Program-made: the position numbers and the translations under genes
NCBI RefSeq assembly: GCF_000189635.1
Contig: NW_002476227.1
Location: forward strand, 62,001-126,000
Source: Tetrahymena thermophila SB210
Lineage: Eukaryota; Ciliophora; Oligohymenophorea; Hymenostomatida; Tetrahymenidae
Length of the DNA: 64,000 nucleotides
Reading direction: 5' to 3'
Part shown: piece after piece, positions 1 to 64,000 of the stretch
How the letters are laid out: every line of letters starts with the position of its first letter
Position numbering within the stretch: position 1 is the stretch's first letter
The notes under the pieces: generated by a model
Database searches by the model: none
What the model was told of the DNA's origin: nothing
The model's input: only the letters and a program-made list of their open reading frames with translations

Positions 1-2
1 AT

Positions 3-1220
3 TTTTCAGAAAGCTTTGTTTGCAAATAAAAAATTATTAGCAAATACAATGAAATATCATGCAAATAAGAATTAAAAAACTCATTGCAGTTGATGATGGA
101 AGGTAATTAAAGTGGGTTAGAATAAATAGAAAACATTTTCAAAAAATCTTATGAAAAAAAAAGTGTGAACTAACAAATTTTATTAGATCAAATATAAAAG
201 TACAAAGCTAACTAAGAATTTCTTTAATTGAAATTTCCTAAAATTGTGTAAAAATAATTATTCTAAAATATTAAGCTAATAAAAAAGCATTTGCTTAACA
301 AAGTTTTATAACCAAATAAAAACTCTCTAGATTCATTCAAAGACTATTTTTCTGAATGCATTTGTGCCTCTAATCAAGATACTGATTATTTAAAAGAAAT
401 TTAATTATCCAATTAATAGTTTGAATTTCTTATATAAAATGCATAATTTCATATTTAAAAAAAATAACAATTAAGTAAATTAGATAAAAATAATTTAAAT
501 AATTAAAATAACAACATTATTGAGTAGCTTGAAAGAATAAATAAAGAACATAAAAATTTTGTTTCATAGTTTAATATAAAAGAATAATAATAATTTGAAA
601 ACCTAGTTGCTATGTACGAATTCGATATAGACGCCTCATAAAAATATCCATTTATAAAATCTCTCAAAGATGAATACAGTTAAAACAATTAAATCATAAA
701 GAAAAATAAAGAGGGATTAATAAAGATCAAATAAATTAATTCAAAGTGGGCTGTGTAATTTTTTACTGAAAAAGCAATAGATGCATCAAAAATGTATACA
801 ATCTAAATAGAAATAAAACCCTTTAAAGGTGAAGAAAATAGCTATAGAATAGCAATTGGATTTATTGAAATTTCACTATGTAATGAATAGTGGCTTGATT
901 AAGATATTTCATCTATTTCAAGCTTATATGTATCGAATTATAATAAAAATAAATTTACTCTAAATAAAAAAGGTATGCTCTTAAATAATAGTCTAATTAA
1001 TCATTCTGAATTGATGAGAAAATTAGAAATTTAGTTTTGTTTAAAACAAAAGTTTTTCTAAATAGCTGATTATCCTGGCTATAACAACATCACTTAAGCA
1101 AGGGGAGAAGAGATGCTTAGAAATTTAGATGGTTAGGAATATGTATTTGGAATGAAACACTATTCTGTAAAATCAATCAAGGTTTTGAAATTTACTGAAA
1201 AATTTATGCAAAAAAATTGA
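3..1220 (+). CDS. B-box-like coiled-coil protein, copy 1 (5' end outside window)
   Basis: The frame is open from the left edge to TGA at 1218-1220 (405 residues seen) when TAA/TAG are read as Gln. It aligns throughout with the complete paralogue at 4695-6287; the missing part is that protein's N-terminal zinc-binding segment and the start of its coiled coil. What is present is a long K/E/Q/N-rich helical region (about the first 230 residues) and a C-terminal globular domain sharing motifs such as FTLNKKGML and MKHYSVKSIKVLKFTE with the paralogue. No intron is needed. It lies tail-to-tail with the receptor gene at 2151-3080, the same arrangement as the second copy. The overall plan (zinc finger, coiled coil, C-terminal domain) recalls TRIM-like proteins, but I cannot assign a function. 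Confidence 0.85.
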
Positions 1221-1318
1221 AAATAATAATAATTCAAAATTTTTCTTTTAAATAGAATAAAAAATATCTAAATAAATTATTTTATTTATACAATTTAAAT
1301 AAGCAAAAATAAAGTAAG

Positions 1319-1354
<36 letters not shown>

Positions 1355-1530
1355 ACTTTTTTATGATTTGTTTTTTATTTTGGAAAATAGTATGTATTAT
1401 AAAATACTTTTTTTTATATTTATTTACAAGATTTTAATTAAATTGGTTTAAAAAAAGTGTTTTTTTAAATACAATAAAAAATATCTAATAAATTATTTTA
1501 TTTATACAATTTAAATAAGCAAAAATAAAG

Positions 1531-1586
<56 letters not shown>

Positions 1587-2150
1587 ACTTTTTTATGATT
1601 TGTTTTTTATTTTGGAAAATAGTATGTATTTTAAAAAAAATTTTTTTATTTTTACAAGATTTTAATTAAATTGGTTTAAAAAAAGTGTTTTTTTAAATAG
1701 AAGTATAAAATTCTTCAACAAAACTATTTTATTTATAATCCTTGAAAAAGGTGAAGCAAACATTTTTTCTTTTTTAAAAAAGATATTTCGATTTTACAAA
1801 TGAAGAAATATTTAACTGCTGTTTAAATGAAAAACTTAATTTAGTTTATAATGTTTATCTATTTTATATTTTTTAAAAATTGAAAAAATAATTTCATATG
1901 ATATTACATAATTTATAAACAAAAATTTATTACATATTTTTTATATTATTTACTTAAAATTATTTATTTTTTTTAAATAGATTTTTAAAACACAAGCTTT
2001 ACTGTAAATTTGACAATTAAAATAAAGTTAAAAAGTAAATATCAATATTTCAATCTAATTAAAAGTATGATTAAGAATTCCATAAAATTAAAATTTTTAT
2101 AGAACCTTAGTATATTTTTTAATTAATTTTTTTGAAGATTTTTTCAATTA
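1221..2150. repeat. Spacer with duplicated ~225-bp unit carrying (TATC)n microsatellites
   Basis: Two direct copies of a roughly 225-bp segment lie head to tail (about 1252-1475 and 1476-1697). Each holds the same AT-rich sequence around a tract of TATC repeats; the tract is about 35 nt at 1319-1354 and about 55 nt at 1531-1586. The homologous flank of the second gene pair (6288-6500) has one copy of the unit and no TATC tract. No gene is seen in the stretch. Confidence 0.85.
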
Positions 2151-3080
2151 TCATTCATTCATAGCTTCTCCTCCTTCATCAATACTCCAAAATCCAGAAA
2201 TAGAATCAGAATAAGGAGTTTTTTCTGATTCAATTAATTTGATTTCTTGCTTTTCACGCTTAGGGCAAAGATTAATTGAGAGGAATCCATAGACTATTGA
2301 GTTAAAAAATCCATTTAACACTCCAAGCTATAAGTCAAATTAATTAAGCCAATTAATTTAATCTCCATCTGTTGCTAACTCGTAAAACCTTTCAAACATT
2401 ATCCAAATCCATGAAATAATCAATATAGAGGGATATAGAATTAAACTTTTAATATTTACTAAATATATTTAATCTTTATTTTTGTAGAACTAGTATAAGA
2501 CTCTTAGTACAAAAAATAGTTCAAGAAATATAGTAGTTACAAACGGTATAAATGACAATACTATTTTTAATACCATCCCTGTTGTATCGTAAGACCCTTT
2601 ATCATAGCTCTTTACTATTAAAAAGCACATTACATCTTTCAAAGGTTCAGTGTGATCATAGTTACTAGTTATAAGAGGGATTGAGGATATTATAAGAGGT
2701 AAAGCCATAGTAAATTTTGAATAGTGTATTATAGGGTTTTTAAATTTTATTTATTTTTTTCTTATGAAATATGAATAAAGCACCCAAGAAATCACAAGAG
2801 AGCTAAAAAACATTCCATTTGTTCCTAAAAGCTTCACAAATCCTTAAATCTTACAAACAACATCTCCGATTTATGCATTTTAATCGATAAGTAGATATAG
2901 TAAGGGACATAAGTAATTAAAGCTCAATATGAAATCAAATATGAAGATCGAAAAAACTAACTTAAAAGCATAAGTCCTAGACTCCTAAGAATAAAAAAAA
3001 TAGAATATCAGAATTCCAGTTGATGTGCAAGATAAAAGCGAACAGAGGAATAAAGAAATTATTTCAAAATTTTCACCCAT
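2151..3080 (-). CDS. Seven-transmembrane receptor-like protein, copy 1
   Basis: An intronless frame of 309 residues (ATG at 3078-3080, TGA at 2151-2153). Seven hydrophobic segments can be counted: about residues 7-29, 36-62, 76-106, 120-145, 165-195, 210-235 and 250-275. A Cys at the start of TM3 (DVVCKIQG) and one before TM5 (DVMCFLIV) could form the usual GPCR disulfide, and TM7 ends NSIVYGF, an NPxxY-like motif. The layout fits the cAMP-receptor/secretin-like GPCRs known in ciliates and Dictyostelium; the ligand is unknown. The short hydrophilic tail ends in acidic and Ser-rich sequence. It faces the B-box-like gene at 3-1220 tail to tail and is close to identical to copy 2 (6978-7907). 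Family assignment is by topology, not by a search. Confidence 0.8.
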
Positions 3081-4694
3081 TTACTATTTAAAAGAGGTTT
3101 GTTTAATTAGCTTACTTATTTACTTATGATTTTTTTGAGCAATATCTTAATTTAAAAATTGTTATAAAATAGATAAATTAATTGACAGATAATTAGAAAA
3201 ATTGATAAATTTTTCAATTTCATGTCATTTATTAAAATCTTATATTTCAAAACTTTTATTTATATAGTGTAAGAAATACACTTTTTCTAGTTCATTATTA
3301 TCATTTTTACTTTTAAGTATTAAATTCATCTCATAAAAAATTATAAATATTATTACTTCATTAACTTTAGTATTTTAATCCTGATTTCAAATATTTTTAT
3401 TCTTTTAAATTGTTCTATGGTTGGTTTCTAAGTAGTTATAATGATTATGAATATTATTATTATTATTTTATCAATATTTAGTAAAATAAATATTTGATTT
3501 CGGATAATATTATTAATTTTTTGAATAAAAAAATATAAATTGATACTTTATTTTTATATTAAAATATATGCTGAATAGTTAACTGAAATATTTTTTTGTT
3601 ATAAAAATCTGCAATTTACTGATTCAATTAAACTGTAATAAATATAATTTATTTGAAAAGAAAGAAACAGTTATTTTAAGATCCTCTATTAGAAATTCTG
3701 TTAAATAGATAAGCTTTTCTTCTTTAAATTATTTCATTTGAACAGTGATTTGTTAAAATAGAATATCATTTTTATTTCTCATTCTCCAATATTTTTCAAA
3801 TATTTGATTTAAATATCAGTTTGTATATTTGCTCTAAGTTTCTTCATTTATGCTACCTCTTTAAAAATTGAGCCACTATTAAGATTTTTCATTTTAAATT
3901 TCAGCTAATTTATCCTGAAAATCTGTGATTGAAACTTGATTGTTCTATATTCAAAAATAAATATGATATTATTTATTTTTTTAATTTTTTAAAATGACTT
4001 TTTAAAACTTTCTAGATAGTGTGCATGGAAAGATTCTATACAACTATTAGATTTTGTAAAGAATTTTTCAAAATTATTATCCTTTTATATAGCTGTTCCT
4101 GCATTTCAAATATCACCAACAATATTTTTGATATTTTAAATAATTATTAATATTTTTATATGTTGTTATAAAATTTAGTGTATGTAGCCTTGAAAAAGGC
4201 AGTACCCTATGTTACTATATATATTGATATAATTGTTTTTTTGTTTCTTTTTTTTACTATTTAATTGAATAAAATAGCTATTATAAAAATTTTAATTTGT
4301 TGCTCTTTATTTAAATATATTTTCTTGATTAATATAGACACAGAATCTATTCATAATATATAAATTTATCTTTTTTATGATTAGCTTTACTTATCTCTTT
4401 TATTTAGGTATAAAATTAAAAAAAGATATTTTATTTTTAATGATTTATTTATTTTTAAATTTCCACTCTAATTCATAAAGTTATTCATTCTAATCGTCAT
4501 CCGAATGTTCTTATTTGAAATATATCATGAGTTTAAGATTTAAATTTAATAATTTTATTTATTTTTAATGATATTAGAATCGATTACAAGTTTAATTGGG
4601 GAAAATAAATAGTTCTAATTAATTTATTGTTATTTTTATTGAATATAAAAAAATTATTAATCAAGAAAAAGGAACAAAGTAAAGATTTAAAAAA
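3081..4694. other. Intergenic spacer, partly duplicated, with a small hairpin
   Basis: No gene is seen. About 3081-3660 matches 7908-8565 and belongs to the duplicated block. A perfect short hairpin with a GAAA loop is at 4187-4200 and is listed separately. The rest is AT-rich sequence, presumably holding promoters for the divergent receptor and B-box-like genes. Confidence 0.6.
4187..4206 (+). other. Small hairpin (GCCTT-GAAA-AAGGC) followed by AGTACC
   Basis: A 5-bp perfect stem closed by a GNRA-type GAAA tetraloop occupies 4187-4200, followed by AGTACC. Nearly the same 19-20 nt recur at 59697-59715 with one base deleted from the stem. The surroundings are otherwise unrelated and very AT-rich. 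It may be a piece of a structured RNA or a dispersed repeat; the function is unknown. Confidence 0.4.
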
Positions 4695-6287
4695 ATGATT
4701 TAAGTAGAAAATTAAGAAATAAATTAAATGCCTAAATGCAAAACTCATAAGGGACTTCCTTTATTGTTTTTAAATACAGAACTTTCATCTGAAAAAAAAT
4801 AAGTAGCTTTATGTGCGAGATGCATGGGATCTAGTTTTACGAAAGGGAAAGATTTATTATATTTGGGTGATATATCTGAATTGAATGATTCTGATGTTTT
4901 AAATAATTGGCCTGTTTTAGAAGACTAAAACATATTATAAACTTTAAAAGGCATTCTTGAATAAAAGGAAGATTAAGAAGACTATTTGCTAATCTTAGAA
5001 TAGTTCATCGATGACATGCAAAGTAAAATAAACTAAAAGCTAATAAAAATGAAAAAAGCTGTGATCAATTAATTTTCAGAAAGCTTTATTTAGAAATAAA
5101 AACTTATTAACAAATACAATGAAATATCATGTAAATAAGAATTAAAAAACTCATTGCAGCTAATGGTGGAGGATAATTAAAAGGGCTTAGAATAAATAGA
5201 AAACATCATCAAAACATCTTATGAAACAAAGAGTGAAAACTAATAAATTTTAAAAGATCATATCCAAAAGTACTAAGCTAACTAATAATTTCTATAATTA
5301 AAATTCCCTAAAATTGTAGAAAAATAATTATTTTAAAAACTTAAGCTAATAAAAAAGCATTTGCTTAGCTAAGTATTAAACCAAAGTAAAGACTCTCTAG
5401 ATTTATTCAAAGACTATCTTTCTCAATCTACTTCTACCTTTTATCAAGATATTGATTAATTAAAAGAAGTTTAATTTTCTTAATTATCCAATTAATAGAT
5501 TGAATTTCTATTATAAACTGCATAGTTTCATTTATAAAGAAATGAGCAATTAAGTAAATTAGATAAAAATAACTTAATAAATTAAAATTTAGGTATTGTT
5601 AGCGAAATTGAAAGAATAAATAAAGAACTTAAAAATCTTGTTTCATAATTTGAAGCAAAAGAATAATAATAATTTGAAAAGATACTTGCTAAGTAAAAAA
5701 TAGAAGTAGACGCTTCATAAAAGTACTCATTTTTAAAATCTCTGAAAGATTAATACAGCTAAATAACATAAAATAAGGATGGAATTTTAAAGATCAAACA
5801 AAAGAATACATAGTCTCCAGCGTAATTTTTTACTAAAATAGCAATAGATGAATCTAAAAAGTATACAATCTAAATAGATATAAAACCCTTTAAAGGTTTA
5901 GAAAATAATTATCTAATAGCAATTGGATTTCTTAAAAAACATAAATGCCATGATGTGTGGCTTGATGATGATAGCTAATCTATTTCTAAATTATACGTAT
6001 CAAATGATGAAAAAAATAAATTTACTCTAAATAAAAAAGGCATGCTCTTTAATAATAATCTTATTAATCGTTCTGAATTGATGAGAAAACTAGAAATTTA
6101 GTTTTGCTTAAAAGAAAGGTTTTTCTAAATAGCTGATTATCCTGACTATAATAACATCACATAAGCGAAGGTAGAAGAGATGGTTAGATATATTGATGGC
6201 TAAGAATATCTATTTACTATGAAACACTTTTCTGTAAAATCAATCAAGGTTTTGAGATTCACTGAAGGAATTATGGACAAAAATTGA
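4695..6287 (+). CDS. B-box-like coiled-coil protein, copy 2 (complete)
   Basis: An intronless frame of 530 residues from ATG at 4695 to TGA at 6285-6287; a second in-frame ATG lies 33 nt downstream. Near the N-terminus is a CxxH (residues 15-18) and CxxC (40-43) pair resembling half of a B-box zinc site. A long K/E/Q-rich region follows (about residues 90-370) with coiled-coil character, then a C-terminal globular domain of about 150 residues. This is a TRIM-like order without a recognisable RING. A related protein at 21261-22649 shares the layout. The gene pairs tail-to-tail with the receptor at 6978-7907, as copy 1 does at 1-3 kb, showing that the two genes were duplicated together. Function unknown; zinc binding is inferred from the Cys/His pattern. 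Confidence 0.88.
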
Positions 6288-6977
6288 AAATAATTAAGCG
6301 TTTTTCTCTTAAAAAAAATAAAAAATATCTAAATAGATTATCTTATTTATACAATTTAAATAAACATACATCAAGTTTGTATCAATCGTTTTTGATTTGT
6401 CTTTTCTTTGGAAATTAGTATTATTTTTTTATACTTTTATTTATTTAAAAAACTTAAATAAATTTGCTCAAAAAAAGTGTTTTTAAACATAATTATAAAA
6501 TTCTTCAACAAAGTTATTTTATTTATACTCCAATTATTTAAAATAAAAGGAGAAGTAAAAATTTTTTCTTAATAAAAAAGATATTTCGATTTTACAAATA
6601 AAGCAATCTATTTTTATAAATTTTTTTAAAAATATTTAATTTCTGTTTAAATTGATTAAATTAAAAATGTTTATCCATTTCATATTTAAAAATAATTTTT
6701 AAAATAACTTGGTATGTCATAACATAATTTATAGACACAAATTTATAACTTTTACATTAATATTTTTTATATTATTTACTTAACATTATTTATTTTATTA
6801 AAGTAGATTTTTTTAAAAAACACAAGCTTTACTTTAAGTAAGTTTTCCAATTAAAACAAAGTTAAAAAGTAAATATCAAGATTTCAATCTGATTAAAACT
6901 ATGATTAAGAATACCATAAAATGAAAAATTTTTTAGAACCATAGTTTTTTTTTAATTAACTATTTTTGAAGATTTTT
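6288..6977. other. Convergent intergenic spacer of the second gene pair
   Basis: AT-rich spacer between the two 3' ends. It matches 1221-2150 but has a single copy of the unit duplicated there and no TATC tract. No gene seen. Confidence 0.6.
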
Positions 6978-7907
6978 TCAATTATCACATGTTTCTCCTT
7001 CTTCATAAATACTCGAAAATCCAGAAATAGAATCAGAATAAGGAGTTTTTTCTGATTCAATTAATTTAATTTCTGATTTTTCTAAACTATGGCAAAGATT
7101 TATTGAGAGAAATCCGTAGACTATTGAGTTAAAAAATCCATTTAATACTCCAAGCTGTAAGTCAAATGAATTTAGCCAATTAATTTAATCTCCATCTGTA
7201 ACTAACTCATAAAACCTTTCAAACATAATCCAAATCCATGAAATAATCAATATAGAGGGATATAGAATTAAATTTTTAATATTTACTAAATATACCTAAT
7301 CATTATTTATGTAGAATTAGTATAGGATTCTAAGTACAAAAAATAGTTCAAGAAATATAGTAGTAACAAAAGGTATAAATGACAATGCTATTTTTAAAAC
7401 CATCCCTGTAGTATCGTAAGATCCTTCATCATAGCTCTTTACAATTAAAAAGCACATCACATCTTTCAAGGGTTCAGTATGATCATAGTTGCCAGTTATA
7501 AGAGGTATTAAGGATATAATAAGAGGTAAAGCAATAGTAAATTTTGAGTAGTGTATTATTGGGTTTTTATATTTTATTTATTTTTTTCTTATGAAATATG
7601 AATACAGCACCCAAGAAATCACAAGAGAGCTAAAAAACATTCCATTTGTTGCTAATAGCTTTACAAATCCTTAAATCTTACAAACAACATCTCCAATTTT
7701 TGCATTTTAATCAATAAGAAGATATAATAAGGGACATAAGTAATCAAAGCTCAGTATGAAATCAAATATGAAGATCGAAAAAACTAACTTAAAGGCATAA
7801 GTCCTAGATTGTTAAGAGTAGAAAAAATAAAATATCAAAATTCCAGTTGATGTGCAAGATAAAATGGAACAAAGTAATAAAGAAATTGTTTCATATTTTT
7901 CACCCAT
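6978..7907 (-). CDS. Seven-transmembrane receptor-like protein, copy 2
   Basis: An intronless frame of 309 residues, the same length as copy 1 and very similar along its whole length, with the same seven hydrophobic segments and the same TM3 and extracellular-loop cysteines. The main divergence is at the C-terminus, where copy 2 ends in Glu-Glu-Gly-Glu-Thr-Cys-Asp-Asn. The start codon is chosen by alignment with copies 1 and 3, which all begin Met-Gly. The gene lies tail-to-tail with the complete B-box-like gene. Likely a G-protein-coupled receptor of the ciliate cAMP-receptor-like group; the ligand cannot be told from sequence. Confidence 0.8.
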
Positions 7908-9867
7908 TTCACTCTTTAAAAAGTTTGCTTAATTAAATTACTTATTTATATATGATTTTTTGAGGAATTTCTTTAATTTAAAAATTTATTAAAAAGTAGA
8001 TATATTGATTGACTGATATATAGATAGAAAAATAGAAAGACAAAGAAAAAAATAGAAAGATAGATATCAGAAAAAATCAAAACAATTTACAATTTCAGAT
8101 AATTAAATAAAAACCTTATATTTCAAAATTGTTATTTATAAAGAGTAATAAATACACTTTTTGGAATTAATTTTTATTTTTTTTTCTTTAAAGTGTAAGA
8201 TTCATTTCATCAAAAATTATAAATAAGATTACTCTTTTAATTATAATTTTTAACCATTATATTAAATATTTTTATTTTTTAAATAATATCTATGGTTTCT
8301 AAGTAGCCATAATCAATATGATTATTATTTTTATCAATATTTTTCTAAAATAAATATTTGATTTAAGCTAATCTTATTAATTTTTAGAATAAAGAAATAT
8401 AAATTCACTCTTATCATTTTAATATTTTATTTTTATATAAAATTATATTATTTATTTACCAAGCTAAAAAATTTACTGAGAAGTTTTTTTTTCTTTTAAA
8501 AATCTTCTATTTTCTGATTCAATAAAACTGTAATAAATATAATTTATTTGTAATGAAACAAAGTTTATTGTAATTTTATCTCTTTCTTATTAAAAATATC
8601 CTTTTAATAAACACATTTTTATTAGCTATGAATTCATTATTTATGAATTAATTTATTTATTCCTTTTATTAGTAATTATGTTATCCTTAGTTTCAAATTA
8701 GATTTGTGATTCTTGAATACTTATATATATTCTTCTTTTTCTTCTTTTTGAATTGTATCGCTTGATAAATTGCTTAATAATTATTCTTCTCAATGATTTT
8801 CTAGAAATTCTTTTAATATAACTTCTCTATCTGTTTATAAATTAATCCTAAATTTATCAAAGATATAGATAATATAAACCTTATTAAGAAATTTCTTTAA
8901 TTTTAAAAAGTTATTTAAACAAACAATTTTTATTTCTTTTTTACTTATTTTTTTATGTATTAGTACATTTTCTTAATTATTTAAATTAATCCCACTTTCC
9001 TTAAATGAACTAATTACTAAATTATATCAATCAAATCCCATGCTTCAATTGCTAATATTAATACACAAAAATTGCTTTATAATAATATCCTTTTTCTATA
9101 GATTATTTGTTTATAACCCTTATTAAGTTAACCCATCATTAAAAAGGTAATTTATTTTTTCTTCAATAGGCTAATAGAAAAATTAATGAGTTGAAGTAGT
9201 CTTTTTGCGCATGGAATTTTGATAGATAATTTCACTTTAAATAATTTTTTATTAGAAAATAAATTAATTTTATCTTTAGTTTCTTCAGATTTGTAGATTT
9301 GTATGATGAAAATGGATCTAAAATTAGAATTTGGATTTATTAAATTCAAATTACAATTTAAAAATAATTTTATCTAATCATTTTTAGGCTAACTTTTAAT
9401 TCATCCAATTTTCACTATTAATACTTACAAATAAATTTGTTGGTAAGTAAAATATGATATTACCTATTTCTAGAAAAAATAAATTTTAATATAAAAATTT
9501 AGAAATTGAATTTTAATTAATTTTAATTTTATATTATTTAAAAACAAATAAATAAATAAATAAATAATATTGGTAATTTATAATCTTAAGAAATTATAAC
9601 TAAATTTATTATTGCTCTTTTTTAGCTCATTTTATATTTTAATTAGGACTATATGCTTGAAATATTTTAAATACAAGTACTTTAATACTCCATATAAAAA
9701 TATATTAATCTCCAACCATATGTGTTAAAATGTTTTATTTGATTTATCTAAAAAATAATGATAATCAATATTTTTTATCCTTTTTAAAAACATTTTATGA
9801 TTTAATGTTAGAAAAACTTAAATAGAGGGTGATCATCAATTTTCTAAATTTTAGTATTTTATCTTAA
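7908..9867. other. Spacer: end of duplicated block, then non-genic AT-rich DNA
   Basis: Up to about 8565 the sequence matches the region upstream of receptor copy 1. Beyond that it is unique, apart from a decayed-looking minus-strand coding stretch at about 8640-9150 (separate entry) and a short (AAAT)n run near 9545-9570. Confidence 0.55.
8640..9150 (-). pseudogene. Possible decayed coding stretch, minus strand
   Basis: One minus-strand frame has protein-like composition (Lys/Glu-rich helical sequence such as TIQKEEKEEYIQVFKNHKS) but is interrupted several times, and no frame is open across it with a credible start. It looks like a degraded gene or gene fragment. I do not recognise the family, and chance composition in AT-rich DNA cannot be excluded. 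Confidence 0.25.
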
Positions 9868-9938
9868 GCACCGATGGTTTAGTGGTAGAATAGAGCGTTG
9901 CCATCGCTTTGACCCGGGTTCGATTCCCGGTCGGTGCA
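9868..9938 (+). tRNA. tRNA-Gly (GCC)
   Basis: A full cloverleaf can be drawn: a 7-bp acceptor stem (GCACCGA with TCGGTGC), D arm GTTTAGTGGTAGAAT, anticodon stem GAGCG/CGCTT with loop TTGCCAT giving anticodon GCC, and a T arm with stem CCGGG/CCCGG around TTCGATT, with discriminator A at 9938. It closely follows the eukaryotic tRNA-Gly(GCC) consensus and carries intact A-box and B-box promoter elements. There is no intron and no encoded CCA. A run of five T follows directly (9939-9943), a normal RNA polymerase III terminator. It is the only GC-balanced stretch for kilobases and the only RNA gene recognised here. Confidence 0.97.
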
Positions 9939-9943
9939 TTTTT
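9939..9943 (+). terminator. Pol III terminator of tRNA-Gly
   Basis: TTTTT directly after the tRNA 3' end. Confidence 0.85.
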
Positions 9944-10884
9944 TATTTTAATTTTTCAAAAAAGCTTTTTGAATTATAAGCATAAAAGCTTTCAAATTAA
10001 AATGATATTATTAAAGAAATCAAGCCTCTTTTAGCATTAATATTTCAATATTTAATCAAAAATTGTATCATTAAATTAATGTTTATTTCTTTTTTCCTAT
10101 TTTATTTAATTAGTAAAATGATTAATAAATATTTTAAAGTTCAAATAATAAAATAAAATAATAGGAAATCGCTTTATTTTTTTAATCTAAATATATTTTA
10201 AATATTAAATAAAACATTTGTTACCAATCAATTACCTTGCAATTTTAATTTTTTCCTAAAAACAATTTTTGTTGAATACTTCTATTTTCTTTTTTACATG
10301 TTCATAATAGTAATTTAAAATTTTTAATCCAACATTTCCTTTCTTAAGCTCAATTAAAATTATATTTTTAAAATAATTTGATAAACAATCTAAAATATTT
10401 TTAATTTAATTTTGTTTTAATTTGTATGTAGAGTAATATTTATAAAATTTTTAATAAAAAAACATATTTTTATAAACAAACTCAACATAAAACATTTATA
10501 TTATTTAATGAATATTTTATAAATATAAAGATGAAAATAGATTTTTTTATTTATTTACGAGATATAGAGCCCGTTTTTAGTTTATAGCTAAAATTTAAAA
10601 CAAGTTTATTATCTTGAAAACATAAATATGAACCTTTAATTAATTATAAAATTGTATATTTGCTCTGAAATGAAACCACAAATTATTCGCTTTAATTTAT
10701 TAAAATAGTATTATAATCTTCAATCACAATTAATACAATTTTAATCTTTTTAGTTTTAATATATTTTAATAAAACATAAAAATAAAATTGAAATCGTATT
10801 TTTGATCTATTAATGAGCAAAGAAAAGTAAGCTTAATTTTTTCAAATTCGATAATTTTATTTTCTTATTTTTTAGTATCATATT
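9944..10884. other. AT-rich spacer
   Basis: No gene, RNA or repeat recognised between the tRNA and the third receptor gene. Confidence 0.6.
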
Positions 10885-11811
10885 TCATTACACACTTATT
10901 TGATCCAGACTCTAAGCAAAGTGTTCTGATTATTTGCTTGATATTAAAGATTCATTTTATGACTTAGGTTATAAGTCAGACTATTTTTCTTTGTAGCATA
11001 TATTTAAGGAAAAAAATCCATATACTATAGAGTTAATAAATCCATTTAGCACTCCTAGCTATAAATCAAATTAATGTAACCAGTCTATAGACTATCCTCC
11101 AGTAACCAGCTCATAAAATCTTTCAAACATGATCCATATCCATAGCAGTATTAAAATAACAGGGTATAATATTAAGCTTTTTATATTTACTATATTTTAT
11201 TAATCCTTGTTTTTGTGGAAATCATACAATATTCTTATTACAAAAAATAGTTCAAAAGAAATAGAAGCAATAAAAGGAATAAATGATAGCACTATTTTCA
11301 AGATTATTCCAGTTGTATCTTTTGATTAACCATCATATTTTCTCACAATAAGAAAACACATAATTTCACTCATTGGCTCAGTGTGACCATAGTTATTTGT
11401 TATGAAAGGAATTATTGCTATTAAGGTAGGAAGAAAGAAAGTAAATTTACAATAGTGCAAAATCGGATTCTTATAACTTACATGTCTTTTTTTAATAAAA
11501 TAAGAGTATAGTACCCAAGAAATTATTAAAGAGCTAAAAAACATGCCGTTTGTTGCTAAAAGTTTTAAAAAGGCTTACAATTTACATGTAGAATCATTTA
11601 AATAAGCACTCGAATCTATTGCAAGATAGAGTATAGGAGTCAAGTAATTAAAACTTAGAACAAAATCAAAAAAAAATATTGGAAAAACTAGTTTAAAAGC
11701 ATATGTTCTAGAATATCTGTTAAATAAAAAATAAGCTATGAGGAATCCTGTTGAAATCCAAGATAAAAGTGAACATATTAATAATGAAATCATCTAGAAG
11801 TTATTGCCCAT
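10885..11811 (-). CDS. Seven-transmembrane receptor-like protein, copy 3 (diverged)
   Basis: An intronless frame of 308 residues (ATG at 11809-11811, TGA at 10885-10887). It aligns with copies 1 and 2 from the N-terminus (Met-Gly-Asn-Asn-Phe) to TM7, with the same seven segments, the same pair of putative disulfide cysteines and the TM7 motif NSIVYGF. It is clearly more diverged than copies 1 and 2 are from each other. The cytoplasmic tail is Gln/Ser-rich and unrelated to theirs. No B-box-like partner lies beside it, so it predates or escaped the pair duplication. Likely a GPCR of the same group; function not assignable. Confidence 0.8.
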
Positions 11812-13981
11812 TTTAATTTTAATAAATCTATTGAGTATTTGAAACCTAAAATTCAACTCTGACTGACTAGCTTTAATTAATTTTTCTACAAATTGATCCT
11901 TTTTTTGAAAAAAAAATTATAAATTTGATTTTACAATAATTTATTATAAAAATAATAAATTTAAGATGATTGAATTTAGTATTTGATCAATAATATTTAG
12001 TTGAATTATGTAAGTTGATCACCTCATTTATTATCACTTCAAACTTAACTATAATTTTTTTACGTATACTGATTAGTTAGTTAGTTAATCTAATTAAAAA
12101 TATCGAGGGGGATTTTTTCTTCTCTTAACTTGATTAGAATATCCTAATTAATCAAATAATAAATCATAAATTAAATATTATTCATTTAATTTAAATCAAT
12201 TTCCCACTGCTTTAAAGCTAATTGCATATAAGATGTCATTTTCTTTAAATTTGTTATTTTCCACATCCATTTTTTAACGAAAAAGTAACTTAATCAATCC
12301 TAGAAACAAAATAAAAAGAAGAGTAAAATCAAATGGCTACTAAATAAAATGAGAGACACATAAATTAAAATAAAGAAAATAGCATTTAACATACATATAT
12401 TATTTTCACTGACTTATAAATTTTTAAATGTTGAGATAGATTAAATAATTTTTATTTTAGAATGCAATCAAAAAATATACAATTAATTACTAAGGTAAAA
12501 GTAGTAGTAATATTTAATAATATAAACTTTTTACAAAAAATTTACATTTTCACAAATTTTTATCTCATAAACTATTAATAAAATAAAGCAGATAGCTTTA
12601 AATACTTCTATTTAATTAAGTTGTTTAAAAATTTTAAGATAAATAAATAAATTAAATAATAATTGTAATAATAACCTATTTTTTAATTTATTAAGTAAAT
12701 TAATAGATTTAAAATTTTCAATTTTTTAAGACTATTGAATAAGCTTTAAATAAAAAAGTTTAATATATAAAAAATATTTATTAGTTTTTTTGCTTTAAAG
12801 GATTTAATTCATAGCTATTGCCTCAAATAATTTTAATTTTTATAAAAAATAATTGCTATTAACAAAATAATAATCTTTAAAAAATTTTAACTTATTAAAA
12901 ATTGTTGTATTTTTTTTTTACTTATTTTGAAGAATTGTGTATGGTTTTAATTTAATAAAGTTTTACTTTTCTTTATTGCTTAAAAATTTTGTTTATTTTT
13001 TTAAAAAATTAGATACTTTTAGTATCCACATTAAATTGTAGATTGAATTATTATTATTCTATTAAAAATAAAACAAAAGAATAAGATGTTAGTGATAGAA
13101 GCATTTGATTCAATTTATTTATTTATTTAAAAAAAAAAAGTGAATTGAAGGAAAAGTTACGTTGAAGCTTACTATATCGTTATTAATTATTTCAAATTAA
13201 AAGTAATAAATTAGGAGTAGAAGAATAAATTGAATGAGTGCTTAGAATTTTTCATAGAATTTATTGAACGATTCTTATGTTTTTTTATATGGAGCTATTT
13301 TTTAATAAATCCTATAATCAATCAACCACCTCTACAAAGATAAAGATATAAATATTGTAAATATTAAAAGTAAATTTAGGAAGACCATGAGTTAAGATAA
13401 ATTAATTATTTAGCATGTTCATGGAAAAGATTTAATCAAGGGCATGAGAAAGATGCTCCTAAGTTTATAATGTAAAAAATAAAAGAAATATTTTATGAGC
13501 TATTGAAAGTGTATGGTCAATCATAAAACATAATATCTGGAATAAAATATTAGATATAAAAAATTAAGAATTATTATTTGAAATGGTTTTTATTTGATTT
13601 ATTAGAAATAAAAATTGCAATAAATAATAGATATGATTTGTGATAATGAAGGAATACATTGGGAAAGAAGGAGGTGCATTAAACATTTGATTTATTAAAA
13701 TATATTTATTTTATTATAGTTACTACTTTTTTATGGCTAAACTAAAAGACTTAAACCACTCTTTTTTTTAATTTTTTTTTATTAAAATATATAATGTATA
13801 GTCTTATTTATAAATTCTTTAAGTTAATTATATTTATTGTAGGGTTAAATGTTTCTAATAAATACATAATAAAACAAAAGAAATATATTATAAATATAAT
13901 AAAATTTAATTTTAAGTTGTATTCTGAGTGCATTTATATGTGCGAGTATTTCTATTCTATTCTATTAGTAATTTAATTGTT
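11812..13981. other. Long AT-rich spacer
   Basis: No intact gene is seen apart from a short damaged-looking frame at 13234-13506 (separate entry). The part next to 13982 may hold the unresolved 3' end of LRR-A. Confidence 0.5.
13234..13506 (+). pseudogene. Short protein-like frame, probably a decayed gene fragment
   Basis: A 90-residue frame (ATG 13234, TGA 13504-13506) begins MSAQNFSQNLLNDSYVFLYG and keeps protein-like composition to about codon 70. After that the good coding signal continues in a different frame (a stretch reading GHEKDAPKFIMQKIKEIFYE). This suggests a host gene fragment that has lost its frame, or an undetected intron. I do not recognise the family. Confidence 0.3.
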
Positions 13982-14033
13982 ACTTTTTAAATTATAAAAA
14001 AATATATATAATTAATTAGTTAGTTATAATTTT

Positions 14034-16980
14034 AGAAGGAATAAATGAAGAAAAAATAAGAAATAATAAGAAAAAATAAAAAAAGCATATGTTGAAAATA
14101 AAAAAAGGAGTTAAATTAAGAAAGGTAGAAGAAAAATAAACACAAGTTAAATAAAAATAAAAATAAAAGTAAATCAAATAAAAAGCTAATAAACAAATTA
14201 AAAGAGCTATATTGTTTTAAATTCAATTTTATTAGTAAAAATATCACAATCCTAAACAAAAAAACTGAATTTACTAAAGATAAAGTGTCAAATTTGTTTG
14301 AGAGATTAGTGCAATTTGCTAAACCAAAACCTAAGCCTAATGCATCTTAATCGCCAATTTTATTGTAACTTTTGAAATATTGAAATAAAAATATATAATA
14401 AATTAGTAATTTAGAAGGAAAAAATAGAAGAAAAATAAAAGCAAGTTCAATAAAAAAGAAAAGTAAATCAAATAAAAAGCTAATAACAAATTAAAAGAGC
14501 TATACTATTTTAAATTCAATTTTATAAGTAAAAATATAACAATCAAAAACAGTTAAATTTAATTTACGCAAGATTAAGTGTTAAATTTGAGAGATTAGTG
14601 CAATTTACTAAACTAGAACTTAAGCATGATACACCAATTCCACCAATTTGATTAAAACTTTTTAAATATTGAAGAAAAAATATATAATTAATTATTTATA
14701 ATTTTAGAATGAAAAAATTGAATTAATAAATAATAAAAGCAAATATTGAAAATAAAAAATGATTTAACTTTAGAAAGATAAAAATAAACACAAGTTCAAA
14801 ATAATAAAGAAAAAGAAAAGTAAATAAAAATCTAATAAACAAATTAAAAGAGCCATATTATTTTAAATTCAATTTTATAAGTAAAAATATGACAATCCAA
14901 AACAAATAAACTTAATTTACTAAAGATCAAGCATCAAATATGAGAGATTAGTGAAATTTGCTAAAGCACCACTTAAGCTTGATGCACCTTAATCACCAAT
15001 TTGATTGCTTCTTTTTAAATTGAAGAAAGAAAATAAATTAATTAGTTATAATTTTAGAAGGGATAAATGAGAAGGGGGGGGGGGGGGGGGGGTTCTTCAA
15101 AATAGTCAAAATATTTTTTTTTTCGATCAAATTGAAAGAGTCATTTAATTAAAACAAATATTATTTATTAAAAAAATTCAATAAAAATCAAACAAATATA
15201 TTTAAAAAATCGTCAGATTTTAAAATTAATCTTTGACAAAAAAAAAAATTTTTTGTATTTTAATTAATAAATCATAAAAGCAAATATTGAAATAAAAAAA
15301 TTAGTTAAATTAAAAAAAATAGAAGAAAAATAAACTCAAGTTCAATAAAAGAATTAAGAAAAGTAAATCAAATAAAAAGCAATAAACAAATAAAAGTAGT
15401 TATATTGTTTTAAAATCAATTTGATAAGTAAAAATATAACAATCCAAAACAAATAAACTGAATTTACTAAAGAAAAAGTGTTAATTTTGAGAGATTAGTG
15501 CATTTTGCTAAAGCGGAACTTAAGCTCGATACACCTCTATTACGAATTTAATTGTTACTTTTTAAAAATTAAAGAAAAAATATAAAATAATTAGTTTTAA
15601 TTTTAGAAGGAATAAATGAAGAAAAAATATGAAATAATAAAAAATGAATTAATAAATAATAAAAGCAAATAATGAAAATTAAAATATGAGTTAAATTAAG
15701 AAAGATAGAAGAATAATAAATAAAAATTCAAAAAAAAAAAAGAAAAAAGAAAAGGAAATCAAATAAAAAGCAATAAACAAATTAAAAGAGTTATATTATT
15801 TTAAATTCAATTTTATAGTTAAAAATATCACAATCCAATACAAATAAACTAAATTTACCGAAGATCAAAAGTCAAATTTGAGAGATTAGTGAAATTTGCT
15901 AAAGCAGAACTTAAATCTGATACACCTTTAATACCAATTGAATTCTAACTTTTTAAATATTGAAGAAAAAATATAAATTAATTAATTATTTATAATTTTA
16001 GATGGAATAAATGAAAAGTAAATATTAATTATAAAAAATGGGTTAAATTAAGAAAGGTATAACAAAAATAAACACAAGTTTAATAAAATAAAAAAAAAGT
16101 AATCAAATAGAAAGAAAGTTAATAAACAAATTAAATGAGCTATATCGTTTTAAATTCAATTTTATAAGTAAAAATATCACAATTCAAAACATTTAAACTG
16201 AATTTACCCAAGATGAAGTGTCAAATTTAAGAGATTAGTGCAATTTGCTAAAGCAGAACCTAAGCTTGATGCACCTTTATTCATAATATGTTTATCACTT
16301 TTTAAATATAGAAGAAAAAATATATAATTAATTATTAATAATTTTAGAAGGAGAAATGAAGAAAAAATATGAAATAGTAAAAAATCAATTAATAAATAAT
16401 AAAATCAAATATTGAAAATAAAAATCAGTTAAATTAAGAAATATAAAAGAAAAAAAAAAAAAAATATAAAAAAGAAATTTAAATCAAATAAAAAGCAAAA
16501 AACAAATTAAAAGAGCTCTTTTTTTTTAAATTCAATTATATAATTAAAAATATCACAATCCAGTATAAATAAACTGAATTTACCTAAGATCAAGTGTCAA
16601 ATTTGAGATATTAGTGCATTTTAATAAAGCAGAATATAAACTTGATTCAGCTTCATCATTAATATAATTGCCACTTTTTAAATATTGAAGAAAAAATAAA
16701 TGAATAATTAGTTATAATTTTATAAGGAAAAATGAAGAAAAAATATAAAATTATAAGAAATAAATTAATAAATAATAAAACTAAATATTGAAAATAAAAA
16801 AATGAGGTAAATTAAGAAAGATAGAAGAAAAATAAACGCAAGTAAAATAAAAAAGAAAAAGAAAAATAAATCAAGTAAAAATTAAAAAAATAAATTAAAA
16901 GAGTTTTATTATTTTAAACTTAATTTTATCAGTAAAAATATCACAATCCAAAATTAATAAACTACTTTTATCAATTAAAA
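14034..16980 (-). repeat. Tandem exon+intron modules of LRR-A (7 full plus 1 degenerate)
   Basis: Seven LRR exons lie at intervals of about 290-390 nt (one interval is about 550 nt). Each is set in intron sequence that is itself repeated; the anchors GTAAATT at the 5' splice site and TTTAAAAAG at the 3' splice site recur each time. An eighth unit at about 16720-16990 has kept intron sequence but lost its exon. The same module, inverted, builds LRR-B at 30.9-32.8 kb. Confidence 0.9.
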
Positions 16981-17316
16981 GTTTTATAACAAAAAAATAA
17001 ATAAAAAATAAGTAGCGAATTTAAAAAATTTAAAATGAAAAGTAAGTTAAAATAACTAAAACAACATTTGTAAATAAAATTTACTAATTTAGGGGATAAT
17101 TTCTATTAGAAAAATAAAATTTTAAATGAACTGAAAGTTAAATATATAAAAAATATTAATTATTAAAATATACCTCAGATTAATATAAAGAACCTAATGA
17201 GATTAAAGTGAAGAGTTTAAAAACTTTTTACATTAACAAAAATAAATTTAAATTATATTTATAAAAAAATAAATAATTACTTCTTCTAATTTGTTGTAAT
17301 ATTTAATCTATTGCAT
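14275..17316 (-). CDS. LRR-A: leucine-rich-repeat protein, one repeat per exon (3' end unresolved)
   Basis: Exon 1 (17281-17316) encodes MQQIKYYNKLEE and exon 2 (17174-17193) a short linker. Seven LRR exons follow at 16584-16673, 16208-16297, 15859-15948, 15468-15557, 14921-15010, 14568-14657 and 14275-14368. Each repeat fits N-x-I-G-x-x-G-x3-L-x3-L-x2-C-x-N-L-x2-L-x-L-x-L, the ribonuclease-inhibitor-like LRR common in ciliates. Six exons are exactly 90 nt with phase 2 at both ends; the last is 94 nt, an insertion of four bases that shifts the frame, so the 3' exon is uncertain (candidate splice acceptor at 13983, frame open to about 13.5 kb). The first two exons and their introns match LRR-B, fixing the start. 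One ancestral first repeat is missing: intron 2 joins directly to a later intron. Likely a protein-binding horseshoe; no signal peptide or TM seen. It may be a gene in decay. Confidence 0.7.
15074..15092 (+). repeat. Run of 19 G
   Basis: An uninterrupted G19 tract (C19 on the transcribed strand of LRR-A) inside the intron between the exons at 14921-15010 and 15468-15557, in DNA that is otherwise over 80% A+T. It is followed by about 175 nt (15093-15270) absent from the other modules. It may be real or a sequencing/assembly artefact. Confidence 0.9.
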
Positions 17317-18356
17317 AATTTATTTTTTTCAAAAATATTGAATTTCAATTTATACAAATTTAATTCATATTTAATGGATAAAAAGAACAAACAAATTATA
17401 TGAATTTACAAATTTATTTTTAGTAAGAGAAATCACAAAGAAATAAGTGTAAAATTCATTATTAGATCTTAATATTTTTATTTAAAATGTATTCTTAAAA
17501 ATATACTAGGAACTAGAGATTGGATATAAAGGATAATGATAATGAGAACTCACCAGAATAAAATAAATTTTTGATGTATTTAGGCGCATAAATTTTGCTC
17601 ACATGATTTGCGCACAAATGATATGCACTGTGCGGCAAGTGCGCACATTTTACTATGAACTCATGCATCTTAGTTTTTTGAATACTTTTGCAGACAACTA
17701 ATCCATGTTAACCTAAATATTTTCATAGAATTGGAATAGAAATTAATGTGCTTTAGTTTTATATTATTGATTTATTTTTAATGTGTATATATTTTTATTA
17801 TTATTTATATCTTAAAAAATATAAAAACAAACTATTGGTATGAATCAATATTAGCTGAGTAACAGTTTACAGTAAAAAGATAATGCCACCTATAGGATAT
17901 TAGTAAAAATATTGTACATGGTTTAACTCTGTATAATGTAAATAAAGAATATTATGCTTGAAAAGGATTAAAATGAATAAATGTTGAGGTTGCTTTTAGA
18001 ATGTGCATAAATATTATAAAAATTAGCAATATTCTTATGGTAATTAATAAATTGTTTGATAGATATTTAAATATTTAATAATTTAGATATTTATCAATAA
18101 TTAATTCATTTACTTAATTGTTATTTTTAATCCATTGAATTATTATTTCTAAATCAATATAAGTCATTTATATATAATTCAAAGCGGTGATATAAGTTTT
18201 TGCAATTAATTATTAAATAAATTCTTGGTTATCTTTAGATTTATTTTAATCACAAATAGCTGAAAATTAATAATTTTGATAAAAATAATATCTTGTTCCA
18301 ATTCACATACAAAACTTAAAGACTACTTCTTATTTTTCTTTCTTGCTTTTACAAAA
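17317..18356. other. Divergent promoter spacer with a small GC-rich patch
   Basis: Lies between the divergently transcribed LRR-A and the ERICH3-like gene. Around 17575-17660 is a patch much richer in G+C, with TGCGCAC at 17609-17615 and its reverse complement GTGCGCA at 17639-17645. Otherwise AT-rich with no gene. Confidence 0.5.
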
Positions 18357-20617
18357 ATGGATGAATGGCTTAACAGAGCCGAGTAATTGATTGATTAATT
18401 TAAATATATTTTCTTTTGCACATTTATTTAAATCTTCCTTCAAAAATTTAATTATTTGTTTCATAATACTTATAAAATTAGTATTTCAACATACCTTACT
18501 CCAAAGCAGCTGTCTTAAAATAATAAAGCTTCAAAAGATTTCAAAGTTGAATACACAAAAGATTAGCAACTACTAAATTATAATGGATTGAGAGATAAGT
18601 ATCTAAAATCTTATTTTCAAGGCGGTCTTGTGAAAAATCACTTAATCAAAATTGGTTTAGTATAATTATACTTAAGATAACAATTTTTATTTTCAATCAT
18701 TTTTATTGTATTTTAGATTCTACCTGATGGTTCTCCTAAAGACAAGATTTTTGATTTTAAGCCTCATTGGATAAATTAATTTGATGAAGAAAAAGCTAAG
18801 ATAAAGAAGGAAGCTGATAAGTAAATTAGAAATCGTAAGAATAATTGTAGAAGCTCTCTTGGAGATCATAAGGGATATGTAACAGCATATTTAATTCATA
18901 TAACTTAATTAATATGTTATTCAAAATAAAAGTAAGATGAATCAGAGCTTTATAAGTTGCCTCCTCTATAATATTAAGTAAAAACTAATTTATTATTTGA
19001 ATTTACGTAGCTGAAACCTTATTTTGTTTGTTATTATAAATATATTAGATAAGAAGTTAGACACCAAAAATAGAAAGACCTATTATTAATAAAAAGCATG
19101 CATAGAAAGCTTAATTAAGATTAAATACAGATGAAGATTAAGGATTAACTGCTAATTAGCAGTAGTAAATATCACCATAAGAATCTCAAAATGGAAGAAT
19201 TAAGTATTTTAAAGCTGAAAATAGTAATTTAGAAGGCTTAAACCATTTAAAATAAAGATAGAGCCATTTGAAATAGTATTTATAAAAATCAACATTTAGA
19301 GTAAATCAATCTTATGATGGAGCCACCTATGCTTATGCTGCTAGAAATTCTTAGAAAAATCTACATAATTAGTAAAAAGAAAAATCAATCGAAATTGATA
19401 ACTAAATGATAAATTTAAAACTAAACCCTAAATATTAATAATAGCACCCACATCAAGGTAATTTTATATAAAGTAATAATGCAACACCTATCAAAGCTTA
19501 GCAAATAAATTTTGATTAAGAAAACTCAACTTAACAAAATATTATTTTTTACAACCAGAATGCAAAACAAAATGTTTATAATAGCACATCTTACAATCAA
19601 TCACCAATTTACTAACAAAATTAATAAATTATCATACCTAATAATAGATATAGTAATAAAAAAATATCTAAAAATAAAAATAAATAAATAAACCACAATT
19701 AAAACTAGGAAATTAAAGATCTAATTTAGCAAAATGATACAACATAAATAAAAGGAAACATTAAATAAATTTTATCAAGTAAAAACAGAGAAAACTAAAA
19801 ATAATTTAATTTCGATTAACCAAATTTTCCATAATCGACTAGATAGAAAAACTTTTAAACAGATTTCTCATAAAATAGGTAGAATATTAGAAACAGTAAA
19901 GATTAATCATAAAATTCTGAGATGATTCCAGCTATTCTTAGTAAATATCAACCATCACCAGCAAATAAATAAATAACCACTAAATTACATGCCCAACACA
20001 TGCAAGATATGTAATAAAAATTTAAAACTTAGCCTAATTCAATTACTTAGTCTCCTCCAAGCAACTAATAAGGAATAAGTACTGGAGATGAATCTGATAG
20101 CAGTCACCCTTCTAAATAATGTGTTTAATTTATAATACAACAAATAAATACAATAGAGTATACTCCCTAAAACTAATCTAAAGATAAAATACAAAGTTCT
20201 AAGAATTAATAACTTCCTATATTCCTTGTTGATGAAGTTAAAAAAGATGATTCTACTAAATTTAAAGAATATTAAATATAATCAAATATATCCTAAAATT
20301 CATTGAGCCCTTACAGATAAAGTAACTAAGAAGCTTTAAACTCAAATAAAATATCTAATCATATGAATGTGATGCAAATGTAACACATGCAAAAATAATA
20401 ATTACAACAAGAATCTTCTAAAGATATTCTACAATAGTCTGATGCTCTGTAGAAAATGATTCTAATGCAATAAAACAAAGGACAATAAAGGAGTGTAATT
20501 ACTTAAAAATTAGTTTTACCTTAAAGCATTAGCGTAGATGTATCAGAAGAGGCTCTAAAACAATAGAAATTGTCTTCTTAATACTAAAATTGTACAAATA
20601 AAATTAATAATAATTGA
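18357..20617 (+). CDS. ERICH3-like N-terminal domain protein with Q/N-rich tail
   Basis: Five exons: 18357-18382, 18482-18659, 18717-18878, 18933-18977 and 19049-20617 (659 residues). All junctions are GT-AG and keep one frame; the introns are 99, 57, 54 and 71 nt. After MDEWLNRA, residues about 40-85 read LLNYNGLRDKYLKSYF, then VKNHLIKIGLILPDG. This matches the N-terminal pattern YN-x-L-x-DK-x-L-x2-YF ... HL-x3-GLI-x3-G that I recall from vertebrate glutamate-rich protein 3 (ERICH3), a cilium-associated protein. The rest, from about residue 140, is low-complexity Q/N/S/K-rich with many TAA/TAG glutamines. A ciliary role is inferred only from the resemblance. Exon 1 could be read through intron 1 without a stop, but that would insert an odd hydrophobic segment. 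Confidence 0.75.
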
Positions 20618-21260
20618 ATAAATTATATTCTTTCAAAACAAATAAATATATAAATAAAAATAATTAGAAACTTTGTATTATTTTAAAATTAACTTATTTA
20701 TTTATTAAAAATCAGTAATTTTAAAAATAAAATATTATTATTTATTACAACTAATTGTTTAATCTTATTAAAATAAAGATGATTATTAAATATCTAATAA
20801 ATTTTAAAAATCAAATTTAGATATTAATATTTAGTTTTAACGTAATTGCTTTTCAAAATATTTGCTTTTTATAGATATTTAAGTACTTAGAAAATTAATT
20901 TTTATAAATTTATCAAAAAAATAAAATTTTATTCTGAATTCTTAAATATATTTATTTTTTATATTTTTTATTTTTTGCTATTTACTTAATTTATCTATCA
21001 AAAAATATACATTTTTTTTTAAATAAAAGATATTTATTTTGAAAATTAAAAAATAAATTACTAAATAATATGATTGTTTATAAATCTTATTTTAATTTGT
21101 ATGGGATAAATTACTTTCTTTCTTTTATTTATTTATTTATTTATTTATTTATTGATCATCTGTTATATAAATAAATTATTTGAAATTTGATTAAAATTTT
21201 TATTAAAATAGCAAAAAGACCAACAAGAAAGACCTGTAATATATAAATTTAAAGAAATAA
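20618..21260. other. AT-rich spacer with (TTTA)n run
   Basis: No gene seen. A (TTTA)n tract of about 35 nt lies near 21120-21153. Confidence 0.6.
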
Positions 21261-22649
21261 ATGAATAATTTAAATAAATTAGAATATCCTTCATGTAAAA
21301 AGCATAGCATTAATAGCTACATGTACATTAGCACTAATATTAGAGATTAAGATGACATATTTAAATGTGGATAATGTGTTTTGGAAGATATTAACTATAA
21401 TGATTATCTTTATATCAATACTATTTTGATGAGTTAAGATGATTATATTTTCAAAAACTGGCCTCTTTTATGTAATAAAGAATTGATCAATCAACTAAAC
21501 TAGCTAGTTTAGGATTATACAGATCCAATTCAAATAATAGAAGATTAATTTAACAGTCTTAGAAATGAAATAGTTCAGAAAATAGATGAAAAAAAAAAAA
21601 AGACCTTACAAAAATTATAAAACCTAAGAATTGATAAAGAAGAAATTCATAATATTTACAATCAAATTTCATGTAAGGATAACTTAAAATAGATATTAGC
21701 TTAAAATGAAAGCTTTGAAAAAATAAATAAAGATCTATAAGCTTTTTTGTAAACATCATTTGTAGAAAAGAAGTAAAAAAATTTATAAATACAAATACTG
21801 ATTGAAAAAATAAAGAAATATCAGTAATCTCCTCAAATATTTGAAATTGAAGAATTAAAAAATAATATGTTGGATCATTTAGATAGTTTAGATGATGAAT
21901 TTGATAGATGCGATGTTTTTAGTGAAGAAATAAATAAAATTTAATAACAGTTAGATTTAATGATAAAGGATTAATAATCTAAAACAGAAAATAACAACTT
22001 TGAATAAGAAATTGATAAATATCTTAAACTTTTCAATTTTAAATATCTTTATGATAAGGCTTCATCTAATGAATCTAACTAAATTAACTTATTACATGGG
22101 AAATAAGAATTTACTGATTACAAATAATCAAAAGAGATTAAAGTTACAATTCCTTTATTTGAAGATTATTTATAAATATACAAAAGTTTAAATATTTAAT
22201 TTGGGTATGTTTACTTTAAGTATCCCATGTCAAAACATAAAAAGTATATTTGTAAAATAAGATTTAATGATTCAGGAGGATAATATATTATTGTTGGATT
22301 AATTAATTCGAATAATTTGCTTAACCATCTTAATTTATCACAATAAGGAAAAAGTTTTGTTTTACCAGACAAAAAGTATGGGGGATAAATTGTTACAGGA
22401 GAATATTTTAGTGATATTGCTAATAATTTTATTTTGACGATGATAATAGATATTTAAAATTCATAAATTTATTTTTGTGATGAATATGAGGGTGGTCTTT
22501 TTTTTAATATTAATGAACTTTAAAATTAAAGCTTATTAGATGCTGAAAGCACTTATTATTTAACATTTCATTTTGGCAAGTAATAAAGTGCCCTGGATTA
22601 CGAAACTAAAATTGATTTATTATATTTTTAAGAAGTAGATAATTAATGA
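21261..22649 (+). CDS. B-box-like coiled-coil protein, third family member
   Basis: An intronless frame of 462 residues (ATG 21261, TGA 22647-22649). The N-terminus has CxxH (residues 12-15) and CxxC (36-39), the same spacing type as the protein at 4695-6287. Then comes a Lys/Glu/Gln-rich coiled-coil region to about residue 280, and a C-terminal domain of about 180 residues with beta-rich sequence (KYICKIRFNDSGGQYIIVGL, then YYLTFHFGKQ). The plan resembles a zinc finger-coiled coil-SPRY-like protein, but the C-terminal fold is inferred from pattern only. Sequence similarity to the 0-6 kb pair is low outside the layout, so this is an older paralogue. Function unknown. Confidence 0.85.
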
Positions 22650-23642
22650 AAAAAATAACTATTTTATCAAAGCATAATATTAATAATTTTTGTATAATTC
22701 ATTTTTATATTTACTTAAATAAAAATATGAGATTATTTAATATTTATTTTAAAAAATATTTATTATAAAGTTTAAATTAACAGTTTTAATTAAAATAGTA
22801 AATCGTATGTTTGTCAAATAATTTTGAATATTTTCACTTATTTTATTGAATTAATTTTAACTAATTCTATTTATTTTGAAATTATACTATGATAATTAAT
22901 CAAACAAACTTAAAATTACTAAAAAAAAAAAAATATATTTTATGTGTTAAAATAATTTTTTATAAAATTAATTTAAATAAATAATAATTAGTAAATCTAT
23001 AAGATTTACAATAAATGTATTATAATATCTAATTTGTAAGAATCAAATTTTATTGTATGAATTTAAAAGTTTTTAGAGTAAAATAAATCAAATATTTTAA
23101 TATTTAAGAACAACTTAAAATTTCATTATAATTTTTTATTATCCAAAAACAGAGTTCAATAAACTTGTTTGTTATTGTAAAATAAAGTCAATTAAAATAT
23201 ATTATTTTTGTAAAATTTTTATCTTTGGCTTCTACTTTTAAAACATAAATAAACATTTTTATGAGATTACTATTAGCTTTTTTGAGTTGAACTACAATAA
23301 AAGAAGAAATGTTTCCAAAGAAAATAATTATAAAAAATAAATACAAAATATTCATGCATACATATACACATTCATTTAATTTCATTGATTTTATTGAAAT
23401 ATAAATTGATAAATAATTAAATAAATTACCAAAGAGAGTGGAATGAAAAAACAAAAATCTATTTAAAGATAGATAATGCTAAATGAATTATTATGAAATG
23501 AATAAGATAGCATTGATGTTTAAGAAAAATAGATACTTTTTATTATAAATTTATTCATGTGCTAATAGATATCAATTGAATATTAATATTAACAAAATAA
23601 AGCAAATAATTAAGATTTATAATTAAAATAACTAAATAAAGT
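22650..23642. other. AT-rich spacer
   Basis: No supported gene. A minus-strand frame around 23188-23454 is hydrophobic and lacks protein-like composition. Confidence 0.55.
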
Positions 23643-25843
23643 ATGTAAAATTAATAGGTAAATCCAGCAGCTGGCATGAGTGCTCCTTAAAACCCAAATA
23701 TGATGAATGGCTAGTAACGCCCCTTGGGACCTCCCTAGCCCTAAGGACACTTTTAAAGAAATTAGATGGCTAATCCTCAAGGACAAGGAGGAATGGGAGG
23801 AAATTAATAAGGTGTAATTTATGGATAAGGTGGATAATAAGGCCACCCACAATAGCAAATTATGAGTTAATAATAAGGAGTTTAGCCAAATCAATAATAA
23901 AATATTCCATAGTAATAACAGCAGCAATAAGGTTCATAATCGCACGCAGCATAAGAAAGTTATATTGACCCAAAATAGCTGATTCATTCGATTTATGAAA
24001 AGGGTAATATTGGGTATTCTGAGTGTGATGAAGAATTATTAAAAATAGCCCCAGAATTTGAATTACTTAATTAGCTTGTTAAATATGAAGGAATGATTGA
24101 TAAAATGGTGAAAAGAAAGAGATTCGATTTACAGGAATAGTTTGCAAGACCAAATTAAAAGACAAAACAAATATTCAGAATGTACATTACTAATGACTAT
24201 ACTTTAGTACCTTAGGGACCTCATATAGATAATGATCCCATGCAAATTGAATAAGAAGAACAATATATATGGAATCTTAAAATATATGGACATTTGCTTT
24301 AAGAAGACAAGGTAAAATTTATAGCAATAATTGGGATTGAATAGGTTTTCTAATGATTCTTTTTATAACAGACTAACGCATCATATTTGACAACTCCTAA
24401 GCAATATTTTTCAAATTTCTTCTCAAAAATCACTGTAGAATTCAAGGATCCTCTTTTCAGCAGCGAACCCGTTTAAGTAAAAATAAATTGAAGAAATGTT
24501 AATAAAGTATTAAGTATAATATTTGATGTAGTGGAGAAAGTCAGATAAGGTAGAGTAGGGAATAATCATTCGCAAATAAAGCAGCAAGGAAACAGTAGTT
24601 ACAATTCATATTCATTTGTATCACAACCCTTTGAAGTTTAGAGTAAATTTAAATAAATAAGGAATAATAATTTTAAACAATATTTAAATGAATTGGTTAA
24701 TAGGTTGATCCTAAGCTCGCTTCAATTATTGGGTTTGAAATTTGCACTAGATCAACTGCTTTGGCTGCTATTTGGGAATATATTAAGGTAACTTAACGAA
24801 AATAATTAGAACTTTCAATTAATTATTTAATTATCTGCCAAATAATTTTCAATTCACTCTCTTTAAAATAGAGCGCGCAATTTGATGAATTATTTAAATA
24901 TTTAATCTACTATTTACTTATAACAAAAGCTTAAAAATTTGTAAGACAGTGAAAATAAAAGTGAGATAAATTGTGATGATGCGATGAGAAGCGTAAAATT
25001 GCGATTATGGAATGCAAATTGAATGTTTAATTATAAAATTAACTTTAAAATAGGTATTCTTACAAGACAAAATAAACATAGGACAAATCACAGCAAAATT
25101 GAGATAACTCTTAACTATTCCAAATTAAACAACAATAAGACACCAAATTAAGTAACTATTTTAATGAAAATAAATGATTCTTATGATTGTAATTTAATTA
25201 GACTTAGCGGCACTCCTGAAGAAAACGAAAGAGTTTATGATTTTGTGGTAGACGTAGATAGTTAATTGGGTATGGAAATTATGCCTTTCTTCTCTCAAAA
25301 GGTCGTTTTATAGGAAAAGAAAGATTCACAAAAGCATCCCTTCATTACCTTAAACTAAAAGATTAAAGATTTAGATAAAAAATTTACAGAAACATTAGAA
25401 AAAATAAAATCACATAAGTTCAAAAGAGATTCGTATTTCGCCTACACCTTAGATCCATCTCTTTATATAGAAAATACTATCTTACAATAAAATATATACT
25501 TATAGGTAATTATTAAATTCTAATAAGAATCATTATTTTAATATATCTATTTCATTTAAAAGATGATGAAAGAAGATAAATAATGTCCTATCGATGATCC
25601 TACTTCCTTGCAATACATGATGGATAACGAAGTAAAACACAAATTTTAATTTAAGCAATAAAATAAATTCAATAATTATTTTCATTTTAGGATTTGGTTG
25701 AAAGAGAGATTAAAAGATATCTCGATAATTTGGATGGAATTAAGGGAGAAAGAGAATTTGAACTTTATTAATAAGAAATGCTTAACAACTAGAATACATA
25801 TGATGCAACAAGCAATGCAAACCAATCATAATAACAGCTTTGA
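23643..25843 (+). CDS. SWI/SNF subunit of the SMARCD/BAF60 (Swp73/Rsc6) family
   Basis: Nine exons: 23643-24311, 24372-24476, 24532-24642, 24704-24787, 24930-24992, 25054-25151, 25202-25505, 25563-25631 and 25691-25843. They give one continuous 551-residue frame with GT-AG introns of 50-142 nt. Residues 1 to about 115 are Q/G/P/N-rich. KRKRFDLQEQFARP matches the conserved segment before the BAF60 core, and VEWRK-like sequence follows across exons 2-3. The SWIB domain (about 292-375) reads KFRVDPKLASIIGFEICTRS, ALAAIWEYIKLKNLQD and ITAKLRQLL, aligning with human SMARCD residues around FKLDPRLARLLG and IIQALWQYIKTHKLQDP. A C-terminal helical region (about 400-500) matches the SMARCD tail (RDSYFAYTLDPSLYI). 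Expected role: structural subunit of a nuclear chromatin-remodelling complex. The exon 5 start was chosen because it keeps the SWIB spacing exact. Confidence 0.95.
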
Positions 25844-26881
25844 TTTTATCTTTACAAAATTTTATTATTTAATTTAAATTGTAAAATATAATTTAAAATA
25901 AAATTAATTAATTAATCTTTATTTCTAATAGTTCCTTCTACTTTTATATTTATCTATCTTCCTCTTTTTCTATCTTTGGCTTTATCCAACTCTATCAAAG
26001 ATATTTTCCATTTATCAATCATTCAAAAATTTTGTTTAAAATATTTGACTTTATTAGTGAAATTCTAATTTTGCCATTAGTGAATTTTATTTAAATTAAT
26101 TTTAAATCCTAAAAATTCACTTTAAAGAAATAATTTATTTTGTTTCTTTAAATGATATTTGTTGGCATAAATTAAATCAGAAATTACAGGACAAAGCTAT
26201 TTTCATCAAGTTAATGGTTGGCTTTGTAGTTAATTTTCAGAACATTAAAATAAATTTGTCAATAAAATATTTTTATTAATTTTTCACTTCAGTTAAATGG
26301 TTTTTAATAATTTTAAAATAATATTTTGTAAATTAACAATTTAAAACTACTATTGTCTAAGTTAATATTTTAATTAGTAAATTTATTTTCTCTTATTAAT
26401 AAATTTATCTTTTAGTTATTGTTTTTCTTTTGCTAATTGTTGAAAACTCAGTAAAGTTTACTTATTTTCTATTCAAGCTGAAGGTAGAAATAAGCATTTT
26501 TACTTCAGTTTTCTGATAAGATAAAATTAAACTTATTTTGTTCACATTTTAGAAGTATAAAACCTTTCTACTTTAATTTATGCTCGAATAAGCAATCATT
26601 TTTAATAAACTAATCAGAAAAATATCTGCTTAGGTAAATTCCGGTTAACCAAATTAGGTTTTGATAAGAAATATAAATAGAATAACACTTACTTGACATT
26701 CTTATCCCAAAATACCAAGAAGAAATTTAATTTACTTTTGAAAAAAAAATGTAAAAGAAATCAATTATTTGCATGTATTTTTATATGATAATTATTAGCA
26801 ACTTTTTTAGTTTAGGTTGATCTTCAAAAAAAAAAATAATTAAACTTTTAATTAATAAATTTTTGTATCCTCTTAGTTAAA
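25844..26881. other. AT-rich spacer
   Basis: No gene or repeat recognised. Confidence 0.6.
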
Positions 26882-27658
26882 ATGAATTAACCTCTTCTTC
26901 AGAAAAATTAAACAACCAAAGATGATTTAGAGAAGCAATCGTCTCAGTCGTAAGAAGAAGATGTAGAAGATGAAATAGTCTATGCAATAATTGTCAAAAA
27001 CAGGAAAAAGAAAGTTGTTGATTACGCTAAAAAACTTTATAGTTTGCATAAATTTTTGAATTATGTAGTTAAAACTGCACCTGAAGCTAGAAGAACGTCT
27101 TTTAAATATAAAGAAGAACTTATATTTCATGTTTTGAGCGAATACCCCTACATGTATTTATGTGTTACGAACGTTTAATTTTCCATAGAGAAGGCTTTTA
27201 TGTTCATATCTGAAATAAAAGCACATTTTTTAGAGCAAGATGTTAAAGAATTTATACAAGATAGATAAGGCACAACTAAAAAATTTTAAGATTTCATTAA
27301 AAACCAAATGGAGAGTTACAATACCACTGTTAAAACAAAACTCGAGGAAGCCAAATAATGTATAGTTGAGACTGAATAGATTTTAAATGAAAGCATGAAT
27401 AAGCTAATAGAAAAAGAGAATAAAATATCATCTTCTTTAAAGCAAATTACAGATCCTAAATTAGAAAGGTAAAGTTCTTCGTAAGTTATTGACAAGTCTC
27501 TTAATGAAAGCTTCAAAAAGTTAAGCATAATCCGTAAATAAAAAAGATCAAGTCGAAATAAAAAATTGATTTTTATATCAACATTTTTTATTCTAGTAAT
27601 TGCAGTTATTATTTTACTCTACTCATGTGGTGGATTTTCATTTGAAGCTTGTAAATGA
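26882..27658 (+). CDS. Longin-domain SNARE-like protein (VAMP7 type)
   Basis: An intronless frame of 258 residues. An acidic N-terminal tail (1-30) leads into a longin-like domain (about 31-135: EIVYAIIVKNRKKKVVDYAK ... YMYLCVTNVQFSIEKAFMFI). A SNARE-motif-like heptad region follows (about 148-205), then a basic stretch (RKQKRSSRNKK) and a single C-terminal TM anchor (about 229-246, LIFISTFFILVIAVIILLYS) with a short Cys-containing end. This is the order of VAMP7/YKT6-type R-SNAREs in membrane fusion, with the N-terminus cytosolic. I could not place the zero-layer arginine with certainty; Asn or Gln may occupy that position, so it may be a divergent SNARE. Confidence 0.8.
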
Positions 27659-28667
27659 CGAGCCAAATAACCCTAATAAGATTCAATAGTATTTACCAAG
27701 TCCCATTCAATATAAACATGCAAATCCTTAAGTATAGAATTGATTTGTAATTAAAATAGCTATTAAATTAGCAATCAAAACATTAAAGTAATTAATTTAA
27801 TTAAATTAATAAATTGCCTAAACAATTTCAACTAATAAAAAACCTTACTTAAAACCCAAATATTTATACATACACATATTCTTTCTTTCTTTTATTTCTT
27901 ATATATCTGCCCTTTTATATTGCATTTTATGTTTTCAAACTAGAATTAAAATAACAAATTTATTATTTATAAGATTATTTTCTTTGCTCTTTCTTAAAAA
28001 ATAAATTTCATATAAATTAATTTTTGAATCAATTATAAATAAACGAAAAAGTTATTTATTCAATAAGATAAATAGAAAAGCTCAATAAATTGTAAAGTTA
28101 CATTGTGATTTCAGATATTACTTAAAATATAAATCTATTCTAATTAATTATTTAATATTTTTTACTACATTTTCATATTATATATATAAAGAAAATCAAA
28201 ATTATTATTAAATTTAAATTTTTCATTTATGATTATATTTTATCATATTAAATCAAGAGTCTACTATTTCTAGTATTTATTTACTAAAAATATTTCCTAA
28301 AATATTTTATAGAATAAAAACATGATTTTATTTGATAAAATATTTAATATTTTAATTGCTTGTTTAGATTTTATCAGTATTTTTAAATGACAAAATAATT
28401 ATTTAAATATCAATCTTTCCCACTTAAAGAGAAAAATTTTGTTTTATAATCAATTTCTCACTTGTTAATTGATTTCAGTATCAATATTTTTTATAATCAA
28501 TTTGATATTAATAAATGATTTCTTAAATATAAATAAATGCTCATATTTATTATTATAAATTCCTCACTTAATTTATTAGAAATTTAAATTTATTAAATTT
28601 CATTAATATTTTTATATAATTAATTATTTAAAATCCAGATTAGAAAAAAAAAATAATAAAAATAAAA
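27659..28667. other. AT-rich spacer
   Basis: No gene or repeat recognised. Confidence 0.6.
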
Positions 28668-29399
28668 ATGTATCAATAATAAAAATTAAAAGTCCAGCTT
28701 TAGTCTTTGGAGTTAGATTTTGGTGATATTAGTATGCATTTGAGCAAAATTTCTTTGTCAGCTTAAACAACCTAAGCTAGATTTACTTCTTCTAATTAAT
28801 AAAGTTATTTATCCAGACCATCAAATTAAATAGATACTGGTTTTGTTTGTCCTTCTGGCCATATTCTTTAAGAATCATACTAAAGAGTAGAAACTTGTAC
28901 ATGTGATTCTTGCTTTGAGCCTGGATTTGATGGAGGAAATTATGTTCTATCTTGTTCATAGTGTGATTATGATTTATGTCTATACTGCAAAGAAGGATAT
29001 GAGGACCAAAAAATGTAAAATATTTGCAGTAATCAAGGATCAAAAATTTGTCCTGAAGGGCATTATTTAACAGTTAGACAGTTAAAGTAATCTAATAATA
29101 CTTACTGTGATAATTGTTTTGAAAGAGCAGATGAATATGGAAGTTATACGTTAAGGTGTAAATATTGTGATTTTGATATTTGTGCTGGTTGTGAATCTAA
29201 ATATAAACTATAAAAAGTTCTTTAGTGCGTAAACTCTCATCCACTAAGGCTAAATTTTGATAGAATTTTAAGAAACATGTGTGATCTATGCAAAACACCT
29301 TGTAAAAAATATGGAATATATGCACTGACTTGTGAAGACTGTGATTTTGATATCTGCATTAAGTGCAAAGATTAAATTTTAAAAATAAGAGATTCTTGA
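28668..29399 (+). CDS. Protein with three CxxC/ZZ-DC1-like zinc modules
   Basis: An intronless frame of 243 residues. After a Q/S-rich N-terminus (1-70) come three similar cysteine-rich modules of roughly 60 residues. Module 1 has CPSGHILQ ... CDSC ... CSQCDYDLCLYC; module 2 has CPEGHYL ... YCDNC ... CKYCDFDICAGC; module 3 has NSHPLRL ... MCDLC ... CEDCDFDICIKC. The signature Cx2CD(F/Y)D(I/L)Cx2C with an upstream GH or HP is that of ZZ/DC1-type (C1-like) zinc fingers, common in large ciliate families. Each module should bind two zinc ions and probably mediates protein or lipid contacts; no catalytic domain is present. The gene stands alone in spacers of about 1 kb on each side. Confidence 0.85.
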
Positions 29400-30485
29400 T
29401 GTATAAAATCCTCTACATAAATAAATAAATACATACATACATTATTCATTAATATATTGAAATATATTTCAAAAAATTAAGGTGATCAATTATTTATTTG
29501 TTTGTAATGTATAATTGATTATTAGATTTAAAGATTGATATATACATAATACATTTTTTTTTTGTAGTTTATTTACAAAAATTTTTTTTAAATTTGTAAT
29601 AATTAGAAATTTAGATATTTTTAAATTTTTTTTATCTGAAATTAATTTTCAATTATTATTTCGAAATATCAATCAATATTCAAATCAAGCCAGAAAAACT
29701 AATTCTCTTTTTTTGATTAAGCATTAACCTGATGATATAAACACAACTAGCGAGATCGACCAAAATTAAATCAATATAATAAAAAATAAATAAGAAAAAT
29801 AATATAAAATATTTATGTTAATTTTTTATTTAATTTTAAAAATAGAAATATGAAGTAAAATAAATTTAATAAATACATAAATAAAACTCAAATTAATTTA
29901 AAAAAATATCTAAAGAAAATATTAGTTTTGCTTGCTAAACATTCTTTCAAACTAAATATTAATTTAAAACTAAATAAATAAAACAATTTATACAGGATTG
30001 AGCGATTAATCCCTATTGGTTAACTCGCTAGTTACTTACAAATTAAAAAATCTTTTATTAATTATAATTTTTTAGCTTTTATTGATGTTTGAATAAAAAT
30101 GTTTCTTTGTAAAACATTTAATTTTTTACAATTTTATTCAAAATTTAATTGTTTAAAAATAAAAATATTTACTGCCAATATTTATTGATTAAGGATTCCC
30201 TTAAATGCTGATGATAAAAATGTTAAAAATTAAAATAATATTTCAAAAATTTCTATGAAATTAAAAATAAACCATTTAAAAATATTTTTTTTCAAACAAA
30301 GTTTCCTTACTTTTGACTAAAAAGTTTATCAATGTGATAGCGTCTCTTTGAGCGTGAATTTAGTTGGAAGTCTATCATTTCCATTTATTATCTTTTAACT
30401 ATTCTATTTAATATGATTGATCTTATATGCTTAAAATTAATTAAATTTCCATAAATTATTATTCAATATTTTACAAGAAAAAAAA
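29400..30485. other. AT-rich spacer with a possible small inverted-repeat element
   Basis: No gene. AACTAGCGAG at 29745-29754 is matched by its reverse complement at 30024-30033, listed separately as a possible element. Confidence 0.5.
29745..30033. mobile_element. Possible MITE-like element with 10-bp perfect inverted ends
   Basis: AACTAGCGAG and CTCGCTAGTT bound about 289 bp. Similarity extends imperfectly inward (both ends carry an ACCAA motif just inside). The interior is AT-rich with no coding. These two short G+C-containing ends stand out from the spacer. No target-site duplication was identified. Confidence 0.35.
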
Positions 30486-33065
30486 ATGATGGAATAGAAT
30501 AACTATTTCGAAGATCTAGAAGAAGTAAATATTTATTTTATTATCAATAAAATTTAAATTTATTTTTATTAATAAAATAAGTTTTTAAGATCTTCAAATT
30601 TATCTCATTAGGTTCTCCATATTGATACGACATAAAGGTTTATTTGATTTATTATTATTAATGTTTTTTATATTTAATTATCATGTGATTTGCTATATTA
30701 ATTTTCTAATAGAAATTATCATGCATTTTCATTCATTTTTATATCTACAAATATTTTTTAATTATTTTAACTTAATATTAATTCAATTTTCATCATGATT
30801 ATTAATTATTTATTTTTTTTATTTGAATTTTTCTTCATTTTTTCCTTTAAACTAACTTTATTTTTTCTTCAATATTTAAAAAGCGAAAATTAAATTGATG
30901 AAATTGGTGCATCAGGATTAAGTTCTGGTAAAGGAAAATATACTAATCTCTAAAATTTAACACTTAGTCTTGAGTAAAATGAGTTTATTAGTTTTGGATT
31001 GTGATATTTTTCAATATAAAATTGAATTTAAAGCAATGTAACTAACTCTTTTATTTAATTTTTTGGCTTTTTATTTGATTTTTTTTTCTTATTTTTTTAT
31101 TTTGCTTGTGTTTTTTTTTAAATTATTTGCTTGTTTGTTAATTTAACACTTTTTTCATTTTCAACTTTGCTTTTATTGTTTATTGATTTCTTATTATTTC
31201 ATATTATTTCTTCATTTTTTCCATCTAATTAACTAATTTACTCTTTATTTTTTCTTTAATATTTAAAAAGGTATAAGTATATTGATGCTATTGGAGCATC
31301 AGATTTAGGTTCTGGTTTGTTAAAGTACACTAATCTATCAAATTTGACACTTAATCTAAGGTAAAGGCAATTTATTTGTTTTTGGATTGAGATATTTTTT
31401 GATTTTTTTATAAATTTAAAATAAATAACTTACTTTTTTCATTTATTTATAAGTTTTTTCTTTTTCTTTATTATGCTTATGTTTTTTATTTATTTATTTA
31501 TTTCTTTCTTTATTAGTTTGTTTTTTTTGTTGTTGTTAATTTAACACATTTTTTCATTTATTTTCAATAATTTCAACTTTTTCTTTTATTATTAATTCAT
31601 TTCTTAATTTTTTCTTCATGTTTTCCTTCAAACTAATTAATCAACTATATATTTTTTCTTAAATATTTAAAAAGTTATAATTAAATTGGTGATAAAGGTA
31701 CATCAAGCTTAGGTTTTGGTATAGGAAATTGCTCTAACCTCTCATATTTAGAACTTTATCTTCAGTAAAAACAGTTTATTTGCTTTGAATTGTGATATTT
31801 TTGAATTTAAAACAAAATAATTTTTATTTATTTCATTGCTTGCTTGTTAATTAAACTCGTTTTTTAATTTTAAATTTTTAATTTTATTATTAATTAATTC
31901 ATTCACTTCTTATTATTACAAGTTTTTTTTTTCCAATTTTTTCTTCTAACTAATTATATAAATTTTTTTCTTCAATATTTAAAAAGAGGAAATTAAATTT
32001 CTGCAATTGGTGCATCAAGTTTAAGTTCTGATTTAGGAAAGTGTACTAATCTCTCAAATTTGACACTATTTCTTTGGTAAAAACCATTTATTTTTTTTGG
32101 ATTGTGATATTTTTCAATATAAAAATGAATTTAAAATCCTCTAACTAACTCTTTTAATTTATTTATTTGCTATCTATTTGATTTATTTTTGTTTTTTTAT
32201 ACTGCTTGTGCTTTTAGTTATTTATTTGTTTTATTTGTTAATTTAACATTTTTAATTTTCAACATTTTTTTTATTATTTATTAATTTCTTATTATTTCAT
32301 ATTTTTTCTTGATTTTTTCCTTCTAACTAACTAAGTAATTCTATATTTTTACTTCTATATTTAAAAAGCTATAATTCAATTGGCGATTAAGGTGCATTAG
32401 CCTTAGGTTTTGGTTTAGTAAAGTTCACTAATCTCTCAAATTTGACACTTCTTCTATAGTAAAAACAGTTTATTAGTTTTGGATTGTGATATTTATGAAT
32501 ACCAAAATGAATTTAAAGCAATATAAAAAAATCTTTTAATTTATGTTCATTTATTTGATTTATTTTTGATTTCTTATTTTATTCTATTTGAGTTTTTATT
32601 TATTTAATTTTTTGTTTGTTTTTTAATTAAACTCATTTTTTCATTTTCATCATTTCTTTTATTATTAATTAATTACTTACTATTTCATAAGTAATTCAAT
32701 ATTTTTTCTTAAATATTTAAATAGGGGAAATTAAATTCATGCAAACGGTGCATCAGGCTTAAGTTCTGGTATAGGAAAATGCACTAATCTCTCAAATGTG
32801 ACACTTAATCTTGAGTAAAAACAGTTTCTTTATTAGGGGTTTCGATATTTTTTGAATTTAAAAATAAATTAAAAAAAATATAGCTAACTCTTTAAATTTA
32901 TTTAGTTTTTTTATTTATTTTTCTTTTTATAAATTTTTATTGTCTTAGCATTTTTTTACTTATTGATTATTTTATTTTACAATTTGATTCTATTTATTTA
33001 TTTTTAGTGATTTACACTTACTTATAATAAAAGAGAAAACTCTGCCTTTGAATCATAATAAATGA
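30486..33065 (+). CDS. LRR-B: leucine-rich-repeat protein with six 90-nt repeat exons
   Basis: Exons: 30486-30524 (MMEQNNYFEDLEE), 30612-30637, then six LRR exons at 30884-30973, 31271-31360, 31675-31764, 31987-32076, 32369-32458 and 32725-32814, and a last exon at 33008-33065 (220 residues). All six LRR exons are exactly 90 nt and phase 2 at both ends. A typical repeat reads YNQIGDKGTSSLGFGIGNC then SNLSYLELYL. This is the RI-like LRR with a conserved Cys-x-Asn-Leu. Introns between repeats (222-314 nt) are near-copies of each other, with the same 5' end (GTAAAA) and 3' end (ATATTTAAAAAG). The protein is likely a small cytosolic binding scaffold; no catalytic, signal or TM segment is seen. 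LRR-A is an inverted paralogue 13 kb away and LRR-C is a longer, older one. The last exon is the least certain. Confidence 0.82.
30884..33007 (+). repeat. Tandem exon+intron modules of LRR-B
   Basis: Six units of about 310-400 nt (exon to next exon), each a 90-nt LRR exon plus an intron with shared blocks (for example TTTTGGATTGTGATATTT near the 5' end and a TTATTATTTCAT block near the 3' end). The same blocks, reverse complemented, make up 14.0-17.0 kb. Confidence 0.9.
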
Positions 33066-33421
33066 AAATGAAATGCCTTAAATCAAGAAAATTAGTAGTT
33101 GCAGATTTAGCATTTTAATGATAAAAAAGCACTGAAAAAGGGACTAATAAACATAAACATATTTGAATACTAAAATATTTATTTACCATAAATCCTCATA
33201 AATTCTCACAAGCATAAATTTTCACCATATTTTGTGAATATTTATAAATATTTCAAATTAAAAAATTTTATTCCTAAATTTGTTTGACCTTTAATTAATG
33301 AAGATTGGTAGTATATTTATTTTTTATTGATTATGTACGTTTATACCGATGATAAATAAACTAGTTATTTTATATAATATAAATATGAACATTAAATTTT
33401 ATAATAGTATTTTTTATATTT
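33066..33421. other. Convergent intergenic spacer
   Basis: Short AT-rich spacer between LRR-B and the minus-strand coiled-coil gene; nothing else seen. Confidence 0.6.
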
Positions 33422-35223
33422 TCAAAATTTTTTAAACACTTTTTTTTATATTTCTTCTCTAAGTTCTTCTTTTTGGACGATTTCTTCCTCGAATTTATCT
33501 ACTTATAATAGCTATAATAATATGATTTTAATTACTTTTATTCTATTTAATAAATTAATTACTTCTTCTACATTTATTCCTCTCCAAATGTAAGGAGTCT
33601 TCTTCTGCAACTAATATTTTTATACTAGAGGTTCTATTTATTAATTAATATTTCTTATGGCATTGTAGAATCTTTTATTAGCTTTGAAAGAAAAGACTGA
33701 TTCACTAGATGTATCTATCTAAGCTTTAAACTAATGTCTTTAATTAAGCATAATTAGCAATTGTTATTCTAACTCTGGAATCTTCATATTTTCAATATAT
33801 TCTTACTCAAATTTAAGTTTCTATCTTACTTCACTAACTTGCTTACTTTAAATATTAATTATAACATTTAAATATATTTTGTTAATGTGTGCAAATAAAT
33901 ATTTACACTTCCTCAAACATCTCCTCTAAATATGCTTATCTACTCTCTAAATGTGTATTTGTCATTTCCCACAAATACAAAATATTCTAAAACTCTTTTA
34001 TAAGGTCTTTTTAAGTTTCTTCAGAAGCATCTAAAAGATTTTCAAAATTAATAAATTAATAAATAAATAAGTAAAAATTTATTAAATTTAATAATTTATT
34101 TCTAAATAAAGGGTAAAAATTCAATTTATTTATTTAATCAAAAAAATAAAATTAAAACCTTTTTGGAAATAAAGAATTTTAAAAGAAAATATTTACTTAG
34201 AGAAGGAATGTATTCTGAGAATATTTTTTCTTATAGTATTTTAATTTTAATTTCTAATTCATACTCATTATTTAATAGTTCAGAAATTTTGCTATGAAGA
34301 AGTTTAAGCTTTCTATTTTTTGGATTATCCTGCTCATTAACTAAAAATATTTGTTTATATTTTGTCATAGGTCCTGTAACTTGCTATTGTTGCAATATTT
34401 ACTACAAACTAGAAGGTTTTTTTTATCCTCTTTTAGAATTAGGCAAGGTCTTCATTTCTTAACTTAGGGCTTGCTCGTATCTCGCTAAAAAAGTATTTAA
34501 ATATTAAATAATTAATAGAATTACGATTAAAATATATTTTACATCCTTCTTATTTGTTGCAATTAAATGTCAATGAAGTCTTTACACTTAAATCATTTTT
34601 ATTTTTAGTTTCTTGAGTTTTTGATTCTGTCAGTTTACTTTAATTATTGTTTTCTTATTCATACTCAAAATTATAACTGCCAAGCTTTTCTTTTAATCTT
34701 AATAGAACGCTTTCATATTTATCATTAGCAAATGCATTATTTGAGTTATTATTTTAAGGTTATTCAAGGTTTTAATTAATTTAAACTTGAAGTTAATTTT
34801 TAATTAATATGTTCTCTTTTTAATTATCATCTTAAATTGCACTTTTTGTACTTGTTGTGTTAGAAACTTCTTTTAAAAACATCTTCGAAAATTGTTAAGA
34901 CAGAGATGGTAATTTGTTAAACATAGATAACTGCTAATTAGACTATTTATTTTATTGTATTTAATCTAGAAGTTTTGCTGCTAAATCTGCAGTGTTGTAT
35001 TCCTTCAAAGCTAATAATTTAAAAATTTTTTGGTCCAGATTAATAAAAATAATAATATTAAAAATGTACGTTAGAAAGCACTTTGTTGATGAATTTATTA
35101 TTCTTGTTTATTCTCATTTTCTTACTACTCAAATAAACTGTTCTTTTCTCTTGAAATAAATTTTTCACCATTTGGCAAGAAAAGAGGCTAAGGAGGTGCC
35201 AGTAAATTAATACCAGCAGGCAT
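33422..35223 (-). CDS. Coiled-coil protein of unknown function (six exons)
   Basis: Exons on the minus strand: 35070-35223, 34588-35010, 34197-34484, 33909-34030, 33563-33841 and 33422-33511, giving 451 residues in one frame. Introns are 59, 103, 166, 67 and 51 nt; two 5' splice sites read GTGTAA rather than GTAAA. The start MPAGINLLAPPQPLFLPNGE is Pro-rich, followed by an N/Q/K-rich region. Residues from about 230 to the end are charged and helical (KLKLLHSKISELLNNEYELE, then YLWEMTNTHLESRQAYLEEM), with heptad-like spacing of coiled coils. No known domain was recognised. It lies 288 nt downstream of another coiled-coil gene on the same strand, so the two could share regulation, but that is only positional. 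Confidence 0.75.
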
Positions 35224-35511
35224 TATTTTTTAGCTCTCTTCAAATTATTACATAATCCTTAGTTTTATTTAACAATACGATATTTTTAATAAATTAAAAT
35301 TGTTTGAAATTTTATAACATAAATTAACCTAAAATTATTAACAAGAAAAAGATTTTCATTTTATTTCGAATCAAATAAAGTTGAAAATATCAATTTTTGT
35401 TTTCAATATTTGCTTTTTAGCTTTTTTTATATTGAATTAGTATTAGGATTATTTTTTAATTTTTTTTACATTTTAATTTTAAAGCAGTTTTTTCGTTTGA
35501 TTTTGCCAAAT

Positions 35512-36831
35512 TCAAATAAAATTTGAATTATCAAAAATTTTTAACTTTTTAGTAAAATAAATATTTTTAAATTTATACCTATTGTGATCAACATTAGTTT
35601 GGTTAAGATTCAGTTTATTTGTTAATGATAAAAGAAAAGGAGATTTAGTGTTTTGGAGTTAGTTAGTGTTAAATAGCTAAGTAGTCAAACCCATTTTTGG
35701 TTCTTCTAAATAAGGTAACTAGCTGTTGTTCATTTAATTAAAATAATCATTCATATTTGTTTGAGTTTAGGCAAATAAATTATTTCTTCTCAATAAATCA
35801 TCTTAGTGAATATTTTCATTTTATGCATTCACATGCTACTAATCATCATAATTATAACCTAAATCATCTTCTTACTATTATCTCAAATGCAAATATCTTT
35901 AATCTTACTCATACTCTTTATTAAAAGCTTTTTATTACTTTTTATCACTACTCATTAAAATCTATTACTATTATTACTATTACTACTGCTGCTGTTATTA
36001 TTATAGCTACTCTAATTCTTATTTTAAGTTTTGCAAATCTTGCTGCAACTGAGAAATCATAGAATTATATTCTTTATCCAAGTCTTTTTTTTCTTACAAT
36101 AAGAGTTATCTTTCTTCTTTAGATTGCTACACTTTCAAATTGTTGGTCGCAGTAGCTTTGGCAATTTCAGCTCGCTGCTACTCTATTTATTGCATTTACT
36201 TTTAGAAATCTTGGTCTATATTATTTTAGTATTCTTTCTATAAATGTTCCTTCTCCTCTTCAAATTTTTTCTTGTAATTAAGCTTTAAGAGCTTTTCTTT
36301 ACGTTGAATTTCAAATGTTTTTTATTCCTTAAATTCTAAAGCTATGCGTTCATTAATTTCTTTTTCTAGCTATGTTTACTTTTTATTAGAATTATGTTCT
36401 TCATGAAATTTTTTTAATAACTTTTCCTTTTCCTCTTCTAGCTGTTGCATGCATTTTTCATGAACACTTGCTTCAACTTCTGTCATTACATTAAGCTTTA
36501 AAAAATTCAATTCCTTTTATTTTTCTTCCTATTCACCCTTTCTTTTCTTATATTCTTGTAACTAATCCCTATAAATTTCCTCAATTTTCTCTTCGACAAT
36601 ACTTTCACAACTCTGCTTCGCCTTAAGCTTAAGTAATTAAACTTCTTCTTAAAATTAATTCTCATATTTATCTCTTAATTCCTTCACTATCTCTTTGGTA
36701 ATCTAAAAAAAATAATTCATATTAATATCTATTAATTCATAATCAGCTAATTTGTTTACCTCTGGAGCCATTTCTGCTAATAGCTATTCCACCATTTCCT
36801 ATTTATTTGGAGCATCTGATTATGACTACAT
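35512..36831 (-). CDS. Long coiled-coil, Gln-rich protein
   Basis: Two exons (36760-36831 and 35512-36702) split by a 57-nt intron give 420 residues, starting MQSQSDAPNKQEMVEQLLAE. Residues about 25-250 are a nearly unbroken Lys/Glu coiled coil (KLKAKQSCESIVEEKIEEIY, then KFEEEKEHLQKEYQNNIDQD). After that comes a Gln run (about 20 Gln, mostly TAA/TAG) and an N/D/Q-rich tail. The ATG is the first in frame; the frame is also open upstream to about 36920 without an ATG, so an extra 5' exon is possible. This looks like a structural or cytoskeletal protein; no family recognised. Confidence 0.75.
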
Positions 36832-37820
36832 TGCTCTATTTTAAAAATCCTAATTCTACTTTGCTGAGTGATAATATTATAATTTGAAATCACTTTTTCT
36901 TCCAGTCAAATTTGATTAAAAATCTATCAAACCAAGTAATTAATAAAAAAATAAATTAAATAAATAAATACAAGCTGTTAATTTTTACAAACGATAATAT
37001 ATAATATCTTTGTATGAATGATATTATTTAGTCAGATTATTTGAATTTTTTATTTGATTTATGTAAGATACTTCAAAAATAATAATTAATTGTGAATTCA
37101 TTAAACAGTTTAAAAGGATTTAAGTTAGTATTTTGATTTTTAAAATTAAAATAATAATTTTATTCAGTAAATAAATAAATTAGATATTTGATTTAATGCA
37201 TGAGTGCATATTAATATTAATTATTATTATAGAGAAACGATAGGATTTATATAAACAATTGATATATAAGTTGGTTAAAATATAGATTAAAATAAGACAA
37301 AATTTAACTTGAAACTATTAATTACATTATTACTATTTTTGTTTTTATATTTGTTGTTATAATTATTTGCATTTTTTCTTGAAAATAATCATGGTGAGAT
37401 TAAGACTATAGACAGACAATATTTATTTAATTATTTATGTTTTAACTCTGATTTGGTTGATTATTGTATGTTTGTTTGTTTGATTGATTGTTTTTTATCA
37501 ATTTTTTAATAATATTTATTTATTTAATTGTTTTTGTTAGTTGTTTTATGAGAAAATTAAGTAAAGTTTTTGCTTCTCATTTCTGTGCATTAAAATGGGA
37601 CCAGTATATCCTTTTAGATAAAGTAAGTTGGTTAATTGACTATGGTAAACTAACTAAAGGGTTTTTTTATTGATTAAATTAATTAAGACTTTGTTAACAG
37701 TTTTCAGACAATTAAAGTATTTTCTTGAGTTTATTTTTTTTTTAATTCGTTTTCTAATAATTAAAAAATGATGAATAAATTATCAATCGAATTTGAATTT
37801 GGAGTACTTTAAATAAATTT
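36832..37820. other. AT-rich spacer
   Basis: No supported gene. A plus-strand frame at 37547-37673 (MRKLSKVFASHFCALKWDQY ...) has somewhat protein-like composition but no start context or neighbours; it may be a remnant. Confidence 0.45.
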
Positions 37821-39887
37821 TCAAAAGATTTTATCGAATTTGTTACTTATTTCTATTTTTGAAAGGTTTTAGCTCTTTTATCGAGTTTTTTTAAATATTG
37901 ATTAGTCGATGCTGTTTAGAGATTTTATTGATTTAGAAGGGGAGTTAGTTGGGATTTTTTCTATATTTTCACAGGAGGCTACTTTTTTTGAGATGAAATT
38001 ATAGATTGTACCGTAACTATTCATGGAAACTAGTTATTAAACTTCTTGCTTTCCATCTGGTGGACTAATTTTCCAATGACTTTCAAACTTTCTCCTATCA
38101 GGTCTCCCTAGACCTGAAATACTGTGGACTAAGGTAGGAGTCTTGTTAAGGGACTATTAGTTTTTAAATATAGTACTTCCACCAGTTATATGTTATATTG
38201 AACCTGGTTATCCAGGTATATTGTTGAGACTTTTAGGATTTTCTTGAATTCTTTATGGCTAATTTTGGAAATAAATGGATATTTATTTACTTTTTGTGTG
38301 AAAAATATCATGAAAATAATAATACTATTTCGTTAATAGGCTATTTTGGTGCTGGTCGTTCTACTTGAAAATTTATTGCTTAATAAAGTATCTTAAATAT
38401 TAGACTGTTTATAAAAACGGCGATTGAGATAATCACCAATAATATTAAAATGATGATCATTAATACTTCTTTGGACGCGTTTTTATATATCTGTTTATAA
38501 TATAAAATGTTCAAAATATGAATTTGCTAAAAAGTTAAATAGTAATATTTATTTTACTTATATGACTTCATTTTTGAAGGAATCTATATCTTATATACAC
38601 TTACTAATACTAACAACTCCTATAGCTACGAAAATAAGACCTTCAATTATATTCATTCCAATAATTATTTGGATCAGCCTAATAATTTTAAAAATTAATA
38701 AAATGTAAACTAATTAAGTAACAATAAAATTAAGTTTTTAATAGAATAAGCTGTTGATCTTTATATTTATTTCATTTAAATTATGTTATTTTTTAATGTA
38801 ATCTAAGATATTGCCAGATGTTGATTTACAATTTGAAATTAATTTTTTTATTTTAAGCTGGTGAAAGTAATTTTTGAGTGAACAATCAATAATATTCTAC
38901 ATGCATAAATTTTTTAAGTATCTTTAATCTATCGCATTTAGAGTTACTAATTTTAATCAACACTTAAATAAATTTGTACTCATTATTCTTCATAAATTTA
39001 TAAATTTGATAATTTAACAAAGAAAAGCATTTGTTTTTGAAATCATTTGTTGTTTTATTCTTTCATGTTTTATTATCTATTTACAATTTTTTATTTAAAA
39101 AAACTAATTCAAAATACTCTTTTAAGCAGTTAGATTTCATCCAATTTATTTAGCATTTTATAGACATTCTTTTTTATAGCGATTTTTTAATCTAAACTCC
39201 AGTTTTTTTATTTTTGCTAAAATTAAATGAAAATATTTTAAGAAATTACCTTTTATTGTTTTAAGAGATGCATTTTCCAATAAGTTTTGAATGAAAAAAC
39301 TTTTTATATATACACACATCACAAATTTCACAATGAAAACAGTCCAAATTAACTTTTTCTTGACATTTATTGCAAAATTTCATCTTATTCGATTCTACAG
39401 ATTCGCTTTTTTTAATAATATTTTATATTTATTTATGAAGTTTTAAGACTAATTTCTTATTTGAAGATTTTTAATGATAAAATAATAAATCCTCTTATTT
39501 GTATTTGCTAATTTATAATTTAAGATATGATCTCTAGAATTTTGTGGTTTTAATGTAAATAGATCTAGAGAAGGAATTATATAAATCTCTACTTGCTATT
39601 AGCTTTGGTTAATGAAAAATAGGTGAAAAAAAAAAACATTTTTACTCTTCGCTACAATCCTTATTGAGATTAGAGTTCTCAGACAAGTCAGCATTAAATG
39701 TATATATAGTTAGAAAGTATTTAGCTGCACTAGTAATACCATAAATAAGTCCAATTATAATCTATTTATATAAATTATAAGTAAAATAAAATTAGTTTCC
39801 ATTATTTTTAACATCAATTTTTTGCATTTAATATCTGCATTTTATACATTTATATAGAAAATTATTATTTGCTAATATTTAAAGCAT
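37821..39887 (-). CDS. DHHC-type palmitoyltransferase-like membrane protein with FFHS in place of DHHC
   Basis: Exons 39250-39887, 38558-38678, 38326-38526 and 37821-38258 give 465 residues in one frame; introns are 571, 31 and 67 nt. A hydrophobic segment (about 41-60, KQIIIGLIYGITSAAKYFLT) precedes a cysteine-rich domain at 172-207: C-x2-C-x9-HC-x2-C-x2-C-x4-[FFHS]-x5-C, then NNKR. Every spacing matches the DHHC-CRD family (S-acyltransferases of internal membranes), and two hydrophobic segments follow, as in that family (about 216-235 and 269-295). The catalytic motif reads Phe-Phe-His-Ser, so the acyl-accepting Cys is replaced by Ser and activity is unlikely. The 571-nt intron is open in frame, so two separate genes (39063-39887 and 37821-38656) were considered; the spliced form keeps CRD-NNKR-TM continuity and is preferred. 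The start may lie further upstream. Confidence 0.7.
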
Positions 39888-40122
39888 ATGATTTTTATGA
39901 TTACCATCTAAATACTATGTTTATACTATTCTTAATTTTTATCAGTACTAAATATTTATAAGATTTATAAGCTTTAAAAGTAAGCTAAAGCTGTTGTAAA
40001 ATACAACTTGAACGATAAGTTAGTTTGATTATTTTTATTGGATTAGCTTTAAGTGATTGAATATTGCAAACAATTATTTATTTTGAATTTAAATTTAACA
40101 AATAAAGTGATTAAAGAAACAA
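39888..40122. other. Short AT-rich spacer
   Basis: No feature recognised. An upstream exon of the DHHC-like gene could lie here. Confidence 0.5.
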
Positions 40123-40931
40123 TCATTTTATCATTTTTTTTACTTGAAAAACTTCAGCAGTTATTGAATACAGAAAGAGTGTAAAGAAAAAAAACTTTTC
40201 CATAAGCTAAATAACACAGAATAAAGCTAATCTCCAACTAATATGGCAAGAAAATAGAGTTTTCAGTAAATTTTTTTGCTAAATATCTTCCTTTTATGAT
40301 TACTAATGATTTGGTTACGTTGAACCATTCTAATGAATAGTTGAATATTATGCATTTATTTGAGTGCGAGACTCCTAGGCATTATTAGCTTAATAAATAT
40401 TCACTTTATAAGAAACAGTATTATTATCCTTCAGGTTAATTCCATTGCTGCTTATATTCGATTGGCGATGAGGATTAATAAAATGATTTTATCTACTTAT
40501 TCCATTAATAAAACTCTACTAATTCGAATAATTATTAATTTGCCCATTGCTACCACAGTATTACTACTAATTATCATTTCTGTTTAATTTATAAGTTTGT
40601 TCCTCCACCCGCAGCAAGATGTCATTATGCTATAATATTGACGTTTGGTTCATAAAAGCTAACTACTTCTCCGCTTGGCGAGCGCTGTTGCTCAAATTTA
40701 AAAATGGTTTTTCTAATTTCTATCTTAATCCTAATTCTATCTATCTATCGAAATTATGTAATTAATTATTCAATCAATATTGAATCAGTCTTTTATTTTA
40801 TATTAAATACGCTATTCACTTTTTAGATCTCTTTTATTCACTAGGGAGACCTCACTCAGAATGTTTAATTAATATTAATTACCGCTTTTTGGTTAGCATC
40901 TTGCTCTATTGATTTATTTATCATCCTTCAT
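40123..40931 (-). CDS. N/Q-rich protein of unknown function, with a 37-nt intron
   Basis: Exons 40811-40931, 40667-40740 and 40123-40629 give 233 residues starting MKDDKQINRARCQPKSGNQY. The second intron (40630-40666) is only 37 nt (GTAGTT ... TTATAG); removing it joins two good coding frames that are otherwise out of phase, with TGA soon after if it is kept. The middle is N/Q/S-rich (QINNYSNQQSFINGISRQNH). The last 45 residues are hydrophobic (FCVIQLMEKFFFFTLFLYSI), either a tail anchor or a missed intron. No family recognised. The first intron's acceptor lies in a GATAGATAG repeat, so its exact position is uncertain by 4-8 nt. Confidence 0.6.
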
Positions 40932-43289
40932 ATATTAATTAAATAAATAACTAGTCAATTAATCAATCAATCAATCATTTACGATTGATTTATAATTTAA
41001 TCTTTATACAATTTATCAATCAATAAATGATTGAATAATTCATTCAATCATTAATTTGCTTATTTTTTTATTGATTGGTCTGTCTCACTGTTTGAATTTA
41101 TTATTCTATCTATCTATACTAATTATTATTATTTTTTCTAAAATTAATATCTTACAGTGAATGATTTATCTTAGCTAGCATATAAGGTAATGATACTTAA
41201 CTTAACTCAAAATTCAAGTGATTAAAATATTATAACCCTTTAAAAGCTTACTTCTATATAAATAGATCCTATTTATATTTTTAGCATTATTTAATTTTTT
41301 CATAAGATATCTGTTTGAATTAATCTTAAAATGAAAATTTCATGATTTTTGTTTCAGTTTTTTATGTATTTATTTATTCTAGCTAATTATAACTATTAAA
41401 GTAAAAAATTTAATGAATAAAATTATTCAATTACCTTTTAAAGCCTATTAAGTTTACAGTTTTAAATTAAAAAAGTATTTCATAAGTTTTGTAATAAAAA
41501 GTAATAAATAACCTTTGTGTTTCAACTATGTTAAGATGTTTTAAATAATATTTATAAGTTACTCAAAATATTTAATTTTTCAAAATGATTACCTAAAAGA
41601 ATTAACATTAAAATTGTGTATTTTTATGTTGTTACACAATAATCAAATAACTTTTTATATTTCTTGATAATGGACTTATATTTTAAAATGATGACCAGCT
41701 AAAATAATTGCAAGGCGTCGAATACTTATTTAATTTCCTAAATACCAATTATTCAAATGTTTTAATATAGACCCCTTTTATTAATTTTAATTTATTTCAA
41801 ATTTCAAAGATTTTTGAATATTTACTTGTTTTGATATTTAATTTAAGTAATTATAGCCATAAAAAAGAAAAATTAAAATTTATTGACAATCCTTTATCAT
41901 TTGCTAAATTATTATTTTAAATAATTTCAGAATAAAGTTAGAAAACTTGAAAGAGTTTTAATATTACATTGATAAGATTAATTAAAGTAAGAATTGAGTG
42001 GCAAATTATTTAATTTAACTGAGTAAATAAGTGGATATTATTGATTTGAAGATACCAAAATATTACAAACAAAACATGCAAACTAATTACCCTTCTTTTG
42101 ATTTTAATGTAAAAAGGATTTATTTAATTTACAAAAATTGTATGATTTAATAAAAATATCTTTTGTAAAAATAAAAAAAGTAAAGTTAAATGATATTTAC
42201 ACTTAATTTTAATTAACTTAATAGATTCTTACTAAATCAAACGCAAATAGCAGTAAATTAAACAAATTATTTCTGATCATTTAATATAATAGCCCAAACA
42301 TTTTAATCTATTCTTTCAAATACCATTTCAATTACATTGATAAATTTTGTCAAAATAAAAAAATAAAATTTTAGAAAACATCAAAAGAAGTATTTTAAAT
42401 AATATTTTATTGCATATTTTTACAATTTTACTTTTCTATGCAATATTCAAAGAATTGAATTTAACAAAAAAAAAATAATTAAAATTTATTTGTTTATTTT
42501 TTTCTTTCTTTAAACGTTTTTTTGTAAATAATTTGAATTCAACTTTTAAATTGTAAGAAGCAATTACCAAAAAAGAATTTTGGAACAAAAAATTAAGTTA
42601 AAACTTATGTAAATAAAAATTTTTAATCAATTAGTTAATTATCAATTACTGAATAAAGATTTTTAAATCAAAAATATTAAATTTTTAGTTTATTTTTTAT
42701 GAAACTTTATGATTTGATCATTTTTTAATGATTTTAACTTCATAATAATATAGTAAATATTAATTATATAGTAATTAATTAGAAATATATCAAAGAGCTA
42801 ACTTGTCGGTAATCAATTTTAAGAGCAATAAAGATATATGTAAGGTAGGTTAATAAGTAGATAGATAGAAAGATAGATAGATAGTTTTTAAAATGTAATA
42901 AATTTAATATAAATAGATAATTAAGCATTATTGTTATATTTGTAGTCAGTAGAGTTATGAAGCAGATAATAAGTTAACATACTTTATTTTACTAATCAAT
43001 TTTAGCTTAGTATAAAATTTTTTTATTCATTGCAAAAATTCAATTAATTTAATTTGAATTTAGCAAAAACTTATTTTAAAAAAAATTTTATGATCAAGTT
43101 AGAAAATGAAATTACAATATAAATTATATTCTTCTTGTTATTTCAAATAAATTATTTGATTAAAACTATAAAAAGATGCTTAAAATTTTATTTTGTTCAA
43201 TTCTTTTAATTAGCAGTTCATATATTGATTTATTTTTTTATTTTTATTTGAATGCTTTATCACATTTTTATTCTTTATTTTGCTTGTTC
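40932..43289. other. Long AT-rich spacer
   Basis: No supported gene. It contains short TCAA/ATTGA-type direct and inverted repeats near 40950-41080 and a GATA microsatellite near 42860-42885. A 48-codon plus-strand frame near 41690 is too short to support. Confidence 0.5.
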
Positions 43290-46200
43290 TCAAAGTATAG
43301 ATATCTTTTTTTAATCATGACCATTCACTGGTAATACTAGCTATTTTCTTGGTGATATACTTTTCATTTTTATTTGCTAAGAGTTTGATGCCATAGGCGT
43401 ATTTTGTTGAGTTCCAAATGAATTATGAGCTGCTGGTAATTTCGATACACTTTAACGAGTTGTCAGTTTAGAATTGGATTACATATATCCTCCTCCACCT
43501 CCTCCTGGAGAAGTTAAAGCTGAGCTATTAGCAATTTAAGAAGATAAAATAGCTTGGTTAAGATTTAAATTACTATGAGAACCAGAGCTATTTCCTTACA
43601 AATTATTGTTATTGTTGAAGTTTTATTGAGAAAATGATGAAGGAGCTTGTTAATTCTATGTCAATCCACCGCTTTTTAGCAATTTTGTTTAAGCATTTTA
43701 AGTTGGAGAACCAATATTGCTAGCTTAATGAGAGAATTGTTACATGTAATTATAATTGTTTGGTTATTAATCAGATTTTGTATACTTGTGAGATTGCTTC
43801 TTTTACAATTACTGTTAATTGTTAGTAATAGGAAGGAACGACTGCTGACTACCAAAGAAGTGTTTTTAGTTGTTGCCTTCTATTCTTGGGGATATTAAAT
43901 TGGGATCTTTAAAAGATTATTAAATAGTTGGATGATTGGCTATGCTATTGTTTCTTTAGAAATATTCTTCATTTTAAGGATACATTTAATTACCATTTGT
44001 CTATTCTCCAAGCATTTATTTATGGCTAGAAATAGAATTAATGTTATTGCTGCTATTTGGAGTGCTGAAATAATTAAAGCCAGCAGTGTTAGAAGCAATA
44101 TAAGGGATGTTATTATTACTCATTTAATTATTAGCTGTTCCGTTTGTATTAGTAGTACCACTGATATTTGCTGAACTGTTTTGCTAGTTCAAGAGAGAAT
44201 TCGGGCTAGTGAGTAAATTATTCTATACAGGATTGCTATGTTATCTAAAATGTGTTTATTAGATTGAATTTCTAGAGGTTAAACTTCCTGTCAGCTAACT
44301 GGCAGCCATACTCAGCTATGATGATGATTTAATAATATTAGGATTATTTGTTGACTCTCTAGCTGTTGTTGATTTATAATTGAAAGGAGTTATTCCTTAA
44401 TTTTAATTCTTATTATTTTAATTTTATGAATATCCTTCAGGATTCATATTAGAATTTGCTGATTTTTACTTTTGTAAGTTTTAACTTGCCATCAGCTTAA
44501 CTTACAATTATTACTGATTTGTAAGTTATTTGTTATTTTATTGGATTGAATATTAAGCTTATTGTTATTATTATTATTATTACTATTGCTACTGTTATTA
44601 TGATTGTTGTTGCTGAGGTATTGAATGTAATTAAAGCTACTTAGACAGCTAGTTTATATTTTATATTTAATTAATAATCTTTTATTAATTCACTGTGTTT
44701 TTTCCATTTATTATTGCATCTACATTCTAGCTTGATAACTACTACTAGCTATTAATCATATTTTGGAAGTTATTTAGACTTGATGGAGAAGAAGTAACTA
44801 AATTCATTGTATCTCCTCCACTAGTATTTGTATTGAAATTGAAACTTGGATTGAAACTACGAACAGAATTTGATGGAGAATTCAATTAACTTAATGGCTT
44901 TGTGTGCATACTGCTAAATTGATTTCTGGAAGACAAAGATTAATTTTTAGGTTTATTTATCTTTATTTATTATGAGCTAGAAACTGAATTAGGTACTTGT
45001 AAAGTAGAAGAAGTAAATCCAATACCAGAATCATGATCTTCTCTCGAATCTCCTCCTCTTGGACTGATTTCAATAATCTTTTGGCTATTAGTTGTGGAAG
45101 GATTATTGTTATTCTTTTTTATTTTAGATATCTTGAATTATGATTGAGTCAAAGATTGAGGGGTATTGCTATTCATGGCAAGATTGTGGGAGGATCCTGA
45201 ATTACTATTATTATTGTTGCTGTTCATATTTGAAGAAAAAGTCTTCTGAAATAGAGGCTAGGGCATTTGCACTTTTTTATCAGAACTAAGAGGAGCTTGA
45301 GAATTACCTTATTTGCTGATTGAATCAGATAGAAGTTGATTCTAAGAAGAAAAATTAATTTAATTCATTGGAGAAGAAATTGATTATTAAGTAAAATTAA
45401 AATTTAAATTTATGTTTGGTTGATTCATCTATCCCCTCATATTAGCGATTGGTTTTATTTATTAATTTTGGTAATCTTGCTACAATTGTTATGAAATTCC
45501 ACCATTTCCACCAGAATTTAATGAGGCTCTAGAAGTTAGAGGATATTCGTCTAATTACAAATCCGCTTTGTTCACTCTGTGAGAAAGTAAAGTTTTTTAA
45601 GATTCACTTGCAAGTGTAACCCCTCCAGTGCTGAGTCTTTTACCTTGCTAAAAAGTGCTTTTCTTGTTATTGCTTTGAGAAGAAGGAGTATTTATGTTAT
45701 TATTATTTAATAAAGTGTTTTAAATTGTATTTAAATTAAGCTTTAAATCTAAGTTATGGTTGTTGCTTTAAGAATTTCTCGCTGAATTCAATGCCTGCTA
45801 TGACTAATTATTATAGGGTTACAGAGATATTTTGAGATTTTTGGGAAAATTATCTTCAATATTTTGCTGTTAATGTTAAATCTACTGCATTTATTGATGT
45901 TACTACTACTACTACAATATCTGCTCATTTATTTTTTATTGAATTGCTATTTAATTTTTGCTTCCGCTGAACACCTTATCGAGGTTTTACTAGCTGGTTT
46001 TCGTAGAGTTTGAAAAGTTTTCTGAGATTTACTATTTTTTATCAGAAAAAGAATTTTGTTCGTTGCTTTATTTTGCTTGCAATTTTTTCTAATCGATAAG
46101 TAAATCGCTGCCTATTTTATTACTTTCGTCTTTTTCATTCTATTTAACAATTTTTGCTGCTCCATCTTTTGCATCTGTTTTACTGCTTATTTAATGGAGG

Positions 46201-47708
46201 TTAATAGTACCTCCATTTTTTACGCTTGTTGGGTGACTTGAAGTTATTTTGTTGCTTTAAAGAGAACTCAATTTGATATCTTGCTAGTGAATATTTATGT
46301 TTAATAATTATTGGTGGTTGCTTTACTCTTAGGATGTAGCGTTATTTTTGAGATTAACGTGCTAATCTTTTTACAAAAATTTCAAAAAATCCTCCAATCC
46401 ATGATTATCAGCCATATCAACAATAGTCACTTCTGATTTTATCGACATAGAGCTCTACTGCAAAATATCATTGAGCTTATAATTTATTTCTAACAGAGTG
46501 TCTTACACTCCCTTTTGCGATTACGAAACAGAAACAGAAGAAGAATTTGAATTTGGTTTATTTGATTAGTTTGAATTTTGCGTGCTATTTTTACCCTTGA
46601 TACTATCTTTCTTTTATTAACTTTGAGCAGTGGTTTGCTTTAATTTACTATCAGGCTATTAACTTGCTGCAGACATCGTAGCTACTGATTGTGCTGCATT
46701 TATATTAGACCCTAATTTTTAAGTTCCTTGAGAGGAATACTTCGCTATATTTTTGGCTATAATGTTGTTCTTAGATAATTGATTATTGTCATTGTTATTA
46801 ACTTTAGAATCATTTTAACGTGCATTAACAAAACTGCTTAAATCCTTTAAAAAATTTGATAAACCCTTCTCCAACTTTTATTTCGCTTTATGATTTTTAT
46901 CATGCACACTTTCTTCAGTCCCTGGTGCAGGTATGTCCCCTACTATTCCTTTGGGTGGTTTATTTGGATTTTTTTTATTTTCTTCTTCAATAATTTTTGC
47001 AATTCTATAATATTCAATTCTCCTCTTTTTATCGTGCATATGATTGATGATGTTACAGAGAGGCTACATAAACAATCTAGGAATATCTTGGTGAAATTTA
47101 TAGTATTCTGTTAATAATTTTATCTTTTGAGGATATTCAAATCTAGAATACATCCTCTTCAGATACTCCTCTTGATCATCTAAAACTTGTAAATCCTTGA
47201 ATTTAATTGTGAATTTAGTGCGAGAACCTTAGAGCAAATCATTTAAATCTCGTGTGTAATAGTAATTCTATGATTGCGAAAATTTATCATATAAATTTTG
47301 GTATAGCTTTTGTCTATACATTTGTTGTAACTTCCTGTATTTTTCTGATTTAAAATATTACTGCTACTATTACTATTTGAATAGATGAGACTTGCTCTAC
47401 TTTGCAAGAGACAAAGATTAGTTTTTCTGACGAATTTTCTCATCTCCGTCGTTGCTTCTATTGAGTCCTTGTGATTAGTTTAGCTATTAAAACGATTTTC
47501 CTGCTTATCTCTTCACATAATTGCTGCTACTGCTGCTACCTAAACTATTTAAATTACTTGAACCTGCATTGCTTAGGTGCTGATTATTCTAAAAAGAAGA
47601 GGCTGCAGTTGGGTGTTAGCTATTGTATTATAAATATGTGGAAGGGCCATTTGCTTGAGAGGAAGAATGAACATTAGAGCTATAAGTTGATGAACCCAGC
47701 ACATTCAT
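43290..47708 (-). CDS. Very large N/Q/S-rich protein with a conserved-looking N-terminal domain
   Basis: A single open frame of 1,472 residues (first in-frame ATG at 47706-47708, TGA at 43290-43292) with no intron. Residues about 1-110 are S/N-rich. About 125-260 is a normal-complexity helical domain (YYYTRDLNDLLQGSRTKFTI, DDQEEYLKRMYSRFEYPQKI, LLTEYYKFHQDIPRLF, KKRRIEYYRIAKIIEEE), which looks like a conserved alveolate domain though I cannot name it. The remaining 1,200 residues are N/S/Q/T-rich low complexity with several Gln and Asn runs, a SPGGGGGGY motif near the C-terminus and scattered SPR and TPMAS sites that could be phosphorylated. The frame is open upstream to about 47800, and a candidate short 5' exon (MDGCIHTKQINKKERIGLFN) lies near 47970, so the true start may be further 5'. 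Function unknown; such tails are typical of ciliate regulatory or RNA-binding proteins. Confidence 0.82.
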
Positions 47709-49609
47709 CTCTTCAAAATATGGGGTTGTTTTTGAGTTTAAAATGAATTGATATTCTTATGATATCTATCTATTTATATGTGAAAATTACTTAACTAATC
47801 CACTTATACTATTATCTATCTAACCTATTCAATTTATATATTTTTCTTCCTAATCAATTGATCAATTAATTAAAAAATTTATAATTCTTAACTTGTGTGC
47901 TTTATTTACCTTTTTTTGATAGATAATATTTAATTTCTGAGTTGAACAATCCAATCCTTTCTTTCTTGTTTATTTGTTTGGTATGAATGCATCCATCCAT
48001 CTATACATAAAAGCATGTATGTCTTTCTCTATTAATTAATATAAATGTGTGCTTGCTTGCATGTTCTTTATTCTTACTGAATAATAATAACTTTTTTCTT
48101 TTAATAGGTGTATCAATCAAAAATTATGTAAATATATATGTATACTTTTCGTCATTGCATTTATATTTCTTTCTTCTTTTTAATTCACAAATAACTCACT
48201 CATCCTCAAATAAAACAAAACAAAAAAAAACAAAAATAAATATATAATTCCATATTGATTTCTTTTAATTAATTAACATTTTTAACTCTCTTTACTATAC
48301 AGATATGTGTTTTTTAGCTAATTTTAACAAATTTAAATGTTTGATCTCAATCATTCAATCATAAATTCAATTTATACTAAAGCAGAAACTAAATAAATTT
48401 TCATTTAATAACAAAATTTAGAGTGCTCATTTATTTATTTATCAAATTATTTAATTTTTTCTTGCCCTTTTAACAACCATTTATTAACCAATTTCATTTC
48501 TTTTAACTAAATTTCATCTAATAAAGTTCTAAGAATTTTATAAATTTCTTTAGTAAATAATTAATATGCGATTATTTTCTATATCTATTTTTTATTTTAA
48601 TTTAGATATTAGAAAGAAAAGGTAAAAGTTATAGAAAAAATTATTCAATAATTTAACTGAAATTTACTAAGTTGTTAGTATTCTCTTTATTTTGAAACTA
48701 AATTTAATTTTCATATTTTTAAATAAAACCAAAGAGTACCATTTTTAAAATATTTTTTCACAATTTCTAAAAATTTATTTATGATCATTTTTATATTATT
48801 CAAGCATAAGCAAAGTATTTATTTAAATAAAATAAATTTTGATTTTTGTTTAGAATATTTTTAGAAACTCATAATTTTGGCATATTAAGGAAAGAATCAT
48901 ACATGGTCTTGGATATTAGTTGATATGAACATAAATAAATAATTAATAAAATTAAAATATATTAATAACACATATATTTTTATGAAAAGCATTGCTTATT
49001 TCTTAATTAGAAATATATATACTCTTATAAATATAATTCTTTTATTTATGCTTTAAAAATTCATTAAAATATTTGATTTCTATCTAAATAAATGAATAAA
49101 CTACCAATAATTGATTTAATTTATCAAAAAAAAATTTCTAATAAAAAATTAATTTAATTTTTTTCATAATACATCAAAATTTTGAAATTGCTTTTGTAAA
49201 ACTCTATTTTTATAAACTGCAAATTTGAATTTACTAAAAAATAAATTAATATTTCAATCAAATTTAAAGGTAGAAAAATAAATAATATATTACATAATTA
49301 GGTTTATATTTATTTTCTATAATGCAATTGTAGATTATTTCTAAAGATTGAAAGAAATTGTTATATTTATACTTTATTTATTTTTAGATAATTATCAAGA
49401 ACATCTAAAAGAGTTTTGATATCTTTTTATTAAAAAAATGTAGACAGAAAGGTAGATTATTTTAATGTTAGTAATATAAAAATAAAATTTAAATATTTAT
49501 AAATTTATTTAACTATTTCACATCAATTCTTAAATAGAAATTAACAACTTATTTATTAAAATTAATTATCATATAAAAAACTATTAAGGAAAAAATAAAT
49601 AAATATCTA
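47709..49609. other. AT-rich spacer
   Basis: Apart from a possible upstream exon of the large gene near 47880-47980, no gene or repeat is recognised. Confidence 0.5.
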
Positions 49610-50939
49610 TCATGCTTATTAAGTTGAATTAGAATAAAGCTTTGAAACTATTTAGTTATAATCTCTGAAAGGTAAATGAGAACGACGTTACAACCAATTT
49701 CTTTCATGCCATCTACAACCTTACGAGTCTATAAAATGAAGTGCATATGCATGACGAGGTTTAGAAGATTCATTTTGTTTTGAAAAATGAACAAAATCTC
49801 CATGGAAAATAAACATGGATCCCCTTTTTACTTCGATAGGAACTGCTTTTTCAATATCATACTATTTTTCTTGGCCTTCTAGATAAAATTAATCGCCTTT
49901 TTCTGTTCTATAGCAAAAGTGAGTAGTTGGATTTTTATGACTACCTTAAATACCCCACATACATCCGTTTTCAATAGTAGCATCATGTAAAGCAAACCAA
50001 AATCCTATAGCGGAGGATTAAGGTACTGTTATTAAGAAAGTATTATCTGTATGAGGAGGAACCTATTATAATAATAAGTAATTAAATACAAAAGGTGTTC
50101 AAAAACTGTATTTTTATAGACTTAAAATATCTAATGAGGAATATTTTGTTTGATTGAAAGGTTTTCTTTTTACTTACTGTTGTAAAAAAGACTATTTACT
50201 GATAAAAAATTAATTAAATATTTTGATATGAGTAAATAGTCGAGTTAATAAATTAATCATTTTCCCAATCAATCAGGAGGAATAAAATTAATTAAAAATA
50301 ACACCTGAATATTATTCAAAATAGAAATATTAGTTTTTTTAAAGCAATGAAGATATTATTTTATTTTTAACAAATTTTGATGCTAGTCATTAAAAAATTA
50401 AACTAAATTTATAGTTAATTATTTACAGGAGTACCAACTCTTTGGTTTTTGAATATGTACATGCTTTAAATACATTATGGTTTTTGGTATCCCAACTGAT
50501 TGAGAATGTATTACAAAAGTGGTCTATAAGTGAATCTTTCAAAAACTGGATCTAGATCGTGTAAAGCATGTCCCATTTTATTTAATACTTAATCCTCAGG
50601 AACTGTGAGCTTGTTATTTTCATCGAAGACATTTGGTTCAAAGAAAAATCCTATTTAATCTCCTGAATCTATAAAGCTCTTAGCTGTTTCTACTTCGCCT
50701 TAGCTAAAGCAAACTCTATTCTCCATAAAATTATTACTTTTCATAATCTTAGAGCATTAGCTGATGAGCTCGTCAATCATTTACTCTGAGACAACATTAT
50801 GGACAAGTGTACAACCATTTTATTAAAAATCTTTAATGTTATTTTCTGTGAATATTTAGTTAAAAGGAATTGAAGAAAATCTGTATATTTGCTAATTGAA
50901 GAGATATTTGTTATTGGTTAAAAATCTTTTTAACATCAT
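49610..50939 (-). CDS. Phytanoyl-CoA dioxygenase-like protein, copy A
   Basis: Two exons (50427-50939 and 49610-50062) with a 364-nt intron give 321 residues. This is a non-haem Fe(II)/2-oxoglutarate oxygenase of the PhyH family, closest in pattern to PHYHD1. The iron ligands are H175 and D177 (PPHTDN) and H263 (GDFVHFS); R274 (PRHAYALHF) fits the 2-oxoglutarate anchor. Other family motifs are GFFFEPN near residue 98, [13 protein letters not shown] near 123, and [17 protein letters not shown]. The N-terminus (MMLKRFLTNNKYLFNQQIYR) is basic and lacks acidic residues, which suggests a mitochondrial presequence; location is inferred. Three paralogues lie head to tail on this strand with the intron at the same codon (after GTP), showing local duplication. 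The substrate is unknown. Confidence 0.93.
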
Positions 50940-52601
50940 TTTTCAATTTTTAATTAAATTATTTATTTCTTTATTTTTAGCCTGTTTTTTGAAGAAAAAA
51001 ATATTTATTTATAAAAAATAAATAATATCTAAGCTAAGTTTTGTTTTACTTTAATTGCCAATTTTTAAACAAATATTTAATTATTTTTCTCTTCCAAATA
51101 GAAATTATGTATGATTATGACTTGGTATGAATAAACCTGACATAACTTTTTATCAAAATATTACATTATTTATTAGCATTAAAATTTTAGAAAGATACTC
51201 AATAGTATACATTGAATTTCACTTATTAACTATTAAAATATTTGTTTCTATAAATTTCATTTGCAAGATAAAATAAATACTTTCTAAAAATTTCTTTTGA
51301 CTTATCTCCAAACAAAGTATAATTGAATGCATGTATCTAATAGAATGATTAAATTAATACTCTAAATGCTAAAAAATCTAATTTTTTGCTGACTACTTTG
51401 TCAATAGTTATTTTTTAATATTTGATGACACACTGTATATATTCTATTTTAAGATACTACTACTCTATTAAAGCCACAATTTTAATTTTCAAAAAAAATA
51501 TTTTAAAAATTTTTTGCATTCAAAATTTGAGAAAAAAGTTATAGAATAGAAGAATACACAGTTAGCTTAATTATTTAAAACATGTCAATTCTAATACAGT
51601 TGCAAAAATTGATTGTTGAAAGATTGATTAATAAAAACGATAATCAAAATTAAATTAGATTTGTTTCTCATTTAAAAATCTTAAACTAAATAAAAATTTA
51701 CAACTTTAAAAAGCAAGTAAAATATTTAAAGGCATGTTAAAGTCAATACATTTTTTAAATCTTAATATATATTTGATACTTTTAGCAGATAGATGCTTAT
51801 TTGAAGACACATAAAATACACTTCTTTATATTAATATTTAAATATTAGTTTATTTAACTTAAGATAACTATAATGAAAATTGTTGCTAGGTATCATTTAT
51901 TTATTATTACTAAAATAATTTTAGAGTAAATCACTTTTATTAATACTAACTAAAGAGATCTACTTAATTCTGTTGCTTGTGCATTATTATTTTTATTTAG
52001 GTGAATTATAAAATTTAACTCAAATTAAAGCTTAGATTTAAGGAAAACTGCAAAAAAATTTTAGAAGTTTATCAAAAAATTTATTAATTGTTTGTGAAAA
52101 CGATTCTTTTTTTTATTCAGAAAAAAAATATTTTAATAATAGTAAATAAATATAAAAACTTTGATATTGACTTTTCTCACTAAAATAATAAAAATAATAG
52201 TAAATCTAAATTAGTAGATTGAAATAATACTCGAATAATTATTTAAGCTACCTCATCACAATTTTTATTTATTTAAATAAGCTGATTATCAATCTTTTCT
52301 TAAATTCTTTAAATATTTTAATTGTAAAAGTGGGATTTGCCATTAAGGAAAAGAATATAATTTATAAAATGCACTGATCTCTAAATAATAAAACTCTACA
52401 TTTCGTAATCTTTGTTTTTAAGTAGCTTTATTTAGATGAAACTTAATTTGAATGAAAAAACAATTTAAATTAATTTTAATATTTTTTAAATTTTACAATC
52501 TTTATAAATATATTAATTAATTTACATATTTATTAATTATTTTATTTAACTAATTCAACTATCAATCAGCCATTCATTTACTTATTTTAAGTTTTAATTT
52601 T
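50940..52601. other. AT-rich spacer
   Basis: No gene or repeat recognised between oxygenase copy A and the small frame at 52602-52799. Confidence 0.55.
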
Positions 52602-52799
52602 TCATTTTTAAATTTTATAGTTAACTAAATCAAAGAATAATTTCATTTATTTCATCCAATATTTCTCATTTATTTAATTCTTTAAAAAATCATTTGTTTT
52701 AAGAAAAAAAATTTAAAATATTATCATAAAAAATATAGAGAAAAAGGAAGATCCTGCTCCAATTAAAAAATTTTCCATCTCTTCGTCATCGTTTATCAT
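52602..52799 (-). CDS. Small membrane protein candidate (65 residues)
   Basis: A frame from ATG (52797-52799) to TGA (52602-52604) encodes MINDDEEMENFLIGAGSSFF followed by a hydrophobic stretch (SIFFMIIFQIFF) and a short charged tail. The first 60 nt have clearly more G+C and a protein-like codon pattern than the flanking DNA. It could instead be the first exon of a gene whose other exons I cannot see. No homologue recognised. Confidence 0.3.
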
Positions 52800-53238
52800 T
52801 TAAAATTAATTACATTTACTCAGTTAAATTTTTGAGGTTTTTATTATCTTAATCTATCATTAAATATATATAATTTTTTAAATTTGGATATAATTATTCT
52901 CAAACTGATAAATATAGTAAATATAGGTTTTCAAATTCCTCTAATTTAATACACCATAGTTAACGGAATTTCAATAAGCTTTTATGTAAAAATTGAATGG
53001 TAGGTAATCTTTAAGAAAAGAACTTTAGTTGTTTTAAAATACAGAAATAAAATGATAATAATTCGTACACATTTTTTTAATTTTATAATTTTTATATAAC
53101 CAAACATATTAGAAAAATCTAAAACTCAATTAATTTTAATATTGGATTTATAAAATACAAATTAAAATTTTAATTATAAAAAAAATATTAAATAAGCAAA
53201 GATAATATAATTATATTATTCTAGATTTTATACTGATA

Positions 53239-54538
53239 TCAGACAGGATAAAGATTGGATATAACCTAGTTATAATCTCTGAAAGGTAAATGGGGACGAC
53301 GTTATAGCCAATTTTTTTCATGCCATTTATGCCCTTAAGAATCAATAAAATGGAGGGCGTACGCATGACGAGGAAGGTTAGACTAATTATGTTTCGATAG
53401 GTGAATATAGTCACCATGGAATATAAATACAGATCCTCTTTTAACTTCTATTGGTACAGCTTTTGTTAAATCATATTTTTTTTCTTAACCAACATATATG
53501 AGTTCATTTCCTATATCACTTCTGTAACAAAAATGAGTAGTTGGATTTTTGTGACTACCTGGAATACCCCACATACATCCATTTTCAATGGTTGCATCAT
53601 GCAAAGCAAACCAAAATCCTACTGCTGAAGATTAAGGAACAGTAATCAAAAATGTATTATCAGAATGAGGAGCTACCTAATAATTTTATAAATAGAAATT
53701 AAGTATTAATATTAATCTACATTCTGAATATTATATTTATTGAGAAGATTATTAGATTTTTGATTGCTATTTGATCTTATAAGGAAAAAATAATAATGAT
53801 TTTTAATATTAAGAAGGGCAGTGTGGTAAAAGTCAAATTTTGATTTTTTTTCTCAACAAAAATACATTCAAATTTATTAAAATATCATAAATTTAAATTT
53901 GGTATATTATGAGATCTCTTAATATAAATTTTCTAACTTTTCTAATTATAAAAAAAACAATTAATTACAAACTATATCAATAAAGTAAGATCAAATCAAA
54001 AATATTAGTATTATTATTTGCTTACAGGCGTTCCAACTTTTTAGTTTTTGAAAATATACATGCTCTGAATGCATTAAGGCTTCTAATATCCAAGCTATTT
54101 TAGTATATATTACAGAAGCGGTCTGTAGCTAAACTTTTCGAATACTGGATCTAAATCGTGTAATGCATGACCCATTTTATTTAGTACTTAGTCTTCAGGT
54201 ACTTTTAGATTATTATGCTCATCAAAGACATTAGGCTCAAAGAAAAATCCAATTTAATCTCCTGAATCTATGAAGCTCTATGCAACTTCTAACTCACCCT
54301 TACTAAAGCAAACCCTTTTCTCTTTAAAATTATTGCTTTTCATTATTTTTTTGCATTAATTAATGAGCTCCTCAATCATTTCTTCTGTAACTACATTATG
54401 AACAATTGTTGCTCCATTTTCTTAAAACTAATTTAGGTGTTCTTCAGTAAAAATTTAATTTAAAGGCTTAAACGAAAATCTTTAGAGCTACAAATTGCAA
54501 ATATATTTATTGCAATTTAAAAATTTTTTTAGTATCAT
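53239..54538 (-). CDS. Phytanoyl-CoA dioxygenase-like protein, copy B
   Basis: Two exons (54026-54538 and 53239-53676) with a 349-nt intron at the same codon as copies A and C; 316 residues. The iron ligands are conserved: His-x-Asp in APHSDNTF at the start of exon 2 and the distal His in GDYIHLS; the 2-oxoglutarate Arg is in PRHAYALHF. The C-terminus is shorter than in A and C, ending [14 protein letters not shown]. The N-terminus ([20 protein letters not shown]) is again basic and presequence-like. It is more similar to copy C than to copy A (shared KKVGTP, IPGSHKN and QRRPHLPF). Intact, probably an active Fe/2OG oxygenase of unknown substrate. Confidence 0.93.
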
Positions 54539-56395
54539 TTTAGATATTTCTTTTGAATATAACGCTACTAATTGTTTTTACTTTTTTAATTTATCTTTAT
54601 TTAAAAAAAGTAATTTAACACTTTAATCATCAGTGACTTTGAATATCTCGAAATATTTTTTCTATAAACAATATAACAATCAGCTATATTAATTAAGTAA
54701 TTAATTTATTTTTATTGTAAGAATTGTTTATAATTTTTTTACATTTATTACGATAAGAAATTGCAAATTATGATTTTTTTTATCATATATTTATTGACTT
54801 CTACTATTTTGTTATTAGAAATATTTGATCAAAATCTCAGCTACAAAAAATAAACTCTGATTTAAATTTATTATTGAAAATAACTAAAAACTTATAATAA
54901 TGAAATCCATCAAAATATTACAAAATATACATTTTATCATAGAAAATTTTAATTATTTTAAAGATAAAATTTTACTTTAAAAAAAAATAAAATATTTCTT
55001 TTATCAATGTAACTTAATGATTTAAAACAAATTTGAACTTTATATTATAACATAATTATTTTGTGCTTAATGTCTAATTTATAACAATTTTAAATTATAA
55101 TTTTAAAAATGAACTAAAAATAAGTATTTATAAAATTAATTGTTTTAAGTTAATTAATGGGCCATGGCATTTGTATGGTGTATAGGGGGGATTTTTTTCA
55201 TAGTAGTATTTATAGGGATAATAATAAAAATTATATATAAATATAATAGTGGCTATTATAGGGACATTAAATCCCTCTATGAACCCCTATAAAAATCATC
55301 GCCCTAATTAATTATAGTATCAATTGCTAACCTTATATTAGTTTAATTTATAAAAACTTAATTGATGATTCTATTTCAAAATATTCATAAAAAAATCATT
55401 AATTTAACTAAAGAGCTATGTTATTAATTGATTATCTCTTTATGATAAAAGACTAAAAAGTGGTTAAGTTTTTAATTAAAAGGTTCATCCTTTATTTAAT
55501 TTATAAGATTTTTGTTTTAATTTGCTGTATAATGTTTAAAAATAATAAAAATTATTTTGTAAGTATGTTTTTACAAGATGAATTACTAATCTTATTTAGT
55601 CATTTTGATAATTGAATACTATATAAAGAATCCTTTATTGGATGATTGAAATTAATAATTAATTTAATGTAATTAAGTCTTTGATCTGATAAATTCGAAA
55701 TTTATATTCAATTTTTTTAAAAAATTCATATTAAAATAAGATTTACACTTCAAAATTAATAATCCGATTAATTTTGTTACAAATTATTTATATCATTAAA
55801 ATGATCAAAAATAGTAACAAGATTTGTAATATTATTATTTATAAATTCTTTTTTTAAATAAATTGGTGTATAATTATTTTAAAATATTTTACTAAATAAA
55901 TACAAATAATTTATTACTCTCATCAAGTTTCTAAGTTAAGTTTAAGCATAAAAAGATTATTTCACAGTTATCCTGAAAAGAAATATTATTCAATCAAAAA
56001 CATAATAACATGTAAATATTCATTTTTAATTAAATAATTATTTGTTTCAAATCAAATAATCATACATTCATTATACTCATCTTATTTTTACTCTTTTTCT
56101 TTTTTTTTGCAATAAATATTGATGAAGCAGTATTTTGCTTGCGATCAGTTCTAACTTTAAATATTTTTGTTTCAAATAAAACTTCTATTTAAAAAATTCA
56201 ATGTTTTACTTTTTTTAAAAAAATTTTAAGTTTATTATAATAAATTACTTTAAATTCTACATTTTTTTATATAAGCGAAAACAAATATTTTATAACAATT
56301 CAATTTTTATTCAATCATTTAATATTAACCATAAAAAAAATTCTAAAATAACTAAAAAAAATTTTTAATTTATTTTTTTAACAATATTCAGCTTC
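54539..56395. other. AT-rich spacer with a MITE-like inverted repeat
   Basis: No gene. Holds the inverted-repeat element at 55151-55315 (separate entry). Confidence 0.55.
55151..55315. mobile_element. MITE-like palindromic element flanked by TAATTAAT
   Basis: The left end reads TAATTAATGGGC followed by ATGGCATTT, TATAGGGG and TTTCATAG. The right end, read on the other strand, gives GGGC, then ATGATTTTTATAGGGG and TTCATAG. The element is about 150 bp, relatively G-rich and largely self-complementary, with GGGC/GCCC termini and the same TAATTAAT on both flanks, a possible target-site duplication containing TTAA. No coding. It fits a non-autonomous DNA element; a TTAA-type (piggyBac-like) origin is speculative. 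Confidence 0.6.
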
Positions 56396-57644
56396 TCAAG
56401 CTTAAATGCTTGAACCAGATTAAAGATTAGAGACAACTTAATTATAATCTCTGAATGGTAAATGAGGACGACGTTATAGCCAATTCCTTTCGTGCCACTT
56501 ATATCCTTATGAATCTATGAAATGAAGGGCATAAGCATGGCGTGGAAGACTAGACTAATTATGTTTAGATAAGTGAATATAATCTCCATGGAAGATAAAC
56601 ATAGATCCTCTTTTAACTTCTATAGGAACAGCTTTTGATGCATCGTATTATTTTTCTTTACCAGTATAGAATAGTTTATCTCCTGTATCATTTCTGTGAT
56701 AAAAGTGAGTAGTTGGATTTTTGTGACTACCTGGAATACCCCACATACATCCGTTTTCAATTGTTGCATCGTGCAAAGCAAACCAAAATCCTAGAGCTGA
56801 AGATTGAGGTATAGTCATCAGAAATGTATTATCAGCATGAGGAGCAACCTATCAATTAAAATTATTATATTTATTTCAATTTAAATCATATTTTATTTTA
56901 AAAATATCTTCTTTAAACAACTAATCCTATTATTTTTTTATTTATGTTAGGCAGAAAGAATATTGTGGTTTTAATTACTCTTAATTGAGTGGTGATAATA
57001 AAATTAATAAAGATAATATTGATGATAGATAGTACTTCTATATTTATATAATGAAGAATTGAAAATTTACTATCATTTAAATACATAAATAAAGTAAGAT
57101 TAAATCAAAAATATTTGTATTATTTATTGCTTACTGGTGTTCCAACTTTTTAGTTTTTGAAAATGTACATGCTCTGAATGCATTAAGGTTTCTGATATCC
57201 AAGCTATTTTAGAATATATTATAGAAGTGGTGTATAGCTAAACTTTTCGAATACTGGATCTAAGTCATGCAATGCATGACCCATTTTATTGAGTACTTGG
57301 TCTTCTGGTACTTTCAAGTTATTGTGTTCATCAAATACATTTGGTTCAAAGAAAAACCCAATTTGATCCCCAGAATTTATGAAGCTCTAAGCAACTTCTA
57401 ACTCACCTTTACTAAAGCAAACCCTTTTCTCCATGAAATTATTGCTTTTCATTATAGTTTTGCACTAATTAATAAGTTCTTCAACCATTTATTCCGTAAC
57501 AGCATTGTGAACAAGTGTTGCTCCATTTTCCTAAAAATCATTAAGATGATGTTCAGTAAATATTTAATTTAAGGGCTTAGAAGAAAATTTATAAAGTTGT
57601 TAATTGTTCAAAAACTTAAAAGAGCTTAATAGTTTTTTTATCAT
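56396..57644 (-). CDS. Phytanoyl-CoA dioxygenase-like protein, copy C
   Basis: Two exons (57135-57644 and 56396-56848) with a 286-nt intron at the conserved position; 320 residues. His-x-Asp iron ligands are in APHADNTF, the distal His in GDYIHLS and the Arg in PRHAYALHF, so all expected PhyH catalytic residues are present. The N-terminus [20 protein letters not shown] is basic and presequence-like. The exon 1 region [11 protein letters not shown] and the exon 2 region [16 protein letters not shown] match copy B closely. The intron shortens from A to C (364, 349, 286 nt) and shares sequence at its 5' end with copy B (GTAAGCAA) but not with copy A. This suggests an older A versus B/C split followed by a B-C duplication. 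Confidence 0.93.
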
Positions 57645-59943
57645 TTTGAGGTAGTTTTTTTATTTTTTCACAAATATATTTTTTAAATTGATTATAAATA
57701 ATTTTTTATAAATTTAATCTATTTTTAAATCATTTTTATTGATAAAAAAACCAATAATTAAGCCATTAACATAAATAATTTGACACTATATAAGATACCT
57801 CTAATTTATATTTTTCTATTCTTTTATTATTAGGGTTACCAAAATTAAATTAAAATTTTGACCACAATAGTAGCTAACTTAATAATTTCTATAATAAGCT
57901 CATATTATTACACATACATATATTTATTCTCATATTTAGACATCTTTTTATAATTATCTTGAAAGTTAATTATCTAGTTAGTTATATTAAGTAGTTTTTA
58001 TATATATATCATAGCATGATAAAAAATATTTCCTGATTTTTAAATTTTGTATGTTACTTATTATCAGAATTTATAAAGTATTACATTATTTTTAAATATT
58101 AATTAAAAGTGTATTTTTCAAGCAGATATTTAATCAAGCTTGTTAATTTTTAGAAGAAAATCCTCACCATATTAAATAATGTTTATTTAATTTAACTAAT
58201 TTTATACCAACACTTTCTTATTTTTTTGTGATTCAGAAATCTAATTATTAATCTAAATCTTTGAAGTAAATTTCTTTCATTAAAATAATTCTAGCTTTTT
58301 AAGAAAGAAATATATTTTATTTCATAAATGAATGATGGATATCCAAATAATTAAAAAATTTGGACATTATATATACCCAAAAAAATGTATATGTTCTAAA
58401 AACTAAGTTATTTGAGAATGAAATAAATTTATTAAGCTAATTTACAAAATAAAATTTAGTTGTTTAAAAAAAATAAAAATATACAAGTTGAATAATTTTA
58501 ATTTCTTTACATTCATATTTATTATTCATTTAATGATTTGATTTGCGCTATTTGTGATCAATTAATTTTAATTTCAAATTGGTGGTAAAGTCCTTTTCTT
58601 AACTAAATTGAATGATATTATTTATTTTTAAATAAATTTGTGGTAAATCAAAAGTTATAAATTTATGCTCAAGCAATTTAACTATTATCAATTATTTGAA
58701 TTCCACAAATACAATAAACAAAATAAATAGCCATTTTCATGATTTCTTGCATCACAAATAATTTAATTTTAGCTTAATTTCATTACTAAATTATTTTTTC
58801 AAATAAAAGATTTATGTTAATGTGATTATTTTGATATGAGTTATTTTAAATTTAGTTTTTATCAAAAAAAAATAAATAGATTTTCTTGAAATTAAAATTA
58901 TTATATTAAGTAAATTAAGTATTTCTATATATTTAGATAATATTATTTCACTTTAAAATGTATATGATTTTAATTCTATATAGAATGAAAAGTAAAATTA
59001 TTAAATCAGTACTGAAATATCATACATATTTCAGAATAACTTATAAAGTAACAATAAATATTTTGCTTCTACTTAAATTGTCTAAATATCTTTTTTTAAA
59101 AGAGCAAATGTAAGCTTAACCAAAATTTAATAGATAACATTTTGATTTTAAATGGATTTTGTGAATTTATAAAATAGAATTTAATTATAAAAAAATATAT
59201 AAAATCTAAAGATATGAAGATTAGATTAATATCTCTCTCATAATTATTTTATGTTAAAAAACTAAACTTCTTTTCTTAATTACATCAGTATAAGTGGGTA
59301 TAAAAAACTTTTCAAAACAAAAACAAAAGATTGTTTCTATAAATAGAAATATTCTAAAATAATCATAAAAATGATTAATTATAATGCTAATTTAAATAAT
59401 TATTCTTTTTACATTAAAAATTAAATTATAAATAATATATGCAACATAAATCATATAAAAAGAGTCTCCTTAATAAAAATTAGAAACTTAAAAGATTTTA
59501 TATACTTATAATAATTATGCACCATTAACAATAATTACAGCATCTCTTAAAGCATTAAAAGAAGAAAATAAAAGAAAAATTTTAAAATAAAAATATTTAT
59601 TAAAATTTATATATATTAAATATAAAATAAGAGTCTGATCGAATTAAAATTTTAGAGTTGACTCAAGTTAATGATTATCAAAAATTTCAGTGTTAAGCCT
59701 TGAAAAAGCAGTACCGAATGTATAAATACAAATATATATAAAGAAGATATATTTTATTGATTTTATTACTTTTAAATTGTTTAGGAAGTATTTATTTATT
59801 TATTTATTTATTTTTATGATTTCATAAATTAGATTTTTAATTGTAAAAAACTTGACAAATATCATTTAATTTTAGATAATTAATTTCATAAAATATAAAT
59901 TAATTAGATAAATAAAAGAATAATACTAAAGAGAAAAAAAAAA
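57645..59943. other. Long AT-rich spacer with a repeated hairpin-like motif
   Basis: No gene. GCCTTGAAAAAGCAGTACC at 59697-59715 is a near-copy of the hairpin motif at 4187-4206. A (TTTA)n run lies at about 59790-59815. Confidence 0.5.
59697..59715 (+). other. Second copy of the GAAA-loop hairpin motif
   Basis: 19 nt matching 4187-4206 except for one deleted G, which shortens the stem. The motif lies about 230 nt upstream of LRR-C. Function unknown. Confidence 0.35.
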
Positions 59944-62900
59944 ATGATTTAAAATAGAAGTAAACATTTTAGTTTAGAAGAAGTAAGATTTAATTTCATG
60001 TTAAAATGATATCTAATAGCAATTTTAATTGCCAAAAGTTTATGCACTCTTCTAAAGCATCGTATACAAAATTAAAGATTAGAATAGAGTATGCCATTTA
60101 TTTTTAAATAATTTACTTTATTACAAAAATTTTGTATTAATTATTATTTAATTTATTTAAGAAAAGGAAAAATAAACCTATTTCTAACCTATAATTAATA
60201 TTATTATGGAATGAGTCATGAAGCTTTTTTATAGTTAAGTTCTTCTTTATCGGACTTCATAAATCTCCAAATTTTAGATTTAGACATATGGTATTAATTG
60301 CTAGAATATTCTTAATGATCTTGTTTAAAAAAAAAAAAATTTAAATTATTGATACTTTTTATCTAAATACTATTATAGCCTTTAAGTTTGCTAAAAGCTT
60401 TAAAATCTGAGAACTAAATTTTTCTAAATTCTATTTTTAAATTTTATTACTCATAATTTTTAAAATAATATTAATAAAAAAATTAAACCAAAGAAAAAAA
60501 TTAAAATTAATTTTGTTAAAGCAAGTGTTTGAAATACCTTTAATCCAGATTAAACTAATAAAAAAATATTTACTTATACGCTTTTGAAGAGAGTTATTCT
60601 AATTTAAAGTGCACTTAAATAGCTTCAAATCTTAAAATATTTGATAAAAAAAATTTACTTTTTATTATTTTAAAAAAAAAATTATATAAATTAGAATTTT
60701 AAATAAATGAATTAAATACTGGTAAATTTTTATATACTTTCCAATGAAATATTTTATCAAGATCTAAATTAATTTTTTTCTTCTTTTTAGATATTAAAAA
60801 ATTTATTTTTATATTAAAGGGATAGCTAATTAGATGGTAAAGTATTATCTGCTTTTGGTAATAATCTTGCTAAGTTAAGCAATCTCTAAAATATAAATTT
60901 CAGATTTTCGTAATCGCTCTTTTTATATTCTTTTTTGTTTCATACCAAATTTTGTCTTTTTTTTCTTCTAATACTATCAATTTTTTTGTTTATTTATTTA
61001 TCACCAGAATCTTTATCTTGATGTTTAGAAATCAATAAACGAAATTTCTTTTTCTAATAATATCTTTTATTTTAATTCCTATTGTTTAAATATTGAAAGT
61101 TAATGTTAATCTGAAAGCGCACTATCACTATGCTCAAGTCTATCTAAATGCAAAAAATTGTCCACTTTATAAATCTAATTTTGGTATAATATATATTTTT
61201 TTTATATTTCTAAAATTAATATAAATACATTTTAATAACTTTTGCTATTTATTTTTTTATAAATTATATTTTAAAATTAATCAAAAAATATTTATCTTAA
61301 ATTAAGTGACATTTAAATTGGACACAAAGGTGCATAAAATTTAGGCTCTACTTTAGAGATGTGCAAAAATATAGTTAATTTGACCCTAGATCTAAAGTAA
61401 GACATATCTATCATTTTTATTTAATTTTTAGCAATATTGGATTCTTAATTATTTAAACGATTTGTAACTAAGATATATTCGATATTTAAAATAAAATGAA
61501 ATCAAATTTTCAGTATCAAATATTTTTTTTTAAATTGTATCTTATTATGGGAAGTGTAAAAATTTAACCATAGAGCATAAAAACCATGAGAATAGTTATT
61601 TACTAATTTAGATTTAAGATTTTATTTTATTACCAACAATTTATTTTTTTTCTTTAAAATTTACAAAAAATCTATGTTTTATTTAAAGGAATTGCAAAAT
61701 TGGAAAATAAGGTATAATATTTTTATGCACTGCCTTCTAGAACTGTTAAAATCTTGCTAACTTGAATTTGGAACTAAGGTTTTTTTTTTATTTATTAATA
61801 AATTTTTTTTAAAATTTAAAAAATAACAATTTTCTTCACTTAAAATTCTATTGTTTGAACAAATATATAATTCATTTAAATAATATTTTTACCTATTTTA
61901 TTAACTAGCTAACTAACTAACTAAATTAATAATTAACTAATTAACTCATTCACTTCTTAACTTTCAATTTAATATTTCTCAAAAAAATTTACTGTTTTAT
62001 TTTAATAAATTGTTAAATTTCAAAAGATAAAATAAAATTGGTGATGAAGGTACTTAAATTTTGGGTGCTGCTTTAAGAAAATGTAAAAATCTATCAAAGT
62101 TTAAAATAGATATTAAGTAAACACTCAAATTTTTTTATTTATTTGATAAAATTGCATTTATTTATTTATTTTCATTTTCATTATCAAATATTTTTAAATT
62201 CATAAAAAAAACAATTAATTTGTAAATTAAATTTTGACTTATAGACAAATTATTGAATTACTTGAAGTAAATATTTAAAATATAATTTTATAAATTAGTG
62301 TTGGAGCATAGGCTGTTTTTGATTTATGTTCTTTATTAGCTGAATGCAATAAACTATCAGATTTAGCCCTTATTTTAGAGTAAAATTAATAATTTAATAT
62401 AATTATTATACAATTATGTAAGAAAAATAATTAAAATTGTAAAATAAGCTAGATAGATTAAATAGTAATTTATTTATTTAATTCATAAACCATCTTATCA
62501 TTTATTCTCATAAATTAAGGTTATTTAAAACATTTTTCGTTTGTACTCATACTTTAGTTTATAAATAAATCTTCAATTTACCTTGATTAATGAGTTTTTA
62601 GAGTATTTATTTTATGAGTGAGTCATAGTAAATTTTCAATTTATTTTAATTTTCTTACATAAATTTATATATTTAAAGGAAATCTATTGCATCTAATATT
62701 ATAAATATATTTTTATAATTTAAAGTTACAACAATATAGGAGCATAAAATAATATAGGGTTTTAGAAAGCCTTTACTAATTTCTCAAAGCTCACTTCTAT
62801 GAATCTTTAACTTACGTAAAAATAACTAATTATCCCTTTTAATTTATATTTAAAATAAAATATAATTTATTTATGGTTTTTTTAATAAATTTTATATAAA

Positions 62901-64000
62901 AATAAAATTAATTAAGTAAATAAATCATTAACTATTTTAACTATTTAAATTAACTAAAGTCGCAATAGCTTAGGAGAGAAAGAAGTATCTGATCTAGGCT
63001 TTGGTATAATTAACTGCATCAATCTATCCACTTTGGTACTTAATCTGGAGTAAATTAAACATTTAAAATAATTAATTACTTATTTTACCAAAATATATTT
63101 TAATTTAAATTTTAATTAAATTAAGAGATCATAAAAAATATTTCATTTAATTGGAATGATTTATTTATTTAATCAAAATTCTAATCATTATTAAAAATTA
63201 TATCAATCAATCAATTAGAAAAAATAAAATTGGCTAAGTAGGAGCTTCTATTTTAGGTACACATTTATCAAACTGCAACAGTCTTACTACTTTAAGCCTT
63301 GATATATAGTAAATAATTTTTTTATTTATATAATTTGTTTTTACAAAGAAAAAATACAAAGATTCTGATCAAATTTTTAAGCACAGCGATTAATATTCTG
63401 ATTTTTTGGATGTTGTTAAAATTTTTTTATTTTTAAGTTAAACATGATAGCTAATTAATTATTGATTTAACTATCAATTCATTTGGAATTTATTTATTTA
63501 TACTCTACATAGTTGTTATTATTAAGCAATTACTGAAATAAACAAAATAATTAAAGGGAGAATACAATTTGTGACAAAGGTGCCTCAGCAATAGCTTTTG
63601 GTTTAGTAAAATGTGAAAATCTCTAAACTCTGAAACTTGATCTCTCGTAATCAAAAAAATATTTTATAATCTTTTAAATATGAATATAGTTAGTGTCAAT
63701 GAATTTTAATATATTAAAATTAAACTTAATTAGCAGTTTTAAAGTTTTTGTAATAAAATTTTTTGCTTAATCAGTTTTATTTTACTGCAATAAATTTCCA
63801 GAGATCAAAGTTTTAATAAAAATGTAAAAAAAAGCAAAATAATTAATTAATTAATACATTTTTTATTATCTTTCTTAAAAAAAATGATATTTTAATTTAT
63901 TTTTGGAAAATGAACTTAACAAGTTAAAACTCAATTGGAGTGTAGGGTGCTTCAAATTTAGGTTCTAGCTTGGGAAATTGCAAAAATCTTTCAACTTTAA
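59944..64000 (+). CDS. LRR-C: long leucine-rich-repeat gene, one repeat per exon (runs off right edge)
   Basis: The start exon 59944-59982 (MIQNRSKHFSLEE) has the same form as the first exons of LRR-A and LRR-B. A tiny exon at about 60078-60088 is likely but uncertain. Repeat exons: 60162-60290, 60820-60909, 61100-61183, 61307-61396, 61689-61778, 62027-62116, 62299-62379, 62726-62815, 62960-63049, 63219-63308, 63557-63646 and 63924 to the edge. Most are exactly 90 nt, two are 84 and 81 nt, and every one starts and ends in phase 2. A typical repeat is NKIGDEGTQILGAALRKC then KNLSKFKIDI. Twelve repeats are visible. Unlike LRR-A and LRR-B, the introns (150-530 nt) have little mutual similarity, so this array is older. 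Probably a cytosolic or nuclear LRR scaffold; no enzymatic domain in the visible part. The long intron at 60291-60819 may hide a decayed repeat near 60580. Confidence 0.85.

Follow-up and report, generated by a model that had tools for sequence, protein, structure and literature searches.

A leucine-rich repeat gene of Tetrahymena thermophila built from 90-nt exons, and the hypervariability of exon-junction codons among its relatives

The gene at positions 30486-33121 (forward strand) of the 64,000-nt stretch of the T. thermophila SB210 genome analysed here (the window; positions 62001-126000 of the 191 kb contig NW_002476227.1) encodes a series of leucine-rich repeats (LRRs), each confined to one exon of the same length, and raises the question of whether such a locus serves as a repertoire and, if so, by which route its modules come to vary. 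The first-pass annotation had described six consecutive 90-nt exons at 30884-32814, all running from phase 2 to phase 2 and encoding one LRR each, and these coordinates were confirmed. On the basis of splice-site pattern and LRR content, the exons occupy 30884-30973, 31271-31360, 31675-31764, 31987-32076, 32369-32458 and 32725-32814, and all six were found to be preceded by TTTAAA[A/T]AG and followed on the 3' side by GTAAA. The intervening introns measured 297 nt (30974-31270, beginning with GTAAAA and ending in TTTAAAAAG), 314 nt (31361-31674), 222 nt (31765-31986), 292 nt (32077-32368) and 266 nt (32459-32724, with the acceptor TTTAAATAG).

Ahead of these modules, the gene model placed a first exon of 39 nt at 30486-30524 (beginning with ATG; MMEQNNYFEDLEE), similar to the first exons of paralogs, and a second of 56 nt at 30582-30637, the two together ending in phase 2. 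The upstream region common to the paralogous LRR genes extends the head to 30440-30485 on the same strand, as judged from sequence matches and from an alignment of 30 loci that included the window. The last exon (33034-33121), supported by the gene model and by the loci that share the tail, closes with the tail ...MKMKCLKSRKLVVADLAFQ and the stop codon TGA at 33119-33121. When joined at the predicted splice sites, and with TAA and TAG translated as glutamine, the gene was open for 240 amino acids in frame to this TGA, and the joined frame stayed open only with the 90-nt exons taken as phase 2 to phase 2. The modules are frame-neutral, as had been proposed, since each is 90 nt in length with phase 2 on both sides and leaves the joined frame intact.

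The only domain to exceed its Pfam cut-off in the window protein was an LRR (LRR_6), with no match to NACHT, NBS or NB-ARC. Among the PDB matches (11 distinct sequences), the best were 5irl/5irm (NOD2, listed as 'Uncharacterized protein'); next came other LRR proteins, dynein regulatory complex subunit 5 and radial spoke protein 15 among them. As modelled, the protein would comprise a family head of ~31 residues, six 30-residue LRRs of the ribonuclease-inhibitor/NOD-like kind and a short family tail.

Contrary to the earlier statement that no named system of this kind was known in ciliates, such genes have been published for Tetrahymena. The main text of Xiong et al. (2019, PLoS Biol; PMC6564038) describes, for ten Tetrahymena species, exons of exactly 90 bp arranged in arrays and separated by phase 2 introns, and counts 1,500 LRR genes with at least one 90-bp exon among the 1,874 LRR genes of T. 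thermophila. The same text reports a T. thermophila intron peak near 257 bp, assigned to the youngest group (III), a group II with introns of about 56 bp and without repeat units, and Ka/Ks below 1 for the LRR genes with 90-bp exons; as a mechanism it proposes ectopic recombination, to which the REP retrotransposon may have contributed. The window gene resembles that family, as described there, in its tandem 90-bp exons, phase 2 introns, single LRR per exon and species, and likewise in its long related introns (a peak of about 257 bp vs 222-314 nt) and variable exon number; no difference of kind was found, the structural features tested being present in both. Its architecture is thus already known, and by its long related introns the gene appears most like group III.

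Human NLRP3 carries NACHT and pyrin domains. Its LRR domain has a strict exonic modularity resembling that of the window gene and one of its LRR exons is skipped, though the exon described is 171 bp (PMC6642158) rather than 90 nt; an NLRP-type modular LRR gene was rejected on this difference in exon length and on the absence of a NACHT match in the window protein. Exon skipping of this sort, together with the frame neutrality of every module, would suit a programmed or somatic variation, whereby module number or content differs among macronuclear copies, strains or, through skipping, transcripts. Alternative splicing was not found by word search in the main text of PMC6564038, and we consider variation of this type very improbable. 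For plant NBS-LRR resistance genes (PMC3113787) the likeness listed includes gene conversion between paralogs; the window gene was rejected as a member of that class because its protein has no NBS or NB-ARC domain by Pfam. The plant study measured Ka/Ks against synonymous sites, whereas the introns of the same modules were utilized as the clock in the present analysis.

The extent of the family was surveyed in the 101 Mb assembly of 445 contigs, one telomerase exon of which proved identical, throughout its exonic stretches, to PDB 6d6v, the telomerase of T. thermophila. The pattern TTTAAAAAG-N(75-105)-GTAAA occurred 5743 times genome-wide, vs 1196 times in a reversed control, and its narrower form, TTTAAAAAG-N(89-91)-GTAAA, 4147 times vs 122; among the matches of the latter that were listed, 97 of 100 had a spacing of exactly 90. 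In 54 loci (overlapping loci counted twice), 184 of the 191 acceptors with a downstream donor defined an exon of exactly 90 nt, and a further 23 acceptors had no donor. A query with the head of the window gene (30440-30640) retrieved, besides itself and two weak reverse matches, at least 39 other places at 81-86% identity (40 of 538 candidates scored). When 30 head loci were aligned, the window included, a simple rule modelled 20 of them, with 19 of these 20 ending in phase 2. The tail matched nine other loci, in all of which a KC-K-KRLV-like tail could be read in the same frame after an AAAAG acceptor. Nine heads were in view, and in the six with a tail also in view the modules numbered 4, 6, 7, 9, 10 and 14 per gene, bearing out the suggestion that module number varies, here between paralogs sharing head and tail. 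The median intron length over 112 units was 263 nt.

The introns of the window gene had been described as near-identical, a description that held in part. Mean aligned identity among the five introns between 90-nt exons was 82.3% (80.3-84.5%), vs 72.3% for dinucleotide shuffles, and as percent identity is a poor measure in AT-rich introns, in which shuffles already reach 72%, z-scores relative to shuffles were used instead. With splice sites trimmed, all 10 intron pairs lay above shuffles (z 6.6-24.0), hence repeat units are detectable in these introns and the claim of shared sequence blocks stands, but at 80-85% alike the introns are not near-identical. The suggestion that exon plus intron forms the unit of amplification also found support: across 97 sampled units, the distances between exons correlated with those between their downstream introns (r = 0.53), a value reached in none of 500 permutations, indicating that exon and downstream intron share a history and therefore travel together.

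No sign of recent module gain was evident in the window gene, because the nearest relatives of its exons and introns sit in other loci. This was the case for all five of its units that have a downstream intron, when exon and intron were compared with the 97 sampled units, and the best intron identity between any window unit and a sampled unit of similar length was 0.899. Ungapped exon identity within the gene was 73.9%, compared with a mean of 76.4% between sampled loci, and on this value, together with the nearest relatives elsewhere, a recent amplification of the gene was rejected; within-array exon identity reached 0.91 in two other arrays (L008 and L012). On these comparisons the window gene is a diverged family member, the introns of which resemble those of the family and not each other in particular. 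An exon identity no higher within the gene than between loci is also what a neutral birth-and-death process would produce, in which easy recombination between introns expands arrays, the scaffold is kept just to fold, and the variable residues are unconstrained and serve no recognition. The relaxed constraint that the main text of PMC6564038 describes for species-specific LRR genes is in keeping with such a process.

A second LRR array of the same kind, which offers a further point in favour of neutral birth-and-death, lies on the reverse strand of the window at 13893-17316, as established from splice pattern and from reading the sequence. Its head exons (17316-17281 and 17223-17174) are followed by six 90-nt exons between 16673 and 14568, by a seventh module (14368-14275) with an extra CAAA and hence a frame-breaking length of 94 nt, as read from the sequence, and by a truncated module that starts at 13982 and departs from the LRR pattern roughly 20 nt in. 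The array looks decayed at its 3' end. Its intron donors read GTAAAT, vs GTAAA[A/G] in the window gene. Trimmed introns exceeded z 4 in 10 of 10 pairs within this array, and 24 of the 25 pairs between it and the window gene did likewise. One of its introns, between 15468 and 15010, is 457 nt in length, the other four being 259-301 nt, and contains a homopolymer of 19 G at window positions 15074-15092 (C on the gene strand). By eye, its additional sequence does not resemble the other introns and might be the remnant of an inserted element.

A third, more diverged LRR gene runs on the forward strand from 61307 past the end of the window (61307-64000, from module models). Of the eight modules modelled, seven measure 90 nt and one 81 nt, although the scans behind the exon and gene models took only lengths divisible by three, and off-length exons there are uninformative on the keeping of frame. 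Exon identity in this gene was 52.8%, and by shuffle z-scores none of its 21 intron pairs, nor any of 35 pairs with the window gene, exceeded z 4. Its repeat units are as undetectable as those in group II of Xiong et al. (PMC6564038), but an assignment to that group was rejected as its introns (144-346 nt) are longer than about 56 bp.

Amongst 176 exons the highest entropies were those of residues 1 (3.70), 30 (3.30; the junction residue, for which entropy was taken from 123 junctions) and 28 (3.03), followed by residue 7 (2.78); the leucines and the asparagine at position 2 barely varied. Diversity by codon position was flat and gave no signal of selection, both among 12 exons of the window (0.258, 0.288 and 0.255) and over the 176 exons (0.227, 0.247 and 0.233), as neutral birth-and-death would predict, and we therefore turned to a test by site class.

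For this purpose module pairs were drawn from 146 units that possess a downstream intron, solely by the identity of those introns, no unit entering more than one pair. Residues 28, 30 and 1 adjoin the exon junctions, and their codons make up the nine junction nucleotides. Twenty pairs had introns at least 95% identical; within them the introns differed by 2.7%, the scaffold codons by 2.4%, the remaining 81 nucleotides of the exon, among them the scaffold, by 7.2% and the nine junction nucleotides by 46.7%, compared with 13.9%, 6.9%, 16.4% and 57.9%, respectively, in random pairs. The junction nucleotides differed more than the intron in every one of the 20 pairs. The ratio of junction to intron divergence was 17.5 (0.467 vs 0.027; bootstrap 13.1-23.8). 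This value may be somewhat inflated, since the choice of the nine sites followed inspection of the entropies in mostly the same exons. Of the 20 pairs, 12 lie within one locus, and the loci form a non-random sample: some had matched the head or the tail, others were the pattern matches listed first, and a few were longer stretches. With 30 loci that had been fetched by an exact interior word removed, the ratio was 16.2 (8 pairs; bootstrap 11.4-27.0), and at an intron threshold of 90% it was 11.0 (35 pairs) and, without the interior-word loci, 9.5 (13 pairs).

Residue 1 differed in 18 of the 20 close pairs, residue 30 in 15 and residue 28 in 14, as against none for Leu 25 and three for Asn 2; codons 3, 6 and 7 were raised as well. 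In the downstream intron, the 30 nt nearest to residues 28 and 30 diverged by 0.022; in the upstream intron, which had played no part in the choice of pairs, the 15 nt nearest to residue 1 diverged by 0.067. These values make a plain mutation hotspot unlikely at the 3' edge of the exon, and exclude one less firmly at its 5' edge. Neutral birth-and-death, under which unconstrained codons should match the intron rate, is at odds with the 17.5-fold excess, with the low divergence at the start of the downstream intron, and with the conservation of the scaffold codons, in which close pairs differed at 0.018 of nonsynonymous and 0.043 of synonymous sites. We regard a wholly neutral origin as unlikely. 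Within the window gene divergence was 0.61 at the nine junction nucleotides and 0.22 at the remaining 81, but no window module fell in any close pair, its modules being too old for the intron clock. Neither word searches of the main text of PMC6564038 nor literature searches found this concentration of change in junction codons.

The nature of the changes bears on how they arose. In pairs chosen by exon closeness (sets of 20 and 51 pairs), dN/dS for residues 26, 28 and 1 was 2.80 and 1.65, respectively, falling to 1.74 and 1.03 for codons 28 and 1 alone, compared with 1.44 and 1.36 for the loop/helix class and 0.13 and 0.30 for the scaffold. Divergence was likewise elevated at the synonymous sites of codons 1 and 28 (7.3 of 18.5), and two or three bases had often been replaced together within a variable codon. 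When 30 pairs with introns at least 92% identical were considered, the divergence of codon 1 came close to that of random pairs, and 18 of the 30 had two or all three of its bases replaced; codons 6-7 behaved in a block-like manner, being unchanged in 53% of pairs and altered at three or more nucleotides in 30%. These synonymous and multi-base changes, and the dN/dS values, are poorly accounted for by selection on stepwise point mutations. Real alternatives are that introns have been homogenised around old codons under protection, or that short blocks have been exchanged between exons. With regard to composition, codon 1 was 48% G+C, with C as its third base in 67 of 146 units, in a window of about 16-30% G+C, and codon 2 had T as its third base in 143 of 146 units.

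The first of these alternatives amounts to concerted evolution, in which introns and the interiors of exons are kept alike by gene conversion and long-standing variation in the junction codons is preserved by selection, such that the codons are old and not fast. It is favoured by the frequency of synonymous and multi-nucleotide differences at the variable codons, and by a codon 1 that has retained nearly its full difference in the 30 close pairs. Conversion tracts would nonetheless have to break off to the left and right of single codons that lie only a few nucleotides from homogenised intron, and selection would still be required to protect these codons. We hold concerted evolution to be a tenable but rather doubtful account; it concerns the origin of the variants and is compatible with a role in recognition, such that both can be true together. 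The opposite extreme, a dedicated germline process that re-randomises the few codons flanking each exon junction to yield an actively diversified recognition repertoire, appears improbable to us; candidates for such a process would be short templated exchange from a pool of thousands of exons, or local hypermutation, and the near-random divergence of codon 1 in the 30 close pairs would suit it.

The explanation that we favour, and consider probable taken as a whole, is that the window gene is a germline-diversified member, in the macronuclear genome of T. thermophila, of the known family of 90-bp-exon LRR genes, likely to act in the recognition of variable ligands. With every repeat encoded by a single 90-nt exon between two phase 2 introns, germline crossing-over between similar introns, the mechanism proposed by Xiong et al. 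(PMC6564038), with which the present observations are consistent, could add, drop and reassort whole repeats and leave the frame unbroken. The leucine/asparagine scaffold is conserved, with residues 28, 30 and 1, which straddle the exon junction, diversifying very fast in relatives. From the LRR consensus these three residues are predicted to point out of the beta-strand, and the excess of change in their codons fits the diversification of a recognition surface, as we infer its cause to be. The product would be a small LRR solenoid, the exposed strand residues of which may bind varying ligands, for example those of food bacteria or of other cells. A repertoire-like role, as first suggested for this locus, is more plausible through the hypervariability of junction codons in its relatives. 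In the variable lymphocyte receptors of lampreys, diversity is likewise borne by LRR modules, and these receptors are assembled somatically from gene fragments; the diversity of the Tetrahymena genes would have accumulated over generations in the germline and be heritable, not somatic. Should junction codons far outpace the introns of their own modules, the range of functions to consider for the 1,500 90-bp-exon genes of T. thermophila narrows towards recognition. The cause of the junction-codon pattern is what matters here, and a diversifying force could be tested directly in an easily grown cell.

Several other features were observed in the window. Three reverse-strand frames (2151-3224, 6978-8066 and 10885-12018) are alike by eye and resemble seven-transmembrane receptors; Pfam 7tm_1 scored below its cut-off in the first two and gave no match in the third, and the stretches at 2151-3224 and 6978-8066 look like a segmental duplication. 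Three tandem genes on the same strand (49610-50942, 53239-54679 and 56396-57899) appear dioxygenase-like by eye, with PhyH (PF05721) present in both of the frames scanned (53239-53832 and 57105-57899). On the forward strand, a tRNA-Gly (gcc) is located at 9868-9938, and a direct duplication of 232 nt containing two TATC microsatellite tracts at 1319-1737.
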